Below are positions 1 to 64,000 of a stretch of DNA of 64,000 nt, piece after piece. This stretch comes from an uncultured Croceicoccus sp. Lineage in GTDB: Bacteria; Pseudomonadota; Alphaproteobacteria; Sphingomonadales; Sphingomonadaceae. Made by a program: the position numbers and the translations under genes. Positions within the stretch are counted from its first letter, which is position 1. Each line of letters starts with the position of its first letter. Below the pieces are notes generated by a model that was not told the DNA's origin, made no database searches, and saw nothing but the letters and a program-made list of their open reading frames with translations. Location: positions 372,001 through 436,000 of the forward strand of contig NZ_CANMCP010000001.1 in NCBI RefSeq assembly GCF_947496385.1, read 5' to 3'.

Positions 1-1
1 G

Positions 2-1414
2 ATCGGGGATCCGGCGCTGGTGCAGCGTTTCGCCGCGACGGCCCGGAAGGAGTATCGCGCGGTCGGTCTCCACATGGCCCTTTCGCCACAGGCGGATCTT
101 GCGACCGAACCACGCTGGCCGCGGGGGATCGCAACCTTCGGCAGCGATCCGCGAATCGTATCCCAGCTCGCCGGGGCCTATGTGGTGGGGTTTCAGGGCA
201 GCGCGACCGGATTGACACGAGACGGAGTTGCAACGGTTGCGAAACACTGGCTCGGCTACGGCGCCCAGCCGGAAGGGTTTGACGCGCATAACTGGTACGG
301 GAAGCGTGTTACGCTGACGAACGAGAGTCTTGCCCGGCATCGCGCCGGCTTTGACGGTGTGCTGGCCGCGAATACAGCGGGCATCATGCCGACCTACGCG
401 ATAATCGATGGCGTGACGATCGACGGCAAACCGATCGAAGCGGTTGGCGCCGGGTTCAGCAAGGAATTGCTGAGTGACATGCTGCGCCGTGACGCAAATT
501 ACGGGGGGCTGGTCGTGTCCGATTGGGGGATCGCAAACGATTGCCCCGAAGCGTGCCGGGCCCCGACCTCAGAAAATCCCCAAGGGGTGCAGGCAATCGG
601 AATGCCGTGGGGGGTCGAGGATCTGACGATGGAGGATCGGGTCGCGAAGGCGGTGAATGCCGGGGTCGATCAGTTCGGGGGATTGGACGACCCGGCTGCG
701 CTTCTTGCCGCATTGCGGAGCGGGAGGATCGACATGGCTCGTATCGATCAATCGGTGCGGCGCGTCATGCTGGTCAAATTCCGGCTGGGCTTGTTCGACG
801 ATCCCTATGTCGATCCCGAAGCCGCCGGCATGATCGTCGGGAATTCCAACGCACTGGCACAAGGAAATCAGGCGCAAGCCCGCGCTTTGGTGCTCCTGCA
901 AGATCGCGACGGCATTCTGCGGAACGCACGCGAAAAGCAGCGGGTCTGGCTCTACGGGATCGATCTCGAAATCGCGCAGGCCAATGGCTTTGAAGTGGTG
1001 CGTGACCCGGCGGAGGCGGATATGGCGATCCTTCGCTTTGCCGCGCCAGCCGAGAAGCTTCATCCGCATCATTTTTTCGGCGCGATGCAGAACGAAGGGC
1101 GCTTGGACTTCCGCCCCGGCGACGCGGGATATGACGCGCTGCTTACGGTCGATCGCAAGACGCCGACCATCATCATGGTCGATCTCGATCGCCCCGCGGT
1201 TCTTTCCGAGGTGCTCCGCCATACAGACGTGCTGATCGGTGCTTTCGGCGCGAGCGATGGCGCGTTGTTCGATGTGCTGACGGGGAAGGTCGCACCGCAG
1301 GGCCGACTTCCCGTGGAATTACCGCGCGATATGGACGCCGTGGTGCAGCAGCGACCCGATCTTTCCGAAGACAGCGTGCGGACGAGTTTCCCCCGCGGCT
1401 TTGGCCTGCGGTGA
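2..1414 (+). CDS. Glycoside hydrolase family 3 protein (beta-glucosidase type), 5' end cut by window
   Basis: The reading frame is open to the left edge, so the start codon and part of the N-terminal domain lie outside the window. The visible part opens with the GH3 stretch YRAVGLHMALSPQADLATEP and continues to GLVVSDWG at about bases 505-530. In GH3 enzymes the Asp of the SDW motif is the catalytic nucleophile. The C-terminal half is the alpha/beta sandwich domain, ending in RTSFPRGFGLR. Family members hydrolyse beta-glucosides or related sugars from the non-reducing end. The exact substrate cannot be read from the sequence. A periplasmic or outer-membrane location is usual, but the signal peptide region is missing here. 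The gene ends at a TGA and is followed by about 630 bases without a recognised gene. Confidence 0.88.
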   Translation: MGDPALVQRFAATARKEYRAVGLHMALSPQADLATEPRWPRGIATFGSDPRIVSQLAGAYVVGFQGSATGLTRDGVATVAKHWLGYGAQPEGFDAHNWYGKRVTLTNESLARHRAGFDGVLAANTAGIMPTYAIIDGVTIDGKPIEAVGAGFSKELLSDMLRRDANYGGLVVSDWGIANDCPEACRAPTSENPQGVQAIGMPWGVEDLTMEDRVAKAVNAGVDQFGGLDDPAALLAALRSGRIDMARIDQSVRRVMLVKFRLGLFDDPYVDPEAAGMIVGNSNALAQGNQAQARALVLLQDRDGILRNAREKQRVWLYGIDLEIAQANGFEVVRDPAEADMAILRFAAPAEKLHPHHFFGAMQNEGRLDFRPGDAGYDALLTVDRKTPTIIMVDLDRPAVLSEVLRHTDVLIGAFGASDGALFDVLTGKVAPQGRLPVELPRDMDAVVQQRPDLSEDSVRTSFPRGFGLR

Positions 1415-2049
1415 TCCGGATCAAATTCCTTGGGCGAAAAGTTTGCTGCCGGATGCCGCGCCATGACCGCTTGGCGAATGCGTGATTGATCCGGCGGCGT
1501 TCCTGCTCAAATACGGCGCGAACGACCCGCAGATGGGCCCGACCTGTACCGGCGATCTGAACGCGCGACCGGCTAATTCGCCGCGCCGATAGTTCGGATC
1601 GGTACCGGGCACGACGCCGATGGACAAGCGACAATACAGAAGGGCGGGTGCGTCCCGCGCTACCAGCGGATTGGCGGACAAAGCGGGCCGATGTTTCACG
1701 AGCTCTAGAGTACTACCGCGTCGCCCGCGCCGATCGGAGTGGGGGTCAGGCTCGCTCGAGGCGGATCCGCCGCCGCACGTCAGATCCCTTCAATTGTTGA
1801 ACAGGACCGTGTCGCGAAAAGCGCTGACGGAGTTGCGCCCGCAACGGCATCAGAAGGCCGATACGTGGATAGCTCGGGCTGTTTTTGCCAGGCTTATGCG
1901 GCCTGCGCAGACCCTTGGCATGATCACGGCTCAAGGCTTCCAGCGCCATATCAGGCGTGCCGGTAAACCCAATTGTCCGGCTAAGATCATAAGGGCTCTT
2001 GGCAGAGTCGAATAACGTCGTGTTTACGGGTTCCTGCCAGAGCGTTTCC
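1415..2049. other. Gene-poor interval between GH3 gene and GGDEF-EAL gene
   Basis: About 630 bases with no convincing gene. Open frames exist on both strands but none carries a family motif or a ribosome binding site. A short plus-strand stretch at roughly 1495-1590 reads like coding sequence (DPAAFLLKYGANDPQMGPTC) between stop codons and may be a remnant, but I cannot assign it. The part from about 1750 to 2000 appears less GC-rich than the flanking genes. The promoter of the following cluster should lie here; no clear -35/-10 pair was seen. Confidence 0.4.
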
Positions 2050-3750
2050 ATGGACAGGATCGCTTCAGGCAGAAGGACAAAAGCACTGCCGGATTTGGCA
2101 AGGCGTCTGCTCGCGCGCAACGAAGCGCATGTCGCGCTTGCATTGATCACTGTCGGACTTTCTCTTCTATCTGGCGCACAAGTCCTCGCGATGATCTCGA
2201 TCGGTATCCTCGGTCTGATCGTCGGACGGTGGCAGCGGGAAAATGCGGAACTACAACAAATCCCCAACCCGCTCACGGCCGATCAGAACTCGCACGAGAC
2301 TGCTCATTCAAAAAACGGGGGCGATGCTTCTGCTTCAGACCGCGATAAACAGCTTGCAAAGCTCCAGTCGATCGCCGCACGAGACCCGCTGACCGGGCTC
2401 AACAATCGCGCTGGGCTGGAAGCTTTTATCGAGCATCGCCTGCGCGAAGCCGAAGCTGATTCTACGCATTGCCTGCTGTTCATCGACATCGACGGTTTCA
2501 AGCAGGTGAACGATGCGATGGGCCATAGCCAGGGCGACAAGCTTCTGATCCTGCTGGCGGAACGCCTGAAGATGGTCGTGCGCCACGATTTTTCGGGTCA
2601 CCTGGAAACCCGTGCGTCGAATGTGGCCCTTGCCCGGTTCGGAGGCGACGAATTCGTCATTTTCGTTGCGCAAACCGGCTCAGGCAGCGTGGCGCAGAAA
2701 ATAGCAAATCGCATTCTTCATATTCTGTCCGATCCTTTTCAGATCGGAACGAAAACGGTGCAGATCGGCGCGAGCATCGGCGTCGCGTTCGCGCCCGAAC
2801 ATGGTACCGATTACCTTGATTTGATCCGCAAGGCCGATGTGGCCATGTATCAGGCCAAGGCTCTTGGAAAAAACCGGTGCGAATTTTACCGGGAATCGCT
2901 CCTCGATGCAGCGCGCAAGGCGGAACAGGAGGAAAACGAGGTTCGCGACGCCATCGCACGTGGCGAGCTTGAGCTTTATTTTCAGCCGCTTATCGATGCT
3001 CGAACATTGGATATCTGTTCCGCGGAAGCCTTGCTGCGGTGGAACCATCCCACGCGCGGGGTGCTGACGCCGGCTGATTTCTTTCCGGCCATTCAGCGAT
3101 CCAACCTTTCCGCGGCCATCGACGAATGGGTCATCAACGACGCAGTTTCGAGGATCGCAGAGCTTGAACGGGACGGCATGCCGTTGATGATCGCTGTCAA
3201 CGTATCACCCAACAGGCTCGAGAAGATAGAGTTTCCCTCGCTCGTCCGATCGCTGATCGGGCGGTGGGGATGTTCGCCCGAGCTGCTCCAGATCGAAGCG
3301 ACCGAGGATGCGGCCGTATCCAATCCCGAGGTCAGCCTCAGGAACCTTAAAAAGCTGGCAGAGCTCGGCGTGACCGTCGCCATTGACGATTTCGGGACCG
3401 GCTATTCCAACCTTGCCAACCTCCTCATGCTGCCGGTTTCCCGCCTCAAAATCGATCGTTCGCTGTTGAAGGATATCGAATACAGCACCGAAGCGCATGT
3501 GCTGGTTCAAACCATCATCAGTCTCGCCAACAGCCTCGGATTCCACTCGGTGGCAGAAGGGGTCGAGAACAAAAAGCAGATGCAGATTCTTCAATCGATG
3601 GGCTGCGATGTCCTGCAGGGCTTTCTGTTTTCACGTCCCGTCACGTTCGAAAAGCTCAAGCAACTGTCCGCAAGTTACCAGCGGCGTCCCCGTAGGGCCG
3701 GATTGACAGAAGAACAATCCAAAGCCGCCAAACGGAATGAAGCCGCCTAA
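2050..3750 (+). CDS. Membrane-anchored GGDEF-EAL protein (cyclic di-GMP turnover)
   Basis: A hydrophobic N-terminal stretch (AHVALALITVGLSLLSG and following residues, about residues 26-60) forms one or two membrane segments. It is followed by a GGDEF domain with intact LARFGGDEF and then an EAL domain. EAL residues seen are EALLRW, NVSPNRLE, DDFGTGYS, LKIDRSLL and AEGVE, so the phosphodiesterase site looks complete. The usual RxxD inhibitory site is not visible before GGDEF. Both making and breaking cyclic di-GMP are possible; which dominates is not predictable. The start is uncertain: I chose the ATG at 2050. A TTG at 1999 and a GTG at 2020 are in frame, and none has a strong Shine-Dalgarno. 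The TonB receptor gene begins 18 bases downstream, so this looks like the first gene of a signalling operon. Confidence 0.88.
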   Translation: MDRIASGRRTKALPDLARRLLARNEAHVALALITVGLSLLSGAQVLAMISIGILGLIVGRWQRENAELQQIPNPLTADQNSHETAHSKNGGDASASDRDKQLAKLQSIAARDPLTGLNNRAGLEAFIEHRLREAEADSTHCLLFIDIDGFKQVNDAMGHSQGDKLLILLAERLKMVVRHDFSGHLETRASNVALARFGGDEFVIFVAQTGSGSVAQKIANRILHILSDPFQIGTKTVQIGASIGVAFAPEHGTDYLDLIRKADVAMYQAKALGKNRCEFYRESLLDAARKAEQEENEVRDAIARGELELYFQPLIDARTLDICSAEALLRWNHPTRGVLTPADFFPAIQRSNLSAAIDEWVINDAVSRIAELERDGMPLMIAVNVSPNRLEKIEFPSLVRSLIGRWGCSPELLQIEATEDAAVSNPEVSLRNLKKLAELGVTVAIDDFGTGYSNLANLLMLPVSRLKIDRSLLKDIEYSTEAHVLVQTIISLANSLGFHSVAEGVENKKQMQILQSMGCDVLQGFLFSRPVTFEKLKQLSASYQRRPRRAGLTEEQSKAAKRNEAA

Positions 3751-3768
3751 TCGGTCAGCAGGATCATC

Positions 3769-5832
3769 ATGACAAAATTTGCCACCATCTTGCTCACATC
3801 GAGCTGTTTGGCCGGGCTGGCCATGCCCGCTCATGCCCAGACTGACACGCTGCTTGAGACGACATCGGGTGATGACCTGCTGAGCACCGATCTGGAAGAC
3901 CTGCTGGTGCTTGAATCGACTTCGGTCGCCAAAAAGCGCCAGAACGTCGACGATTCCGCCGCGGCGGTCTATGTGATCACGCAGGAAGAGATCCGCAATT
4001 CCGCCAGTTCCACCATTACCGATCTGCTTCGCGTGGTTCCTGGCGTCGAAGTCGGCCAGATAACCAATGGCGTGACCGCCGTTACCATCCGCGGGTTCAA
4101 TGGCCGAAATTCGGGATCGATGCTGGTCATGGTTGATGGCCGGTCGGTTTATGTGTCAACACTGTCGGGCGTTTTCTGGGATCAGCTCAACATCCCGATG
4201 CACGACATCGAGCGGATCGAGGTCGTCCGCGGGCCCGGGTCCACCTTATGGGGTGCGAACGCGGTCAATGGCGTCATCAACATCATCACCAAGAACAGTG
4301 CCGATACGCTGGGTCTTCGGGCAAGCGCCCGTGCAGGTCTGCGCGAACAACTCGTGGAATTGTCTTCAGGCAGCGAAATCGGCGCGGATTCGACGATCCG
4401 CATCAACGGCGTATATCGCCGGGATCAGGGCTTGCAGTCACTCAGCGGCGATGACCTCGGCACGGCCGCGAATGAAGGCGCGCTGGGTGCACGATTCGAC
4501 TGGCAACCGACCGCCCGCGATGCGATCACGCTTCAGGCCGATTACAAGATCGGCGCCCGCGATACGACCACTTTCAACATCGATCCGGCCCAGATTGATC
4601 CCACCCCGATCCCGGTGCTGACCGCGGTCGATTATAATGAATTCAGCGTTCTGGGACGCTGGCGGCGCGAGCACAGCGAGCAGCTCGATTACTCGCTTCA
4701 GGCCTATTATACCACCGTGGGCCGCGAGGAACTGGGCTATTTCGATTTTGAATGGTCGATTGCGGATCTGGATTTCGGTGCCAATTGGCGGCTAAACGAA
4801 ACGCATGACATCAATTTCGGCCTGAACCTGCGGGCGATGTCGGATCGCTTCGTGCTGATCGATCCGCGGGTCGATTTCCTCGACCGGGAAGGAACCGATT
4901 ACTGGATCAGCGGATACGTCCAGGACGATATCAGCCTCATCGCCGAGACGCTGCGCCTGACGATCGGGGCCAAGCTTGAATATAACGATTTCACCGGGGT
5001 GGAATTTCAGCCCGGCGTCAGGATGTTCTATCGGCCGAACCAGGATCTCGCGATCTGGGGCGCGGTATCACGCGCGGTTCGCACGCCATCGCGGTTCGAA
5101 CGTTACGCGGATTTTCAGCTTGCCGCCCTGCCGCCCTATACACGCAGAAATCCCTCGCCGCTCCCCATTTTTACGAGCTTTCTTGGCACGCCCGATTCCG
5201 AGGCTGAGAACCTTTTGGCATACGAGGCGGGTTTTCGCGCAAATATTGCACCCCAATGGAGCATTGACGTCGCAGGCTACTATAATTTCTACGATAGCCT
5301 GGCGGAGCCGACCCTCGTCGCGGTCGAGCCCAATTTCATTCCCAACGTTCCGTTCCCGGTCAGTCTCACGACCACGGCGCAGTTCCAGTTCCGCGGCAAG
5401 GCCGAAACCTGGGGGCTGGAAGCATTGATCAAGGGGCAGGTGGCGCCGTGGTGGAACAGCCAGCTGGGCTATTCCTATTTCAAGGGCCGAACCGGAACCG
5501 ACAGGCGGAGTGGCGAGCGGTTCAACGGGTTCCTGCCGCTGGACGGGTCCCCCGAACATCAGGCTACGCTCAGCAATAACTTCCAGTTGAGCACCTCGAT
5601 CTCGCTCAACACGCAGATTCGCTTCGTGGACGAACTGATCGGCGGGCAAGTGCCGTCCTATTTCGATGGCGACGTCCGGCTGAGATACGAAGCACCGAAC
5701 GGGCTCGAACTGTCTCTCGTGGGCGAAAACCTGCTTGAACAGCGCAGATTCGAATTCCTGTTCGATACCTATCCGGCGCCGCCCTCCACTGTCCCTCGTA
5801 ACGTAGCGCTTGAGCTACGGTACCGGTTCTGA
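3769..5832 (+). CDS. TonB-dependent receptor of the YfiR-linked class
   Basis: 687 residues with a signal peptide (cleavage probably after AHA, near residue 24), a plug domain (VYVITQEEIRNS, LLRVVPGVEVGQI, TIRGFNGR, IERIEVVRGPGSTLWGANA, VNGVINIITK) and a beta barrel ending in ELRYRF. There is no STN signalling domain before the plug. A TonB receptor of this length imports or binds a small ligand at the outer membrane. The leader DLEDLLVLESTSVAKKRQ resembles receptors often found next to YfiR-type genes, which is from family knowledge. An AGGA motif lies about 9 bases upstream of the ATG. It sits between the GGDEF-EAL gene and the YfiR-like gene, in one direction with short gaps, so a role in sensing rather than bulk import is an attractive inference. 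The ligand is unknown. Confidence 0.9.
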   Translation: MTKFATILLTSSCLAGLAMPAHAQTDTLLETTSGDDLLSTDLEDLLVLESTSVAKKRQNVDDSAAAVYVITQEEIRNSASSTITDLLRVVPGVEVGQITNGVTAVTIRGFNGRNSGSMLVMVDGRSVYVSTLSGVFWDQLNIPMHDIERIEVVRGPGSTLWGANAVNGVINIITKNSADTLGLRASARAGLREQLVELSSGSEIGADSTIRINGVYRRDQGLQSLSGDDLGTAANEGALGARFDWQPTARDAITLQADYKIGARDTTTFNIDPAQIDPTPIPVLTAVDYNEFSVLGRWRREHSEQLDYSLQAYYTTVGREELGYFDFEWSIADLDFGANWRLNETHDINFGLNLRAMSDRFVLIDPRVDFLDREGTDYWISGYVQDDISLIAETLRLTIGAKLEYNDFTGVEFQPGVRMFYRPNQDLAIWGAVSRAVRTPSRFERYADFQLAALPPYTRRNPSPLPIFTSFLGTPDSEAENLLAYEAGFRANIAPQWSIDVAGYYNFYDSLAEPTLVAVEPNFIPNVPFPVSLTTTAQFQFRGKAETWGLEALIKGQVAPWWNSQLGYSYFKGRTGTDRRSGERFNGFLPLDGSPEHQATLSNNFQLSTSISLNTQIRFVDELIGGQVPSYFDGDVRLRYEAPNGLELSLVGENLLEQRRFEFLFDTYPAPPSTVPRNVALELRYRF

Positions 5833-5842
5833 GGGGGTTGTG

Positions 5843-6370
5843 ATGTTCAAGCTTTCAACCCTTTCGAAGCTGTCCGGACTGGTCGCTGTATGTGGATTGG
5901 CATGGGCGACGACGATCACGCCGGCCAGCGCAAGATCCAGCGAAGTCGATCAATTGCGTGCCGCGATCGTGTTCAACGTGCTGCGTTTTATCGAGTTTGC
6001 CCCTGAACAAAGGGGAACGATCGATTTTTGCGTGGCGCCGGACGCCGACGGATATGACGCGTTCCGCTCGTTCTCCGGCCGCCGGGCCGGGTCGCGCATC
6101 GTATCGGTCCGAACCGCGCGCGATGGCTCCTATTTCGGCTGCGATGTGGTCTATCTCGATTCCGGTGGTCGCGATCAGATTCAGCGCGCTTCGGCTCGCG
6201 GGCGTCTGGTGATCGGGGGTGGCCGCCGCTTCATCGACAATGGCGGCACGGTCGGTCTGGTGCAAAGCGGCGGTCAGGTGCGTTTCCAGCTGAACCTGGT
6301 TGCGGCATCGAACAGCCAGCTTACGATCAGCTCGCGCCTGATACGATTGGCGTCAAAGGTCGCCCGGTGA
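5843..6370 (+). CDS. YfiR-like periplasmic protein (DUF4154)
   Basis: 175 residues starting [10 protein letters not shown], with a signal peptide ending near ASA (about residue 33). The mature part has the YfiR pattern: [17 protein letters not shown], then a [10 protein letters not shown] strand, a Cys in [12 protein letters not shown], and the C-terminal [19 protein letters not shown]. YfiR proteins sit in the periplasm and, in Pseudomonas, hold the diguanylate cyclase YfiN inactive by acting on its CHASE8-containing periplasmic part. Here the next gene encodes a kinase with that same sensor type. A strong Shine-Dalgarno (GAGGGGG) precedes the ATG at 5843; an upstream in-frame start at 5810 would overlap the receptor gene and lacks a signal peptide at the N terminus. 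The stop overlaps the start of the kinase gene (TGATG). Confidence 0.87.
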
Positions 6371-8643
6371 TGCAGGGCCCGTCGCGCGGCAGTCTCGCGA
6401 ACATGCGATTCAAGACCAAGCTGACCGTGACCAGCGCCATGCTGGTGTCCGTGGCGTTGTTGCTGGCGAGCCTCGGCCTGATCGGGATGCAATTTCTCAC
6501 CGAAGGCCGTCTGGCGTCGCAGCGGCACAATCAGATTACGCAGGTCATCGCATCCAACACCGGCCCCGCGTTGATGTTTGCAGATCCGGAAGCCGCGCGC
6601 GAGAACCTGATGTCGATCAATGGGATCGAGGATGTCGCATCGGTTTCCGTCTTTGCGAACGATGGGACGCTGTTCACGTCTTATGAAAATTCGGCGGCCG
6701 GTCTTGGCGATGATACCGATCAACTGGAAACCGTCCGCAGAATGGTGGCGGTCGATGGAGTGCGCCTCGGCTGGGTTGAAATGAAGGTCAGATTGCGGTC
6801 GTTCAGCGATATCGTCGGCGAAACCTGGACGGCGATCCTCGTCCTGTTTTCGCTGTGTCTGATGATATCGATGGTCGTCGCGCGAAAGATGAACAGCATG
6901 GCGTTCGCGCCCATCGGCCGGTTGAACGACGCCATCCAGAAATTTACGATCACCAATGACTACACCATGCGGCTCGAGGCGGAACTGGACCCGGATTTTT
7001 CGCTGATCACCGATAATTTCAACAAGATGGTGGAAACCGTTGCCAGCCGCGACGAAGCCCTGGTCGAAAAGGCCGACGAGCTTACCGTCGCGCTCGATCA
7101 GGCGGAGGCGGCAAACGTCGCCAAGTCGCAGTTTCTTGCCAATATGAGCCATGAATTGCGCACGCCCCTCAACGCGATCATCGGATATGCCGATGTACTG
7201 CTTGAGGAACTGCAGGGGGCGGACAATCAACGATCGCTAGAAGATGCCGGCTGGATTGCGAGCTCGGCTCAGCAATTGCTGGAATTGATCAATTCCATTC
7301 TTGATTTGTCCAAGATCGAAGCGGGTCGGATGGATGTGGATATCCACGAATTCGATGTGGCAAGCATCATGGAAGAAGTCAGAAAGATGCTGGAACCGAT
7401 GGCTGCCCAACGCGGCAATCGCATTCATTTGCAGATTGCCGGGGATATAGGGATCGCGAAATCGGATTCGGTCAAGCTGCGTCAATCGCTCCTAAACCTG
7501 GGGTCGAATGCATGTAAGTTTACCGAAAATGGCCGGATATTCATTCTCGCGCGGCGAGATAACAGCGATCTGGTCGTTTCCGTTTCGGATACGGGCATCG
7601 GGATGAGTGAAGAACAGGTCGACAGGCTGTTTCAACCTTTCAGCCAGGCCGATGCATCGACGACCCGCCGGTTTGGTGGCACCGGGCTCGGTCTGACCAT
7701 TACGCAACGGTTTGCCGAATTGCTCGGCGGAACGATCGAGGTTGAATCCTGCGCTGGCGTCGGTTCCACCTTTACCATCAGGATCAAGGCCGACCTTGAT
7801 AGCGTGCAAGCCCTGACCGATTCCGGTAGCGAACTGATCCCGGCCAATGTCCGCCCGGATGTCGTCACGTCCAACACCATCGAAGTTGACGGCTCAAAGC
7901 TGCTGGCCGTGGTGGTCGACGATGAACCCAGCGCTGCAAAGTTGCTTGAACGCATAGCCATTCAGGCCGGTTACGCCACGGCGGTGGCAAACGACGGCGA
8001 AAAGGCGTTGGCTCTTATCCGAAAACATAATCCCGCGATCATCCTCCTGGACCTCGCCATTCCGCAGGTGAACGGGTTCGATGTGTTGAAAGAATTGCGC
8101 AGCGATCCGCAGCTTTCCGCCACGCCCGTGGTCATCGTGTCAGTCAATGACGATCGCAAGGCCACCATCGACGCAGGCGCGTGCGAACACCTCATCAAAC
8201 CGGTCAGCCGTACCGAGGTGACCGGGGTGCTGGCGCAATATGCCGCGCGCCGGTCGGGCAAGATTCTGATCGTCGATGATGATGAGGCAACGACGCGAAT
8301 GTATGGCCGCGGCATGGAGCGAGCGGGATACACGGTCAACGTGGCCGTGAATGGCCGGGACGCGCAGGCTTTATTGCGCGCGCAGGATTATGATTTCGTG
8401 ATCACCGATCTGCGCATGCCCGAATTCGATGGTCACGATCTTATCCAATGGATCGCGGAATTTTCCGATCGTCCCAAGCCGCTCATCTTCGTGGTGACCG
8501 GCAAGGCGATGAGCAACGAGGATGCAAGCGAACTGCAAAGCAAGGTGCAGAGCGTATTGTTCAAGCACGGCCTCAGCCCCAGCCATCTGGCCAGGACGCT
8601 GTCGAATTTCGATACCAGCAGACCCAGAGGAGTGGCGGCATGA
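6370..8643 (+). CDS. Hybrid histidine kinase: CHASE8 sensor, HAMP, HisKA, HATPase, two receiver domains
   Basis: 757 residues. A first membrane segment (about 20-40) and a second (about 155-175) frame a periplasmic CHASE8-like region ([20 protein letters not shown]). A HAMP region and coiled coil follow, then HisKA with His261 in [14 protein letters not shown], and an ATPase domain with DTGIGMS and GGTGLGLTI boxes. Two receivers follow: phosphoacceptor Asp561 (ILLDLAIP) and Asp680 (FVITDLRMP). The CHASE8 domain is the periplasmic domain of YfiN-type cyclases, so the adjacent YfiR-like protein is its likely partner. The gene starts at ATG 6370, overlapping the yfiR-like stop by one base. It ends in an ATGA overlap with the response regulator gene. 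This gives strong evidence of co-translation. Confidence 0.93.
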
Positions 8644-9362
8644 TCAAGACATCACTCAGCGACGCGGATCGCCAGAAGGTGATGGTGCTCGTGGTCGATG
8701 ACATGGCGGCCAATCGTTCGGTCCTGTGCCGACAGCTGGAATTGCACAAATATAACGCCATGAGCGTCGACAGCGGCGAAGCGGCGCTGGAGTTGCTGAC
8801 CCGCATCCGGCCCGATATCATGCTGCTGGATTACATGATGCCGAACATGAACGGCATCGAGGTCCTGCGGCACCTGCGCGCGGATCCGGCGACGGTCGAT
8901 CTGCCGGTGATCATGGTCACCGCCCGCGCCGAAAATCAGGCCACGGTAGAAGCGCTCGAGGCGGGGGCGGATGATTATGTCACCAAGCCGATCGATTATG
9001 TGGTGCTGCGCGCCAGGATCGATTCCCAGCTGCAAAAACAGGGGAATGCGTCAGATCTGCGGATGTCGAATGCCGCTCTCGATGAAAAGGTGACGATGCG
9101 AAACCTTGTTCTTGCCGATATGGAGAGCGAGCTGAAGTCCGAAATTGCGTTGCGCCTGCAGCATGAACAGGAGTTGGCAAAGCGATCAGCCGGATCCGTT
9201 CAGAGCCCCCGGCCCAAGACCCTTGCCGATCTCCCGTTGGCCGAGATCAGCCAAAAGTTCAATGTCGTATTCGATAGCGTCGTGGACGGGAAAACCCCCA
9301 ATCTCGCGTTGATTTACGAGCTGAAAGAGCTTTTGAACCAGCTAGTCCTGGACGGAGACTAG
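8640..9362 (+). CDS. Response regulator with C-terminal coiled-coil/helical region
   Basis: 240 residues. An N-terminal receiver domain shows [14 protein letters not shown], phosphoacceptor Asp64 ([12 protein letters not shown]), VMVTARAE and DDYVTKPID. The C-terminal 110 residues form a charged helical region (about residues 145-185, then 205-240) with no DNA-binding or known output domain that I recognise. The ATG at 8640 overlaps the kinase stop by four bases (ATGA), so it is the expected phosphotransfer partner of the preceding hybrid kinase. Output may be by protein contact, possibly with the GGDEF-EAL protein at the other end of the cluster; that is inference only. The transposase remnant begins about ten bases after its stop. 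Confidence 0.9.
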
Positions 9363-9371
9363 GCCGGGGCT

Positions 9372-9441
9372 CACCTCCGGCGCGCCGTCGATCACGAAGG
9401 CCAGGAATAAGGCTGCGGCCCTGCGCTTCATGAAGAAAGCG
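9372..9441 (+). pseudogene. Remnant of an IS6-family transposase with internal deletion and frameshift
   Basis: Two short peptides match consecutive parts of the IS6-family DDE catalytic core. HLRRAVDHEG is read at 9372-9401. In another frame, TKARNKAAALRFMKKA is read at 9394-9441. In intact transposases these blocks are joined by about seven residues (roughly DHEG-EVLESYV-TKTRDKAAAL). Here they overlap in different frames at TCACGAAGGC (9392-9401). This suggests deletion between short repeats of that sequence. Nothing else of the element, such as terminal inverted repeats or the HTH part, was found. It cannot be functional. Confidence 0.6.
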
Positions 9442-9790
9442 CAACCCTCACGGTTCGCAGAGCGCGCGGATAAGTTCGACGAGGCAACGCACGCCTCGGC
9501 TGTCTACTCGACAACCGTAAGCGCGCTTGACGCCCTCTATCATCTGCTATCCTAACGAAACCCTGCATCAATGGTCGAACCGCTCGCATAGCAGTTTTGA
9601 TCGGACTGCAGCGCACCGTCTTGACGATGGGCGGCCATTCGCTGGACCGGGAGGAAATGATCCTCTGGCACCAATCCGAAGGGCCCGGTCAATCTACAGT
9701 CACGCGCTCTTCATATTGAAAAATTGACGAAATATCCGGAATGGTGGCAATGAGCTCAGCACGAGCGATGCCTCGCTATCGGAGTGATCA
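9442..9790. other. Interval after the transposase remnant; no gene recognised
   Basis: About 350 bases up to the HWE kinase gene. The first 50-60 bases may be further decayed transposase sequence, but similarity is too weak to claim. No open frame with a ribosome binding site or family motif was found on either strand. The end of the interval carries the GGAG ribosome binding site for the kinase start at 9791. Confidence 0.4.
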
Positions 9791-11716
9791 ATGCAGACAG
9801 TCGATGCAAATTTCGAAGGCGAAGGCTCAGCCGACGCCGCGCTCATCGGCCTGTTGCAGCTCGCCCGCCTGCTCTTTGAAGCCCCCGTTGCGGCGTTTTG
9901 GATCGAGGAGCGCGGAACGGAGCGTCTGGCGGCCTCTGTCGGAGACGAGCGATCCATCCGCACAGCCTACGAAACGGATTGGCACGCCAGGTTCGAAGAA
10001 CGCCAGCTTTTGGTCCTTCCCGATCTCGAGGTCGGGAATACGGTCGAATCCGAAGGCGAACCACTCCGGTTCATGGCGGGTGTTCGCGAAAAGCTTACGA
10101 GCCGGCCTGCGAGTATCACCCTGATCGTGGCGGATACAAAAGCCCGCCCGGCCAGCATGACCGGTGAGCAGCGGAGCGCATTCCAGGCGATCTGCGCGCA
10201 GGCCGTTACGCAGCTTGCATTGCGTCATTCACAAGCCATCCAGGCCGAGCTGATGGGCCGGCTGTCCTTCTTCGACCGGCTCGCTTCTGCGACGCAGGAG
10301 CTTGAGGATGCGACCGCGATCATGCGCACGGTCGCGCGATTGACGGGCGAATTCCTCGGCGTTTCCATCTGTGCATATGCCGACATGCACAAGGATGAAA
10401 ACGGCTTCACGATCACGGGAGACTGGACGGCTCCGGGATCGGCCAGCATCGTCGGCACTTACCAACTGACCGACTTCGGCGAGCTTGCGGTTTCCAATCT
10501 CACGTCGAATCTGCCGCTTGTCGTGGATGATGTGGCCGCTCAAATTTCATCAGATGCCGCCGCGACGTTTCAAAGCATCGGTATCGCCGCGACGATCTGC
10601 TTGCCGCTCGTAAAAGACGACAGGCTGATTGCCTTGATGGCGGTTCACGACGCGACGCCGCGGGTATGGACGGACGCGGAACTCGGCCTGACGCGCGAAG
10701 TGGTGGAACGATCATGGGCTCACATCGAGCGCGTCCGGAGCGAGCGGATCCTTCGCGAAACGAGCCGCCGGCTCAACGCCATTCTCAGCAACACGCGAGA
10801 GGCGGTGTTCCTCATGGATGAGCAGCAGATTTGCGTCTACGCGAATGCCGCGGCAGAGCAATTGACCGGCTATGCTTTCGAGGACATGCGAGGACGGCCG
10901 TTGCACGACGTCGTCCACCACAAAAAGCCCGACGGATCGCATTATCCGATCGAGGAATGCCCGATTGATCGCGCCTTTCCCGAACGTGCGCAGACCTCAG
11001 GTGAGGAATTGTTCGTCGCGCCGGACGGATCGTTCTACCCCGTCGGATTCACTGCGAGCCCGGTCCTCGACGATGAGGGAAAGCCGATCGGCACGGTCAT
11101 CGAAGCCCGGAACATCGCGGAAGAGAAGCGCTTTCAGGAGCATCAGGTGCTGCTGATCGATGAGCTCAATCACCGCGCGAAGAACCTGTTGGCGATCGTC
11201 CAGGGACTGGTTGCGCAGACGATGACGTCGTCCGATCCCGAAATCCGCAAGGCACTCGAAGGACGGCTGATGGCCCTGGCCGCGGCGCATAGCCTGCTGA
11301 CCAAGAAGAATTGGGAGCCGGCCCCCCTGAGGCAACTCGTGCAGGATGCTATCGCCCCCCACGTAGCGGGCCATGCCATCAGCATGGAAGGACCCGAACT
11401 GATGCTTCCTTCCAGGACGGCGATATCGATGGTTTTGGCCGTGCACGAACTGGCGACGAATGCCGTCAAATATGGCAGCCTTTCCGTGCCGGGTGGCGGC
11501 GTGGATGTGCGCTGGAAAGTGGGCGCCAACGAACTGGATTTCCAATGGCAGGAGTTTGGGGGGCCGCCGGTTGTCGCCCCGGAAAAGCGCGGTTTCGGCA
11601 GCAAGATGCTGGAACGTGGGCTGGCGGCGGAACTCAACGGGAGCGTTAAGATCGAGTTCCTCTCCGAAGGAGTTACTTGCAAAGTGCGCGCAACCATTCC
11701 GCAAATCCCGAATTGA
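9791..11716 (+). CDS. Soluble HWE-family sensor histidine kinase, GAF-GAF-PAS
   Basis: 641 residues without membrane segments. Two GAF-like regions (about 20-150 and 165-310) and a PAS domain (about 325-440; LNAILSNTREAVFLMDEQQ, ANAAAEQLTGY) precede the kinase core. The core has the phosphorylated His in LIDELNHRAKN (near residue 460), the N-box-like VHELATNAVKYGSL, and the W-x-E of FQWQEFGGPPV that gives the HWE family its name, followed by GFGSKMLERGL. HWE kinases are common in alphaproteobacteria, often as light or general-stress sensors. No Cys that would mark a bacteriophytochrome or LOV chromophore site is evident. GGAG precedes the ATG. No response regulator gene is adjacent, so it is an orphan kinase. 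Confidence 0.92.
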   Translation: MQTVDANFEGEGSADAALIGLLQLARLLFEAPVAAFWIEERGTERLAASVGDERSIRTAYETDWHARFEERQLLVLPDLEVGNTVESEGEPLRFMAGVREKLTSRPASITLIVADTKARPASMTGEQRSAFQAICAQAVTQLALRHSQAIQAELMGRLSFFDRLASATQELEDATAIMRTVARLTGEFLGVSICAYADMHKDENGFTITGDWTAPGSASIVGTYQLTDFGELAVSNLTSNLPLVVDDVAAQISSDAAATFQSIGIAATICLPLVKDDRLIALMAVHDATPRVWTDAELGLTREVVERSWAHIERVRSERILRETSRRLNAILSNTREAVFLMDEQQICVYANAAAEQLTGYAFEDMRGRPLHDVVHHKKPDGSHYPIEECPIDRAFPERAQTSGEELFVAPDGSFYPVGFTASPVLDDEGKPIGTVIEARNIAEEKRFQEHQVLLIDELNHRAKNLLAIVQGLVAQTMTSSDPEIRKALEGRLMALAAAHSLLTKKNWEPAPLRQLVQDAIAPHVAGHAISMEGPELMLPSRTAISMVLAVHELATNAVKYGSLSVPGGGVDVRWKVGANELDFQWQEFGGPPVVAPEKRGFGSKMLERGLAAELNGSVKIEFLSEGVTCKVRATIPQIPN

Positions 11717-11884
11717 CGCGGCAAAACCGAGAGCGGTTTGCATACGAATGAAAGCTTCGAGGAGCAGATTTTTCCGTCTCGAACGCACCGTGCACTGTCG
11801 ATTTCCATACGCTCCTGCGCAAAAGTCGGTAGCGTCCGGTGCACAATTTCGAGAGAAGAGGACCAATCCGGTTCGGGGGACGCA

Positions 11885-12712
11885 ATGGAATTGGAAGATC
11901 GGGGCCGCAATACACAGGATTGCAAGATTGCGTTACTTATCGATGCCGAAAATGTGCCGCATGGCAAGATCGCGGAGATGCTGGCCGAACTATCGAAATA
12001 TGGGACGGCAAATATTCGGCATGCCTACGGAGATTGGACGAGCGCGAATCTGAAGAATTGGAAGGAAAAACTGCACGATTTCGCGATCCGACCGGTTCAG
12101 CAGTTCAGCTATTCTACTGGCAAGAATGCGACCGATATCGCGCTGGTGATCGACGCCATGGAACTGCTCTACACGCAGAATCTCGATGCATTTTGCATAG
12201 TCTCCAGCGATGCCGATTTTACGCCGTTGGTCATGCAACTTCGGGCAAACGGGCATGAGGTTTACGGTTTTGGTGAGCGCAAGACACCTTCGCCGTTCGT
12301 TAACGCCTGCACAGCGTTTCTCTACCTCGACACGCTGGACGAACCGCTCGTTCCGGCGGCTCCTTTGACGCCAGCCATAATGCCCAAAACGGCGGTCAAG
12401 CCAGAGGGCAACGGAACGGCCTCGTCAGACACGAAGTCAGCGGGCAGGGCGCTGTCGCAGGACACCAAGCTTGTCACCATATTGCGAGGTGCCGTCGAAG
12501 CCGCCGCCCGCGAGGATGGCTGGTCGTACATGTCCGCAGCGGGAGCAGCCGTAAAAAGACAGGCCCCGATCGATCCCCGCAATTACGGCGTTCGAAATTT
12601 CACCGCGCTGTTCGAGGCGACGGGCCTGTTTCACATCCATCGAACCGAAAACGGACAGTGCTTTGTCGCGGACAAGCGCAATAAGGATCGGTCATCGCAA
12701 CCGAGTGACTAG
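11885..12712 (+). CDS. NYN domain protein (LabA/DUF88 type) with C-terminal OST-HTH (LOTUS) domain
   Basis: 275 residues. The N-terminal half is a NYN/PIN-like nuclease fold: KIALLIDAENVPHGKI with a conserved acidic residue, YGDWTSANLKNW, the ATDIALVIDAMELLY strand-helix, and IVSSDADFTPLV with the second acidic cluster. After a low-complexity linker (about 160-190) the C-terminal part (LVTILRGAVEAAAREDGW, NYGVRNFTALFEATGLF) is an OST-HTH/LOTUS domain, a predicted RNA-binding module. Together these suggest an RNA-acting nuclease or RNA-binding regulator. Its target is unknown. GGGGGA lies about 8 bases before the ATG at 11885; a longer open frame from 11738 has no matching ribosome binding site. 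It stands alone, between a kinase and the MarR cluster. Confidence 0.88.
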   Translation: MELEDRGRNTQDCKIALLIDAENVPHGKIAEMLAELSKYGTANIRHAYGDWTSANLKNWKEKLHDFAIRPVQQFSYSTGKNATDIALVIDAMELLYTQNLDAFCIVSSDADFTPLVMQLRANGHEVYGFGERKTPSPFVNACTAFLYLDTLDEPLVPAAPLTPAIMPKTAVKPEGNGTASSDTKSAGRALSQDTKLVTILRGAVEAAAREDGWSYMSAAGAAVKRQAPIDPRNYGVRNFTALFEATGLFHIHRTENGQCFVADKRNKDRSSQPSD

Positions 12713-13018
12713 ACCCTCGGCATCATGCGTGTACCCGTGAAGCAAATTGCCGATGTCCTTCCGCCCGCGCCGCAACCGGGCACTCTCGTTTATGTTTGCG
12801 AACGGCGGCTCGGTCCCGATGGTGGTCGGTCAGGGCTCGATGAACGAATTACGGCTTTGAAGGGGCGGAAATTGCGTGCTGTGCGACCGCGAAATCGGTG
12901 TCTGGTGACGCTCGCGGTGGCTCTTTCCAGGGTCGGCTTTTCCTGGCTTCTGTCTCTCAATACTGCCGATCCCATCACAAGCATTCGTAGCGGCCACTCG
13001 TAGGGATATGCAGCTTGC
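12713..13018. other. Interval with no recognised gene
   Basis: About 300 bases between the NYN gene and the convergent membrane protein gene. A plus-strand open frame of 92 codons (12725-13003) has no homology I recognise and no good ribosome binding site, so I do not call it. No terminator with a U-tract was seen. Confidence 0.4.
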
Positions 13019-13474
13019 TCAAATGCTGGCGTCGTCCACCGCCGGCCGTTTGCGGGTCAGGCGCAGTCCGTCGCGCATGTTGAGGCTGAGCAGGGCGATG
13101 TTCACCGCGCCCGCGATCAACTCAATCGTTTGCACGATGTAAAACCAGCCATCGAAAGACGCCGCCTGAGCCTTGAACGACAGATATAGAGCGGACGGTA
13201 TCAGAACCAGAAGGCCATTGCCTGCAATGATGGGCATGCGCTTGCGCTTCACGCTGACCAACGGGTTTCGCCATCCCTTGCCCAATTGAAGACCGGAGCC
13301 GCCTGCCGCCATCAGCGATGGGATCAGGATCAGAAAGCCCCACGGAATCATGGTCTTGACCGTGACGAGCAGCGCACCACTGCCAAACAGTTCTGCTGAC
13401 ACCGTGGAGAACCAGAAGAAAACAATTGTGAGCAGAGCAAGCGCGCCTGCGATCGGGTGGATCATTCTCGCCAT
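13019..13474 (-). CDS. Small integral membrane protein, divergent from marR-type gene
   Basis: 151 residues with four predicted membrane helices: HPIAGALALLTIVFFWFSTV, the TMIPWGFLILIPSLMA stretch, IIAGNGLLVLIPSALYLSF and IVQTIELIAGAVNIALLSLN. It has no enzyme motif I can name. It shares an 80-base promoter region with the MarR-type gene, and that region has two palindromes. Being a target of the MarR-type repressor is therefore the simplest reading. Membrane proteins in such pairs are sometimes involved in export or stress protection, but nothing here proves that. Confidence 0.8.
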   Translation of the reverse strand: MARMIHPIAGALALLTIVFFWFSTVSAELFGSGALLVTVKTMIPWGFLILIPSLMAAGGSGLQLGKGWRNPLVSVKRKRMPIIAGNGLLVLIPSALYLSFKAQAASFDGWFYIVQTIELIAGAVNIALLSLNMRDGLRLTRKRPAVDDASI

Positions 13475-13500
13475 GGGAACCTTCCGCGTTGATCTAAAAT

Positions 13501-13534
13501 ATAGCTAGCTATGTAATCTTGTATAGCTTGCTAT
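13501..13534. promoter_or_regulatory. Two putative MarR operators in the divergent promoter region
   Basis: ATAGCTAGCTAT (13501-13512) is a perfect 12-base palindrome. ATAGCTTGCTAT (13523-13534) has identical five-base arms ATAGC/GCTAT around TT. Their centres are 22 bases apart, about two DNA turns, so two dimers would bind on the same face. A further half-site GCTAT occurs at 13541-13545. They lie between the divergent membrane protein and MarR-type genes, where such a regulator normally represses itself and its neighbour. Confidence 0.7.
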
Positions 13535-13554
13535 GCAAGTGCTATCCGCGCGTT

Positions 13555-14007
13555 ATGAAATTTTCCAAAGACCTGTCAGCCGGCTACCTCGTGAATCACA
13601 CGGCGCGGCTGTTCGAGAGAGGGCTGGCTGCGCGCATCCGGCCGCTCGGGCTTACCCCCGGCACATTCCCGGCGCTGCTGGAACTGTGGGAAGGAGACGG
13701 GCTGACGCAAAAGGAGCTGGTCGAACGTCTGGACATTGAACAGGCCACCATGGCCAACACATTGGCGCGCATGGAACGCGATGGGCTTGTCCGGCGCCAA
13801 AAGGACGCGGCCGATGGCCGGGTGCAGCGGATCTGGCTGACCGACCGTGCAAGAGGGCTGCACGATGCGGCAATCGAGGCGGCCAGCTCCGTGAATGCCG
13901 AAACCATGGCCGGTTTGTCAGCGCAGGAGCAGCGGCAGCTTGTCGTATTGATGCAAAAGATCGTTTATCGAGACAGGAAATCTGCGATGCTAACCTCATC
14001 CGAATGA
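13555..14007 (+). CDS. MarR-family transcriptional regulator
   Basis: 150 residues starting MKFSKDLSAGYLVNHTARLF. The winged helix-turn-helix is clear: LTPGTFPALLELWEGDGLTQ, KELVERLDIEQATMANTLAR for the recognition part, and DGLVRRQKDAADGRVQRIWL for the wing. The N- and C-terminal helices would form the dimer interface. MarR proteins usually repress divergently placed efflux or detoxification genes and are released by phenolic ligands or oxidation. No conserved Cys pair is present, which argues against a simple thiol switch. The ATG at 13555 is preferred to the in-frame 13519 start because the latter lies inside the operator region. Confidence 0.9.
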   Translation: MKFSKDLSAGYLVNHTARLFERGLAARIRPLGLTPGTFPALLELWEGDGLTQKELVERLDIEQATMANTLARMERDGLVRRQKDAADGRVQRIWLTDRARGLHDAAIEAASSVNAETMAGLSAQEQRQLVVLMQKIVYRDRKSAMLTSSE

Positions 14008-14186
14008 CCGCCAGAAACGAGGTCGTTCGCAGCCCTACCAGCCCAGGATATCACGAAGCCGCCGTGTGAGCTTTCGGGCCGCGTATCGCGAACCCGGCAC
14101 GGGCGCACTCGGCGAAACGGAAGGCGGTTTGCATCCGGCTGGCAGGGCCCGCCGATCGCCATCGCCCGGCAATCCTTCGCCCGTCG

Positions 14187-15740
14187 TCACGCCGTGTGTG
14201 GATGGCGGTTGCGCCCATCACCGGGCACCGCGCTTTTGACGCGCAGCATGGTAAGCGCCGCAACGCCCAACGCACCTGCTGCAAAGAGCATGGTCCAGAT
14301 CGGTTCACCGGGGAACAGCGTGTTCATGATCGTGCCCATGACCGTCGCCACCAGCAATTGCGGGACGACGATGAAAATATTGAACAATCCCATGTAGATG
14401 CCGAGCTTCGCCTGCGGAAGGTTGGATGCAAGAATGGCGTAGGGCATGGCAAGAATGCTGGCCCAGGCAATGCCGATGCCGATCTCCGCCAGGAGAAGCA
14501 CGCTCGCATCGCGAATCAGAAAAAACGCGAGGAACCCCGCGGAGCCGAGCAGCAGGCAGATCATATGCGTCGTCACCTGTCCGAACCGGCGGCTCATCCA
14601 CGGGAGCAGGGTCAAGGCGGCGACGGCGGCCACGCCATTATAGAGCGTGAAGAGCACGTTTACCCAGTTTGCCCCCTCGTTATAGGCGGCGCTGGCCGGA
14701 TCGGTGCTGCCGAAGACATATTGCGTGACGACGGGCGTGGTGTTGATCCACATGATGAAAAGCGCGGACCAGCTGAAGAATTGCGCGAGGGCCAGGCGCT
14801 TCATGACATCCGGCATTCCCGCAAAATCGCCCACGATGCTGGACAGCATGTTGGCCGTGCGTCCCCGCCGGCTGAGCGCGATCGCGATCGCGCTCAGAAT
14901 GCCATACGCGGCGAGGAGCGCGCCCAGCAGCAGCGTCTCCTTGCCCAGATCGAGGGCGCTCACCACGAACAATACGATCACGCCCGCCACGATCCAGAGA
15001 GCCGCGCCCGCATAGGATTTCCGGGCGAGCGCGCCGACTTGCTCGCCCGTGTCGATCCCGGTGGGGGTGCCCGCGAAACCGGCCTGCTCCTCGGGACTGT
15101 ATTCCCGGGTGGTGAGGGTGGTCCACAGCACGGCGAGGACCAGCGCCGCCGCACCGAACCAGAAGCTCAGCCGCACCGTATCGGGAAGCAGCCCCGGCGC
15201 GGCGACGTTCGAAATGCCGAACTGTTCGAGCAGCCAGGGAAAGATCGAGCCGACCACCGCGCCCGCGCCGATAAAGGCAGTCTGCACCGAATAGCCCGCG
15301 CTGTGCTGATCCGTGCGCAGCATGTCGCCGACAAAAGCGCGAAACGGCTCCATCGAGATGTTGAGCGACGCGTCGAGCACCCACAGCATGCCCGCCGCGA
15401 ACAGAAGCGGCGCACCAAAGCCCGGGCTTAGCGGCATGAGCAGCAGGGCGATGGCGGCAAACAACGCCCCGCTCAGGAAATAGGGGCGACGACGACCGAG
15501 CCGGTTCCACGTCCGGTCCGACAGGTGGCCGATGATCGGTTGCACGATCAGCCCGGTGAGCGGCGCCGCGATCCAGAGCGCGGGCAGCGCATCCATGCTC
15601 GCGCCCAAGGTCTGGAAAACGCGGCTCATATTCGCGTTCTGCAGCGCAAAGCCGATCTGAATCCCGAAAAAGCCGAAGCTGATATTGAACAGGCCCCAGA
15701 AACTCTGACGCGGTTTTTCGGTGCGGGTGGCGCTCGTCAT
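14187..15740 (-). CDS. MFS sugar transporter, maltose/sucrose:H+ symporter type
   Basis: 517 residues with about twelve membrane helices. N-terminal MFS/GPH motifs are visible: [38 protein letters not shown] with the Asp-Arg pair of the cytoplasmic loop, and the later [16 protein letters not shown]. This is the pattern of the SLC45/MalY-like sugar symporters found in alphaproteobacterial maltose loci. It should carry maltose or maltodextrin breakdown products across the inner membrane. I chose ATG 15740 ([10 protein letters not shown]) because AGGA lies about 8 bases upstream; the longer frame to 15824 adds an Arg-rich leader. It lies downstream of the LacI gene on the same strand with a 105-base gap that contains its own putative operator. 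Confidence 0.88.
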
Positions 15741-15828
15741 CGGCAATATCCTCATCCGTGTCCGGCAGGTCTTCATGCCCACGCGCAACGCCCCATCGCT
15801 CGCACGAAGCGGCAATGGCAACAAGGCT

Positions 15829-15840
15829 GCATACGAATGT
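15829..15840. promoter_or_regulatory. Putative LacI-type operator upstream of the sugar transporter gene
   Basis: GCATACGAATGT is a near-palindrome lying between the lacI-type gene and the transporter gene. It matches 11 of 12 bases with the reverse complement of the palindrome at 17028-17039 on the other side of the regulator gene. Two copies flanking one LacI-type gene, each in front of a sugar-uptake gene, fit a local regulon. Confidence 0.5.
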
Positions 15841-15845
15841 GAGGG

Positions 15846-16889
15846 TCAGGCCGCGCCGTGCCCGCTCGACCCCCGGACGACCAGCCGGGCGGGCAGCTTG
15901 CGCGGGGGCAGGTCGCGCCCCTCGATCTGCGCGAGCAGGGCTTCGACGAGGGCGCGGCCGGCCCCCGAAATATCCTGCATCATGGTGGTGAGGGGCGGCG
16001 TGGTGAGAGAGGCGGCGGGAATATCGTCGAAGCCGACCACCGCGACCGCGTCCGGCACCGCGATGTTCGCCTCGGCCAGTGCGCGCATCGCGCCGATCGC
16101 GATCAGGTCGCTGGCCGCGAAGATCGCGTCGAAGGGACGCCCGCTCGCGATGAGGGCACGCGTGGCGGCATGGCCCGCCTCCTCGGTGGTGATCGCATCG
16201 AATTGCAGCGACGGTTCGCACGCGATGTCCCGTGCGCGCAGGGCATTGCAAAATCCGCGATAGCGCCCTTCGAATTCGGGATAATGTTCGTCCGCATGAC
16301 CGAGAAAGGCGATGCGGCGCCGGCCATTCGCCATCAGATGTTCGGCTGCCAGTTGCCCCGCGGCCTGATTGTCGGTCCCCACGGTCAATCCGCTCGCATC
16401 GCTCGACACCGAACCCCAGCGCGCGAAATGCGTGCCCTGCCGCTCGAGCTGATCGAGCCGTTCGCGATAGAGCGTGTAATCGCCGTAGCCCAGCAGGATC
16501 AGCCCGTCGGCACGGTGGCTGTCCTGATACCGCACGTGCCAGTCATCCTCCATCCTCTGAAACGAGATGAGGAGGTCCAGCCCGCGATCGGCACAGGCAC
16601 GGGTAATGGACCCCAGCATCGCGAGAAAGAACGGATTGATCATGCTTTCATCGGGGGTGGGATCCTCGAAAAAGAGCAGCGCGATGGTGTTGGAGCGTTG
16701 CGAACGCAGCGAACTCGCATTCTTGTCGACGGTATAGTTGAGCTCTGCGGCGATCGCCTCGATCCGGGCGCGGGTCTGCGCGCTCACCGATTTGTCTCCG
16801 CGCAGCGCCCGGCTGACGGTGGGCTGCGATACGCCCGCGCGATAGGCGATGTCGAAACTCGTCGGCCTGCCGCTCGGCGCGCGTCCCAA
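15846..16889 (-). CDS. LacI-family transcriptional regulator of the maltodextrin locus
   Basis: 347 residues. The N-terminal helix-turn-helix is classical (TSFDIAYRAGVSQPTVSRAL) with hinge RARIEAIAAELNYTVDKNAS. The rest is a periplasmic-binding-protein fold with typical LacI landmarks: RRRIAFLGHADEHYPEF, FDAIFAASDLIAIGAMRAL and VVGFDDIPAAS. It should bind a sugar of the maltodextrin pathway and release its operator. The start is a TTG at 16889 with GGGGGAG about 8 bases before it; no ATG gives a sensible N terminus, and the open frame continues upstream without coding character. It is divergent from the TonB receptor gene. Confidence 0.9.
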   Translation of the reverse strand: MGRAPSGRPTSFDIAYRAGVSQPTVSRALRGDKSVSAQTRARIEAIAAELNYTVDKNASSLRSQRSNTIALLFFEDPTPDESMINPFFLAMLGSITRACADRGLDLLISFQRMEDDWHVRYQDSHRADGLILLGYGDYTLYRERLDQLERQGTHFARWGSVSSDASGLTVGTDNQAAGQLAAEHLMANGRRRIAFLGHADEHYPEFEGRYRGFCNALRARDIACEPSLQFDAITTEEAGHAATRALIASGRPFDAIFAASDLIAIGAMRALAEANIAVPDAVAVVGFDDIPAASLTTPPLTTMMQDISGAGRALVEALLAQIEGRDLPPRKLPARLVVRGSSGHGAA

Positions 16890-17027
16890 AACCGTTCTCC
16901 CCCGCGCTGCGAAAGCGCCTTGTTCCCAATGGCAAAACGCTACTCCGTCCGTGCGGGCTTGGCAATGTGGCGGCGGGCGATCCGGCCGCCCCGGTTCGCC
17001 TGCCCGCAAACCGCCGATCGAGGAGGC

Positions 17028-17039
17028 ACATACGTATGC
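17028..17039. promoter_or_regulatory. Putative LacI-type operator in the lacI/TonB receptor divergent region
   Basis: ACATACGTATGC contains the perfect palindrome CATACGTATG (17029-17038). It lies about 140 bases from each divergent start and recurs, with one change, at 15829-15840. The remaining 288-base region (16890-17177) has no other gene; -35/-10 hexamers were not clear. Confidence 0.55.
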
Positions 17040-17177
17040 TGTCTTCCGCATGGGGCAGGACGAGGCGTATCGGTGATGGCCATGGCGGTGAACCGGAAGA
17101 CCGGACCCATCCGCCGGATTGAGGCAACACGACAATTGGACGGCCCAACGCGGCCAGTTCCGGAGAGGGCATAACCG

Positions 17178-19961
17178 ATGGCATTTCGCGAGGCGCTTCG
17201 CAGCGGCATCAGCATTTCCGCAATCACCGCCACCCTGGCCTTTGCCGGGGGAGCGATGCCGGGCACGGCATTCGCGCAAACGACGCAGCCCGAAACGCCC
17301 GAGGTCACGGACGAAGCCCGCCCGGTGACCGATCCGGACAAGACCGGGGACAATGTGATCGTCGTCACCGGTTTTCGCGCCAGCCTTGAAACCGCCGTCG
17401 CGGAAAAGAAACTTTCCGACCAGATCGTGGAATCGATCACGGCGGAGGATATTGGCAAGCTGCCCGACGCGTCGATCGGCGAATCGATTGCGCGTCTTCC
17501 CGGCCTTGCGGCACAAAGGCTTAATGGCCGCGCCAATGTCGTGGCGATCCGCGGTTTCGGGCCGGATTTCTCGCAAACGCTGCTCAACGGGCGGGAACAG
17601 ACCACGACGAGCGACAACCGCTCGGTCGAACTGGACCAGTATCCCTCCGAGATCGTCAATCAGGTCGTCGTCTACAAATCGCCGACCGCGAGCCTTGTCG
17701 GCCAGGGTCTGGTCGGGACGATCGACATCCGCACCATTCGCCCGCTCGAAACCGGAAAGCAGATCATTGCCATCGGTGCGCGCGGATCATGGGCCGACAT
17801 CGGTGCGCTCAACGCCGGGTCGAAGGAGCTGGGCTACCGCGTCAACGGAACCTTCGTGGATCAGTTCGCGGACGACACGCTCGGTGTCTCGGTCGCGGCG
17901 TCCTATGTCGACGAGCCTTATCAGATCCAGGAATTCAATGCCTGGGGCTATGCCGGGACGCAGGTGAATGGTGAGGATGCGGCGGTCATCGGCGGGTCGA
18001 AATCCTATGTGACCTCGACCCGGCTCAAGCGCCTCGGCATCAATGGCACGGTGCAGTGGCAGCCCATGTCGAAGCTGACACTCACGCTCGATGCGTTCTA
18101 CTCGAACTTCGACGATGACCAGACCAAGCGCGGCATTGAACTTCCGCTCGCCTTCGGTGCGCCGACGCGCTTCGACCCGGCCGGTTTCACGGTCGAGGAC
18201 GGGCTCGTCACATCGGGGCAGTTCAACAATGTCCGCGGCGTGATCCGCAACGATATTTTTCAGCGCAAGGCCGATCTTTACTCCGGCGGTTTCAACGCGC
18301 TGTGGGATGACGACAACGGGTTCAGCGCGTTCTTCGACTTCGGCTATTCGCGCACCGACCGTAACGAGCTGAGCCTGGAAAGCTATTCGGGGACGGGGTT
18401 CAACGGTCCGGCCACCGGACGCGGTTCGGCGGCGAAGATCACCTTTGCCTCCGGCGATACGGGAACCGTGTTCAATCCCTCGCTCGATTACAGCGACCCC
18501 GATCGCATTTTCCTGACCGATCCGCTCGGCTGGGGCGGGGGCGCCGTTCCGCAGGCCGGCTACTCCAACAATCGCATCATCGAAGACGAATTGTTCCAGT
18601 TCCGCGGCGAGGTGAAGAAGGAGTTCGACGCAGGCTTCCTGCGCAGCGTGCAGCTCGGCGCGAACTATACCAAGCGGGAAAAGGGCCTGACCCCGGACGA
18701 AGCGTTCGTGCGTCTTCCGGGCGGGGCGACCGAGGTGGCGATCCCCTCGCAATTCCTGCTGCGCGCGACCGATCTTACCTATCTCGGGCTCGGCCCCATC
18801 GTGAGTTACGATCCGCGCGACCTCATTGCCGCGGGCGTCCTCGCGCTCGAACCGCGGGTCACGACCGGGCCGAATGCCGCCAATGACGTGCTCAGCAAGA
18901 GCTATACCGTCAAAGAGGATCTCGTGACCCTCTACGCGCAGGCCAATATCGAGCAGGAGCTGGATATCGGCATCCTGACCGGCAATGTCGGCGTGCAGGG
19001 CATCAATACGAAGCAGGATTCGACCGGCTTCATCTTCCCGGCGAGCGGTCCTGAGATCGCGACGCGCGGGGCCGATTACTGGGACGTATTGCCGAGCGCG
19101 AACCTCTCGCTCCGGCTCGACAGCGACTGGGTGGTCCGCGTCGCCGCCGCGCGCGAGATCATGCGACCTCGGCTCGACGACATGCGCCTCTCTATTGAGT
19201 ATGGCATCGACAATTCGGTGCCGGGCGGGCTGATCCGCGGCAATGGCGGCAATCCGTTTCTGCGTCCCTATCGCGCCAATGCGGTCGATTTCAACGTGGA
19301 GAAATATTTCGGGACCGGCGGGGTCGTCGCGCTTCAGCTGTTCTACAAGGATATCGAAAGCTACGTCTTCAACGGGCGTTTCGCGTTCGATTACTCGGAC
19401 TTCCCGCCGCCGACGGGGATCGAGGCTTTCCCCGGCCTGTCGACCGAAGGCACGCTGGAGGCGCCGACCAACACGGGCGGGGGCGATCTCTATGGTGCGG
19501 AACTCGCCGTCACGCTGCCCTTCGACACGCTGTCCGACACGTTGCGCGGGTTCGGCGTCACCGGCGGCGCAAGCTATACGAAAACCGGGATCGAGGATGC
19601 GGACGGTAACGAGACGCTGATCCCCGGCTATTCCAAATGGGTGGTGAACGGCACGGCCTATTTCGAGCGGGCGGGCTTCAACACCCGGCTCAGCGCGCGG
19701 TATCGTTCGGAGTTTCTCGGCGATTTTACCGGATTTGGCGGTTCGCCCGTGCGCCGCACCGCAAAGTCCGAGACGATCATCGACGGACAGATCGGCTATG
19801 ATTTTCAGGCCGGCAGCACGTTCGAGGGGCTCTCCCTCTACCTCCAGGGGCAGAACCTGACCGATCAGCCGTTCGTCTCCACCGGGGCGCAGTCCAATCA
19901 GGTGGTCGATTATCAGCTTTACGGGCGCCGCTTCCTCGCCGGCTTCACCTACAAGTTCTGA
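17178..19961 (+). CDS. TonB-dependent receptor, MalA-like (maltodextrin uptake)
   Basis: 927 residues. A signal peptide ends at about residue 34 (TAFA-QT). The plug begins with VIVVTGFRASLETAVAEKK and includes ITAEDIGKLPDASIGESIAR, LNGRANVVAIRGFGPDFSQT and TASLVGQGLVGTIDIRTIRP. This set of plug motifs marks the large alphaproteobacterial/xanthomonad carbohydrate receptors such as Caulobacter MalA. The barrel ends in GRRFLAGFTYKF with a terminal Phe, as needed for outer-membrane assembly. Its place next to amylase, alpha-glucosidase and a LacI regulator points to maltodextrins as substrate. It precedes the halogenase gene by 94 bases in the same direction. Confidence 0.92.
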   Translation: MAFREALRSGISISAITATLAFAGGAMPGTAFAQTTQPETPEVTDEARPVTDPDKTGDNVIVVTGFRASLETAVAEKKLSDQIVESITAEDIGKLPDASIGESIARLPGLAAQRLNGRANVVAIRGFGPDFSQTLLNGREQTTTSDNRSVELDQYPSEIVNQVVVYKSPTASLVGQGLVGTIDIRTIRPLETGKQIIAIGARGSWADIGALNAGSKELGYRVNGTFVDQFADDTLGVSVAASYVDEPYQIQEFNAWGYAGTQVNGEDAAVIGGSKSYVTSTRLKRLGINGTVQWQPMSKLTLTLDAFYSNFDDDQTKRGIELPLAFGAPTRFDPAGFTVEDGLVTSGQFNNVRGVIRNDIFQRKADLYSGGFNALWDDDNGFSAFFDFGYSRTDRNELSLESYSGTGFNGPATGRGSAAKITFASGDTGTVFNPSLDYSDPDRIFLTDPLGWGGGAVPQAGYSNNRIIEDELFQFRGEVKKEFDAGFLRSVQLGANYTKREKGLTPDEAFVRLPGGATEVAIPSQFLLRATDLTYLGLGPIVSYDPRDLIAAGVLALEPRVTTGPNAANDVLSKSYTVKEDLVTLYAQANIEQELDIGILTGNVGVQGINTKQDSTGFIFPASGPEIATRGADYWDVLPSANLSLRLDSDWVVRVAAAREIMRPRLDDMRLSIEYGIDNSVPGGLIRGNGGNPFLRPYRANAVDFNVEKYFGTGGVVALQLFYKDIESYVFNGRFAFDYSDFPPPTGIEAFPGLSTEGTLEAPTNTGGGDLYGAELAVTLPFDTLSDTLRGFGVTGGASYTKTGIEDADGNETLIPGYSKWVVNGTAYFERAGFNTRLSARYRSEFLGDFTGFGGSPVRRTAKSETIIDGQIGYDFQAGSTFEGLSLYLQGQNLTDQPFVSTGAQSNQVVDYQLYGRRFLAGFTYKF

Positions 19962-20055
19962 TCCAGGCGACCGGTGGGGGCGCGGCGATCATCGCAAGGC
20001 GCGCTCCCCCGCCGGCCGGACCGTCTGACGGGGACGAGGGAGGACCAAGGCCGTG

Positions 20056-21591
20056 ATGCAGGACGATGGCGCAAGGCGACCGCTGAAAATCGGGATCGCG
20101 GGGGGCGGGACGGCCGGGTGGATGGCCGCCGCCGCCCTTGCAAAGCTCACCGGGTGCGAGGTCGTGCTGATCGAATCGGAGGCGATCGGCACGGTCGGCG
20201 TCGGCGAGGCGACCATCCCGCAGATCCGCCTGTTCAATCGCGGGCTGGGCATCGACGAGGCCGAATTCCTGCGCGCGACGAAGGGCACGTTCAAGCTCGG
20301 CATCGCGTTCGACGGCTGGCGGCGCGACGGCGAAAGCTACATGCACGCCTTCGGCCATGTCGGGCGCGGCGCGGGATTGCTGCCGTTTCATCAGCTCTGG
20401 CTGCGCGGCCGGGAGCTTGGCGTGGCGAAGGATCTATCCGCCTATGCGCTTAACGACAGGGCGGCGCGCGCGGGAAAGATGCAGATGGCGCCGGGTGGCG
20501 GAGCCGCCGACATGCCCTGGGCCTATCATTTCGATGCCTCGCTCTACGCCGGTTTCCTGCGCCGTTTTGCCGAGGCGCACGGGGCGGAGCGCATCGAAGG
20601 GCGGATTGTCTCGGTCGAACGCGATGGCGAAAGCGGGGCGATCCGCGCGCTCACCCTCGATGCGGAGCGGCGGGTCGAGGCGGACTTCTTCCTCGATTGC
20701 ACCGGTTTTCGCGCGCTGCTTACGGACGAGACGACGCGCGACGATTTCGCCGACTGGAGCCACTGGCTCCCGTGCGACCGCGCGGTGGCGGTGCCCAGCG
20801 CGGCGGCGGATGAGATCTTGCCCTACACCCGCGCGACGGCCCGTGCGGCGGGGTGGCAATGGCGCATCCCGTTGCAGCACCGGACCGGCAACGGGCTGGT
20901 CTATTGCAGCGAGTTCCTGTCGGAGGGAGAGGCCGAAACGGTCCTGCGCGCCCATCTCGACGGCGCGCCGATCGGCACTGCCAACCATCTGCGTTTCACG
21001 ACCGGGATGCGCACGGCGCCATGGCAGGGCAATTGCCTTGCGCTGGGCCTCGCGGCGGGTTTTCTCGAACCGCTCGAATCGACGAGCATCCATTTGATAC
21101 AGTCGGGCATCGCGCGCTTTCTTGCCATGCTGCCCCGCCGCGACGTGCCCGCCGCGATGGCGGAGGAGTTCAACCGGCAGGCACGGTTCGAATGGGAGAG
21201 CATCCGCGATTTCCTCATTCTCCACTACGCCGCCAATGGGCGTGAGGGGCAGCCGTTCTGGGATCGCTGCCGTGCGATGACGCTCCCCGACGGACTTGCC
21301 GCGCGGCTCGCGCTGTTCCGCGCCACCGGCTTTGTCCGGCGCGAGCATGACGAGCTGTTTACCGAGCCGGGCTGGATACAGGTGCTCATCGGGCAGGGGG
21401 TCGTCCCGCGCGCGACCCACCCCAATGCCGATGCGCTGGCGCCGCACGTGCTGGCCCGCATGCTGAACGAAATGGCGGGGAGCATCGCGTCGCTCGTCGA
21501 TACCATGCCGACCCACGTCGAATTCTTGCGCGAATTTTGCGCATCGCCATCCACGCCCCGATCTGCCGCCATGATGGAGACAGCCCGATGA
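20056..21591 (+). CDS. Flavin-dependent (tryptophan-type) halogenase
   Basis: 511 residues. Family marks are all present: the FAD-binding IGIAGGGTAGWMAA, GEATIP, the Lys of TFKLGIAFDGW that corresponds to the catalytic Lys of PrnA-type enzymes, the WxWxIP motif (WQWRIPLQH) and the Glu in FLEPLESTSIHL. The enzyme should make an electrophilic halogen species from halide, O2 and FADH2, so it needs a flavin reductase, which is not in this window. Such genes are often found beside TonB receptors in Brevundimonas, Xanthomonas and sphingomonads, and their natural substrates there are mostly unknown. GGGAGGA precedes a GTG (20053) and an ATG (20056); I use the ATG. It overlaps the amylase gene by ATGA. 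Confidence 0.9.
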   Translation: MQDDGARRPLKIGIAGGGTAGWMAAAALAKLTGCEVVLIESEAIGTVGVGEATIPQIRLFNRGLGIDEAEFLRATKGTFKLGIAFDGWRRDGESYMHAFGHVGRGAGLLPFHQLWLRGRELGVAKDLSAYALNDRAARAGKMQMAPGGGAADMPWAYHFDASLYAGFLRRFAEAHGAERIEGRIVSVERDGESGAIRALTLDAERRVEADFFLDCTGFRALLTDETTRDDFADWSHWLPCDRAVAVPSAAADEILPYTRATARAAGWQWRIPLQHRTGNGLVYCSEFLSEGEAETVLRAHLDGAPIGTANHLRFTTGMRTAPWQGNCLALGLAAGFLEPLESTSIHLIQSGIARFLAMLPRRDVPAAMAEEFNRQARFEWESIRDFLILHYAANGREGQPFWDRCRAMTLPDGLAARLALFRATGFVRREHDELFTEPGWIQVLIGQGVVPRATHPNADALAPHVLARMLNEMAGSIASLVDTMPTHVEFLREFCASPSTPRSAAMMETAR

Positions 21592-23444
21592 AACGCTTCG
21601 CCCTGATCGCCGCCGCCCTGATGGCGAGCGCGCCTGCGATTGCCACGCCCGCACCTGCCCAAAGCGCCGTTGCCCAAACCGCCGTTGCCCCACCGGCGCC
21701 CGAGAGTTTTCGTGAGCGCGGGGTGGAGGATGAAATCATCTATTTCGTGCTGCCCGACCGGTTCGCGAATGGCGACACCGCCAATGATCGCGGCGGCTAT
21801 CCGGCGGACCGGATGCGCAGCGGATACGACCCGGCGCACAAGGGGTTCTACCACGGCGGCGACCTCAAGGGCCTGACCGAAAAGCTCGACTATATTCAGG
21901 GGATGGGCGTCACCGCGATCTGGTTCGCGCCGATTTTCAAGAACAAGCCGGTGCAGGGCAAGCCCGGCGATCCGGAAAGTTTCAGCGCGGGCTACCACGG
22001 GTACTGGGTCACCGATTTCACGCAGGTCGATCCGCATTTCGGCACCAATGCGGATTTCGAAGCCTTCGTCGCGGCGGCACATGCGCGCGGGATGAAGGTC
22101 TACATGGACATCATCGCCAACCACACCGCCGACGTGATCCGCTTTGCCGAGGACGAATACGCCTATCGCAGCAAGGGGGACTATCCCTATTCCACGCGGG
22201 GCGGTCCCGGCGGCCCGGCCATCAACGAAGGGTTCGATCCCGCCGATCCGAGCGCCGAAAACTGGGCCCGGCTGACCGATCCGTCCTTTGCCTACACCCC
22301 CGTCGTGCCGGAGGGGGAGCGCCATGTGAAGGTGCCTGCCTGGCTCAACGATCCGATCTATTATCACAATCGCGGCGACACGTTCTGGACCGGGGAGAGC
22401 AGCGTCGATGGCGATTTCGTAGGGCTCGACGATCTGTTCACCGAACATCCGCGCGTGATCGATGGGATGATCGCGATTTTCGGCGACTGGATTGACCGGT
22501 ACGGGATCGACGGGTTCCGGATCGACACGGCAAGACACGTGAATCCCGAATTCTGGCAGGCCTTCGTGCCCGCCATGCTCGCCCGTGCGGAGGCGCGGGG
22601 CATCCCCAACTTCCACATTTTCGGGGAGATCGCGTATGACACGCCGGATGCCGTCACCGCCGCGCGGGTCATGGCGGAGGCCGATCTGCCCTACGCTCTC
22701 GACATGGGGTTCGCAAAGGCGGCGCAGCTCGTCGCGAGCGGCAAGGAAAGCCCCGCCGTGATGGCGGAACTCCTCACGCAGGATGTGATCTATCCCGGCG
22801 GGGCGGTCACCGCGACCGGCCTGCCGACGTTCCTCGGCAATCATGATTTCGGGCGGTTCTCGATGTTCCTGCGCGATTATGCGGAAACCGGCGATCGCGC
22901 CGAACTGCTCGCCCGGACAAAGCTCGGCCATGCGATGATGTTCGCGCTGCGCGGCGTGCCGACGGTCTATTACGGGGACGAGCAGGGCTTCATCTCCGAC
23001 GGCAATGATCAGCTCGCGCGCGAGGACATGTTCGAAAGCCGGGTCGATGCCTATAACGACAATGCCCTGCTCGGCACCGATGCGACCACGGTGCAGGCGA
23101 ATTTCGATACCGGGCACCCGCTGTACCGGCTGATCCGCGAATTGTCGGCGATGCGCACCGGCTCGCCGGCGTTGCGGCGCGGGCTGAGCACCGTGCGCGG
23201 TTTCGACCACGAGGGGCCGGGCCTGCTCGCGGTGGAGCGTTACGATGCGGCGAGCGGGAGCCGCGTGCTCACCGCGTTCAACACGTCCGGAGAGCCGATC
23301 ACACGCGACATCGCGGTGGATTACGATGCCCGCGCGCTGACCCCGCTTGCGGGCGAATGCCCGGCGGCGGTCACTGCCCCCGGCAGCGTGCGGCTGACCA
23401 TCCCGGCATTCGGCTGGGCCGTGTGCGAACTGGAGGCAAAGTGA
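21588..23444 (+). CDS. Periplasmic GH13 alpha-amylase family enzyme
   Basis: 618 residues with a signal peptide (MKRFALIAAALMASAPAIAT). GH13 regions are clear: IYFVLPDRFANGD, MDIIANHTAD, the nucleophile region GIDGFRIDTARHV (Asp near residue 313), acid/base Glu in FHIFGEIAYD, and the transition-state Asp in FLGNHDFGRF. YYGDEQGF and a C-terminal beta domain follow. The enzyme should cut starch or maltodextrins in the periplasm. The start at 21588 overlaps the halogenase stop (ATGA), and the gene ends in a TGATG junction with the alpha-glucosidase gene, so the genes are probably co-translated. Confidence 0.92.
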   Translation: MKRFALIAAALMASAPAIATPAPAQSAVAQTAVAPPAPESFRERGVEDEIIYFVLPDRFANGDTANDRGGYPADRMRSGYDPAHKGFYHGGDLKGLTEKLDYIQGMGVTAIWFAPIFKNKPVQGKPGDPESFSAGYHGYWVTDFTQVDPHFGTNADFEAFVAAAHARGMKVYMDIIANHTADVIRFAEDEYAYRSKGDYPYSTRGGPGGPAINEGFDPADPSAENWARLTDPSFAYTPVVPEGERHVKVPAWLNDPIYYHNRGDTFWTGESSVDGDFVGLDDLFTEHPRVIDGMIAIFGDWIDRYGIDGFRIDTARHVNPEFWQAFVPAMLARAEARGIPNFHIFGEIAYDTPDAVTAARVMAEADLPYALDMGFAKAAQLVASGKESPAVMAELLTQDVIYPGGAVTATGLPTFLGNHDFGRFSMFLRDYAETGDRAELLARTKLGHAMMFALRGVPTVYYGDEQGFISDGNDQLAREDMFESRVDAYNDNALLGTDATTVQANFDTGHPLYRLIRELSAMRTGSPALRRGLSTVRGFDHEGPGLLAVERYDAASGSRVLTAFNTSGEPITRDIAVDYDARALTPLAGECPAAVTAPGSVRLTIPAFGWAVCELEAK

Positions 23445-25057
23445 TGGCAGACGTCAGCACGCAGGAACCCATGGCGCAGACCGACGCCGCCATCGAATGG
23501 TGGCGCGGCGCGGCGATCTACCAGGTTTATCCGCGCAGCTTCATGGATGCGAACGGGGACGGAATCGGCGACCTTCCGGGGATTACCAGCCGGATCGAGC
23601 ATATCGCCTCGCTCGGTGTCGATGCGATCTGGATCTCGCCCTTCTTCACCAGCCCGATGAAGGATTTCGGCTATGACGTCGCGGATTACCGGGACGTCGA
23701 TCCGATCTTCGGGACGCTGGCGGATTTCGATGCGCTCGTCGCCCGCGCGCATGCGCTGGGGCTCAAGGTGCTGATTGATCAGGTGTATTCCCACACCTCG
23801 GACGAACATCCCTGGTTCGTGGAGAGCCGGAAGAGCCGCGATAATCCGCGCAGCGACTGGTACGTGTGGGCCGATGCGAAGCCCGACGGGGCGCCGCCCT
23901 CCAACTGGCAATCGGTGTTCGGCGGCCCGGCCTGGACATGGGACGCGCGACGGGGGCAATATTACCTGCACAATTTCCTGAACTGCCAGCCGCAGCTCAA
24001 CGGGCATAATCCCGAAGTGCAGGACGCAATTCTGGACGTGATGCGGTTCTGGCTCGATCGCGGTGTCGACGGGTTTCGCATCGACGCGCTCAATTTCGCG
24101 ATGCACGATCCACAATTGCGCGACAATCCGCCGGCCCCGCCGACCGACCGCCCGCGCACGCGCCCCTTCGATTTTCAGCGCAAGATCCACAACATGTCGC
24201 ATCCCGACATTCCCGGATTCATCGAACGGATCCGGGCCGTCACCGACGCCTATGACGCGATCTTTACCGTTGCGGAGGTCGGCGGCGACGAGGCCGAGGC
24301 GGAGATGAAGGCCTTTACGCAGGGCGATGGCCGGCTGAATTCCGCCTATGGCTTCAACTTCCTCTATGCCGATCGCCTGACGCCCGGCCTTGTCTGTGCA
24401 GCATTGGCCGAATGGCCGGAGACGGGCGGGACGGGCTGGCCGAGCTGGGCGTTCGAAAATCACGATGCGCCGCGCGCCGTGTCACGCTGGTGCGCGCCGG
24501 AACACCGGGAGCGGTTCGCCCGGATGAAGATGGCGCTGCTCGCGTCGCTGCGCGGCAATATCATCCTTTATCAGGGCGAGGAACTGGGCCTCACCCAGGT
24601 CGATATTCCCTTCGATCAATTGCAGGATCCCGAGGCGATCGCGAACTGGCCGCTGACCCTGTCGCGCGACGGCGCGCGCACGCCGATGCCGTGGCATGGC
24701 GAAGCGGGCGGCGGGTTCGGCGCCGAGACCCCCTGGCTCCCCCTCGGCGAGGAGAACCTCGAAAGGTCCGTCGCGCAACAGGACGCGGACCCTGCCTCGC
24801 TCCTCGCGCTGACCCGCGAACTCATCGCATTGCGCAAATCATCGCCCGCCTTGCGGCATGGCGGCGCGGCCTGCGAAGCCAGCGGCGCGCTGCTCAGGCT
24901 CGAACGCTTTACGGGCGGGGAACGGGTGGTGTGCCTGTTCAACATGTCGCCCGACACTCTCGACAACATACAGATACCCCAAGGAGAAACCCTATGCAGC
25001 GTCAATTCGGTGTCGGACAGCCTTGGGCCCTATGCCGCGGTGATGGTGCGGGCATGA
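23444..25057 (+). CDS. GH13 alpha-glucosidase (oligo-1,6/alpha-1,4-glucosidase type)
   Basis: 537 residues with no signal peptide, so cytoplasmic. GH13 subfamily 23-like landmarks: AAIYQVYPRSFMDANGDGIG, KVLIDQVYSHTSDEHPWF, nucleophile Asp214 in DGFRIDALNFAMHD, acid/base in FTVAEVGGDE, and the conserved FENHDAPRA. NIILYQGEELGLTQ and DGARTPMPWHG are also typical. It hydrolyses maltose and short maltodextrins to glucose after import. The ATG at 23444 overlaps the amylase stop by one base; the stop at 25057 overlaps the GH97 start. Confidence 0.93.
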   Translation: MADVSTQEPMAQTDAAIEWWRGAAIYQVYPRSFMDANGDGIGDLPGITSRIEHIASLGVDAIWISPFFTSPMKDFGYDVADYRDVDPIFGTLADFDALVARAHALGLKVLIDQVYSHTSDEHPWFVESRKSRDNPRSDWYVWADAKPDGAPPSNWQSVFGGPAWTWDARRGQYYLHNFLNCQPQLNGHNPEVQDAILDVMRFWLDRGVDGFRIDALNFAMHDPQLRDNPPAPPTDRPRTRPFDFQRKIHNMSHPDIPGFIERIRAVTDAYDAIFTVAEVGGDEAEAEMKAFTQGDGRLNSAYGFNFLYADRLTPGLVCAALAEWPETGGTGWPSWAFENHDAPRAVSRWCAPEHRERFARMKMALLASLRGNIILYQGEELGLTQVDIPFDQLQDPEAIANWPLTLSRDGARTPMPWHGEAGGGFGAETPWLPLGEENLERSVAQQDADPASLLALTRELIALRKSSPALRHGGAACEASGALLRLERFTGGERVVCLFNMSPDTLDNIQIPQGETLCSVNSVSDSLGPYAAVMVRA

Positions 25058-27117
25058 TGCGCGCCGCGATGAAGGCGGCGGTGGGCGTGCTGCTCGCGTC
25101 GAGTGCGGTGCCGGCCTTCGCGGGCGATGTCACCTCCCCGGACGGGCGCACCGTCGTGACGCTCGACGTGGATGGGGATGGCGTTGCGTTTTACCGCGTG
25201 ACGCGCGATGGAAAGCCGCTCATCGCCGATAGCGACCTTGGCTTCCTGTTCACCGATGCGGAACCGATGCGCCGCAATTTCACGGTCGAGGCCGAGACCC
25301 GCGCCACCCATGACGAAAATTGGGAGCAGCCGTGGGGCGAACGCCGCTTCGTGCGCGACCATCATAACGAGCTGTCGGTCACCTTCCGCGAGGCGCGCGC
25401 CACCAGCACGCGTGCATTGACCGTGCGGATGCGCGTGTTCGACGACGGCATCGGCTTTCGCTACGAATTTCCCGAAAGCGCCGACATGCCGGTCGCGAAC
25501 ATTGCCGAGGAGCTGACCGAATTCGCCATCGCTCCCGAGGCGGCGGCGGATGGCAAGGCGTGGTGGATCCCCGGCGGCGACTTCAACCGTTACGAATATC
25601 TCTACAACGAAACGCCGTTGGAGGAGGTCGGCATCGCGCACACGCCGATCACCATGCGGCTTGCGGACGGGACGCATCTGTCGTTTCACGAGGCGGCGCT
25701 GGTCGATTATTCCGGCATGTGGCTGCGCAGGATGGAAGGCTCGCGGTTCCGCGCCACGCTCGCCCCGTCGAGCCGCGGCGCCAAGGTCGTGCGCGAGGGC
25801 GCCTTCACCACCCCATGGCGCACCATCCGCATCAGCGACGGGCCCGCGGGCCTTGTCGAAAGCGACCTTGAACTCAACCTCAACGAACCGAACAGGCTCG
25901 GCGACGTGAGCTGGGTCGAACCGGGCAAATATATCGGCATCTGGTGGGGTATGATCTCCAACCGATGGACCTGGGCGTCGGGCGACCGGCATGGCGCCAC
26001 CACCGAACGCACGAAGCGCTACATCGACTTCGCCGCCGAGCATGGCTTTCGCGGCGTGCTCGTCGAAGGGTGGAACGTGGGGTGGGACGGCAACTGGTTC
26101 GGCAACGGCCGCGACTACAGCTTTACCGAGGCCTATCCCGATTTCGACCTGAAGGCCGTTACCGATTACGCGCGGAAAAAAGGCGTGCGCCTCATCGGCC
26201 ATCACGAAACGGGCGGCAATATCAAGGTGTACGAGGATCAGCTCGCCGACGCGATGAAGCTTTACGGCGATCTCGGCGTGGATTGGGTAAAGACGGGTTA
26301 CGTCGCCGACGCGGGCGGGATCACGTCGTGCAACGCCGATATCGCCGATCCGTGCGTCGGCGATGCCGAGGTTTTCGAATGGCACGACGGACAGCGGCAG
26401 GTGCAGCATCACCTGCGCGTGCTGCAGGAAGCGGCGAAGAACCATGTCGCGGTCAATGCGCACGAACCGGTCAAGGATACGGGCCTGCGTCGCACCTATC
26501 CCAACTGGGTCGCGCGCGAAGGGGCGCGGGGGCAGGAATATAATGCATGGGCGCCCTTTGCCAACGGGCCGGACCATGCACCCACGCTCGTCTATACGCG
26601 CCTGCTGTCCGGTCCGATGGATTATACGCCCGGCGTGCTCGGCCTCGTCGGGGATCAGGATTATCCGATCGCCAGCACTCTGGCGAAACAGCTTGGCCTC
26701 TACCTCGCGATCTATTCGCCGATCCAGATGGCGGCGGATTTCCCCGAAAGCCTGGCCGCCCATCCGCGCGAACTCGCATTCATCAAGGCGGTGCCGGCCG
26801 ACTGGTCCGAAAGCCGGTTGATCGCGGGTGCGGTGGGGGATTATGCCATTTTCGCGCGCAAGGACCGCGCGAGCGAGGATTGGTATGTCGGCGGCGTCAA
26901 CGACGCGACCGAGCGTAACCTGACACTCGATTTTGACTTTCTGGAAGAGGGCAGGGCCTACACCGCGAAGGTGTGGAAGGACGGGCCCGATGCCACCTAT
27001 CTGACCGAAAAGCGGCACGACATCGCCTATGATACGGTGACGGTGCGCAAGGGTGACAGCTATGCCGTGCGGCTGGCGCCTGGTGGCGGGCTGGCGATGC
27101 AGCTCGTGCCGCGCTGA
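25054..27117 (+). CDS. Periplasmic GH97 alpha-glucosidase (SusB-like)
   Basis: 687 residues with signal peptide (MKAAVGVLLASSAVPAFAG). GH97 features include the N-terminal beta domain (DSDLGFLF, WGERRFVRDHHNELSVTF), then the barrel: KYIGIWWGMISNRWTWASG, GFRGVLVEGWNVGWDGNWF, GVDWVKTGYVADAGG, and the acidic cluster in VNAHEPVKDTGLRRTYPNW and REGARGQEYNAWAPF. In Bacteroides SusB, Glu residues of these last motifs bind calcium and do acid/base catalysis, which suggests an inverting alpha-glucosidase. It is the last gene of the overlapping halogenase-amylase-glucosidase chain. Its start overlaps the previous stop (ATGATG; first ATG at 25054). Confidence 0.92.
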   Translation: MMRAAMKAAVGVLLASSAVPAFAGDVTSPDGRTVVTLDVDGDGVAFYRVTRDGKPLIADSDLGFLFTDAEPMRRNFTVEAETRATHDENWEQPWGERRFVRDHHNELSVTFREARATSTRALTVRMRVFDDGIGFRYEFPESADMPVANIAEELTEFAIAPEAAADGKAWWIPGGDFNRYEYLYNETPLEEVGIAHTPITMRLADGTHLSFHEAALVDYSGMWLRRMEGSRFRATLAPSSRGAKVVREGAFTTPWRTIRISDGPAGLVESDLELNLNEPNRLGDVSWVEPGKYIGIWWGMISNRWTWASGDRHGATTERTKRYIDFAAEHGFRGVLVEGWNVGWDGNWFGNGRDYSFTEAYPDFDLKAVTDYARKKGVRLIGHHETGGNIKVYEDQLADAMKLYGDLGVDWVKTGYVADAGGITSCNADIADPCVGDAEVFEWHDGQRQVQHHLRVLQEAAKNHVAVNAHEPVKDTGLRRTYPNWVAREGARGQEYNAWAPFANGPDHAPTLVYTRLLSGPMDYTPGVLGLVGDQDYPIASTLAKQLGLYLAIYSPIQMAADFPESLAAHPRELAFIKAVPADWSESRLIAGAVGDYAIFARKDRASEDWYVGGVNDATERNLTLDFDFLEEGRAYTAKVWKDGPDATYLTEKRHDIAYDTVTVRKGDSYAVRLAPGGGLAMQLVPR

Positions 27118-27519
27118 GCGTGCTCGCCCTCGGCCCCTGGCCTGCTGTCGGGGCTGGGGGCCGAAGATAGCGATGATGGGGCTGCGTGCCGCATTCGCTT
27201 CGGGTGGCAAGAGCATGCCGCGTTCGGAGCGGGTGCCGGGCGCGGTGTCCGCCAGTCGCGGCATCGGCGCGTGCAAGTGCGAGCATTCGGCCTCGCCGGT
27301 TCGGCACGAGGGTCGCGGCTGCACCGTGCACACCGGTTGCGGACTTCTCGAAACGTTTGCCAGTCCGTTCGGGCATTGGGGCGAACGAGGAAGTAGCCCG
27401 CATTCGCCGGTGACGCGCCGCGATCTTGCGGAACCGTCTTAAACGGTATGAAGTGCCCGCCGTGTCCAGTACACATGCCATCGCGGCATCGCGAATGGTC
27501 TGCCTGTTCGGAACCGGCC
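27118..27519. other. Convergent intergenic interval, no gene recognised
   Basis: About 400 bases between the GH97 gene and the convergent cardiolipin-synthase-like gene. Open frames on both strands lack motifs and look like chance in GC-rich DNA. A weak hairpin (ACCGT/ACGGT, near 27430-27445) has no U-tract, so I do not call a terminator. Confidence 0.4.
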
Positions 27520-28950
27520 TCAGAACACCGCCGCAACCATGGTCAGCAAATTGTCGATCAGGCGGCGCGGCATGGCGCGGCCGGTGGCATCCTCGCGGTC
27601 GATCTCGATCGCATCGCGGAGCCAGTCCTCCTGCCGCTGCTCCAGTTGCGCGGCGAACTGCGGGCAATCGAGGAGCAGGTTGTTCTCGAAATTGAGGTCG
27701 AGGCTCCGCCGGTCCATGTTGGACGATCCGATCATCGCAAGGGCGGTGTCGGCGACGATGGTCTTGGCATGCAGCAACCCGCCGCAATATTCGAAAATAC
27801 GCACCCCCGCCTCGATAAGCGATGGATAGTAGGCCCGGCTGATCGCGACGAGCGCCCTGCTGTCGTTGCGATGCGGGAAGACGATGCGGACCGCCACCCC
27901 GCGCCGCGCCGCGGCAATGATGGCGGCGAGCAAGGGCGGATCGGGCGCGAAATAGGGCGTCGTGATCGTCACGCGCGATTGCGCCGCGGCGAGCACGGCA
28001 ACGAACATGGCGGTCATCGTCCCGCGCGGCGACATCGGCCCCGTCCCGGTGGCGATGGCGGGAAAACCCCCGGCGACAGGCTGCGGCGCGTCGGGGAGGG
28101 CCGGGCGCAGATCCTCCCCCGTTTCGAGCGCCCATGTCGCGGCGAAGATCAGTTCGGTCTGACGCACGACCGGCCCTTCGAAACGGACGAGAATGTCGAC
28201 CCACGGCGCAAAGCGGCGCTTGATCCGAAAGGCCGGATCGGCGCAATTCTGGCTTCCGCAATAGGCAACGCGCCCGTCGATGACGGCGATCTTGCGATGA
28301 TTGCGAAGATCGATGCGATGCCCGACGAGAAAGCCGAGGCCGAAAGGCGCGCGCAGCACGCTGCACAGATGAGCGCCGGCATCGCGCATCATGGTCCAGC
28401 ATGCGGAACGGATGAGGCCGCGCGATCCGATCGCATCGGCGGCAATGCGGCAGGCCACGCCCCGGCGTGCCGCGCGGCATACGGCCTCCGCGACCATCGT
28501 GCCATTGTCGTCTTCGAGCCAGATATAGAAGCAGAGATGCACCGCCGTCGTCGCGGCGTCGATGTCGGCCACCAGCATCGCGATCGCCCCATCGGCATCG
28601 GGCGTGAGCCGCGCCGCATTTCCGGTCGCGACGGGCCAGCGGGACGCCGCCTCGAACGTGGCGAAGGCATTGGCGTACCGGCCGCCCGCATCGTCGTGCC
28701 GCGCCGCCGACGGCGCCAACGCACGCAAGCCCTCCCGGATGCGCCGGTCCCGCGTGCGCAGCCCGCTCGAAATCCAGGGTTCGCCGAACAGGATGTAGAG
28801 CACGACCCCCACCACCGGCAGGGCGATCAGCAACAGCAACCATGCCGCGCGCGCAGAAGAATCGCGCCCTTCGAGCAGGATCGCGCGAAGGATCACGCAA
28901 AGCTGCACCACGAGAAGGGTCAGCCACGCCGCTGTCTCAAGTCCGGTCAA
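27520..28950 (-). CDS. Cardiolipin synthase / phospholipase D family membrane protein
   Basis: About 476 residues. Two N-terminal membrane helices (AAWLTLLVVQLCVILRAILL and AAWLLLLIALPVVGVVLYIL) are followed by two PLD phosphotransferase motifs: NHRKIAVIDGRVAYCGSQN and HAKTIVADTALAMIGSSNMD, each with the HxKxxxxD core. The layout and length match ClsA-type enzymes (about 480 residues) that join two phosphatidylglycerols at the inner membrane. The start is uncertain. A TTG at 28950 gives the normal N terminus (TGLETAAWLTLL). An ATG at 29022 would add 24 basic residues and has only a weak Shine-Dalgarno. The gene is divergent from the esterase gene; the 300 bases between hold no other gene. Confidence 0.88.
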   Translation of the reverse strand: MTGLETAAWLTLLVVQLCVILRAILLEGRDSSARAAWLLLLIALPVVGVVLYILFGEPWISSGLRTRDRRIREGLRALAPSAARHDDAGGRYANAFATFEAASRWPVATGNAARLTPDADGAIAMLVADIDAATTAVHLCFYIWLEDDNGTMVAEAVCRAARRGVACRIAADAIGSRGLIRSACWTMMRDAGAHLCSVLRAPFGLGFLVGHRIDLRNHRKIAVIDGRVAYCGSQNCADPAFRIKRRFAPWVDILVRFEGPVVRQTELIFAATWALETGEDLRPALPDAPQPVAGGFPAIATGTGPMSPRGTMTAMFVAVLAAAQSRVTITTPYFAPDPPLLAAIIAAARRGVAVRIVFPHRNDSRALVAISRAYYPSLIEAGVRIFEYCGGLLHAKTIVADTALAMIGSSNMDRRSLDLNFENNLLLDCPQFAAQLEQRQEDWLRDAIEIDREDATGRAMPRRLIDNLLTMVAAVF

Positions 28951-29250
28951 TGAGGGTTCGCCCTGCCTTCCTCGCGTCTTGCCGCCGCTCTTTCGAGTGT
29001 TGAACCGGGGTCCAACACGCATTTCGCCCCAAGGACAAGCGCATATTGCCCGCGTGTCGCGTTCCCTTCGCGAGAGGGGGCTACGATACCGACATGCGTG
29101 GCGGACCTACTGCGATGGTCGATTTGCTTTGCGTGCGGCCGTCGGTCTGGCACAGGAAAGGGGAAGCTCGCGCCGGATCGAGAAGGGCGGGCAAACCCGG
29201 CGTCCGGTGGCGCGTGCCATCGTCCCGCGTCCCGAGGAAAGGAAAAAGCG

Positions 29251-30921
29251 ATGCGATTGACCCGATTGCCCATGCTGCTCGCCGGGCTTGCCGCGATGTG
29301 GCCGATGCAGGCCGTATCGGCCCAGTCGGTGCCGCCAGGCGTAGAGCAGGTGCGGATCGACAGCGGCGCGATCCGCGGGGAACAGGACGACGGGGTGATA
29401 AGCTGGAAGGGCATTCCCTTTGCGCAGCCGCCGGTGGGCGCGCTACGCTGGCGCGCGCCGCAGCCGGTTCGCCCGTGGGACGGCGTGCGCGAAACCACCG
29501 CCTACAGCCCTGACTGCATGCAGCTCCCCTTTCCCAGCGATGCGGCCCCGCTCGGCACCGAACCGGCGGAAGATTGCCTCTATGCCAATGTATGGCGGCC
29601 AGCGGGGGCGGGGTCCGACCTGCCGGTCATGGTGTGGATCTATGGCGGCGGTTTTGTGAACGGCGGGGCATCGCCGCCCACCTACGCGGGCGCGAACCTG
29701 GCGCGGGACGGCATTGTCGTCGTCAGCTTCAACTATCGCGTCGGGCGGTTCGGGACCTTCGCCTTTCCGCAGCTTACCGAAGAGAACGCCGATGATGGCC
29801 GGCTCGCGAATTACGGTGCGATGGATCAGATTGCCGCGCTCGAATGGGTGCGGCGAAATGCCGCGGCCTTTGGCGGGGATCCCGCCAATGTGACGATCGT
29901 CGGCGAAAGCGCGGGCGGCATGTCGGTGCATAATCTCGTCACCTCACCGCTGTCGCAAGGCCTGTTCGCGCGGGCCGTGGTCATGTCCGGCGGCAATGGG
30001 AAGGGCGAGGGCAAGACGCTCGCCGAGGCGGAGCGGATCGGCGATAATTTCGCCCGCCGCTACGCCATCGACCCCGATGCACCGGGCGCCCTGGCGCAGC
30101 TTCGCGCCCTTTCGGCACAGGAGGTTACCGACGGGCTGAACCTGATGCAGCAGCCTGTGGATCCTGTCACCTATACGCGGCCTTTTGCCGACGGGACCGT
30201 GCTCGTCGATCTTGAGCAGGCCTATGCCCGCGACCGTTTTGCAAAGGTGCCGATGATGATCGGCGCGACCAGTGCGGACATCGGCGGCAAGACCGGGTAT
30301 ATGGTCGCAGGCGCCCGCGACGTTGCGGGCATGCTGGCGCAAAAGGATGTGCCGGTGTGGCAATATCGGTTTTCCTACGTGGCGGAGGCCATTGCGCAGC
30401 CGGGCGCGCAACATGCCTCGGAAATCCCGTTTTTCTTCGACAATACCGCCATCAAATACGGCGATGCGACCACCGCGCAGGACATCGCCGTCGGCCATAT
30501 GGTGAGCGACTATCTCGTCAATTTCGTGAAGACCGGCAATCCCAACGGTCCCGACCTGCCGTTCTGGCCCCGCTATGGCGTGGCGTCGGACGCGATCATG
30601 GATTTCGCGGCTTCGGGCGAGGCCGCGGCGCAGCGCGATCCATGGGGCGCGGACATTGACGCGATGCGCCGGCGGGTGGACGCCGCGCGTGCCTCCCGTC
30701 TTTACAACAGCCTGACGACGCCGATCGGAACCATGCTCGACGATCCGGCGGCCCGGCCGATCCTCGCACGCTATTTCCCCGATTTCGTGAACAGCCCGCA
30801 AATCGGAATGGCGCGGGATGCCACCTTCGACACGGTCCGCGCCTACATGCCGCAGGTGATGACGGACGAGAAGCTGGCCGCGATGGACGCCGAACTCGCC
30901 GCCTTGGGAAAGCAGCCATGA
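29251..30921 (+). CDS. Type-B carboxylesterase with extra C-terminal domain
   Basis: 556 residues with a signal peptide (MRLTRLPMLLAGLAAMW..VSAQS). Carboxylesterase B marks: SWKGIPFAQPPVGALRWRAP, EDCLYANVW, MVWIYGGGF for the oxyanion hole, nucleophile Ser220 in IVGESAGGMS, and the His in QHASEIPFFF. The usual acidic member near GxTxDE reads GATSADIGGKTG here, so which acid completes the triad is not obvious. After the esterase fold, the last 60 residues (about 490-556; TPIGTMLDDPAARPILARYF, MTDEKLAAMDAELAAL) form a small helical domain that I have seen attached to several secreted hydrolases; its role is unknown. GAGGAAAGG precedes the ATG. Substrate unknown; location periplasmic. Confidence 0.88.
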   Translation: MRLTRLPMLLAGLAAMWPMQAVSAQSVPPGVEQVRIDSGAIRGEQDDGVISWKGIPFAQPPVGALRWRAPQPVRPWDGVRETTAYSPDCMQLPFPSDAAPLGTEPAEDCLYANVWRPAGAGSDLPVMVWIYGGGFVNGGASPPTYAGANLARDGIVVVSFNYRVGRFGTFAFPQLTEENADDGRLANYGAMDQIAALEWVRRNAAAFGGDPANVTIVGESAGGMSVHNLVTSPLSQGLFARAVVMSGGNGKGEGKTLAEAERIGDNFARRYAIDPDAPGALAQLRALSAQEVTDGLNLMQQPVDPVTYTRPFADGTVLVDLEQAYARDRFAKVPMMIGATSADIGGKTGYMVAGARDVAGMLAQKDVPVWQYRFSYVAEAIAQPGAQHASEIPFFFDNTAIKYGDATTAQDIAVGHMVSDYLVNFVKTGNPNGPDLPFWPRYGVASDAIMDFAASGEAAAQRDPWGADIDAMRRRVDAARASRLYNSLTTPIGTMLDDPAARPILARYFPDFVNSPQIGMARDATFDTVRAYMPQVMTDEKLAAMDAELAALGKQP

Positions 30922-31136
30922 CCGGCGCGCCGGCGGGTTGACCGGCCGGTGTTGCGGGCGGATCAGGTCGGGGCAGGGTCAGCTGCGCCGGGGCGGGGTC
31001 GGTACGCACAAGAAAGCGAGGCCGCCTGAACCGTCCGGCCTGCACGGGTTTGCGTTCAGGCCCGGCGCGTGGCGCATCGGTCCCGCACCCACGACACGGC
31101 GATCGGCATGATGGAACGGGGGCCGGGCTGTAAGGC

Positions 31137-32309
31137 TCAGAACCAGAAGCGCACGCCCACGACATAGTTCGTCACGCTCGGATCCTCACCGTCGAGGCGG
31201 GCCTGGTCCGCGCTTTTGCCGAGCTGCCATTCCTGCTCCACCCCGATATAGGGCGCGAATTCGCGGATGATCTCGTAGCGCAGCCGCACGCCCACCTCGG
31301 CGGAGGTGATGCCCGTGCCGAGGGCGAGTTCCGGTACGTCCTGCGCCGAAAGGTTCACTTCGCCGCGCGGTTGCAGGATGAGCCGCTGCGTGATCCGCTG
31401 CTCGACCTCGGCCTCCACACGGGCGGTCAGATCGCCTTCGTTCGACAGGAAAGCGGCGGCATCGACTTCGAACAGATAAGGCGCAAGCCCCTGCACGCCG
31501 AGCACCGCATGCGTGCGCTCCGGCCCGGTCAGGTCCTGCCGGATGCCGGCCTGCACATCCCACCAGGGGCCGATGGCGTGGCTCCACAATCCCTGAATCT
31601 CGGCGTCTTCGGGCTGCTCGCCAAAGGTGCCTTCACCCTCGCTCTTGAACCAGAACTTGTCGAGATCGCCGCCGTAATACCCCTGCACGTCCCAGAGATA
31701 GCCGTCGCCGCCTTCGCGCGCGCGATATTCGGCCCGGTCGCCCTGAAACCAGAAATAGCGCATGCCGCCGTTCTCCGTGCGCAATGCCTCGCGCGAGGCG
31801 CGCATCGCATCGGCGCCCCAGATGGCATCGGCGGCACGCGCCGGGCCGCTTCCCGCAGCAGCAGGCGGCGCGGTGCGTGGCACCGGCATCGCGCCGTGAT
31901 CCATGGTGCCGTGGTCCATGGCGCCGTGGTCCATGGCCCCGTGGTCCATTTCGCCGTGGCCCATGGCACCGTGATCCATTTCGCCGTGGTCCGTTTCGCC
32001 GTGGTCCATGGAACGCAGGTCCATCTCTCCATGATCCATGGCGTCGTGGTCCATCGCATCGGGATCCATTCCGGAATGTCCCGCGTGGGTGCCGGCATGG
32101 TCGTCCGTTGTCGCCGCTTCCGGCATATCATGCGGGCCCGGCGTGCAGGCCCCGTCGGGCACCGCGTGGCCCATTGCACGGTGGCGGGCGGCTTCCTCCT
32201 CGCACGCGGTCGGGGCGGGGTCTTCTCCACCCGTGGCATGGCCGGCGTGATCCTGTGCGAATGCGGGCGTGGCGGCGGCGCACAGGAGAATGGCGACGAG
32301 CGGGCGCAT
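31137..32309 (-). CDS. copB: Copper resistance outer-membrane protein CopB
   Basis: 390 residues. A signal peptide (to FAQ near residue 19) is followed by a His/Met-rich region made of about twelve five-residue repeats, mostly MDHGx, then the CopB/PcoB beta-barrel domain: YFWFQGDRAEYR, LWDVQGYYGGDLDKFWFKSE, EIQGLWSHAIGPWWDVQAG, and a C-terminal VVGVRFWF. CopB is thought to bind copper at or near the outer membrane together with CopA. The ATG at 32309 overlaps the copA stop by one base (TGATG), so the two are translationally coupled. It is the last gene of the leftward copper operon. Confidence 0.93.
   Translation of the reverse strand: MRPLVAILLCAAATPAFAQDHAGHATGGEDPAPTACEEEAARHRAMGHAVPDGACTPGPHDMPEAATTDDHAGTHAGHSGMDPDAMDHDAMDHGEMDLRSMDHGETDHGEMDHGAMGHGEMDHGAMDHGAMDHGTMDHGAMPVPRTAPPAAAGSGPARAADAIWGADAMRASREALRTENGGMRYFWFQGDRAEYRAREGGDGYLWDVQGYYGGDLDKFWFKSEGEGTFGEQPEDAEIQGLWSHAIGPWWDVQAGIRQDLTGPERTHAVLGVQGLAPYLFEVDAAAFLSNEGDLTARVEAEVEQRITQRLILQPRGEVNLSAQDVPELALGTGITSAEVGVRLRYEIIREFAPYIGVEQEWQLGKSADQARLDGEDPSVTNYVVGVRFWF
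31887..32069 (-). repeat. In-frame 15-base repeats encoding MDHGx in copB
   Basis: About twelve tandem 15-base units inside copB encode pentapeptides: MDPDA, MDHDA, MDHGE, MDLRS, MDHGE, TDHGE, MDHGA, MGHGE, MDHGA, MDHGA, MDHGT and MDHGA. The units are in phase with the gene and so similar in DNA that slippage could change their number. Met and His give soft copper-binding sites. Confidence 0.9.
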
Positions 32310-34117
32310 CAATCTTCTCCCACCCGTTCGACATCGGGCCGGTTGCCACGCGGTGCGACCGTCACGATCTGAAACATGCCCATGTGCATGTGGTAGAGCA
32401 GGTGACAGTGAAAGGCCCAGTCGCCTTCCTCGTCCGCGGTCAGGTCGAAGGTGGCGCTTCCGCCCGGCTGGACGATGACCGTGTGCTTCTGCGGCTGATG
32501 ATCGGCGGGCGCGCCGTTGACCAGCTCGAAGAAATGGCCGTGGAGGTGGATCGGGTGCGCCATCATCGTGTCGTTGACAAGCTTTACGCGGACCCGCTCG
32601 TTATAGGCGAAACGGATCGGCTCCTCGCTCACGGAGGAAAATTTCTTCCCGTCGAAGGACCACATGTACCGTTCCATATTGCCGGTCAGGTGGATTTCCA
32701 TCTGCCGCGACGGCGTTCGCAAATCGTCATTGGGCGCCAGCGCGACGAGATCCTTGTAGGTCAGCACGCGGTGTTCGACCGTGTCGAGCCCGATGCCCGG
32801 ATCGCCCATGCGATCGACGGGGTTCATCGACACCATGTCGATCCCCGGTCCGACCTTCACATCGGGCGGAAGCAGCGACGTATCGCGCATGTTCATACCG
32901 CCCATATCATGCCCGCCGGACGCGTCCGAAGGCATGGCATGGCCCATTGCCGCATGGTCCATACCGGCCATGTCTCCGGCCCCGTCCGCACTCAGGTCCA
33001 GTTCGGTGCCGTGGTTCATGCCCATGTCCGCCGTGGTCAGCAGCGGCGGATCGCGCAGCGCCGGCACAGCGGCCCGCGCACCGGGGCGGGACGCCAGCAT
33101 GGCCACCGCCATGCCCGACCGGTCCATGCTTTCCGCGACGATCGCATGCGCCTCGCCCACAGGTTCGACCAGGATGTCGTAGGTTTCCGCCGTGCCGATC
33201 TGGAATTCCTCGACCTCCACCGGGCGCACGTCCTGTCCGTCGGCGGCGACCACGTGGAATTTCATGCCGGGAATGCGGATGTTGAAGAAGGTCATCGCGC
33301 TGCCGTTGATGATGCGCAGCCGCACGCGCTCGCCCCGGGTGAACGCGAATTCGAGGCCTTCCTCCGGCCCGCGCCCGTTGGCGAGATAGGTGTAGGTGGA
33401 GCCGGTCACGTCGGCGATGTCGGTCGGCGTCATGCGCATGTTCGCCCACATGCGCCGGTCCTCTCCCGAAAGCGGGTAATCGCCGGTCCACGACGTCTTC
33501 TGGAAATTGAAGTATTCCTCGCCCTTCTTGAGCTTGTCCATGATGGTGTGCGGGTGGAGCGGGCTGAATTCGCTGAGCAGAATGACGTAATCGCGGTCCG
33601 GCGCGACCGGGTCGCGGCGCGCGGGTTCCACCATGATCGGGCCGTAATGCCCTGCCTGTTCCTGCATGCCGGAATGGCTGTGCCACCAATACGTGCCGTG
33701 CTGACGCAGGGCGGGAATGTCGTAGACGAAGGTTTCGCCGGGCGCGATGCCGGGAAAGCTGACGCCGGGCACGCCGTCGAACTGAAACGGGAGCAGCAGC
33801 CCGTGCCAGTGGATCGAACTGTCCTCGTCCAGCGTGTTGGTGACCGCGATGCGCACCGGATCCCCCTCGCGCAGGCGGACGAGCGGGCCGGGCACGCTTC
33901 CGTTGACGGCGATGGCATGGCCGCGCCGCCCCTGTACCGTATGCGTGCCCTTGCCGATGGTCAGCGCGATGTCGCGGCCCGATACCTCGTCAAAGCCGGG
34001 GCGGATCATCCCGCCATGCAGATCGCCGCCGCGCGCCCATGCGGGCAGGGCGAGCGCCCCCGCGCCCAGGGTTCCGGCGGCAAGCAGACCGCGGCGTGAA
34101 ACGTTCAATCGGGACAT
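32309..34117 (-). CDS. copA: Multicopper oxidase CopA (copper resistance), Tat-exported
   Basis: About 602 residues. The N terminus has a twin-arginine signal (NVSRRGLLAAGTLGAGALAL). The three cupredoxin domains show all copper-ligand motifs: SIHWHGLLLP, GTYWWHSHSG, HPIHLHGHFFEL and WAFHCHLLYHMHMGMF. A Met/His-rich insert (MAGMDHAAMGHAM, GGHDMGGMNM) precedes the last domain, as in Pseudomonas CopA. It oxidises Cu(I) or sequesters copper in the periplasm. I chose ATG 34117. An in-frame ATG at 34147 has a good AGGGG, but it abuts the CsoR-type operator at 34149-34166, which leaves no room for a leader if that operator overlaps the promoter. It overlaps copB at its end. Confidence 0.95.
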   Translation of the reverse strand: MSRLNVSRRGLLAAGTLGAGALALPAWARGGDLHGGMIRPGFDEVSGRDIALTIGKGTHTVQGRRGHAIAVNGSVPGPLVRLREGDPVRIAVTNTLDEDSSIHWHGLLLPFQFDGVPGVSFPGIAPGETFVYDIPALRQHGTYWWHSHSGMQEQAGHYGPIMVEPARRDPVAPDRDYVILLSEFSPLHPHTIMDKLKKGEEYFNFQKTSWTGDYPLSGEDRRMWANMRMTPTDIADVTGSTYTYLANGRGPEEGLEFAFTRGERVRLRIINGSAMTFFNIRIPGMKFHVVAADGQDVRPVEVEEFQIGTAETYDILVEPVGEAHAIVAESMDRSGMAVAMLASRPGARAAVPALRDPPLLTTADMGMNHGTELDLSADGAGDMAGMDHAAMGHAMPSDASGGHDMGGMNMRDTSLLPPDVKVGPGIDMVSMNPVDRMGDPGIGLDTVEHRVLTYKDLVALAPNDDLRTPSRQMEIHLTGNMERYMWSFDGKKFSSVSEEPIRFAYNERVRVKLVNDTMMAHPIHLHGHFFELVNGAPADHQPQKHTVIVQPGGSATFDLTADEEGDWAFHCHLLYHMHMGMFQIVTVAPRGNRPDVERVGED

Positions 34118-34148
34118 GGACCTTGCAACTCCTTCGCGGTCCGTCATA

Positions 34149-34188
34149 TATACCCCTCGGGAGTATGGCAAGATACCCCGCAGGGTAT
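34149..34188. promoter_or_regulatory. Two CsoR-type copper operators between copA and csoR
   Basis: ATACCCCTCGGGAGTAT (34150-34166) and ATACCCCGCAGGGTAT (34173-34188) are G/C-flanked palindromes of the TACCC-N-GGGTA kind known for CsoR repressors in Gram-positive bacteria. The second has perfect arms ATACCC/GGGTAT around CGCA. The centres are about 22 bases apart. Lying between the divergent copA and csoR starts, they could repress both directions until Cu(I) binds. Confidence 0.75.
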
Positions 34189-34211
34189 AATTGCATATTG
34201 GAGAATTCGAA

Positions 34212-34487
34212 GTGTCGGCAACCCATGGTTCCCGCATCGTCAACCGCCTCCGCCGGATCGAGGGGCAGGTACGCGGCGTCGCACAGATGGTCGAGGATGA
34301 CCGCTATTGCATCGACATCCTGACCCAGATGCAGGCGATCAAGGCCGCGCTGGGCCGGGCGGAGAGCGAAATATTGAAACGGCACGCCGCCTGCTGCGTC
34401 GCCGACGCCATCGCGAGCGGCGATGCAGAGGAGCAGAAGGAAAAATTCGGCGAGCTGGTCGATCTTTTCGAAAAGGCGAAGCGTTGA
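34212..34487 (+). CDS. csoR: Copper-sensing repressor, CsoR/RcnR family
   Basis: 91 residues, all helical, with the DUF156 pattern: IVNRLRRIEGQVRGVAQMVE, DRYCIDILTQMQAIKAAL and HAACCVADA. Cys33, His58 and Cys62 fall at the spacing of the Cu(I) ligands Cys36-His61-Cys65 in Mycobacterium tuberculosis CsoR. This argues for copper, not nickel (RcnR) or sulfide (CstR). The start is GTG at 34212 with GGAG eight bases before it. Divergent from copA, with two matching operators between them. The DUF411 gene follows after 47 bases. Confidence 0.92.
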   Translation: MSATHGSRIVNRLRRIEGQVRGVAQMVEDDRYCIDILTQMQAIKAALGRAESEILKRHAACCVADAIASGDAEEQKEKFGELVDLFEKAKR

Positions 34488-34534
34488 TCCCACGCCACCC
34501 TTGCGCATGATACGAGATGTAAAGGAATATACTG

Positions 34535-35011
34535 ATGACCGATCGAACCCGTAAAGGCGCGCTGCGCATGGTCGCCTCGTCCGCCGCGATATTCGTCGCG
34601 GCCTGCGCCGGTGTTGCACAGGCGGCCAGTTTCACCATGTATCGCGATCCCAATTGTGGGTGCTGTCTCGGCTGGGCCGATCATGTGGAGAAGGCCGGCA
34701 AGCACGATGTAAAGGCCGTCGACCATCCCGACATGGCATCGGTGAAGGCGAAAAATGGCGTGCCGGGCGACCTCGTGTCGTGTCACACCGCCATCGTGGA
34801 CGGCTATGTCATCGAAGGGCATGTGCCCGCCGCCGATGTCGAACGCCTGCTGTCCGAACGTCCGGCCGGTGTCGCGGGGCTCGCCGTCGCGGGCATGCCG
34901 ATGGGTTCGCCCGGCATGGAGAACGGCCCCCATCGCCAGCCGTACAAGGTCATCGCGTTCGGTCCGAAGGGCCGCAGCGTGTGGGCCAGCCACGGCGGGA
35001 GCGCATCGTGA
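34535..35011 (+). CDS. DUF411 periplasmic metal-binding protein (copper cluster)
   Basis: 158 residues. A signal peptide (ASSAAIFVAACAGVAQAAS) precedes the DUF411 domain with its CGCC motif (MYRDPNCGCCLGWADHVEKA), GVPGDLVSCHTAIVDGYVIE and EGHVPAADVERLL. DUF411 proteins are thioredoxin-like and accompany copper-resistance genes; a copper-binding or thiol role is generally assumed. A Met-rich tail (AGMPMGSPGME) adds possible Cu(I) sites. AAGGAA precedes the ATG. The stop overlaps the next start (GTGA), coupling it to the glutaredoxin-MauE protein. Confidence 0.9.
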   Translation: MTDRTRKGALRMVASSAAIFVAACAGVAQAASFTMYRDPNCGCCLGWADHVEKAGKHDVKAVDHPDMASVKAKNGVPGDLVSCHTAIVDGYVIEGHVPAADVERLLSERPAGVAGLAVAGMPMGSPGMENGPHRQPYKVIAFGPKGRSVWASHGGSAS

Positions 35012-35778
35012 AACACAATGCCGCACAGGAGAAAACCGCCACCGTGTACCGGATGGTCATGCCCGAGCATGTCTGCCCCTACGGATTGAAGACGGTCGAC
35101 CTGCTCGAACGCGAAGGGTTCGCGGTGGACGACCACTACCTCGAAACGCGGGAGGAAACCGACGCGTTCAAGGAAAAGCACGGGGTCAAGACCACGCCGC
35201 AGACCTTCATCGATGGCGAGCGGATCGGCGGCTATGACGATTTGCGCGAATATTTCGGCAAGTCGGTGCAGAAGGAGGGCGAAACCAGCTATCAGCCCGT
35301 GATCGCCATTTTCGGCGTCGCGTTCCTGCTGGGCCTCGCGGTCAGCTGGTACGTGTTCGGCACGATCTTCACCGTGCAGGCGATCGAATGGTTCGTCAGC
35401 CTGTCGATGGCGCTGCTCGCCATACAAAAGCTGCAGGATATCCGCAGCTTCTCGACCATGTTCCTCAATTACGACCTGCTGGCGCGGCGATGGGTGCGCT
35501 ATGGCTTCATCTACCCGTTCGGCGAGGCGCTGGCCGGCATATTGATGGTGGCGCATGCGTTGCCGATCGTGTCGGTGCCGGTATCGCTGTTCATCGGAAC
35601 CGTCGGCGCGATCAGCGTGTTCAAGGCCGTATATATCGACAAGCGCGAACTGAAATGCGCGTGCGTCGGCGGGGGCAGCAACGTTCCGTTGGGCTTCGTT
35701 TCGCTGACCGAGAACCTGTTCATGATCGGCATGGGCCTGTGGATGGGGGCCAAGGCGCTGGGCTGGGTCGTTCTGTAA
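35008..35778 (+). CDS. Fusion of glutaredoxin domain and MauE-like membrane domain
   Basis: 256 residues. Residues 1-80 form a glutaredoxin fold (YRMVMPEHVCPYGLKTVDLL, GVKTTPQTFIDGERIGGYDD) whose active site reads CPYG, so the second Cys of CPYC is missing, as in monothiol glutaredoxins. Residues 95-255 have four membrane helices of the MauE/DoxX-like type, with a Cys pair in ELKCACVGGGS. MauE proteins are linked to electron supply or disulfide handling in the periplasm. The start is GTG 35008, overlapping the DUF411 stop. Its job is probably thiol or electron transfer linked to copper handling; that is inference. Confidence 0.85.
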   Translation: MKHNAAQEKTATVYRMVMPEHVCPYGLKTVDLLEREGFAVDDHYLETREETDAFKEKHGVKTTPQTFIDGERIGGYDDLREYFGKSVQKEGETSYQPVIAIFGVAFLLGLAVSWYVFGTIFTVQAIEWFVSLSMALLAIQKLQDIRSFSTMFLNYDLLARRWVRYGFIYPFGEALAGILMVAHALPIVSVPVSLFIGTVGAISVFKAVYIDKRELKCACVGGGSNVPLGFVSLTENLFMIGMGLWMGAKALGWVVL

Positions 35779-35829
35779 TCCCGGCCCAACTGCGGCCAGA
35801 ATATTTGAGGAATTGGAAGGAGCATCGAC

Positions 35830-36387
35830 ATGGCGAATGACCAATCCGGCAATACGTCCGGCGGCGGCGGCAATTATTGGCGCTTCATGGCGATGGTGTC
35901 GACCTCCACGGTCATCATGTTCGGGCTCATGTATGCCAATACTTTCGATGCCGATCACATATTCTGGAGCGAGACGCGTTTCTGGATGATGTTCGTGATG
36001 GGGGCGATGATGATGGTCGTCATGCTCCTTTTCATGTGGGGCATGTACAAGGACCGGACCCGGAATTTCATCATAATCGGCGTCGGGGTCGTCGTGTTCG
36101 CCCTGTCCCTCTGGCTCGTGCGGAGCCAGGCGACGGTGGACGACACCGAATACATGTCCGCGATGATCCCGCATCATTCGATCGCCATCATGACGAGCGA
36201 GCGGGCGAGCCTCAAGGATCCGCGCGTGCGCAAGCTGGCGCATGACATCATCCTCGCGCAGCGCCGCGAAATTGCGCAGATGAAATACCTGATCGCCGAC
36301 ATTGAGGAGAACGGCATCCGCACGGAGGAACGCCTTCCCGAAGGCATGAACGTGCGGGCCGAAGGAACGGCGGGGGCTGACCGATGA
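35830..36387 (+). CDS. DUF305 membrane protein (copper cluster)
   Basis: 185 residues. Three hydrophobic helices rich in Met (FMAMVSTSTVIMFGLMYAN, FWMMFVMGAMMMVVMLLFMW, FIIIGVGVVVFALSLWLV) are followed by a DUF305 domain with the paired-His motif MIPHHSIAIMTSERA and helical LAHDIILAQRREIAQMKYLI. DUF305 proteins are ferritin-like helical proteins often found with copper genes; the His-His motif is the likely metal site. AGGAG precedes the ATG. The stop overlaps the lipoprotein gene by ATGA. Confidence 0.9.
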   Translation: MANDQSGNTSGGGGNYWRFMAMVSTSTVIMFGLMYANTFDADHIFWSETRFWMMFVMGAMMMVVMLLFMWGMYKDRTRNFIIIGVGVVVFALSLWLVRSQATVDDTEYMSAMIPHHSIAIMTSERASLKDPRVRKLAHDIILAQRREIAQMKYLIADIEENGIRTEERLPEGMNVRAEGTAGADR

Positions 36388-36869
36388 AAAAGCTCGTCAT
36401 TGTCGCCGCCCTGTCCGCGCTCGCTCTTGCCGGGTGCAACCGCAATACGGCCATCGGCAACGACCGCGAAGCCGGACGCGACCCGCCCGCGCAGGCCGCA
36501 CCGATCATGCCGGCTGCCCCTGCGTTACGGAACGTGTCGACCGCGCTCATCAAACCGGAAACGATGAGCGATGCCGACGTGGCCGCGATCGGCGGGACCG
36601 AAGGGCGATGCGTTTTCACCCTCACCGAGGTCAGTTTCCCGGCCTTCGTCTATACCCCGGGGGAGCAAGGGTTCATCAAGCTCAATGGCACGCTCATTCC
36701 GCTCGATGCGGCGGGTGCCGACCGGTTCGAAAGTGGGCAATTGGTCGTCACCGCCCGGCTGCTCGACACGCGGGGCAATGCCGGATTGCGGGGCCTGGAG
36801 ATGATCGTGGTTCCGCCCGGTGCGGGGGACGAGCTGGGGTATCGCGGCTATACGAGCTGCGAGGGCTGA
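36384..36869 (+). CDS. Putative lipoprotein, last gene of the copper cluster
   Basis: 161 residues with a lipobox (ALSALALAGCNRN), so lipidation of the Cys near residue 18 is likely. The mature part contains two Cys (GRCVFTLTEVSF and the C-terminal YTSCEG) that could pair. I do not recognise a named domain. It overlaps the DUF305 gene by four bases, so it is probably co-translated with it and takes part in the same metal-related function. Confidence 0.8.
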   Translation: MKKLVIVAALSALALAGCNRNTAIGNDREAGRDPPAQAAPIMPAAPALRNVSTALIKPETMSDADVAAIGGTEGRCVFTLTEVSFPAFVYTPGEQGFIKLNGTLIPLDAAGADRFESGQLVVTARLLDTRGNAGLRGLEMIVVPPGAGDELGYRGYTSCEG

Positions 36870-37202
36870 ACCGGCGGCGATCCTCTTCGCTACCCGTTTG
36901 TTAACCATGTCCAGCGCGCCGCAACGATGCGGGCGCGGTGCTCCGTAACGCGCGGCAATCCGGGCAAAAGGCGGTTGCCACCATTTCCGATCCGTCGGGA
37001 TGCGGTTGCATCCGGATCGGACCGGCCTTCCTTTGCCGCGACCCTTGCTGCGGGATAACCCCTAGGGCGTTGCAGACGGCGGTTTTACGCAATTTGAGGT
37101 AACTCCTGTCGGCACGCAACGGATGGATCGAAAACCTTCCCGATTTTCGACATCTCCCGATCGTTTGCCGATCACCGGGTTCGGGGAGGACAGGAGTAGT
37201 AA
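36870..37202. other. Interval upstream of the single-domain response regulator
   Basis: About 330 bases. No gene recognised; a minus-strand frame (36901-37119) has no known motif. A TTAACCAT octamer at 36901-36908 matches the half-site bound by CtrA in Caulobacter, but a single copy 300 bases from the next start is weak evidence. The end carries the GGAG used by the regulator gene. Confidence 0.35.
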
Positions 37203-37634
37203 ATGGCGCGCATCATTCTGGCCGAAGACGATGAGATCGTCGGTGAAATCGTCCGCGATACGCTGATGGATGCCGGCCATGCCGTCGGCTGGTGCAAGGA
37301 TGGCCGTTCGGCGCTCGATGCCATTCGGTTCCGCCCGCCGCATCTTGCCATCCTTGACCAACGCATGCCTGAAATGTCCGGGATCGAAGTGCTGCGCTCC
37401 ATGCGGATCAGCAAGGAACTCGCCATGGTTCCGGTCCTCATGCTCACCGCGGTGCGCACCGATGCGGATCAATCGATCGCCTATTACGACGGGGCGGACG
37501 ATTACATCACGAAACCCTGCAACATGGAACAATTGCTGTTCCGCGCGGACCGCCTGATACAGGGCGCGATGCGCCGCATTTCGGGCATGGAAGGCATGCC
37601 GCAATTCGGCAAGATGGTCGCGCGCCCGGTCTGA
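37203..37634 (+). CDS. Single-domain response regulator
   Basis: 143 residues made of one receiver domain: IILAEDDEIVGEIV, phosphoacceptor Asp52 (LAILDQRMPEMSG), LMLTAVRTDAD and DDYITKPCN. No output domain follows; the last 25 residues are a short tail. Such CheY/CpdR/DivK-like proteins act through protein contacts in phosphorelays or chemotaxis. No kinase is adjacent, so the partner is unknown. GGAGGACAGGAG lies just upstream of the ATG. Confidence 0.9.
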   Translation: MARIILAEDDEIVGEIVRDTLMDAGHAVGWCKDGRSALDAIRFRPPHLAILDQRMPEMSGIEVLRSMRISKELAMVPVLMLTAVRTDADQSIAYYDGADDYITKPCNMEQLLFRADRLIQGAMRRISGMEGMPQFGKMVARPV

Positions 37635-37732
37635 CCATCTGGCGGGGCCGGAGCCCCGGAATCGATCAACGGCCGATCCGCCGTATCGGCCGCCGGGTCA
37701 TCGGCGGCCGGTGGATCAGTTTGACCGCGGGA

Positions 37733-38389
37733 TCACCGGATCTGACAATCGGGCGACAGGCGGAAATCGAGGTAATTGTCGACAGAGCGCATGAGCTCGT
37801 CGAATTCATGCTCGAAAAAATGGTTCGCGCGCGGAATCTCGTCGTGGTGAATTGTGATGTGCTTCTGCGTGCGCAGCTTGTCGACAAGCTTCTGCACCGA
37901 AGACGGCGTCACCACCGTATCGGCGGCACCCTGGATCATGATGCCGGAGGCGGGACAGGGCGCCAGGAACGAGAAATCGTACATGTTCGCCGGCGGCGCG
38001 ATGGAGATGAAGCCGCGGATTTCCGGGCGCCGCATCATCAGCTGCATCCCGATGAGCGCGCCAAAACTGACGCCCGCGATCCACGTAACCTGCGCCTCGG
38101 GATGGACCGACTGCACCCAGTCGAGAGCGCTCGCCGCATCGGACAATTCGCCGACGCCATTGTCGAAACTGCCCTGGCTGCGACCGACGCCGCGAAAGTT
38201 GAAGCGCAGGACGGCGAAACCGCGCGCGGCAAAATCCTTAAACAGGGCTTGCGTGATACGCTCGTTCATGGTGCCGCCGCCCTGCGGATGCGGGTGCAAT
38301 ATCATGGCAAGCGGCGCACGCGGGCGCGGGGCGGGATGATAACGGCCTTCTAGGCGGCCTTCGGGACCGGGAAAAATAACGGCTGGCAT
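37733..38389 (-). CDS. Alpha/beta hydrolase
   Basis: 218 residues. Motifs of the small bacterial alpha/beta hydrolases are present: ILHPHPQGGGTMNERITQAL for the oxyanion loop, AVLRFNFRGVGRSQG, nucleophile Ser in IAGVSFGALIG, the Asp of IQGAADTVV and the His of PRANHFFEHEFD. There is no signal peptide, so it is cytoplasmic. It is probably an esterase or thioesterase of unknown substrate. It is divergent from the cysteine desulfurase pair, an arrangement I associate with sphingomonads, so a loose functional link to sulfur/iron-sulfur metabolism is possible. Confidence 0.87.
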   Translation of the reverse strand: MPAVIFPGPEGRLEGRYHPAPRPRAPLAMILHPHPQGGGTMNERITQALFKDFAARGFAVLRFNFRGVGRSQGSFDNGVGELSDAASALDWVQSVHPEAQVTWIAGVSFGALIGMQLMMRRPEIRGFISIAPPANMYDFSFLAPCPASGIMIQGAADTVVTPSSVQKLVDKLRTQKHITIHHDEIPRANHFFEHEFDELMRSVDNYLDFRLSPDCQIR

Positions 38390-38481
38390 GGGGTGATGTC
38401 GTTACCTGATGCTGGCCCCATGCTGCGGCTTTCGTTGCGAAGCGCGCACGGGGGTGTGATTTGTGGACGCAGCCTATATAG

Positions 38482-39621
38482 ATGCGTTGCCAAAAAGAAC
38501 AATGCGAACCGTCACCCGTTCCGCCTCCCGTTGCGGGTCGGGCGGGTGCGTCATCGAACGGTGGAAACGCTCTGAACACAATAACCTATCTCGACCACGC
38601 GGCCAGCGCGCCGATCCTGCCGCAGGCGCGCGATGCACTGCTTCGCGGCATGACGCTCAACGCCAATCCGAGCAGTCCGCATGCGCCGGGCCGTGCGGCG
38701 CGTGCCGCCCTCGAACAGGCGCGCGCCGATGTGGCGGACGCGCTGGGCTGGCAGGGCGAGATCGTCTTTACCAGCGGGGCGAGCGAGGCATTGTCGATTG
38801 GGCTGCATCGTTCGCATGCAACGCGGCGGATCGTGAGCCAAGTGGAGCACGATGCCGTCACGCGGCATGCGACGGGCGCGGCGCGGATTCCCGTTGGTGT
38901 GGCGGGCATGATCGCGCCCGGCGATCTCCCCGATGCGACCGATGCGCTGGTCGCGATACAACAGGTCAACAATGAGACGGGCGTCATTCAACCGCTCGAC
39001 GCGCTTGGCGATGCGATCCGGGCGGGCGGCGGGCTGCTGCTGGCCGATTGTTCGCAAGGGGCGGGAAAAATCCCGATGCCGGCGGCGGACATGGCGGTGG
39101 TTTCCGCGCATAAATTTGGCGGACCGACGGGCATCGGGGCGCTGCTGTTGCGCGATTTCGGGATGATCGCACCCGATGGGGGGCAGGAACGCGGCTATCG
39201 CGGGGGGACGGAAAACGTGCCCGGCGCCATGGCGATGGCCGCCGCATTGCAGGCCGGACATGGCTGGATGGAGGAGGCTCTGCGACTGCGCAGCAGGCTG
39301 GAGAATGCGATCATCGATGCGGGCGGGGAGGTGGTCGCCGACCGCAGCCCGCGCATCGCGACCATCGGGTCCTATCGCCTGCCCGGTGTGGCCGCGGCGG
39401 TGCAGCTTATCCGGCTCGACAGCGCAGGGATCGCGGTGTCGGCCGGCAGCGCCTGTTCCTCCGGTTCGCTCCGGACGAGCCACGTGCTCTCGGCCATGGG
39501 GATGGATGACAAGAGCGCGGGCGAGGTCATCCGCGTGTCCATCGGGCCCGACACGCGAGAGGCCGACATCGACCGATTCCTCGACGTGTGGGGCGATATT
39601 GCGCGGCGGCGGCGGCCATGA
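38482..39621 (+). CDS. Cysteine desulfurase, first of two paralogues
   Basis: PLP-dependent NifS/IscS-like enzyme. Landmarks: YLDHAASAPILPQARDAL, FTSGASEALSIGL, QQVNNETGVIQPLD, the PLP Lys in VVSAHKFGGPTGIG, RGGTENVPGAM, and the active Cys in SAGSACSSGSLRTSHVLSA. It takes sulfur from cysteine for Fe-S or other thio-cofactor assembly. The start is unclear. ATG 38482 gives 379 residues with 30 extra N-terminal ones and no Shine-Dalgarno. A CTG at 38572 (LNTITYLDHAA) would fit family length much better at 349 residues. No ATG, GTG or TTG lies between the two. It overlaps the second desulfurase gene (ATGA). Confidence 0.87.
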   Translation: MRCQKEQCEPSPVPPPVAGRAGASSNGGNALNTITYLDHAASAPILPQARDALLRGMTLNANPSSPHAPGRAARAALEQARADVADALGWQGEIVFTSGASEALSIGLHRSHATRRIVSQVEHDAVTRHATGAARIPVGVAGMIAPGDLPDATDALVAIQQVNNETGVIQPLDALGDAIRAGGGLLLADCSQGAGKIPMPAADMAVVSAHKFGGPTGIGALLLRDFGMIAPDGGQERGYRGGTENVPGAMAMAAALQAGHGWMEEALRLRSRLENAIIDAGGEVVADRSPRIATIGSYRLPGVAAAVQLIRLDSAGIAVSAGSACSSGSLRTSHVLSAMGMDDKSAGEVIRVSIGPDTREADIDRFLDVWGDIARRRRP

Positions 39622-40706
39622 TCTATCTCGATTATCAGGCGACGACGCCGCTTGCGCCCGAAGCGCGCGAGGCGATGCTGCGCTGGCTGGACGGGCCGGA
39701 TGGCACAGGCTTTGGCAATCCGCACAGCCCGCATCGCATGGGACGGATGGCGGCGGCGGCGGTGGACATCGCGCGCGAACAGGTCGCGGCGCTCTTCCCG
39801 CCGGGCGGACAGGTCGTTTTTACATCCGGCGCGACCGAGGCGATCAACCTTGCCATACGGGGCACGGCGCGGGCGGGCGACGACCGGCCGGTGGCGATCA
39901 GTGCGATCGAACATGCCGCCGTGCGCGATACCGCCGCAGCCCTCGGCGTTCGGGTGCACGAATTGCCGGTCGGTGACGACGGAGTGGTTGCCGCCGACGC
40001 CCCCTGGCCGGACGCAACGCGGCTCGTCGCGCTCATGCAGGTCAATAATGAGATCGGCACGGTGCAACCGGTCGGCGCCATGACGGAACGGGCGCGGGCG
40101 GATGGTGCGCTGATGCTGTGCGACGCGGTGCAGGCGGCGGGGCGGATTGAAATCGCACATGCCGACCTCATCGCGGTGTCGGCGCACAAGCTGCACGGGC
40201 CGAAGGGGATCGGCGCGCTATGGGTGCGCGGCGGGGTGACGCTCGATCCGCAGATCACCGGCGGGGGGCAGCAGGACGGCATGCGTTCCGGCACGCTCAG
40301 CCCCGCATTATGCACAGGGTTCGGGGCGGCGGCGGCGCTGGCCATCGCGCGGATGGAGGAGGATGCCGCGCATGTCCGCCACCTTTTCGACAGGGCGCGC
40401 GCATGGTTCGCAGGCTGGACTCTCAATGGGAGCGAGGCGCTGCGCTGGCACGGAAACCTCAATCTCAGGCGCGACGGGCTGGACGTGGCCCGGCTCATGT
40501 CCGAGGTACGCGAGGTCGCTTTTTCCGCCGGTTCCGCATGCGCGTCGGGGTCGGGCCGGCCCAGCCATGTCTTGCAGGCCATCGGATTGACTGACACAAA
40601 GGCGAAACAATCGATCCGGCTCGGGTTCGGACGCTACACACGGGAAGAGGATCTGGAACATGCCGCGGCCTTGATACAGGCGGCGGCGAAGCAACAGGGA
40701 TTCTGA
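39618..40706 (+). CDS. Cysteine desulfurase, second paralogue
   Basis: 362 residues, NifS/IscS-like. Landmarks: MIYLDYQATTPLAPEAREAM, VFTSGATEAINLAIRG, AIEHAAVRDTA, MQVNNEIGTVQPVG, the PLP Lys in VSAHKLHGPKGIG, GGGQQDGMRSGT, and the active Cys in SAGSACASGSGRPSHVLQA. The start ATG at 39618 overlaps the first desulfurase stop by four bases, so the two are probably co-translated and may form a heterodimer; that is inference. The ferredoxin gene follows after four bases. Together they look like a small sulfur-mobilising unit feeding Fe-S cluster synthesis. Confidence 0.92.
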   Translation: MIYLDYQATTPLAPEAREAMLRWLDGPDGTGFGNPHSPHRMGRMAAAAVDIAREQVAALFPPGGQVVFTSGATEAINLAIRGTARAGDDRPVAISAIEHAAVRDTAAALGVRVHELPVGDDGVVAADAPWPDATRLVALMQVNNEIGTVQPVGAMTERARADGALMLCDAVQAAGRIEIAHADLIAVSAHKLHGPKGIGALWVRGGVTLDPQITGGGQQDGMRSGTLSPALCTGFGAAAALAIARMEEDAAHVRHLFDRARAWFAGWTLNGSEALRWHGNLNLRRDGLDVARLMSEVREVAFSAGSACASGSGRPSHVLQAIGLTDTKAKQSIRLGFGRYTREEDLEHAAALIQAAAKQQGF

Positions 40707-40710
40707 ACCG

Positions 40711-41046
40711 ATGGTCTGCGTCAATATCACCACCGCCAAGGGCGAGACCGTCAAGGCCGAGGGCGGGGACGGCGCGAGCCTCCTCGAAACGGCGCAGGCC
40801 GCGGGCATGCCGCTCGAAGGGACGTGCGAGGGGCAGATGGCCTGCTCCACTTGCCACGTGGTTGTCGCGCCCGAATGGTTCGACCGGCTCCCCCCGGCGA
40901 GCGAGGAAGAGGAAGACATGCTCGACCTCGCCGCGGGGGTGCAGCGCACGAGCCGCCTGTCGTGTCAGATCCTTCTCGACCCCGATCTCGACGGGCTCGC
41001 CATTTCCATCCCGCTCGATTCGCACGACATGCGCGGCGTGGGATAG
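40711..41046 (+). CDS. 2Fe-2S ferredoxin, adrenodoxin type
   Basis: 111 residues. The cluster ligands Cys39, Cys45, Cys48 and Cys85 have the adrenodoxin/Fdx spacing C-x5-C-x2-C-x36-C, and EEEEDMLDLA is the typical acidic partner-binding helix region. This type gives electrons to Fe-S assembly or cytochrome P450s. Directly behind two cysteine desulfurase genes, an Fe-S assembly role is most likely. A terminator-like hairpin follows at 41071-41109. Confidence 0.93.
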   Translation: MVCVNITTAKGETVKAEGGDGASLLETAQAAGMPLEGTCEGQMACSTCHVVVAPEWFDRLPPASEEEEDMLDLAAGVQRTSRLSCQILLDPDLDGLAISIPLDSHDMRGVG

Positions 41047-41070
41047 GAGCCGGGCACAACGATACGCATG

Positions 41071-41109
41071 AAAAAGCCCGCCGCGGCGTGATGCCGGGCG
41101 GGCCTTTTT
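41071..41109. terminator. Bidirectional intrinsic terminator
   Basis: A GC-rich hairpin (GCCCGCC paired with GGCGGGC, with one bulged base) flanked by AAAAA on the left and TTTTT on the right. It can end transcription of the ferredoxin operon from the left and of the PfpI-like gene from the right. Confidence 0.85.
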
Positions 41110-41129
41110 ACATGATCGCGCGTTGGCGC

Positions 41130-41675
41130 TTATGCCATGGCGGGCGATTTCGCGTTTTCGACCGCATCGATGACGGCCTTGGAAAAGGCGGGAATGTCAT
41201 CCGGGTTGCGGCTGGTGATGAGATTGCCGTCGACGGCGACTTCCTTGTCCACGACGCTGGCACCTGCATTTTTCAGGTCGGTGCGGACCGAGGGCCAGCT
41301 CGTCACGGTCTTGCCCTTCACCACATCGGCCTCGACCAGCATCCACGGGCCGTGGCAGATCGCGGCGACCGGCTTGCCCGCATTGTCGAAATCCTTGACG
41401 ATCTTCACGGCTTTTTCCTCGAGCCGGAGGATGTCGGGATTGATCTGCCCGCCGGGAAGAACCAGCGCGTCGTAATCGGCGACGTTCACCTGGTCGAGCG
41501 TCTTGTCCACCTTGACCGTGTCGCCCCAGTCGTCCTGGTCCCAGCCCTTGATTTCGCCGCTTTCGGGGCTGGCGACGGTGACCGTCATGCCGGCATCCTC
41601 GAAATTGGCCTTGGGCTTCATGAGCTCGCTCTGCTCGAACCCGTTGGTCGCCATGATGAGAATCTGTTTGGCCAT
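41130..41675 (-). CDS. DJ-1/PfpI-family protein
   Basis: 181 residues, one domain. Family motifs: ILIMATNGFEQSELMKPKA with the conserved Glu, ALVLPGGQINPD, and the nucleophile elbow AAICHGPWMLVEA with Cys followed by His. Members act as proteases, glyoxalases/deglycases or stress chaperones; the sequence does not decide between these. AAGGAG lies before the ATG at 41675. It is convergent with the ferredoxin gene and shares its terminator; parC starts about 110 bases away in the other direction. Confidence 0.92.
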   Translation of the reverse strand: MAKQILIMATNGFEQSELMKPKANFEDAGMTVTVASPESGEIKGWDQDDWGDTVKVDKTLDQVNVADYDALVLPGGQINPDILRLEEKAVKIVKDFDNAGKPVAAICHGPWMLVEADVVKGKTVTSWPSVRTDLKNAGASVVDKEVAVDGNLITSRNPDDIPAFSKAVIDAVENAKSPAMA

Positions 41676-41787
41676 GAGTGTAACTCCTTGAATCGCTTTG
41701 TTTGCGTGTTGCCTATGAAACGGATGGGGGACGGGATGCGTTCCGCCATTTGCCTCGGCCCGTCGTGCTGCTAAGCCGGTTCGTGCG

Positions 41788-44082
41788 ATGCCCAGCGATA
41801 CGACAGAAAAAACCGAGCCCGATCCGTTCGATCGCCTGATCGACGCCCCTTTCGACGCCGCCTTGTCGGAGCGTTATCTCGTCTATGCGCTGTCCACGAT
41901 CACGGCGCGGTCGCTGCCCGATCTGCGCGACGGGCTGAAGCCTGTGCACCGCCGGCTGTTGTGGGCGATGCGGCAATTGCGGCTCGATCCGGGGCAGGCG
42001 TTCAAGAAATCCGCCCGCGTGGTCGGCGACGTCATCGGCAAGTATCACCCCCACGGCGATGCGTCGGTCTATGACGCGATGGTGCGCCTGGCGCAGGATT
42101 TTGCGCTGCGCTACCCGCTGGTCGAGGGGCAGGGGAATTTCGGTAATATCGACGGCGATAATGCCGCGGCCTATCGCTATACCGAGGCGCGGCTGACGCG
42201 GACGGCGATGCTGTTGATGGCCGGGCTGGACGAGGGCACGGTCGATTTCATCCCGACCTATAACGGGGAGGAGCAGGAGCCGGAGATCTTCCCGGGCATC
42301 TTCCCCAACCTGCTTGCCAATGGGGCGAGCGGGATCGCCGTCGGCATGGCGACCTCCATCCCCAGCCACAATGTCGCGGAGGTGATCGACGCGACGCTGA
42401 AGCTGATCGACAACCCGCGCGCCGAACATGGCGAGTTGATGGAGGTGTTCCGCGGCCCCGATTTCGCGACCGGCGGGCTGGTCGTGGACAGCGCGGAGGC
42501 GATTTCCCATGCGTATGAAACCGGGCGCGGTTCATTCCGAATGCGGGGCCGGTTCCATGCGGCGGAGGCCGCGAACGAGGCCGACCGCGATGCCGGTATC
42601 GAACGGCTCGGCGGCGGGCAGTGGCAGCTCGTCATTTCCGAAATCCCGTATCAGGTGCAGAAGGGCAAGCTGATCGAGCAGATCGCCAATCTGATCGCCG
42701 ACCGCAAATTGCCGATCCTCGAAGACGTGCGCGACGAAAGCGACGAGACGATCCGCATCGTGCTCGAACCCAAGAGCCGCAAGGTCGACCCGGAACTGCT
42801 CAAGGAAAGCATCTACAAGCTGACCGATCTGGAGAGCCGGTTCTCGCTCAATCTCAACGTGCTGGACGCGACGCGCACGCCGGTCGTGATGGGACTGGGC
42901 GAGGTGCTGCGCCACTGGATCGCGGCGCAGATCGACATTCTCCTGCGCCGCAGCCGTCACCGGCTGGACAAGATCGCGGCGCGGCTGGAGCTGGTCGAAG
43001 GGTATATCGCCGCCTTCCTCAACCTCGACCGGGTGATCGAGATCATTCGTACCGAGGACGAGCCGAAACCGATCATGATGGCGGAGTTCGAGCTGACCGA
43101 CCGGCAGGCCGAGGCGATCCTCAACATGCGGCTGCGCAGCCTGCGCAAGCTGGAGGAGATGGAGCTTCGCCGCGAGCGCGATGCCCTTCTCGCCGAACGT
43201 GGCGAGCTGGAGCAGCTCATCGAAAGCCCGGCCCGCCAACGCACCCGAATCAAGCGCGACCTGAAGGCGCTGCGCAAGGAATATGCCGAGGATACGCCGC
43301 TCGGCGCGCGCCGCACGACCATTGCCGAGGCGGAACCCACCGTCGAATTCAGCATGGACGCCATGATCGAGAAGGAACCGGTCACCGTCATCCTGTCACA
43401 GCGCGGCTGGATCCGCGGGATGAAGGGGCATGTCGATCTTGCCGGCGAATTCAAGTTCAAGGAAGGCGACGGCCCCGCCTTCGCCATGCATGCGCAGACG
43501 ACGGACAAGGTGCTCATCGCCTGTGACAATGGCCGGTTCTATACCATGGGATGCGACGGATTGCCCGGCGGCCGCGGTTTTGGCGAGCCTGTGCGCTCGA
43601 TGGTCGACATCGACCCGGAGGTCGCGATCGTCGGCGTCCACATCTACCGGCCGAAGGGGCAATTGCTGCTCGCCGCCGACAACGGGCGCGGCTTCGCAGC
43701 GGAAATGGACGAATTGCTCGCCGAAACGCGCAAGGGCCGCCAGGTCGTGAATCTGAAGAAGGGCAGCACTCTGCGCGTCGTCCATGCCATCGCGCCGGAG
43801 CACGACCATGTCGCGGTGGTGGGCGACAATCGCAAGCTCGTCATCTTCAACCTCGAAGAATTGCCGGTGATGACGCGCGGGCAGGGGGTGCAGCTGCAAC
43901 GGTACCGCGATGGCGGCCTGTCCGATGCGACGACGCTCACGCTGGAGGAGGGGCTGAGCTGGACCATGGGCGGGGAAACCGGGCGCACCCGCACCGAAAA
44001 GGACATGTGGCAATGGAAAGTCGCGCGCGGCGCGGCCGGACGCCTCCCGCCGACCGGTTTCCCCCGCGACAATCGCTTTTGA
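41788..44082 (+). CDS. parC: DNA topoisomerase IV subunit A
   Basis: 764 residues. Type IIA topoisomerase A-subunit marks: SERYLVYALSTITARSLPDL, DGLKPVHRRLLWAM, GKYHPHGDASVYDAM and the catalytic Tyr131 in AAYRYTEARLT. The C-terminal beta-propeller is short and lacks the GyrA box, which fits ParC rather than GyrA. The quinolone-determining region has Ala92 and Asp96 at the positions of Ser80 and Glu84 in E. coli ParC. The protein separates linked daughter chromosomes together with ParE, which is not in this window. Confidence 0.93.
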   Translation: MPSDTTEKTEPDPFDRLIDAPFDAALSERYLVYALSTITARSLPDLRDGLKPVHRRLLWAMRQLRLDPGQAFKKSARVVGDVIGKYHPHGDASVYDAMVRLAQDFALRYPLVEGQGNFGNIDGDNAAAYRYTEARLTRTAMLLMAGLDEGTVDFIPTYNGEEQEPEIFPGIFPNLLANGASGIAVGMATSIPSHNVAEVIDATLKLIDNPRAEHGELMEVFRGPDFATGGLVVDSAEAISHAYETGRGSFRMRGRFHAAEAANEADRDAGIERLGGGQWQLVISEIPYQVQKGKLIEQIANLIADRKLPILEDVRDESDETIRIVLEPKSRKVDPELLKESIYKLTDLESRFSLNLNVLDATRTPVVMGLGEVLRHWIAAQIDILLRRSRHRLDKIAARLELVEGYIAAFLNLDRVIEIIRTEDEPKPIMMAEFELTDRQAEAILNMRLRSLRKLEEMELRRERDALLAERGELEQLIESPARQRTRIKRDLKALRKEYAEDTPLGARRTTIAEAEPTVEFSMDAMIEKEPVTVILSQRGWIRGMKGHVDLAGEFKFKEGDGPAFAMHAQTTDKVLIACDNGRFYTMGCDGLPGGRGFGEPVRSMVDIDPEVAIVGVHIYRPKGQLLLAADNGRGFAAEMDELLAETRKGRQVVNLKKGSTLRVVHAIAPEHDHVAVVGDNRKLVIFNLEELPVMTRGQGVQLQRYRDGGLSDATTLTLEEGLSWTMGGETGRTRTEKDMWQWKVARGAAGRLPPTGFPRDNRF

Positions 44083-44110
44083 ACGCAATCGCTTCTGAAC
44101 ACGGCGCATG

Positions 44111-44149
44111 AAAAACGGCGCGGAAGCCGAAGCCCCGCGCCGTCGTTTT
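44111..44149. terminator. Bidirectional intrinsic terminator between parC and the helicase gene
   Basis: CGGCGCGG pairs with CCGCGCCG, with AAAA on the left and GTTTT on the right after a small bulge. It separates two convergent genes and can serve both. Confidence 0.8.
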
Positions 44150-44172
44150 CGTGATCCGTAAACCGGACGGGA

Positions 44173-45585
44173 TCAGTTCGATCCACCGGCCCGTGCAGGC
44201 TTCGGCCCGCGGGGACGGCGGTTGCGCTGCCCCTCGGCGCCTTCGCGGCGCTCGCCGCCCTGGCGCTGGCCTTCGGGCTTGGGGCCACGCCCGCCGCCGC
44301 CATTGCCGCGACCGCGTCCACCGCCGCCGTTGCCGCGGCCACGCCCGCCGCCGCCGCCATTGCCGCGACGTTCGCCCTGCGGCGCGCGCTCGGCACCCGC
44401 GGGTGCGCGGCTCGGCTTGGGCAGGGTTGCGGCCTGCAGCGTGAAATCATCGGGCAGCGGCATGGGGGTGAGCTTCACCCGCGTCAGCTTCTCGATATCG
44501 CGGATATAGGGTTTCTCATCCGGCGCGACATAGCTGATGGCCACGCCATCGGCCCCGGCACGCGCGGTGCGGCCGATGCGGTGCACATATTGTTCGGCTA
44601 CGTTCGGAATTTCGAAGTTGAAGACATGGCTGACGCCCGTCACGTCGATCCCGCGCGCGGCAATATCCGTCGCGACCAGCACCGGTACGCGGCCTTCGCG
44701 GAACCCGTCCAATGCGCGGGTGCGCTGCGCCTGCGACTTGTTGCCGTGGATAGCGGCGGCGACGATGCCGGCGGCGGCGAGATGGCGCACCACCTTGTCC
44801 GCGCCGTGCTTCGTGCGGGTAAAGACGAGGCAGCGTTCGATCTCGCCCTTGTCGAGCCCGGCCTTGAGCGAAAGCGTGAGCAGCGCCTGCTTTTCCGCCT
44901 GGTTCACGAAGGTCGCATATTGCTCGACCCGTTCCGCGGTGGTGGATTGCGGCGCGATCTCGACCTTCACCGGATTGGTGATGAACCGCTTGCCGAGCTG
45001 CTGGATCGCTTGCGGCATGGTCGCGGAGAAGAACAGCGACTGCCGCTTTTCGGGTAGCATCGCGGCAATGCGGGTCAGCGGCTTGATGAAGCCGAGATCC
45101 ATCATTTGGTCCGCCTCGTCGAGCACGAAGATTTCGACATCGCGCAGGGTCAGCGCACGCTGATCGATGAGGTCGAGCAGGCGGCCCGGCGTCGCGACGA
45201 GCACGTCGGTGCCATGGGTCAGCTTGCGCGCCTGCTTGTTCGCGGGAACGCCGCCAAAGATGCACTGGATCGAAAGATCGAGGTTCTTCGCATAGTAGCC
45301 CATGTTGTCGGCGATCTGCGCGGCCAGTTCGCGCGTCGGCGACAGGACGAGCATGCGGCACGAGGCCGGCTTGGGGGAACCGCCGCTATGCGCCAGGCGG
45401 TGCAGCGAGGGCAGCGCAAACGCCGCCGTCTTGCCGGTGCCGGTCTGCGCAATGCCGAGCAGGTCGCGCCCTTCCATGAGCGAGGGGATGGATTTGCGCT
45501 GAATCGGGGTCGGCTCTTCGTAGCCCTTGGCCGAAAGCGCGCGCAGGATGGGTTCGGCAAGGCCGAGTTCTTTGAAATAGGACAT
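44173..45585 (-). CDS. DEAD-box RNA helicase, RhlE-like, with RG-rich tail
   Basis: 470 residues starting MSYFKELGLAEPILRALSAK. All helicase motifs are present: Q-motif (GYEEPTPIQ), motif I (AQTGTGKT), Ia (PTRELAAQI), II (VLDEAD), III (FSATMP), IV-VI (LVFTRTKHGAD, ATDIAARGID, YVHRIGRTARAG). The C-terminal 80 residues are disordered, with repeats such as RGNGGGG and RGRGNGGGG, expected to bind RNA without strict sequence choice. It remodels RNA in ribosome assembly or decay. The chosen ATG fits the family N terminus; the frame extends further upstream without coding signs. The 267 bases upstream may be a long leader, as in cold-induced helicases; I saw no clear regulatory element. Confidence 0.93.
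   Translation of the reverse strand: MSYFKELGLAEPILRALSAKGYEEPTPIQRKSIPSLMEGRDLLGIAQTGTGKTAAFALPSLHRLAHSGGSPKPASCRMLVLSPTRELAAQIADNMGYYAKNLDLSIQCIFGGVPANKQARKLTHGTDVLVATPGRLLDLIDQRALTLRDVEIFVLDEADQMMDLGFIKPLTRIAAMLPEKRQSLFFSATMPQAIQQLGKRFITNPVKVEIAPQSTTAERVEQYATFVNQAEKQALLTLSLKAGLDKGEIERCLVFTRTKHGADKVVRHLAAAGIVAAAIHGNKSQAQRTRALDGFREGRVPVLVATDIAARGIDVTGVSHVFNFEIPNVAEQYVHRIGRTARAGADGVAISYVAPDEKPYIRDIEKLTRVKLTPMPLPDDFTLQAATLPKPSRAPAGAERAPQGERRGNGGGGGRGRGNGGGGRGRGNGGGGRGPKPEGQRQGGERREGAEGQRNRRPRGPKPARAGGSN
44275..44385 (-). repeat. In-frame repeats coding for the RG/GN-rich helicase tail
   Basis: Imperfect tandem repeats of about 27 bases encode GRGNGGGGR-type units, three to four copies. They lie inside the helicase gene, in phase, so copy number could vary by slippage without frameshift. 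Confidence 0.7.
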
Positions 45586-45852
45586 GATGGTCACTCGTAT
45601 ACAGGCGCATTCCCGCCGCCGGGCGCAATTGCAAAGCGCAGCGGCGCGCGAAATGCGCGGGGTCAAAATCGCGACCCTAGCGTGAATGGGGAAGCTTTGC
45701 GGTGCGAACCGTAAATCGGGTGCGGACATCTGCCGATTTGTCCCGGCAGCGTTCACGCTTGCATCCGATGCCGCGGGTGATCCCGCGCTGTCACATCGGG
45801 CCAGATAGGCGCATCGTTCGGCAGATGCAAACCTTATTTCGCGCGATCCTAA

Positions 45853-46527
45853 TTATATTTCGTCGGCGTCCGTTTCCTGCGCCGGGGCAGGGGTGAGGAT
45901 CAGCGTCCCGTCCTCCACCCGCCATCCTTCGAGCCGGGACAGGAAATTCATGCCCAGCACGTTCATCCCGCCCATCGACGGCGCGACCACCACCTCAAGA
46001 TCGCGGGCCACGATATTGCCCGCGCGCAGCTCCGCAATCGACGCCATCTGCCCCGGCGCCGCGCCATTGGCGGTGCGCAGCGCGATCGTCCCGCGCAGCG
46101 CCTCTCGCTCGATCCCGCCGGCCTGCGCGGTTTCGGGCGCGATGGCAGTGAGCGAGGCGCCCGTGTCGATCAGAAACCGTTCGGGATGGCCGTTGATCGT
46201 CGCCTCGACCCAGTAATGCCCGTCCCGGCCCAGCGGCACGCGCGTTTCGTCGCCTTCGACCACCTGCTTCGGCATGCCCAGTTGCGGGAGGGCGAAATCG
46301 ACATCCGGGTTCATTCGCGCCACGTCGATGACGGTGAGGATCAGCACGCCGGCCAGCCCCACGCTGCCGAGCGAGCGCAGCGCGGCGCCGGGCGCAGGGG
46401 CCACCCGCGCGACCATCGAGCCGATGATCGACACGAGCAAGGCAAACAGCGCGAGCGCCAGCAGCGGCTGCGCCTCGAGCACGTCGCCGAAGGGGAGCGC
46501 GTCGAACGGGATGAAGGAAAGATCCAT
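45853..46527 (-). CDS. Membrane-anchored retropepsin-like aspartic protease
   Basis: 224 residues. Two N-terminal membrane helices (LLALALFALLVSIIGSMVA and SLGSVGLAGVLILTVIDVA) are followed by a single clan-AA protease lobe with the catalytic LIDTGASLTAIAP, the second strand RDLEVVVAPSMGGMNVLGM and SRLEGWRVEDGTLIL. One lobe means it must dimerise to form an active site. The protease part faces the periplasm by prediction. This resembles TIGR02281-type proteins of alphaproteobacteria; substrates are unknown. It lies upstream of the helicase gene on the same strand, with a 267-base gap. Confidence 0.87.
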   Translation of the reverse strand: MDLSFIPFDALPFGDVLEAQPLLALALFALLVSIIGSMVARVAPAPGAALRSLGSVGLAGVLILTVIDVARMNPDVDFALPQLGMPKQVVEGDETRVPLGRDGHYWVEATINGHPERFLIDTGASLTAIAPETAQAGGIEREALRGTIALRTANGAAPGQMASIAELRAGNIVARDLEVVVAPSMGGMNVLGMNFLSRLEGWRVEDGTLILTPAPAQETDADEI

Positions 46528-46607
46528 GGCCCGGTCTTACCTCCCTCGTGCTTTACCGATGCTGACCGGGCCGATCAGGGGCGGTCCGACCAGGGCGGGA
46601 CGCGAAG

Positions 46608-47777
46608 TCATCCGACCTCTTCGCGCAGGATGGCATGGGTGCGGTCGGGGCCGGGAAACCCTTCGTCGATCCATCGGGCCTGAACCCGGTGCAGGATCGC
46701 CGCGATCGCGGGTCCTTTCTCCACGCCTGCCGCCATCACGGCGCGCCCGTCGATCGCAAAGGCGGGCGGTTCCCATCCCGCGATAGGCCGAACCGATGCG
46801 CCGAGCAGCAAGAGCCGATCCTCCGCCCGTTCGCGTCCCAGCCGGAACAGCAGGCCACGCGGATTGGCGGCATCGCCGGCCTCCCGCTCCGCCGCGCTGA
46901 TGAGCCGTTTCTTCTGCGCATTGGAAAGGCGCAGCCGCGCCGCGACCTGTGCCGCGACATCGCGCCGCGGCGGCAGCAGGGCGGCAAGCCGGCGCATCGC
47001 ATCGGGCGCGATACCCGCCGCGTCCTCCGCCTCGATCAGCCGGCTCAGCGTGTCGCGTTCATCCGTCCCGCTTTCGGGCAGGATCACGCGCAGCACGCCA
47101 AGGTCGGCCATGCGCCGCACCGTTTCGGCAGGCCGCGGCAGCGCGAGCAACCGGCGCAGTTCCTGCCCGATCCGTTCGCGCGAAAGCCCCATCAAGGTCG
47201 GTGCACAATCCCGGCATGCCGCGACCGCCTCGGCATCGGGCGCGCCGTTGCCGAAACGCGCCTCGAACCGGAAATAGCGCAGGATCCGCAAGTGATCCTC
47301 CGCGATCCGGGTGCGCGCATCGCCGATAAAACGCACAATCCCAGCCTTCAAATCGTCCAGCCCGCCGAAATAATCGTCGATGGCTAGCGTTCCGGGATGG
47401 GCATAGAGCGCGTTGATCGTGAAATCGCGCCGCGCCGCATCCTCCCGCCAATCGTCGGTGAAGGCGATCGTGGCATGGCGCCCGTCGGTCGCGACGTCGC
47501 GGCGCAGCGTCGTGATCTCCACCGATGCTTCGGGGAGGAGGGCGGTCACCGTCCCATGATCGAGCCCGGTCGGAATCGTCCGAATGCCCGCATTGTTCAG
47601 CGTGCGCATCACCGCATCCGGGGCATGGCGGGTGGCGATGTCGATATCCTGCGCCGCGACGTTCAGCAACGCATCGCGCACGCAGCCGCCCACATAGCGG
47701 CACTCCTCGGCGCCGAGCGCATCGACGAGCGCGCGCAGGCCGTCCCACCGCGTCCAGGGCAGGGCGGGGAGCGTCAC
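46608..47777 (-). CDS. CCA-adding tRNA nucleotidyltransferase
   Basis: 389 residues. The nucleotidyltransferase head has the motif [12 protein letters not shown] followed by QDIDIAT with the catalytic acidic pair. [34 protein letters not shown] and [10 protein letters not shown] follow, as in class II CCA enzymes and poly(A) polymerase relatives. In alphaproteobacteria this type usually adds CCA ends to tRNA. The start is GTG 47777, which overlaps the NUDIX stop (GTGA). It forms an operon with the NUDIX and DUF1285 genes. Confidence 0.9.
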
Positions 47778-48373
47778 CGCCCGGTCCAGCGCAGGCGCCG
47801 GGACAGATTGTCGAGTATCGCCGCGGTCACGCCCCAGATCCTGTGCCCGTCCCAGTGCATTTCGATGAAATGGCGCTTCGTCCCCTTCCACGTGGTGCTG
47901 CGCGCGACATGGTTCGCAGGGTCCAGTGCGAAGGACAGCGGTACCTCGAACCATTCGTCGACCTCGGCCGGATTGGCGCGCAGCGGAAGATCGGGCGGCA
48001 CGGTGGCGAGCACGGGCGTGATGGCATAGCCCGTTCCGGTGCGATATCCATCGGTGCGGCCGATGACGTGGACACGGCTGGGCGCGAGGGCGATTTCCTC
48101 GTGTGCTTCGCGAAGCGCGGCCTGCTCCGCCGTTTCGCCCGCGTCGATGCCGCCGCCGGGAAAGGCGACCTGCCCGGCATGGGTGCGCATCTTCGCCGGC
48201 CGTTCGATGAGCAGGACGCCGGGTTCGTCCGCCCGCTCCGTCACCGCGATGAGCACGGCGGCGGGGCGCGCCGTATTGTCATCCATGAAATCGGCATCGT
48301 CGCGAAGATCGGTCAGCGGCCGGGCATGGCCGCGGCGGTGCATGGCGATCAGCCGTTCGCGGATCGTGCTCAT
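47774..48373 (-). CDS. NUDIX hydrolase, CoA pyrophosphatase type
   Basis: 199 residues. The NUDIX box reads [20 protein letters not shown], with the final Gly of the consensus replaced by Ala. Just before it, [20 protein letters not shown] is the extra motif typical of CoA pyrophosphatases (NudL/PCD1 type). The enzyme would cleave CoA or its oxidised forms to phosphopantetheine and ADP. It overlaps genes on both sides: DUF1285 upstream (ATGA) and the CCA enzyme downstream (GTGA). Confidence 0.92.
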
Positions 48374-48930
48374 TCCGGGGTCAGCGGGAACACCGCACCC
48401 CTGCTTTCCACGGCCAGCGGTTCGCCGCCGCGCGCGATGGCGATCTCGGCCAGTTGCGCATAGGTCGACCGGTCGAGCCGGGCGAGCAGGCCGTCGCGCA
48501 TCTCGACATAGAGCGCGGGCGTGTCCGGATCGCCCCGCGCGAGGATCGGGTGATCGGCATCGGCCGTCACCAGATCGTCGGTATTGCTGCGAAAGGCGAG
48601 CACGGGGGCGCCGTCCTCCTCATGCCGCGTCACGTCGACGGCGACGAAGGGCGCATCCTCCACCGCGATCGACAATTTCTGATACGGCACGACGAGCCAG
48701 TACGTGTCCCCTTCGCGGCGCAGCAGGCTGGAAAACGCGCGGACCATGGCCTGGCGCTTGATTTTCGAGCCCTGGTGATACCAGGTGCCGTCGGCGGCGA
48801 TGCGCATCTCGCTGTCGCCGGTGTTTTCGGGGTTCCAGCTCGACACCGGGGGCAGCTTGCGCGCCGCGACGGCGTCGGCCACCTCGGCAAGGGACATGGA
48901 GGCGAGGTCGGGGTTCGGTTCGTAGGGCAC
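48370..48930 (-). CDS. DUF1285 protein
   Basis: 186 residues. The DUF1285 pattern is clear: [60 protein letters not shown] and [14 protein letters not shown]. These small proteins are common in proteobacteria and structurally known, but have no fixed function. It is the first gene of the DUF1285-NUDIX-CCA operon, with ATGA overlap to the NUDIX gene. A role in nucleotide or CoA metabolism is possible only by neighbourhood. Confidence 0.9.
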
Positions 48931-48996
48931 GGATCCTATCTGGCACCGGCGCGCGCAAACGCCAAGACCTGCGTGCCCGCTTTTATTGCGGCGATA

Positions 48997-49539
48997 CTAT
49001 CCGGCGGCGGCGCGGGCGGCGCCGCCCCACGGGCCGAGCACGCCCTTTTCCGGAAGGACCGCCGGGTTGTCCGCGCGGCACAGCAGCCGCGCCGGCTCCC
49101 ACTCCCCCGGAAGCACCCAGCCGCCGGTATGCGCCGCGGTAAAGCCGAAGAAGCGCCCGTAATATTCGGGATCGCCGATGAGCACCTGCGGCAATGCGCC
49201 CTGCGGCCCCGATACGTCGCGCAGCGCCTGCAGCGCGGAGAGCATCAGCATCTTGCCGAAACCCTCGTTCTGCATCGCGGGCAGCACGGCGACCGGCCCC
49301 ACCATGACGAGCGGCACGGCGCGCCCCTCCGGCGTGTTGAGCGCGACCGGCCAGCACTGTATCGTGCCGCACAGCATGTCCTCGTCATCGAGTGCGGCAA
49401 AGGACAGCGCCGGCAGCCAGTCCATCCCCTCGCGCACGACATAGGCGGTGCGGCGGTGCCGCTCCGGCTCGAATGCGCGGTCCAGCAATTGTTCGACCAT
49501 GGCGGGATCGACATTGGCAAGGGGAATGATGGTGGACAT
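48997..49539 (-). CDS. GNAT-family N-acetyltransferase
   Basis: 180 residues. The GNAT core is recognisable: AYVVREGMDWLPALSFAALD, VPLVMVGPVAVLPAMQNEGF with the acetyl-CoA loop (QNEGFGKML), and GDPEYYGRFFGFTAA near the C terminus. This arrangement matches a widespread bacterial subfamily with unknown acceptor. No partner gene gives a hint: DUF1285 lies downstream and the sugar dehydrogenase gene upstream, each with a gap. Confidence 0.88.
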   Translation of the reverse strand: MSTIIPLANVDPAMVEQLLDRAFEPERHRRTAYVVREGMDWLPALSFAALDDEDMLCGTIQCWPVALNTPEGRAVPLVMVGPVAVLPAMQNEGFGKMLMLSALQALRDVSGPQGALPQVLIGDPEYYGRFFGFTAAHTGGWVLPGEWEPARLLCRADNPAVLPEKGVLGPWGGAARAAAG

Positions 49540-49667
49540 GCGCGCGCCGATAGGGCGCGAAACGCACGCTGTCGATTGCGAAAAAGCGCAAGGGGGCGAT
49601 AGAAACGCTATCCCCGCGGTTCGCGGCCCGCCGTGAAGTCAGGCGCGGGCAAGCCGGTCGCGTGCCG

Positions 49668-50861
49668 TCACTCCGCCGGCGTCAGGCGCCAGAGCCGCGC
49701 GTCGCCCTCGTCCTCCACCGCCCATATGGCGCCGTCCGGCCCCTGCGCCACTTCGCGGATGCGGCGTTCCATCGGGTGGCGGGCGAGTTCGGTCGGCGTG
49801 GTCCCCTCGAAACCGACGCGGATGATGGCCTTCGTCTTCAACCCTGCGATGATGGCCTGCCCCTGCAACGCCGGGAACATGTCGCCGGTATAGAAGATGA
49901 AATTGCCCGGCGCGATCACCGGGGTCCATCCGATGCGCGGCGTGATGAATTGCGGGCGCGTATCGTTGTCGGGAATGGGCGTGCCGTCGTAATTCACACC
50001 GTTCGACACCACCGGCCAGCCATAATTGCCGCCCTTCTGCACGAGATTCAGCTCATCACCGCCCTTCGGCCCGTGTTCGAGCACCCAGAGACGCCCCTCC
50101 GGATCGAAGTCGATGCCGAGCATGTTGCGATGGCCATAGGACCAGATCTGTGCCGCAACGCCGCCGCGATCCGCGAACGGATTGCCGGGCGCCGGCGTGC
50201 CGTCGGGGAGCAGGCGGACAATGGTGCCGAGCGTGTTCGAAAGATCCTGTGCAGGCTCCTTCTTCTGCCGGTCGCCGCTGGTGATGAAGAGATATTGCCC
50301 GTCCGGCGAAAAGGCGATGCGATGCGAATAATGGCCGCGGCCCGTAACCTTGGGTGTCTGCCGCCAGATCGTTTCGAGCCCGTCGAGCGTGCAGTTCGTG
50401 CCGCTTTCCTCGCAGATCAGCCGCGCGCGCCCCACGACCGCGCCGCGCGTGTCGCCGTCGCCCGCCTCGACCCAGCTCAGATAAACCTGCCCGGTGCGCG
50501 CATAATCGGGGCCGAACACGAAATCGCCGAGGCCGCCCTGACCGCCGTAATCGACACGGGGCACGCCGGTGACGCTGCCCATGGCGCCATTGGGTTCGCG
50601 GATGCGGATGTTGCCCTTTTTCTCGGTGATGAAAAGACGGCCCGTGCCCGGCTCGAACGCGAGCGCCCAGGGTTCGTCGAACGTCCCCATTTCGGCGAGG
50701 GTAAACCCGGGAAAACCGTCCGTTTCGGAAGAGGGCGCAGCGGCCCCGGATGCTTCGCGCGATTCGGAGGCATTGCCCTGCGGCGCGGGCGCACAGCTTG
50801 CAACGACGACGCCGACGAGCGAAAGGGGGACGGTGATGGAAAGCGGGCGCGGAATGATCAT
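49668..50861 (-). CDS. PQQ-dependent sugar dehydrogenase-like lipoprotein
   Basis: 397 residues. The N terminus MIIPRPLSITVPLSLVGVVV followed by ASC is a lipoprotein signal, so the protein is membrane-tethered in the periplasm. The rest is a six-bladed propeller of the soluble glucose/aldose dehydrogenase type: FDEPWALAFEPGTGRLFITE, GQGGLGDFVFGPDY, GRGHYSHRIAFSPDGQYLFI, QIWSYGHRNMLGIDFD and EHGPKGGDELNLVQKGGNYG. Members oxidise aldoses using PQQ and calcium. The ATG at 50861 is the only one giving a signal peptide. It is divergent from rnhB by about 45 bases. Confidence 0.9.
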   Translation of the reverse strand: MIIPRPLSITVPLSLVGVVVASCAPAPQGNASESREASGAAAPSSETDGFPGFTLAEMGTFDEPWALAFEPGTGRLFITEKKGNIRIREPNGAMGSVTGVPRVDYGGQGGLGDFVFGPDYARTGQVYLSWVEAGDGDTRGAVVGRARLICEESGTNCTLDGLETIWRQTPKVTGRGHYSHRIAFSPDGQYLFITSGDRQKKEPAQDLSNTLGTIVRLLPDGTPAPGNPFADRGGVAAQIWSYGHRNMLGIDFDPEGRLWVLEHGPKGGDELNLVQKGGNYGWPVVSNGVNYDGTPIPDNDTRPQFITPRIGWTPVIAPGNFIFYTGDMFPALQGQAIIAGLKTKAIIRVGFEGTTPTELARHPMERRIREVAQGPDGAIWAVEDEGDARLWRLTPAE

Positions 50862-50906
50862 GAACACAAGAATTCGGGTGCGGGGCCAAAGGTTCCGCCG
50901 CCGCGC

Positions 50907-52848
<1,942 letters not shown>

Positions 52849-52857
52849 CCTCGCTAC

Positions 52858-53991
52858 ATGCGGGCGATGGAAAAGCTTTATCTTAGCCCGATCAGCTTCG
52901 TCGACGCGCCGCAGGCGGTTGGCGGGGATGCGGTGCGGCTTGCCGGATCCATGGTCTATGCCCGCGAATTCGCGCTGATCCGCCGCGGGGCGGACGGAGC
53001 CATCATGGCACGCGACATCGTGGCCGCGCCGGACATGGCGTCGGCCATCGCGCGCCTGCCTGACGATCTGGGTGCAGAGGCGGAGCGGCAATGGGCGAAT
53101 CTGCGCATGGCCCATCCGGCGCTTACCCTCGCGACGCCGGGCGGGGCGCGGACGATCCGCCTCGACCAGCCGCAGGTGATGGGCATCCTCAACATCACGC
53201 CGGACAGTTTTTCGGACGGGGGGCGCCTTGCCGCGGGTACCGATGCGGCGGTGGACCACGGTGCCGCCATGCTGGAGGCGGGGGCCGCGATCATCGACGT
53301 CGGCGGCGAATCGACCCGCCCTAACGCGGACCCGGTGCACGAGGGCGAGGAACTGCGCCGCGCGATCCCGGTGATCGAACGGCTGGCGCGCGGGGGGGCA
53401 GCGGTGTCGGTCGACACGCGCAACGGCACGGTCATGGCCGAGGCGATCGCGGCCGGGGCCGGCATCATCAACGACGTGTCCGCGCTTCGCCACGACCCGC
53501 GCGCGATGGACATCGTGGCGCAGGCACATGTGCCGGTCGTCGCGATGCACGCGCCCGGAAAGGGCGGCGATCTGCATGGCGATGCCGCCTATGGCGATGT
53601 GGTTCTGGACGTGTTCGACTGGCTGGCCGCGCGGCGCGATGCGATGATTGCGGCGGGGATCGCGCGGGAGCGCATCGTGCTCGACCCCGGTATCGGGTTT
53701 GGCAAGACGCTGTCCGAAAACCTCGCGCTCATCAATGCGTTGCCGCTGTTCCATGCGCTGGGACAGCCGCTTTTGCTGGGCGCCAGTCGCAAGCGGTTCA
53801 TCGGCGCGCTGGCGAAGGAGGTGCCCGCGCCGGAGCGCATGCCGGGCTCGCTCGCCGTCGCGTTGAAGGGGATGGATGCGGGCATGGCGCTCCTGCGCGT
53901 GCACGACGCCGCCGAAACGGTGCAGGCGATGCGGGTGTGGCGCGGCCTGCGCGATGCGGCGCTCACCGATTTTGCCCGTCTCGCGGAATGA
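52858..53991 (+). CDS. folP: Dihydropteroate synthase
   Basis: 377 residues. DHPS motifs: VMGILNITPDSFSDGG, IIDVGGESTRPNADPV, AVSVDTRNGTV, GIINDVSALRHD, ERIVLDPGIGFGKTLSENLA and LLLGASRKRFIGAL. The enzyme joins para-aminobenzoate to the pterin in folate synthesis and is the sulfonamide target. About 100 residues precede the usual start of the barrel; the extension has no known motif and makes the protein longer than the common 280 residues. The stop overlaps the DUF1643 gene (ATGA). Confidence 0.95.
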   Translation: MRAMEKLYLSPISFVDAPQAVGGDAVRLAGSMVYAREFALIRRGADGAIMARDIVAAPDMASAIARLPDDLGAEAERQWANLRMAHPALTLATPGGARTIRLDQPQVMGILNITPDSFSDGGRLAAGTDAAVDHGAAMLEAGAAIIDVGGESTRPNADPVHEGEELRRAIPVIERLARGGAAVSVDTRNGTVMAEAIAAGAGIINDVSALRHDPRAMDIVAQAHVPVVAMHAPGKGGDLHGDAAYGDVVLDVFDWLAARRDAMIAAGIARERIVLDPGIGFGKTLSENLALINALPLFHALGQPLLLGASRKRFIGALAKEVPAPERMPGSLAVALKGMDAGMALLRVHDAAETVQAMRVWRGLRDAALTDFARLAE

Positions 53992-54533
53992 ACCTGGGCC
54001 GAATTGCGCGCATCCGCCACTGGGCCGGCGACGCGATGCTCGATTTCCGGCACGATTCGCAGAGCGGGCATGGCGCGGTATTCAGCCGATGCGGCCGCTA
54101 TCGCTATCTCCTGTGGCGCGATGCGCATGGCGATGCGCCATTCTACGCGATCGCGATGTTGAACCCGTCGAAAGCCGATCACCTCAGCAACGATCCGACC
54201 ATCGCGCGCTGTCACAACCGGGCGCGCGATGCGGGCGCGGCATTGCTGGTGTGGAACCTGTTCGCGCTGCGCGAGACCGATCCGGCAAAGCTGAAACGGC
54301 GGCGTGGGCCGGTGGGGCGTCATAACGACGATGCGGCCCGGCTTGCGCTATCGCTTGCGGATCGGACCGTGGCGGCGTGGGGCGTGCACGGCGCCCATCG
54401 CGGGCGCGGGGACGCGGTGCTTGCGCTTTGCCGGGAGCAGGGCGGGGCGCTGCATCATTTCGGCCTCACGAAACACGGCCACCCGCGCCACCCGCTCTAC
54501 CTCCCGCGCGATGTGGCGATGCGCGAATGGTAG
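53988..54533 (+). CDS. DUF1643 protein
   Basis: 181 residues. The DUF1643 pattern is clear: RCGRYRYLLWRDAHG, AIAMLNPSKADHLSNDPTIA, VWNLFALRETDPAKL, TVAAWGVHGAH and GLTKHGHPRHPLYLP. The family has no assigned function; conserved Asn, Asp and His residues would fit an enzyme or nucleotide-binding role. It overlaps folP by four bases and is convergent with the NtrC-like gene only seven bases away. Confidence 0.9.
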   Translation: MNLGRIARIRHWAGDAMLDFRHDSQSGHGAVFSRCGRYRYLLWRDAHGDAPFYAIAMLNPSKADHLSNDPTIARCHNRARDAGAALLVWNLFALRETDPAKLKRRRGPVGRHNDDAARLALSLADRTVAAWGVHGAHRGRGDAVLALCREQGGALHHFGLTKHGHPRHPLYLPRDVAMREW

Positions 54534-54540
54534 CGCGCCG

Positions 54541-55953
54541 TCACGTCGCGCTGTCGATGCCAAGTTCGGCGAGCTTGCGATAAAGCGTCGACCGCCCGAT
54601 ACCGAGCCGCCGCGCGACCTCGCTCATCCGGCCGCGATAATGGCCGATGGCAAGCCGGATCACGTCCGATTCGATATCCTGAAGCGAGCGAATGTGGCCA
54701 TCGCTTCCGAATAGCGTGATGCCCGCGGCCTGCGGTGCGGCGCTGGGAGTATGGTCGCCGACGATGTCGAGCAATTGCGGAAAATCGCCGGGCGAGAGCG
54801 TCTCCACGTCGCAGAATACCACCGCGCGGAACAATACGGCCTGCAGCTGCCGAAGGTTGCCGGGCCAGTCATATCCTTCGAGCAGGGCCAGCGCCTCGTC
54901 CGAGATGCTGAGCTTGCGCAGGCCGGGCTGCTCCCCGATGAGCGTCAGGAAATGGCGGCAGAGCGGCGAGATATCGCCCGTTCTTTCCCGTAGCGGAGGC
55001 AGGCTGACCTCGTTCGGGGCGAGCAGGTCGCAAAGGCGGTTATCGAGGATACGCGTGTCGCGCATGTGCGGCGCGGGATGGCTGGCGGCGGCGAGGATAC
55101 GCACGTCCACGCGAAAGCCATGCGCCGCGCCGACCGGCTTGACGTCGCCGCGCTCCATCGTGGTGGCGAGCCGTGCCTGAAGCGTGGGGTGCAGCCGTTC
55201 GATGTCGTCGATGAACAAGGTCGCGCCATCCGCCTTTTCCAGAAGGCCGACATGGCGTTCGAAAGCGCCGGCAAATGCCCCTTTTTCATGGCCGTAGAGC
55301 GCCGATTCCATGTGGCTGGGCGCCACGCCGGCGAGATGCACGGCGTGGATCGCCTGCTTGCTGCGCGGGCTGGCGGAATGGATCGCGCGGGCGAGCAGTT
55401 CCTTGCCCGTCCCCGTCTCTCCCGACACGAGGACCGGGGCGTGGCCCCGCGCCAGCTTTGCCGCGCGGGCGAGCGCGGCGCGCAATTCGGGCGCGGAGCC
55501 GATCATCATGTCGAAGCCGAGATCGTGCCCGATCTTTTCCGTCAGCGGGGCGAGCTCGTCCTTTTGCCGGCGCCCCTGAAGGCTGCTTTCCAGGGCGTAG
55601 AGCAGCCGTTCCGAACCGACCGGTTTCACTAGGTAATCGACGGCACCAGCCCGCATCGCTTGCACCGCGAGCAGCGATGACGACGCCTCGGTTAAAAGCA
55701 GGACGGGGAGGTCGGGGAGAAGGCTGCGGACATCGCCGATCAGATGCGACGTTTCCTCGCCCGCGACGCGATCGTCGACGAGAAGCGCATTGGGCGGCAC
55801 GATATCGTCCTGCGACAGGCAGGCGAGTGCCGCGGTCGCACTCGCGATACGCGTCGTGCGCCATCCCGCGCGCGCCGCCATCGCACTGATGTGCCGCGTC
55901 CGATCGGCATTGTCATCGACCAGCATGAGATGCCGGTTCTGCTCATCCGCCAT
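54541..55953 (-). CDS. NtrC-type response regulator with degenerate sigma-54 activator motifs
   Basis: 470 residues: receiver (MLVDDNADRTRHI, phosphoacceptor in NALLVDD, Lys in DYLVKPVG), AAA+ domain (about 150-375) and a Fis-type helix-turn-helix (MSEVARRLGIGRSTLYRKL). Walker A is normal (GETGTGKE). But the sigma-54 contact loop reads GAFAGA instead of GAFTGA, Walker B reads LFIDDIERL with Asp for the usual Glu, and the LYYRL-like arginine-finger region reads NRLCDLL. It may thus act on sigma-70 promoters or only as a binding switch, as TyrR and some NtrC proteins without GAFTGA do. No cognate kinase is adjacent. Phosphorylation and DNA binding should still work. Confidence 0.9.
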   Translation of the reverse strand: MADEQNRHLMLVDDNADRTRHISAMAARAGWRTTRIASATAALACLSQDDIVPPNALLVDDRVAGEETSHLIGDVRSLLPDLPVLLLTEASSSLLAVQAMRAGAVDYLVKPVGSERLLYALESSLQGRRQKDELAPLTEKIGHDLGFDMMIGSAPELRAALARAAKLARGHAPVLVSGETGTGKELLARAIHSASPRSKQAIHAVHLAGVAPSHMESALYGHEKGAFAGAFERHVGLLEKADGATLFIDDIERLHPTLQARLATTMERGDVKPVGAAHGFRVDVRILAAASHPAPHMRDTRILDNRLCDLLAPNEVSLPPLRERTGDISPLCRHFLTLIGEQPGLRKLSISDEALALLEGYDWPGNLRQLQAVLFRAVVFCDVETLSPGDFPQLLDIVGDHTPSAAPQAAGITLFGSDGHIRSLQDIESDVIRLAIGHYRGRMSEVARRLGIGRSTLYRKLAELGIDSAT

Positions 55954-56320
55954 ACATACCCCGGAACGTTACGACCCACCCCACATCGACGACCTCCTGC
56001 ATACGCGAAACCTGACGCCCGATCGGCGAATCCCTTTGTTTTTCGTTCCGGCGCGAATGCACGGATCGAAGGCCGGATGGACATGCCATGCCGCCACCTG
56101 CACTCTAATACCATACCAAAGCGTTATGATTTCCATAAGTGCGACAAAGGTTTTTCGAATTTCGCGCAATAATAATGCCCGGCCCGGGGCGCGGCCACAG
56201 GCTTGTGCGGTGCGCACAGCCGCGATACAGGCAGGCAATGGGGGGACAAGTGCCGGCGTGCCTGGACGATGGACCTCTCCGAAAGAGCAGCTTACGATAC
56301 AGGAAACGGGTTTTACGAAA
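55954..56320. other. Divergent promoter interval, no gene recognised
   Basis: About 370 bases between the NtrC-like gene and the oxidase subunit IV mini-gene, with an AT-richer middle (about 56100-56175). It should contain promoters for both directions. I saw no clear operator. Confidence 0.35.
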
Positions 56321-56443
56321 ATGGCGAAGCGTAACGATATCAATGCGGCCAGGGAAACTTACGAGGGTTTCATCGGCTATGCGAAATGGGGCGCGATTGC
56401 AGTCGCCGTTCTTGCCGCTATCGTGGTGTGGATCATAGCCTGA
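56321..56443 (+). CDS. aa3-type cytochrome c oxidase subunit IV family mini-protein
   Basis: 40 residues: a charged N-terminal half (MAKRNDINAARETYEGFI) and one membrane helix (AIAVAVLAAIVVWIIA). This is the pattern of the short bacterial COX4 proteins (single helix, about 40-60 residues) that pack beside the aa3 oxidase in Paracoccus and Rhodobacter. In sphingomonads the gene often stands in front of the transhydrogenase operon, as here (44 bases before pntAA). AGGAAACGGG is present upstream of the ATG, at a longer than usual distance. Confidence 0.8.
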   Translation: MAKRNDINAARETYEGFIGYAKWGAIAVAVLAAIVVWIIA

Positions 56444-56486
56444 CCGGAGTATAATCCGGCATTTCAAGGGGGAGGGGCTGCCGGAC

Positions 56487-57611
56487 ATGACGACCATCGC
56501 GATATTGAGGGAACGGGCCGCGGGCGAAACCCGCGTCGCCGCCACGCCGGAAACGGTCGGCAAGCTTGCCAAGCTGGGCGCGACGGTGCGGGTCGAGGCC
56601 GGCGCCGGGCAATCGGCGTCGATCAGGGATGCGGATTTCGCCGATGCAGGCGCGACGGTCGGCGACCTTTCGGGGACGGTGAACGGCGCCGATATCGTGC
56701 TGGGCGTGGCGGCGCCGGAGCCGGCCCTGCTCGACGGGGCGAAACCGGGGGCGATGGTCGCCGCGATCTGCGATCCGTTCGGCCGCCGCGACAATGTCGA
56801 TGCGCTGGCGCAGGCGGGATACGAAGTGCTCGCCATGGAATTCATGCCGCGCATCACCCGCGCGCAATCCATGGACGTCCTCTCCAGCCAGTCGAACCTC
56901 GCCGGGTACAAGGCGGTGCTGGCCTGTGCCGATAATTTCGGGCGCGCCTTTCCCATGATGATGACGGCGGCGGGCACGATTCCCGCCGCGCGCGCCTTCG
57001 TCATGGGCGTCGGTGTCGCCGGATTGCAGGCGATCGCCACGGCAAAGCGTCTGGGCGCGCAGGTCTCTGCGACCGATGTGCGCTCCGCGACGCGCGAACA
57101 GATCGAATCGCTCGGTGCGAAGCCGATCTTCGTCGACAAGGTCGAAGGGATCGAGGGCGAGGGCAGCGGCGGCTACGCAACCGAGATGAGCGACGAGTAC
57201 AAGGCCGCGCAGGCCGAGCTCGTCTCCTCCCACATCGCCCGGCAGGACATCGTGATCACCACCGCGCTGATCCCCGGACGCGCGGCGCCGCGGCTGATCA
57301 CCGACGAACAAATCGCCACGATGAAGAACGGCAGCGTCATATTCGACCTCGCCGTGGCGCAGGGCGGCAATGTCGAGGGATCGGTACCCGACACCACCGT
57401 GGAACGCCACGGCGTGAAGATCATCGGCTATGCCAACACGCCCGCGCATCTTCCCGCCGATGCATCGGCCCTGCTGGCGCGCAATTTCTACAATTTCCTG
57501 TCCGCCTTCTGGGACGAGGAGAAGGGCGCGCCGGTCCTCGACGAGGAGATCGGCGACGCCATCCGCCTGACGCAGGGCGGCAAGGTCGTTCACGAACGCC
57601 TGTCAAGCTGA
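56487..57611 (+). CDS. pntAA: NAD(P) transhydrogenase alpha subunit, NAD-binding part
   Basis: 374 residues. This is the soluble dI domain: TIAILRERAAGETRVAATPE, MEFMPRITRAQSMDVLSSQS, NLAGYKAVL, the NAD-binding VMGVGVAGLQAIATAKRLGA, and LVSSHIARQDIVITTALIPG. The short form without a membrane part is typical of alphaproteobacteria, where the alpha chain is split in two. With PntAB and PntB it transfers hydride from NADH to NADP, driven by the proton gradient. Confidence 0.95.
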   Translation: MTTIAILRERAAGETRVAATPETVGKLAKLGATVRVEAGAGQSASIRDADFADAGATVGDLSGTVNGADIVLGVAAPEPALLDGAKPGAMVAAICDPFGRRDNVDALAQAGYEVLAMEFMPRITRAQSMDVLSSQSNLAGYKAVLACADNFGRAFPMMMTAAGTIPAARAFVMGVGVAGLQAIATAKRLGAQVSATDVRSATREQIESLGAKPIFVDKVEGIEGEGSGGYATEMSDEYKAAQAELVSSHIARQDIVITTALIPGRAAPRLITDEQIATMKNGSVIFDLAVAQGGNVEGSVPDTTVERHGVKIIGYANTPAHLPADASALLARNFYNFLSAFWDEEKGAPVLDEEIGDAIRLTQGGKVVHERLSS

Positions 57612-57721
57612 GCCACAAAAAAGGGGGGGTGCCATGGGATTGTTCAATGCAACACCCGCCGATCCGGGCTCCCTGACCAGGTCGCTTGCCGAAGAACCGG
57701 ATTGTTGAGGAGAGGACACCT

Positions 57722-58033
57722 ATGGATTTCATCGCGATCCTGTCGATTTTCGTGCTGGCGTGTTTCGTCGGCTATTATGTCGTGTGGTCGGTGACGCCGG
57801 CGCTGCACACGCCGTTGATGGCGGTGACCAACGCGATTTCCTCTGTCATTATCGTGGGCGCACTGATCGCGTCGGCCGAGGCCGGATCGGTCGCGTCCAA
57901 ATGGCTCGGTCTCGCCGCCGTCGTCATGGCGAGCATCAATATCTTCGGCGGCTTTGCCGTGACCGAGCGCATGCTGGCCATGTACAAGAAGAAGGAACGG
58001 CCCAAGCCCGTCACCAAGGGGGAGGACCGCTAG
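57722..58033 (+). CDS. pntAB: NAD(P) transhydrogenase alpha subunit, membrane part
   Basis: 103 residues with three membrane helices: IAILSIFVLACFVGYYVVW, the AVTNAISSVIIVGALIAS stretch and LGLAAVVMASINIFGGFAVT. It matches the membrane domain of the transhydrogenase alpha chain, encoded separately from the NAD-binding part. GAGGAGAGG precedes the ATG at 57722. pntB starts one base after its stop. Confidence 0.95.
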   Translation: MDFIAILSIFVLACFVGYYVVWSVTPALHTPLMAVTNAISSVIIVGALIASAEAGSVASKWLGLAAVVMASINIFGGFAVTERMLAMYKKKERPKPVTKGEDR

Positions 58034-58034
58034 G

Positions 58035-59498
58035 ATGGATATTGCAAACGCATTGGCCGTTGCCGCCGATCCCACGCTGCCGCAGGCCACGCATGCGGTA
58101 AATCCGTGGGTCGCGCTCGCCTATCTCGCCGCGGGGGTCTGCTTCATCTTTGCGCTGCGCGGCCTGTCCTCGCCCGCGACATCGCGCAAGGGCAATCGCT
58201 ACGGCATGGCGGGCATGCTCATCGCGGTGGTGACCACGCTGGTGACGCACGACATCGCCAGCCTGCTCGAAATCGTGATCGCCATCGCCATTGGTGGCGG
58301 CATCGGGTTCGTCATCGCGCGCAAGATCGCAATGACCGACATGCCGCAGCTCGTCGCCGCATTTCACAGCCTCGTCGGGCTCGCCGCGGTGCTGGTGGGC
58401 TGGGCGGCCTATCTCAACCCCGGTGCGTTCGACATTCTGATCGACGGCGTCATCAGCCCCGTCAGCCGGGTGGAAATGGGCCTGGGCATCGCGATCGGGG
58501 CCATCACCTTTTCAGGTTCGGTCATCGCCTTCCTGAAACTTGCAGGCAAGATGAGCGGCGCGCCGATCATGCTGCCCGGGCGGCACGTGATCAACCTCGG
58601 CACGCTGGCGGCGATCCTCGCGCTCACCGTGTATTTCACGGCGGATCAGTCGATCTGGGTCATCGCGGTCATCACCGTGCTGGCGTTCATCATCGGCTTC
58701 CTGCTCATCATCCCGATCGGCGGGGCGGACATGCCGGTCGTCGTGTCGATGCTCAACAGCTATTCCGGCTGGGCCGCGGCGGCGATGGGCTTTACCCTGC
58801 ACAACACGGCGATGATCATCACCGGCGCGCTGGTCGGCGCATCGGGGGCGATCCTGTCCTATATCATGTGCCGGGCGATGAACCGCAGCTTCGTGTCCGT
58901 GATCGCGGGCGGTTTCGGTGCCGATGGCGGCGGCGATGCAGGCGATGGCGCGGCCAAGGTCGACCGCCCGTGGAAACGCGGCAGCGCAGAGGATGCGGCC
59001 TTCCTCATGAAGGAAGCCGGGCAGGTCATCATCATCCCGGGTTACGGCATGGCCGTCGCGCAGGCGCAGCACGTCCTGCGCGAAATGGGCGATCTTTTGA
59101 AAGAGGCGGGCGTCACCGTCAAATACGCCATCCACCCGGTCGCAGGCCGGATGCCGGGCCACATGAACGTGCTGCTGGCCGAGGCGAACGTGCCCTATAA
59201 CGAGGTGTTCGAGCTTGAGGACATCAACGGCGAATTCAGCCAGACCGACGTCGCCTTCGTCATCGGCGCCAATGACGTGGTGAACCCCGCCGCCCGCACG
59301 GACAAGAGCAGCCCGATCTACGGCATGCCGGTGTTCGACGTGGAGAAGGCCAAGACGATCTTCTTCATCAAGCGTTCGATGGGCGGCGTCGGCTATTCGG
59401 GCGTCGACAATGACGTCTTCTACATGGATCAGACGATGATGCTCCTGTCGGATGCGAAGAAGATGGTGGAGCAAATCAACAAGGCACTCGCGGAATAG
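58035..59498 (+). CDS. pntB: NAD(P) transhydrogenase beta subunit
   Basis: 487 residues. An N-terminal membrane part with about nine helices (GLSSPATSRKGNRYGMAGML, GADMPVVVSMLNSYSGWAAA) is followed by the NADP-binding domain dIII: GQVIIIPGYGMAVAQAQHVL, YAIHPVAGRMPGHMNVLLAE, VAFVIGANDVVNPAARTD and IKRSMGGVGYSGVDNDVF. Completes the proton-pumping transhydrogenase. A terminator follows. Confidence 0.96.
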   Translation: MDIANALAVAADPTLPQATHAVNPWVALAYLAAGVCFIFALRGLSSPATSRKGNRYGMAGMLIAVVTTLVTHDIASLLEIVIAIAIGGGIGFVIARKIAMTDMPQLVAAFHSLVGLAAVLVGWAAYLNPGAFDILIDGVISPVSRVEMGLGIAIGAITFSGSVIAFLKLAGKMSGAPIMLPGRHVINLGTLAAILALTVYFTADQSIWVIAVITVLAFIIGFLLIIPIGGADMPVVVSMLNSYSGWAAAAMGFTLHNTAMIITGALVGASGAILSYIMCRAMNRSFVSVIAGGFGADGGGDAGDGAAKVDRPWKRGSAEDAAFLMKEAGQVIIIPGYGMAVAQAQHVLREMGDLLKEAGVTVKYAIHPVAGRMPGHMNVLLAEANVPYNEVFELEDINGEFSQTDVAFVIGANDVVNPAARTDKSSPIYGMPVFDVEKAKTIFFIKRSMGGVGYSGVDNDVFYMDQTMMLLSDAKKMVEQINKALAE

Positions 59499-59521
59499 CG
59501 TGGGATTGCGCCTTTCGCGAT

Positions 59522-59559
59522 AAAAGGGGCGGTGCGTCGCTGGACGGGCCGCCCCTTTT
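59522..59559. terminator. Intrinsic terminator after pntB
   Basis: AAAAGGGGCGG (59522-59532) pairs perfectly with CCGCCCCTTTT (59549-59559) over eleven bases with a 16-base loop, ending in a T-run. Confidence 0.88.
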
Positions 59560-59616
59560 GTTTCTAAGGATGGGATGGCACCGGAACTGGATCGAATTGC
59601 AAAAGCGAGGACGCGA

Positions 59617-60315
59617 GTGTTGCGCAAACTTGGCCTGATCGGCGGGATGAGCTGGGTCTCCACCCGCGCCTATTACGAAGACATCAACCGCATCGTGCAG
59701 CGTCACGCCGGGCCTGAAAGCAGCGCGCCCATGCTGATCGAGAGCCTCAATTTCCGCCCGCTCTATCGCATCGGGGAAAAAGCGGAATGGCAGAAGGCGG
59801 CCGACGTGCTGATCGAATCGGCGCGGCGGCTGGAATCGGCGGGGGCCGAAGGGCTCGTGATCGCGGCCAATTCGATGCACCATGTCTATGACAAGGTGGC
59901 CGCGGCGGTGTCGATCCCCATCATCCACATCGCCGATTGCGTCGCGAAGGCCATGCAGGAGGAGGGCGTCGACCGTGCCGCCCTGCTGGGATCGCGCAAT
60001 GTCATGATGCAGGATTTCTACCGCGAACGGCTCGTCGCGCAGGGGCTCGAACTGCTCCCCCCGGACGAGGAGATTGCCGACCGGCTGGATGCGATCATCT
60101 ATGACGAGCTGATGATCGGCAAGGTGACGCGGTCCTCCGAGCGGGAGTTGAAGACGATCCTGACCAATCTCGGCAAGGACGGGGCCGAGGCGGTCGTGCT
60201 GGGCTGTACCGAGCTGGAGCTGATCGTGGATACCGACGCCAATGTCCTGCCGGTGTTCGACGGGGCGCATATCCATGCACGCGCGGCGGCGGAATTCATC
60301 CTCGGCGAGGGGTAG
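59617..60315 (+). CDS. Aspartate/glutamate racemase family protein
   Basis: 232 residues. The family is clear from LGLIGGMSWVSTRAYYEDIN, ESLNFRPLYRI, GLVIAANSMHHVYDKV, and VLGCTELELIVDTD with one catalytic Cys. In active two-base racemases the first catalytic residue (Cys or Thr) stands just before the Asn of the NT/NS-MH motif. Here that position is Ala (AANSMH). The protein may thus be a one-base enzyme, or have another activity. I chose GTG 59617, which has AGGA about 6 bases before it. A longer frame begins at 59575 near the pntB terminator. Confidence 0.85.
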   Translation: MLRKLGLIGGMSWVSTRAYYEDINRIVQRHAGPESSAPMLIESLNFRPLYRIGEKAEWQKAADVLIESARRLESAGAEGLVIAANSMHHVYDKVAAAVSIPIIHIADCVAKAMQEEGVDRAALLGSRNVMMQDFYRERLVAQGLELLPPDEEIADRLDAIIYDELMIGKVTRSSERELKTILTNLGKDGAEAVVLGCTELELIVDTDANVLPVFDGAHIHARAAAEFILGEG

Positions 60316-60386
60316 GCCGCCGCGCGCGTAGGTTCCCGATTTGATCCCGTTTCCGCGAACCCGGCGATCTGGCATCAGGCCGGATC

Positions 60387-61589
60387 ATGAATTCCCCGTT
60401 CCGCCCCGAACTCGCCCCGCGCGCCCGTTACGCCAGCGATCCCGACCATAGCCGGGGGCGCGAGTTCGGCCCGCCCGACAATGCGGTGCGCGGTCCCCGC
60501 AGCCCGTTTCAGCGCGACCGCGACCGGATCATCCATTCCATCGCCTTTCGCCGTCTGCGTCACAAGGCGCAGGTTTTCGTGGCACCCGACGGCGATCATT
60601 ACCGCACGCGCCTCACCCACAGTCTCGAGGTGGCGCAGATCGGCCGCGTCATCGCCCGCGCGCTCGGCCTGGACGAGGATCTGACCGAGGCATTGTGCCT
60701 GTCGCACGACATCGGCCATCCGCCCTTCGGCCATGCGGGGGAGCGCGCACTGGATCAGGCGCTCGCCGCGCATGGCGGGTTCGATCACAATGCCAATACG
60801 TTGCGCGTGCTGATGCGGCTGGAGAGCCCGTATTGCACGCATGACGGGCTGAACCTGAGCTGGGAAGTGCTGGAGGGGCTGGCGAAGCACAATGGCCCGG
60901 TCGCGCCGGATGCGGCATTGCCGTGGGCGCTGCGCGAACTGGATGCGGCGTTTGCGTTCGACCTGGCGCGCTGGCCCTCGCTCGAGGCGCAGGTTGCCGC
61001 GATTGCCGACGACATCGCCTATGACAATCACGACATCGACGATGGGCTGCGCGCCGGGTTCCTGTCGATGGATCAATTGCTGAGCCTGGATTTCATCGCG
61101 GATCAGTGGCGCGGGATCGAGGCGCGCTTCCCCCACGCGCCGCGCGACCGGTTGCAGCGCGAGCTGGTGCGCGGGCAGATCGGGTGGATGGTGAACGACG
61201 TCATTGCCGAAACGCAGGCCCGGATCACCGGCCACGCGATCGTCACGGCGGACGATGTGCGCGCGGCGGGGGCCGCCATCTGCGGCTTTTCCGAAAGCAC
61301 CGCGGCGCAGGAACGCCGGCTGAAGCGGTTCATGTACGACAATCTCTATTTCCACCCGGCACAGCTGCGCACCGCCGATCTCGCCAATGATCTTCTGGCG
61401 AAGCTGTTCTCCGCCTATGATGCGCAGCCCGACCTCCTGCCCGACGACTGGCGCCGCGCAATGCCCGATGCCGAACCGGAGCGCAGCCGCCATATCGCCG
61501 ATTTCCTCTCCGGCATGACCGACCTTTATGCCATTCGCCGCTACACCGGGATTTTCGGGCCGCCCCCTGCGGAATTGAGCAATGTCTGA
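60387..61589 (+). CDS. dgt: Deoxyguanosinetriphosphate triphosphohydrolase-like protein
   Basis: 400 residues. HD-domain dNTPase: SPFQRDRDRIIHSIAFRRLR, KAQVFVAPDGDHYRTRLTHS with the first metal-binding His, SLEVAQIGRVIAR, LCLSHDIGHPPFGHAGE with the HD pair, and DDIAYDNHDIDDGLRAG with the last Asp. It cleaves dNTPs to nucleoside and triphosphate, and in this shorter type is usually labelled dGTPase-like. The stop overlaps the next start by eight bases. Confidence 0.94.
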   Translation: MNSPFRPELAPRARYASDPDHSRGREFGPPDNAVRGPRSPFQRDRDRIIHSIAFRRLRHKAQVFVAPDGDHYRTRLTHSLEVAQIGRVIARALGLDEDLTEALCLSHDIGHPPFGHAGERALDQALAAHGGFDHNANTLRVLMRLESPYCTHDGLNLSWEVLEGLAKHNGPVAPDAALPWALRELDAAFAFDLARWPSLEAQVAAIADDIAYDNHDIDDGLRAGFLSMDQLLSLDFIADQWRGIEARFPHAPRDRLQRELVRGQIGWMVNDVIAETQARITGHAIVTADDVRAAGAAICGFSESTAAQERRLKRFMYDNLYFHPAQLRTADLANDLLAKLFSAYDAQPDLLPDDWRRAMPDAEPERSRHIADFLSGMTDLYAIRRYTGIFGPPPAELSNV

Positions 61590-62256
61590 TGCCATCGTCC
61601 TCGTCGGGGCGACCGGGCTCGTCGGCGGTGCGGTCGTGCAGCAGGCGGAGGCGCGCGGCGATGACCGGATCGTGGCGCTCGCGCGGCGCGGGAATCCCGC
61701 TGCTGCCGACCCTTCGCGCAGCATCGTCGCGCCGACCGGGGCATGGCCGGCGATCATCGCGGACCTCACGCCCGCCGGCCTGATCTGCGCACTGGGCACG
61801 ACGTGGCGCAAGGCGGGACGGTCGCAGGACGGCTTTCGCAGCGTCGATCAGCATCTCGTGATCGATTGCGCGCGTGCGGCCCATAATGCGGGCGCCCGGC
61901 GCATGATCGTGGTGAGCGCGGCCGGCGCCGATGCAGGCTCGCGCAATTTCTACCTTTCGGTAAAGGGCGAGGTCGAGGATACGCTCAAGACCATTGGCTT
62001 CACGCGGCTCGACATCCTGCGGCCCGGCCTCCTTCGCGGATCGCGCGGGGCCGACCGGCGGGTGAAGGAACGGCTCGCCATTGCCGTAGCGCCGATTTTC
62101 GACCGGTTGCTGCACGGGCGGATGCGGGCCATGCGGTCGATTCCGGGCGCGACGGTGGCGCGCGCGATCCTCGCCCTTTCGCGGGAGGCGGGCGAGGGCG
62201 TTTTCATCCACGACAACGATGCGATTCTTGCCCGTGCCGATACGCTCGCCGATTGA
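61582..62256 (+). CDS. Atypical short-chain NAD(P)-binding oxidoreductase
   Basis: 224 residues. N-terminal nucleotide motif VLVGATGLVGGAVVQQAEAR, then ICALGTTWRKAGRSQDGFRS, VVSAAGADAGSRNFYLSVKG with a YxxxK pair, and FTRLDILRPGLLRGSR. This matches the NmrA/HTATIP2-like atypical SDRs, which bind NAD(P) and may act as redox sensors or reductases. Substrate unknown. It overlaps dgt, so it is probably co-translated. Confidence 0.87.
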   Translation: MSDAIVLVGATGLVGGAVVQQAEARGDDRIVALARRGNPAAADPSRSIVAPTGAWPAIIADLTPAGLICALGTTWRKAGRSQDGFRSVDQHLVIDCARAAHNAGARRMIVVSAAGADAGSRNFYLSVKGEVEDTLKTIGFTRLDILRPGLLRGSRGADRRVKERLAIAVAPIFDRLLHGRMRAMRSIPGATVARAILALSREAGEGVFIHDNDAILARADTLAD

Positions 62257-62300
62257 CTTGGGCCGCGGGGATGCGCATGGCTGCACGCCTATCGCTGACC

Positions 62301-62510
62301 GCGCGGGAGAGTGTCGCCGCGATTCGTTCATGCCGAACGCATCGTGTCGTCCGCCGAAGGAGCAACCGCCCCGGAAACTCTCAGGCACCAGGGACCGCGC
62401 CGGTCGATAGCGATGCTCTGGAAAGCGTCCTGCCCTTGCCGGGCCGGGCCACCGACGGTGTAACCTCGCGTCATGCGGGGAAGGCTCTCAGGTTTCCGTG
62501 ACAGAGGGGG
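62301..62510 (+). ncRNA. Tandem glycine riboswitch (two aptamers) upstream of gcvT
   Basis: Two copies of the glycine aptamer core lie head to tail. Aptamer 1 (about 62301-62400) has GCGGGAGAG, CCGCCGAAGGAGCAA and GGAAACTCTCAGGCACCAGG. Aptamer 2 (about 62415-62508) has CTCTGGAAAG, CACCGACGGTGTAA, GGGGAAGGCTCTCAGG and closes with CAGAGGGG, so its P1 stem pairs CTCTG with CAGAG. The linker is short (about 14 bases), as in known tandem glycine riboswitches. It should switch on the glycine cleavage genes when glycine is high. Confidence 0.92.
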
Positions 62511-62514
62511 CGTA

Positions 62515-62545
62515 CCGGGTCATCATGGCCCGGCGCGACCTTTTT
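62515..62545 (+). promoter_or_regulatory. Possible expression platform (terminator-like hairpin) of the glycine riboswitch
   Basis: CCGGG (62515-62519) can pair with CCCGG (62529-62533), followed six bases later by TTTTTG. It lies just after aptamer 2 and before the gcvT start. The stem is short and the T-run is offset, so the call is tentative. Confidence 0.35.
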
Positions 62546-62561
62546 GAACGGAACCGAACGC

Positions 62562-63698
62562 ATGAACGACATTATCGAAGACGGCGAAGCGGTGGAGGTG
62601 ATGATCCTCCCGCTCGACCAATGGCACCGCGATGCAGGTGCGCGCATGGTGGAATTTGCCGGCTATCACATGCCGATCCAGTATGAGGGCATCATCGCCG
62701 AACATGGCTGGACGCGGGAGCATGCGGGCCTGTTCGATGTCAGCCACATGGGGCAGCTCATGGTGACGGGGCCGGACGTTGCCGCCGCGCTGGAACGCGT
62801 GCTTCCCGGTGATATTTCCGCGTTGAAGGAAGGGCGGGTGCGTTACTCGCTCCTGCTCAACGAGGATGGCGGCATCCTCGACGATCTCATGGTGACCAAC
62901 ACGGGCGATGGGTATTATCTCGTCGTCAATGGCGCGGTGAAGTGGGACGATATTGCCTGGCTGCATGAAAACCTGCCCGAAACGGTGACGTTGACTCATC
63001 TCGACGAAAGCGCGCTGCTCGCGTTGCAGGGGCCGGAGGCGGCGACCGCGTTGGCCCGGATCGTTCCCGGCGTCACTGACCTCACCTTCATGCAGGCGAT
63101 GGTGGCGGACTGGAACGGGCACACGCTCGGCATTTCGCGATCGGGCTATACCGGCGAGGATGGCTTCGAGATTTCCGTTCCGGCAGAGGCGGCCCAGGCG
63201 CTGGCCGACGCGCTGGTCGCGATGGAGGAGGTGAAGCCCATCGGCCTCGGCGCGCGCGATTCGCTTCGGCTCGAGGCGGGCCTGCCGCTCTATGGGCATG
63301 ACATGACCGAAACCGTGGACCCGGTGACCGCGGATCTCGCCTTTGCCATATCGAAGCGGCGCCGGAACGAAGGCGGCTTCATCGGTGCCGATACGGTGCT
63401 GCCCCTGCTCGAACGCGGGGCCGGGGCGCGGCGCGTGGGCTTGAAGGTCGAAGGCCGCATGGCCGCGCGTGAAGGGGCGGGCGTCTTTGCCGGCGAGGCG
63501 CGCATCGGCACAGTGACGAGCGGCGGTTTCGCGCCCAGCGTCGGCCAGCCCATCGCCATGGCCACCATCGCCACCGGCCACGACATGCCCGGCACGCGCG
63601 TCACCATCGAGATGCGCGGCCGCCAGATCGAGGCGACCGTTGCCGAAATGCCCTTCGTTCCCCACCGCTATCATCGCAAAGCCAAGACAGGAGCCTGA
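62562..63698 (+). CDS. gcvT: Glycine cleavage system T protein (aminomethyltransferase)
   Basis: 378 residues. GcvT motifs: [90 protein letters not shown] with the catalytic region Asp, and the C-terminal barrel [19 protein letters not shown]. It releases ammonia and passes the methylene group from the lipoyl H protein to tetrahydrofolate. ATG 62562 lies at the end of the riboswitch leader. The first 20 residues before the conserved core are somewhat longer than usual. gcvH follows after one base. Confidence 0.95.
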
Positions 63699-63699
63699 C

Positions 63700-64000
63700 A
63701 TGACGACCTATTTTACCAAGGACCACGAATGGATCGCCGTCGAAGGCGACACCGGCACCGTCGGCATCACCCAATATGCGCAGGAACAGCTTGGCGACAT
63801 CACCTTCGTCGAATTGCCGGGCGCGGGCGACACGGTGAAGAAGGGCGACGCGGTGTCCGTCGTCGATTCGGTGAAGGCCGCCTCCGACGTCTACACCCCG
63901 GTGTCGGGTGAGGTGACGGCCAATAACGAAACGCTCGAAGAGGCGCCCGAAACGGTGAATTCGGACCCGGAAACGGCCGGCTGGCTGTTCAAGGTCACGC
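63700..64000 (+). CDS. gcvH: Glycine cleavage system H protein, 3' end beyond window
   Basis: 100 codons are visible: [40 protein letters not shown] and the lipoylated Lys59 in [19 protein letters not shown]. The frame is open to the window end; the full protein should be about 125 residues. It carries the aminomethyl group between the P, T and L proteins. AGGAG precedes the ATG. It is one operon with gcvT under the glycine riboswitch; gcvP genes probably follow outside the window. Confidence 0.95.

Follow-up and report, generated by a model that had tools for sequence, protein, structure and literature searches.

A conserved TonB-dependent receptor–YfiR–CHASE8 kinase module as a candidate trans-envelope sensory relay

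Results

Organization of the locus

The window, a stretch of 64,000 nucleotides from an uncultured Croceicoccus sp. (contig NZ_CANMCP010000001.1, positions 372,001 to 436,000), carries at positions 2050–9362 a module of five genes, all on the plus strand. In the 5′ to 3′ direction these encode a GGDEF-EAL protein, a TonB-dependent receptor (TBDR), a YfiR-like protein (DUF4154), a hybrid histidine kinase with a CHASE8 sensor domain, and a response regulator (Table 1). The GGDEF-EAL and TBDR genes are 18 bases apart and the TBDR and YfiR genes 10 bases apart, while the YfiR/kinase and kinase/response regulator junctions are TGATG and ATGA overlaps, respectively. This spacing and common direction, proposed in the first-pass annotation, are borne out by the gene calls; the title of that annotation had put the GGDEF-EAL gene last, whereas it opens the row. 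The genes may form a single transcript. Two scans were set aside: predicted promoters were fewer than in shuffled sequence, and predicted terminators numbered 16 against 7.0 expected, yet all those listed lie within genes or on the opposite strand. An alternative start for the kinase, GTG, is found at 6367.

Table 1. Coordinates of the features in the window
Feature	Positions	Strand	Basis
GGDEF-EAL protein	2050..3750	+	Pfam; motifs in translation
TonB-dependent receptor, Plug and barrel	3769..5832	+	Pfam, NCBIfam profiles
Receptor N-terminal stretch LLSTDLEDLLVLESTSVAKK, before the plug	3877..3936	+	sequence comparison; candidate docking peptide
YfiR-like periplasmic protein, DUF4154	5843..6370	+	Pfam; signal peptide by eye
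Hybrid histidine kinase CHASE8-HisKA-HATPase-REC-REC	6370..8643	+	Pfam
CHASE8 periplasmic sensor domain	6514..6726	+	Pfam
PALMF, place equivalent to the AAVVF stretch of YfiN/DgcN	6565..6579	+	alignment; PMC3375315
Response regulator	8640..9362	+	Pfam REC
93.4% identity with congener G036 over 7494 bp; whole module as one transferable unit	1896..9388	+	blastn

Domain assignments

The TBDR matches the Plug (E = 7e-24) and barrel (E = 6e-27) profiles of Pfam. As the first-pass annotation had stated, Pfam detects no STN domain in it, and STN is absent from all 18 receptors of set A2, to which it belongs. Each of these 18 matches the NCBIfam model NF053590 (TOL_0244) at E ≤ 1e-20; the window receptor scores 464.7 bits over residues 37–687, below the cut-off of 645, and the receptor of locus L043 reaches 701.7 bits. 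Before the plug, the subfamily carries an N-terminal region of the form LSLEEL..VTSVSKK, which is found in 80 of 101 linked TBDRs and in none of 30 control TBDRs. The window receptor has a variant, LEDLL..TSVAKK, that fails the subfamily pattern. The pattern was considered as a mark of YfiR coupling and dropped: the subfamily includes 13 loci that lack YfiR, and 10 of these carry the pattern all the same, which therefore marks the receptor family.

The YfiR-like protein matches DUF4154 with E = 2e-26, the only such match in the genome at E ≤ 0.001. Against the NCBIfam model NF053591 (TOL_0243) it scores 62.3 bits, below the cut-off of 125, which is reached by four of eight other YfiR proteins. 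It keeps two of the four conserved cysteines, namely the Cys71/Cys110-type pair without the Cys145/Cys152 pair; among 136 YfiR/CHASE8 pairs, the two cysteines of the former are kept in 75% and 90%.

The sensor of the kinase, annotated at first pass as CHASE8-like, is confirmed as such by the Pfam profile (E = 2e-13; 50.8 bits, cut-off 27), and it is the only CHASE8 match in the genome at E ≤ 0.001. An AlphaFold model of the YfiR and CHASE8 tandem from L043 has a pTM of only 0.64; its YfiR half resembles solved YfiR (TM by target 0.71–0.80), and the structural matches of the model include a LapD-type periplasmic domain (TM 0.68). The response regulator consists of a REC domain (E = 3e-30) followed by some 110 residues that match no named domain.

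The GGDEF-EAL protein, which has N-terminal membrane segments as judged by eye, retains intact GGDEF and EALLRW motifs in domains that match with E = 3e-40 (GGDEF) and E = 2.5e-69 (EAL). It is probably a branch of c-di-GMP turnover. A GGDEF-EAL gene occupies the same position in L021, L023 and L022 (in the last, the TBDR is in two open frames), and besides the window only these three loci have, upstream, a GGDEF-EAL gene that lacks a REC domain. More broadly, c-di-GMP genes recur beside the module: of 89 kinase modules, 23 have one adjoining or fused, compared with 7 of 350 background genes.

Conservation of gene order

The alignment of YfiR is too diverse for a genome scan, and TBDRs alone were therefore used as bait, yielding 80 loci. 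YfiR is encoded by the next gene in 55 of the 75 loci that have a following gene, and CHASE8 is found at the +2 position in 50 of 72; YfiR follows none of the 30 control TBDRs. For 13 of the 75 subfamily receptors, YfiR is absent from the fetched locus. When YfiR precedes a CHASE8 kinase, a same-strand TBDR lies directly upstream in 41 of the 56 cases with an upstream gene, whereas each of the other places within five genes of such a YfiR holds a TBDR in only 0–1 of 48–57. The arrangement is not universal: in 16 of 57 YfiR–CHASE8 kinase loci, of which one sits at a contig edge, the gene directly upstream is not a same-strand TBDR. Such a TBDR is present for only 59 of all 101 YfiR genes and for 6 of 20 in which YfiR precedes CHASE8-GGDEF. 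Locus L096, without a YfiR call, was left out of the neighbourhood counts. Of 80 genomes selected by a YfiR/DUF4154 match, 73 have CHASE8. Natural fusions of YfiR to a kinase, with no called CHASE8, occur in L065, L089, L100 and L112, with a TBDR upstream in L065.

In the window, the TBDR, YfiR and CHASE8 effector genes are contiguous, in this order and on one strand; 104 such modules are present among the examined loci. The order is shared over about ten phyla (as the records are titled) at high divergence. The first-pass annotation had made its proposal depend on a conserved TBDR–YfiR–CHASE8 kinase order in related genomes, and when checked in other genomes this order was found, conserved far beyond chance.

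Co-inheritance and mobility

Distances across 84 modules, computed with filtered kinases, correlate at 0.57 for TBDR and YfiR, 0.66 for YfiR and CHASE8, and 0.58 for TBDR and CHASE8, compared with 0.35 for CHASE8 and the kinase on the same chain and 0.21 for TBDR and kinase; for the differences, 0 lies outside the bootstrap intervals. On the TBDR tree, output type requires eight changes, six of them forced by well-supported branches. Because the distances of the trio correlate and CHASE8 tracks its own kinase less closely, TBDR, YfiR and CHASE8 constitute an inherited input unit whose outputs have been exchanged. Co-inheritance is not proof of contact.

The identity with the congener ends sharply at the module edges, and the core of the module is also present on plasmids. 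At the protein level, plasmid searches with the window YfiR found nothing, whereas the window TBDR does find matches; a scan of viral contigs with YfiR only gave no relative. No repeats were found at the module edges, and a search of three congeners for an empty insertion site recovered only short or weak pieces of the flanks (the longest 299 bases, 65%). A transposase-like remnant adjoins the 3′ end. For the 57 residues at 9382–9555 as a transposase piece, Pfam and PHROGs give no support, and the link comes from a DNA match to L234.

Discussion

Relation to known systems

As in YfiBNR (TpbB/DgcN) of P. aeruginosa and E. coli, a DUF4154 YfiR adjoins an inner-membrane effector with a CHASE8 domain. 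The AAVVF stretch of YfiN/DgcN has been proposed as the place where YfiR binds (PMC3375315), and the window has PALMFAD in place of AAVVFAD. The phenylalanine and aspartate, which E. coli DgcN has as well, are conserved in 98% and 96% of the 136 pairs, the other residues are similar, and the C-terminal pattern of YfiR is also conserved. The systems differ in that the YfiBNR effector is a GGDEF cyclase, whereas that of the window is a hybrid kinase; that YfiR there has all four conserved cysteines; and that the OmpA-type lipoprotein YfiB is not among the five proteins of the module by Pfam, a TBDR standing in its place.

Modules with the same core, termed YfiR-YfiN[PAS/HAMP], were described in silico by Malone et al. 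in 2012, with sensor histidine kinases or GGDEF-EAL proteins as outputs and with YfiB missing from most divergent operons (PMC3375315). The word "TonB" does not occur in the main text of that paper, relative to which the TBDR is a new outer-membrane partner, and our literature search found neither a TBDR linked to YfiR nor a description of the whole circuit. The earlier suggestion of an undescribed sensing system thus stands for the receptor link, but not for the pairing of YfiR with sensor kinases. The curated NCBIfam models NF053590 and NF053591 describe a receptor and a YfiR-like protein with consecutive locus tags in Thalassolituus oleivorans; their names state no circuit, and the window proteins lie below both cut-offs.

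A model for signalling and its alternatives

We propose, with a probability of about 0.6, that the module is a Yfi-type trans-envelope sensory relay in which a dedicated TBDR takes the place of YfiB. At rest, YfiR would sit on the CHASE8 domain and hold the kinase in one state. Binding of a ligand to the receptor would change its periplasmic face, perhaps the LEDLL..TSVAKK stretch beside the plug, and thereby alter its grip on YfiR, which would leave or join CHASE8 and so switch the kinase. Phosphate would then pass through the two REC domains of the kinase to the separate response regulator, and the GGDEF-EAL protein of the same row may adjust c-di-GMP.

It is unlikely, in our estimate, that the TBDR instead imports a small ligand that YfiR binds, in the manner of LuxP, and reports to CHASE8, a scheme in which receptor and YfiR need not touch. 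In P. aeruginosa, the YfiR pocket taken by F57 of YfiB is reported to bind vitamin B6 and tryptophan (PMC4887326), and substrate-binding proteins are among the Foldseek matches of the tandem model (5z6v, TM by target 0.57). Against this scheme, a pattern search detects a classical TonB box in only 2 of the 101 linked TBDRs, compared with 11 of the 30 controls; the pattern is crude and misses most controls too, and VTSVSKK could itself serve as the box. We consider it somewhat more improbable that the receptor is the output, a nutrient transporter controlled by the kinase and regulator, with YfiR sensing otherwise, for example redox through its remaining disulfide. The largely kept Cys71/Cys110-type pair would suit this arrangement, as would the few loci with the TBDR after the kinase or last (L072, L076, L177 and L185) and the sevenfold increase of TOL_0244 on n-C28 alkane relative to Tween 80 (PMC6304351). 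However, TBDR distances track those of YfiR and CHASE8 and hardly those of the kinase, the TBDR is retained in the modules with GGDEF(-EAL) output (10 of 104), and in the usual order it abuts YfiR rather than the regulator.

That the genes were merely spread together by transposition and form no circuit is very improbable. The sharp edges, the transposase-like remnant and the plasmid copies of the core speak for such spread, but the persistence of one order across phyla, and the exchange of kinases while the input trio stays joined, argue against it.

Implications of the relay

TBDRs are seen mainly as importers, and the known route by which they signal uses STN domains and anti-sigma factors, as in the transducers FecA and FpvA. 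The window receptor differs in lacking STN, and neither a sigma nor an anti-sigma protein is among the five by Pfam. One survey of P. aeruginosa regulators counts TBDRs as signalling parts only beside ECF sigma factors (PMC9611778). A conserved unit joining one receptor family with a shuttle protein and an inner-membrane sensor that can be switched would be a general means of reading substances at the surface to steer phosphorelays and c-di-GMP. Such a unit would also make two questions testable: what releases YfiR where a Yfi-type system has no YfiB, and by which route an alkane signal travels inward from a receptor like OmpS, discussed below.

More tentatively, and with somewhat less than even confidence, TOL_0244-like TBDRs, most of which have LSLEEL..VTSVSKK N-termini, could be a widespread class of receptors dedicated to signalling at the surface, by capture or release of YfiR. 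If so, signals would have another path from the outer membrane to a kinase or an enzyme of c-di-GMP, one that needs no STN domain or anti-sigma factor. OmpS of Alcanivorax dieselolei, which like the proposed receptor is said to start a signal at the surface, is a reported alkane sensor that triggers chemotaxis (PMC9788540, PMC5174103), and such a path could supply its missing inner half; OmpS is 40.3% similar to TOL_0244 (PMC6304351).

Composition of the Module

The first-pass annotation described five same-strand genes with gaps of 18 and 10 bases followed by TGATG and ATGA overlaps, including a kinase with a CHASE8-like sensor and a small TonB-dependent receptor (TBDR) without an STN domain. 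The junction sequences agree with this layout, and Pfam recovers both domain assignments. The whole genome contains one DUF4154 match and one CHASE8 match (E ≤ 0.001). The module is a real, conserved, and probably functional signalling unit across the envelope.

Module genes and other features in the window
Feature	Position	Strand	Observation
GGDEF-EAL protein	2050-3750	+	GGDEF and EALLRW motifs intact in translation
TonB-dependent receptor	3769-5832	+	Pfam Plug and barrel, no STN
YfiR-like protein	5843-6370	+	Pfam DUF4154, E=2e-26
Hybrid kinase	6370-8643	+	Pfam CHASE8 (E=2e-13), HisKA, HATPase, two REC
REC protein	8640-9362	+	Gene coordinates
GAF-PAS HWE histidine kinase	9791-11716		Directly downstream of module; outside stretch common to congener
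Second TBDR (927 aa), alpha-amylase, GH97 enzyme	17178-27117		Grouped; resembles polysaccharide-use cluster
Gyrase/topoisomerase IV A	41788-44082
DNA methylase	51343-52848		RAMA domain; presumably CcrM-like
PntB	58035-59498

Conservation of the Gene Order

In the family to which the window belongs, 19 of 199 genomes have a match to its YfiR; at the level of class and phylum, DUF4154 is matched in 21 of 385 and 94 of 398 genomes, respectively. The compared regions comprise 18 from the family (all but the window's own), 24 from the class (covering its 26 places beyond the window), and 56 hand-picked from the many places listed for the phylum, with near-duplicate genera skipped. Together with the window they yield 101 YfiR genes, weak relatives among them, 59 of which have a same-strand TBDR directly upstream. 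Where YfiR precedes a CHASE8 kinase (n = 57), the TBDR is directly upstream in 41 of the 56 loci with an upstream gene, and the other places within five genes hold a TBDR in only 0 or 1 of 48–57; the order on whose conservation in related genomes the first-pass annotation had staked its sensing system is thus kept. Upstream of YfiR preceding a CHASE8-GGDEF protein, the TBDR is directly adjacent in 6 of 20. The full five-gene order recurs in the congener locus L021, in L023, and also in L022, where the TBDR appears split into two open frames. Four natural YfiR-kinase fusions without a called CHASE8 (L065, L089, L100, and L112), one of them behind a TBDR, join the YfiR domain to a coiled coil, a membrane segment (by eye), and a histidine kinase.

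Contiguous GGDEF/EAL genes accompany 20 of 89 kinase modules, and GGDEF/EAL domains lie within the kinase chain in 3 of 89, against a background of 7 of 350 more distant genes; in 35 of the 89, a regulator is contiguous with the module. A GGDEF or EAL gene of other make-up is also close upstream of the receptor in L045, L119, L166, and L172, and the window's form, GGDEF-EAL without REC upstream, is found elsewhere among the loci compared only in L021–L023.

With an alignment of 18 YfiR-linked TBDRs (A2, the window's among them) as bait and no YfiR used, at least 545 relatives were found among 590 stretches, and the best 80 were kept for neighbourhood counts. Among these best 80, the next gene is YfiR in 55 of the 75 loci with a following gene, YfiR follows a second TBDR in 4 more, lies elsewhere in 3, and is absent from the locus in 13, and CHASE8 occupies the +2 position in 50 of 72, counts that describe this TBDR subfamily rather than all TBDRs, since the bait was picked for its YfiR link. 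A control with a different TBDR as bait (30 loci, about 1500 bases on each side) gave no YfiR among the matches listed; genomes of the window's family have 19–54 matches each to the control TBDR, pieces included. YfiR-linked receptors extend across about ten phyla (NCBI ranks of record titles, mostly metagenome assemblies, with Myxococcota counted solely via titles reading Deltaproteobacteria bacterium). Cultured carriers include Desulfoluna butyratoxydans, Geomonas limicola, Thiocystis minor, Thiorhodococcus minor, and Desulfacinum hydrothermale, and the top four plasmid loci, one of them pSRL1 of Sphingobium indicum B90A, all encode TBDR, YfiR, and a CHASE8 protein.

The NCBIfam model TOL_0244 recognises every one of the 18 A2 receptors (E ≤ 1e-20), and none of them has an STN domain at E ≤ 0.01; the window's receptor scores 464.7 against the TOL_0244 model, below the cut-off of 645. 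An N-terminal LSLEEL..VTSVSKK-like stretch is found in 80 of 101 linked receptors (open frames >560 residues) versus 0 of 30 control TBDRs; for a classical TonB box pattern the counts are 2 of 101 and 11 of 30. The window's receptor has a variant of the stretch that the search pattern misses, and of the 13 subfamily loci that lack YfiR, 10 also have the stretch. In two Methylobacter loci (L150 and L155), a TOL_0244-like receptor without YfiR follows a hybrid kinase-REC-REC-REC-GGDEF gene, which may represent a different coupling.

Co-inheritance of the Sensors and Exchange of Outputs

Pairwise protein distances were compared across 84 modules. The correlations are r = 0.57 for TBDR-YfiR, 0.66 for YfiR-CHASE8, and 0.58 for TBDR-CHASE8. 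They drop to 0.35 between CHASE8 and the kinase domain in the same chain and to 0.21 for TBDR-kinase, even though the kinase gives the most reliable distances of the set (0.97). Bootstrap intervals of the correlation differences exclude zero (0.19–0.42 for YfiR, 0.12–0.34 for TBDR). On a quick, long-branched tree of 96 receptors (86 with kinase, 10 with GGDEF outputs), output type needs 8 changes, at least 6 of them on well-supported branches. With shuffled labels the average is 9.7 changes, and 15–17 of 500 shuffles are as low as 8, so that the output label is only weakly clustered. Together, the correlations and the output changes indicate that the sensors stay together and the outputs are exchanged. 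Judged from these sequences, the TBDR-YfiR-CHASE8 input trio is an inherited unit, a co-inheritance that does not imply contact. Same-family genomes (L024–L028, L030, L033, and L035) carry a module from a receptor-tree branch distant from the window's, and two or more module lineages may therefore be present in the family.

Proposed Contact Residues and Predicted Folds

In excerpts of PMC3375315, Malone et al. propose the sensor of YfiN as the binding place of YfiR, at an AAVVF stretch. Across 136 YfiR-CHASE8 pairs, conservation is 98% for the F of this stretch and 96% for the D two residues later; the window's CHASE8 reads PALMFAD where E. coli DgcN reads AAVVFAD. The window's YfiR keeps the pair equivalent to Cys71/Cys110, whereas the Cys145/Cys152 pair is absent (numbering from an excerpt of PMC4887326). 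An AlphaFold2 model of the L043 homologue, with YfiR and CHASE8 in tandem (mean pLDDT 92.3, pTM 0.64), speaks to the folds only and not to the interface. An integrative WalK-YycH model ranks first among its Foldseek matches, ahead of solved YfiR structures (TM by target 0.71–0.80), after which comes a LapD orthologue's periplasmic domain (0.68).

Relation to Described Systems

Excerpts of Malone 2012 (PMC3375315) describe YfiR combined with outputs of kinase, GGDEF-EAL, and MCP type, and "TonB" is absent from its main text. No paper in the literature searched ties a TBDR to YfiR; those mentioning both name them apart, never as a single system in the portions available. The module core has been seen in part already, with the receptor link apparently unreported in the literature searched. 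Excerpts of PMC6304351 give TOL_0244 as up sevenfold on n-C28 alkane versus Tween 80 and as sharing 40.3% similarity with OmpS, which is named as the Alcanivorax alkane sensor (excerpts of PMC9788540 and PMC5174103). TOL_0243, the YfiR-like family, adjoins TOL_0244 on the basis of consecutive locus tags. The proposed trans-envelope signalling mechanism, with the TBDR in the place of YfiB, is likely.

Module Edges and Mobility

Blastn against the congener gives a single match, window 1896-9388 (93.4% identity over 7494 bp), with edges 154 bases before the first module gene and 26 after the last; a search for the window's flanks in three congeners gave only short or weak pieces. The 3′ edge adjoins 86 bases (window 9373-9458) akin to an IS240-type transposase gene, which is whole in another locus, L234. 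Fifty-nine of these 86 bases are repeated at several places in the window's genome and in the congener genome G036.
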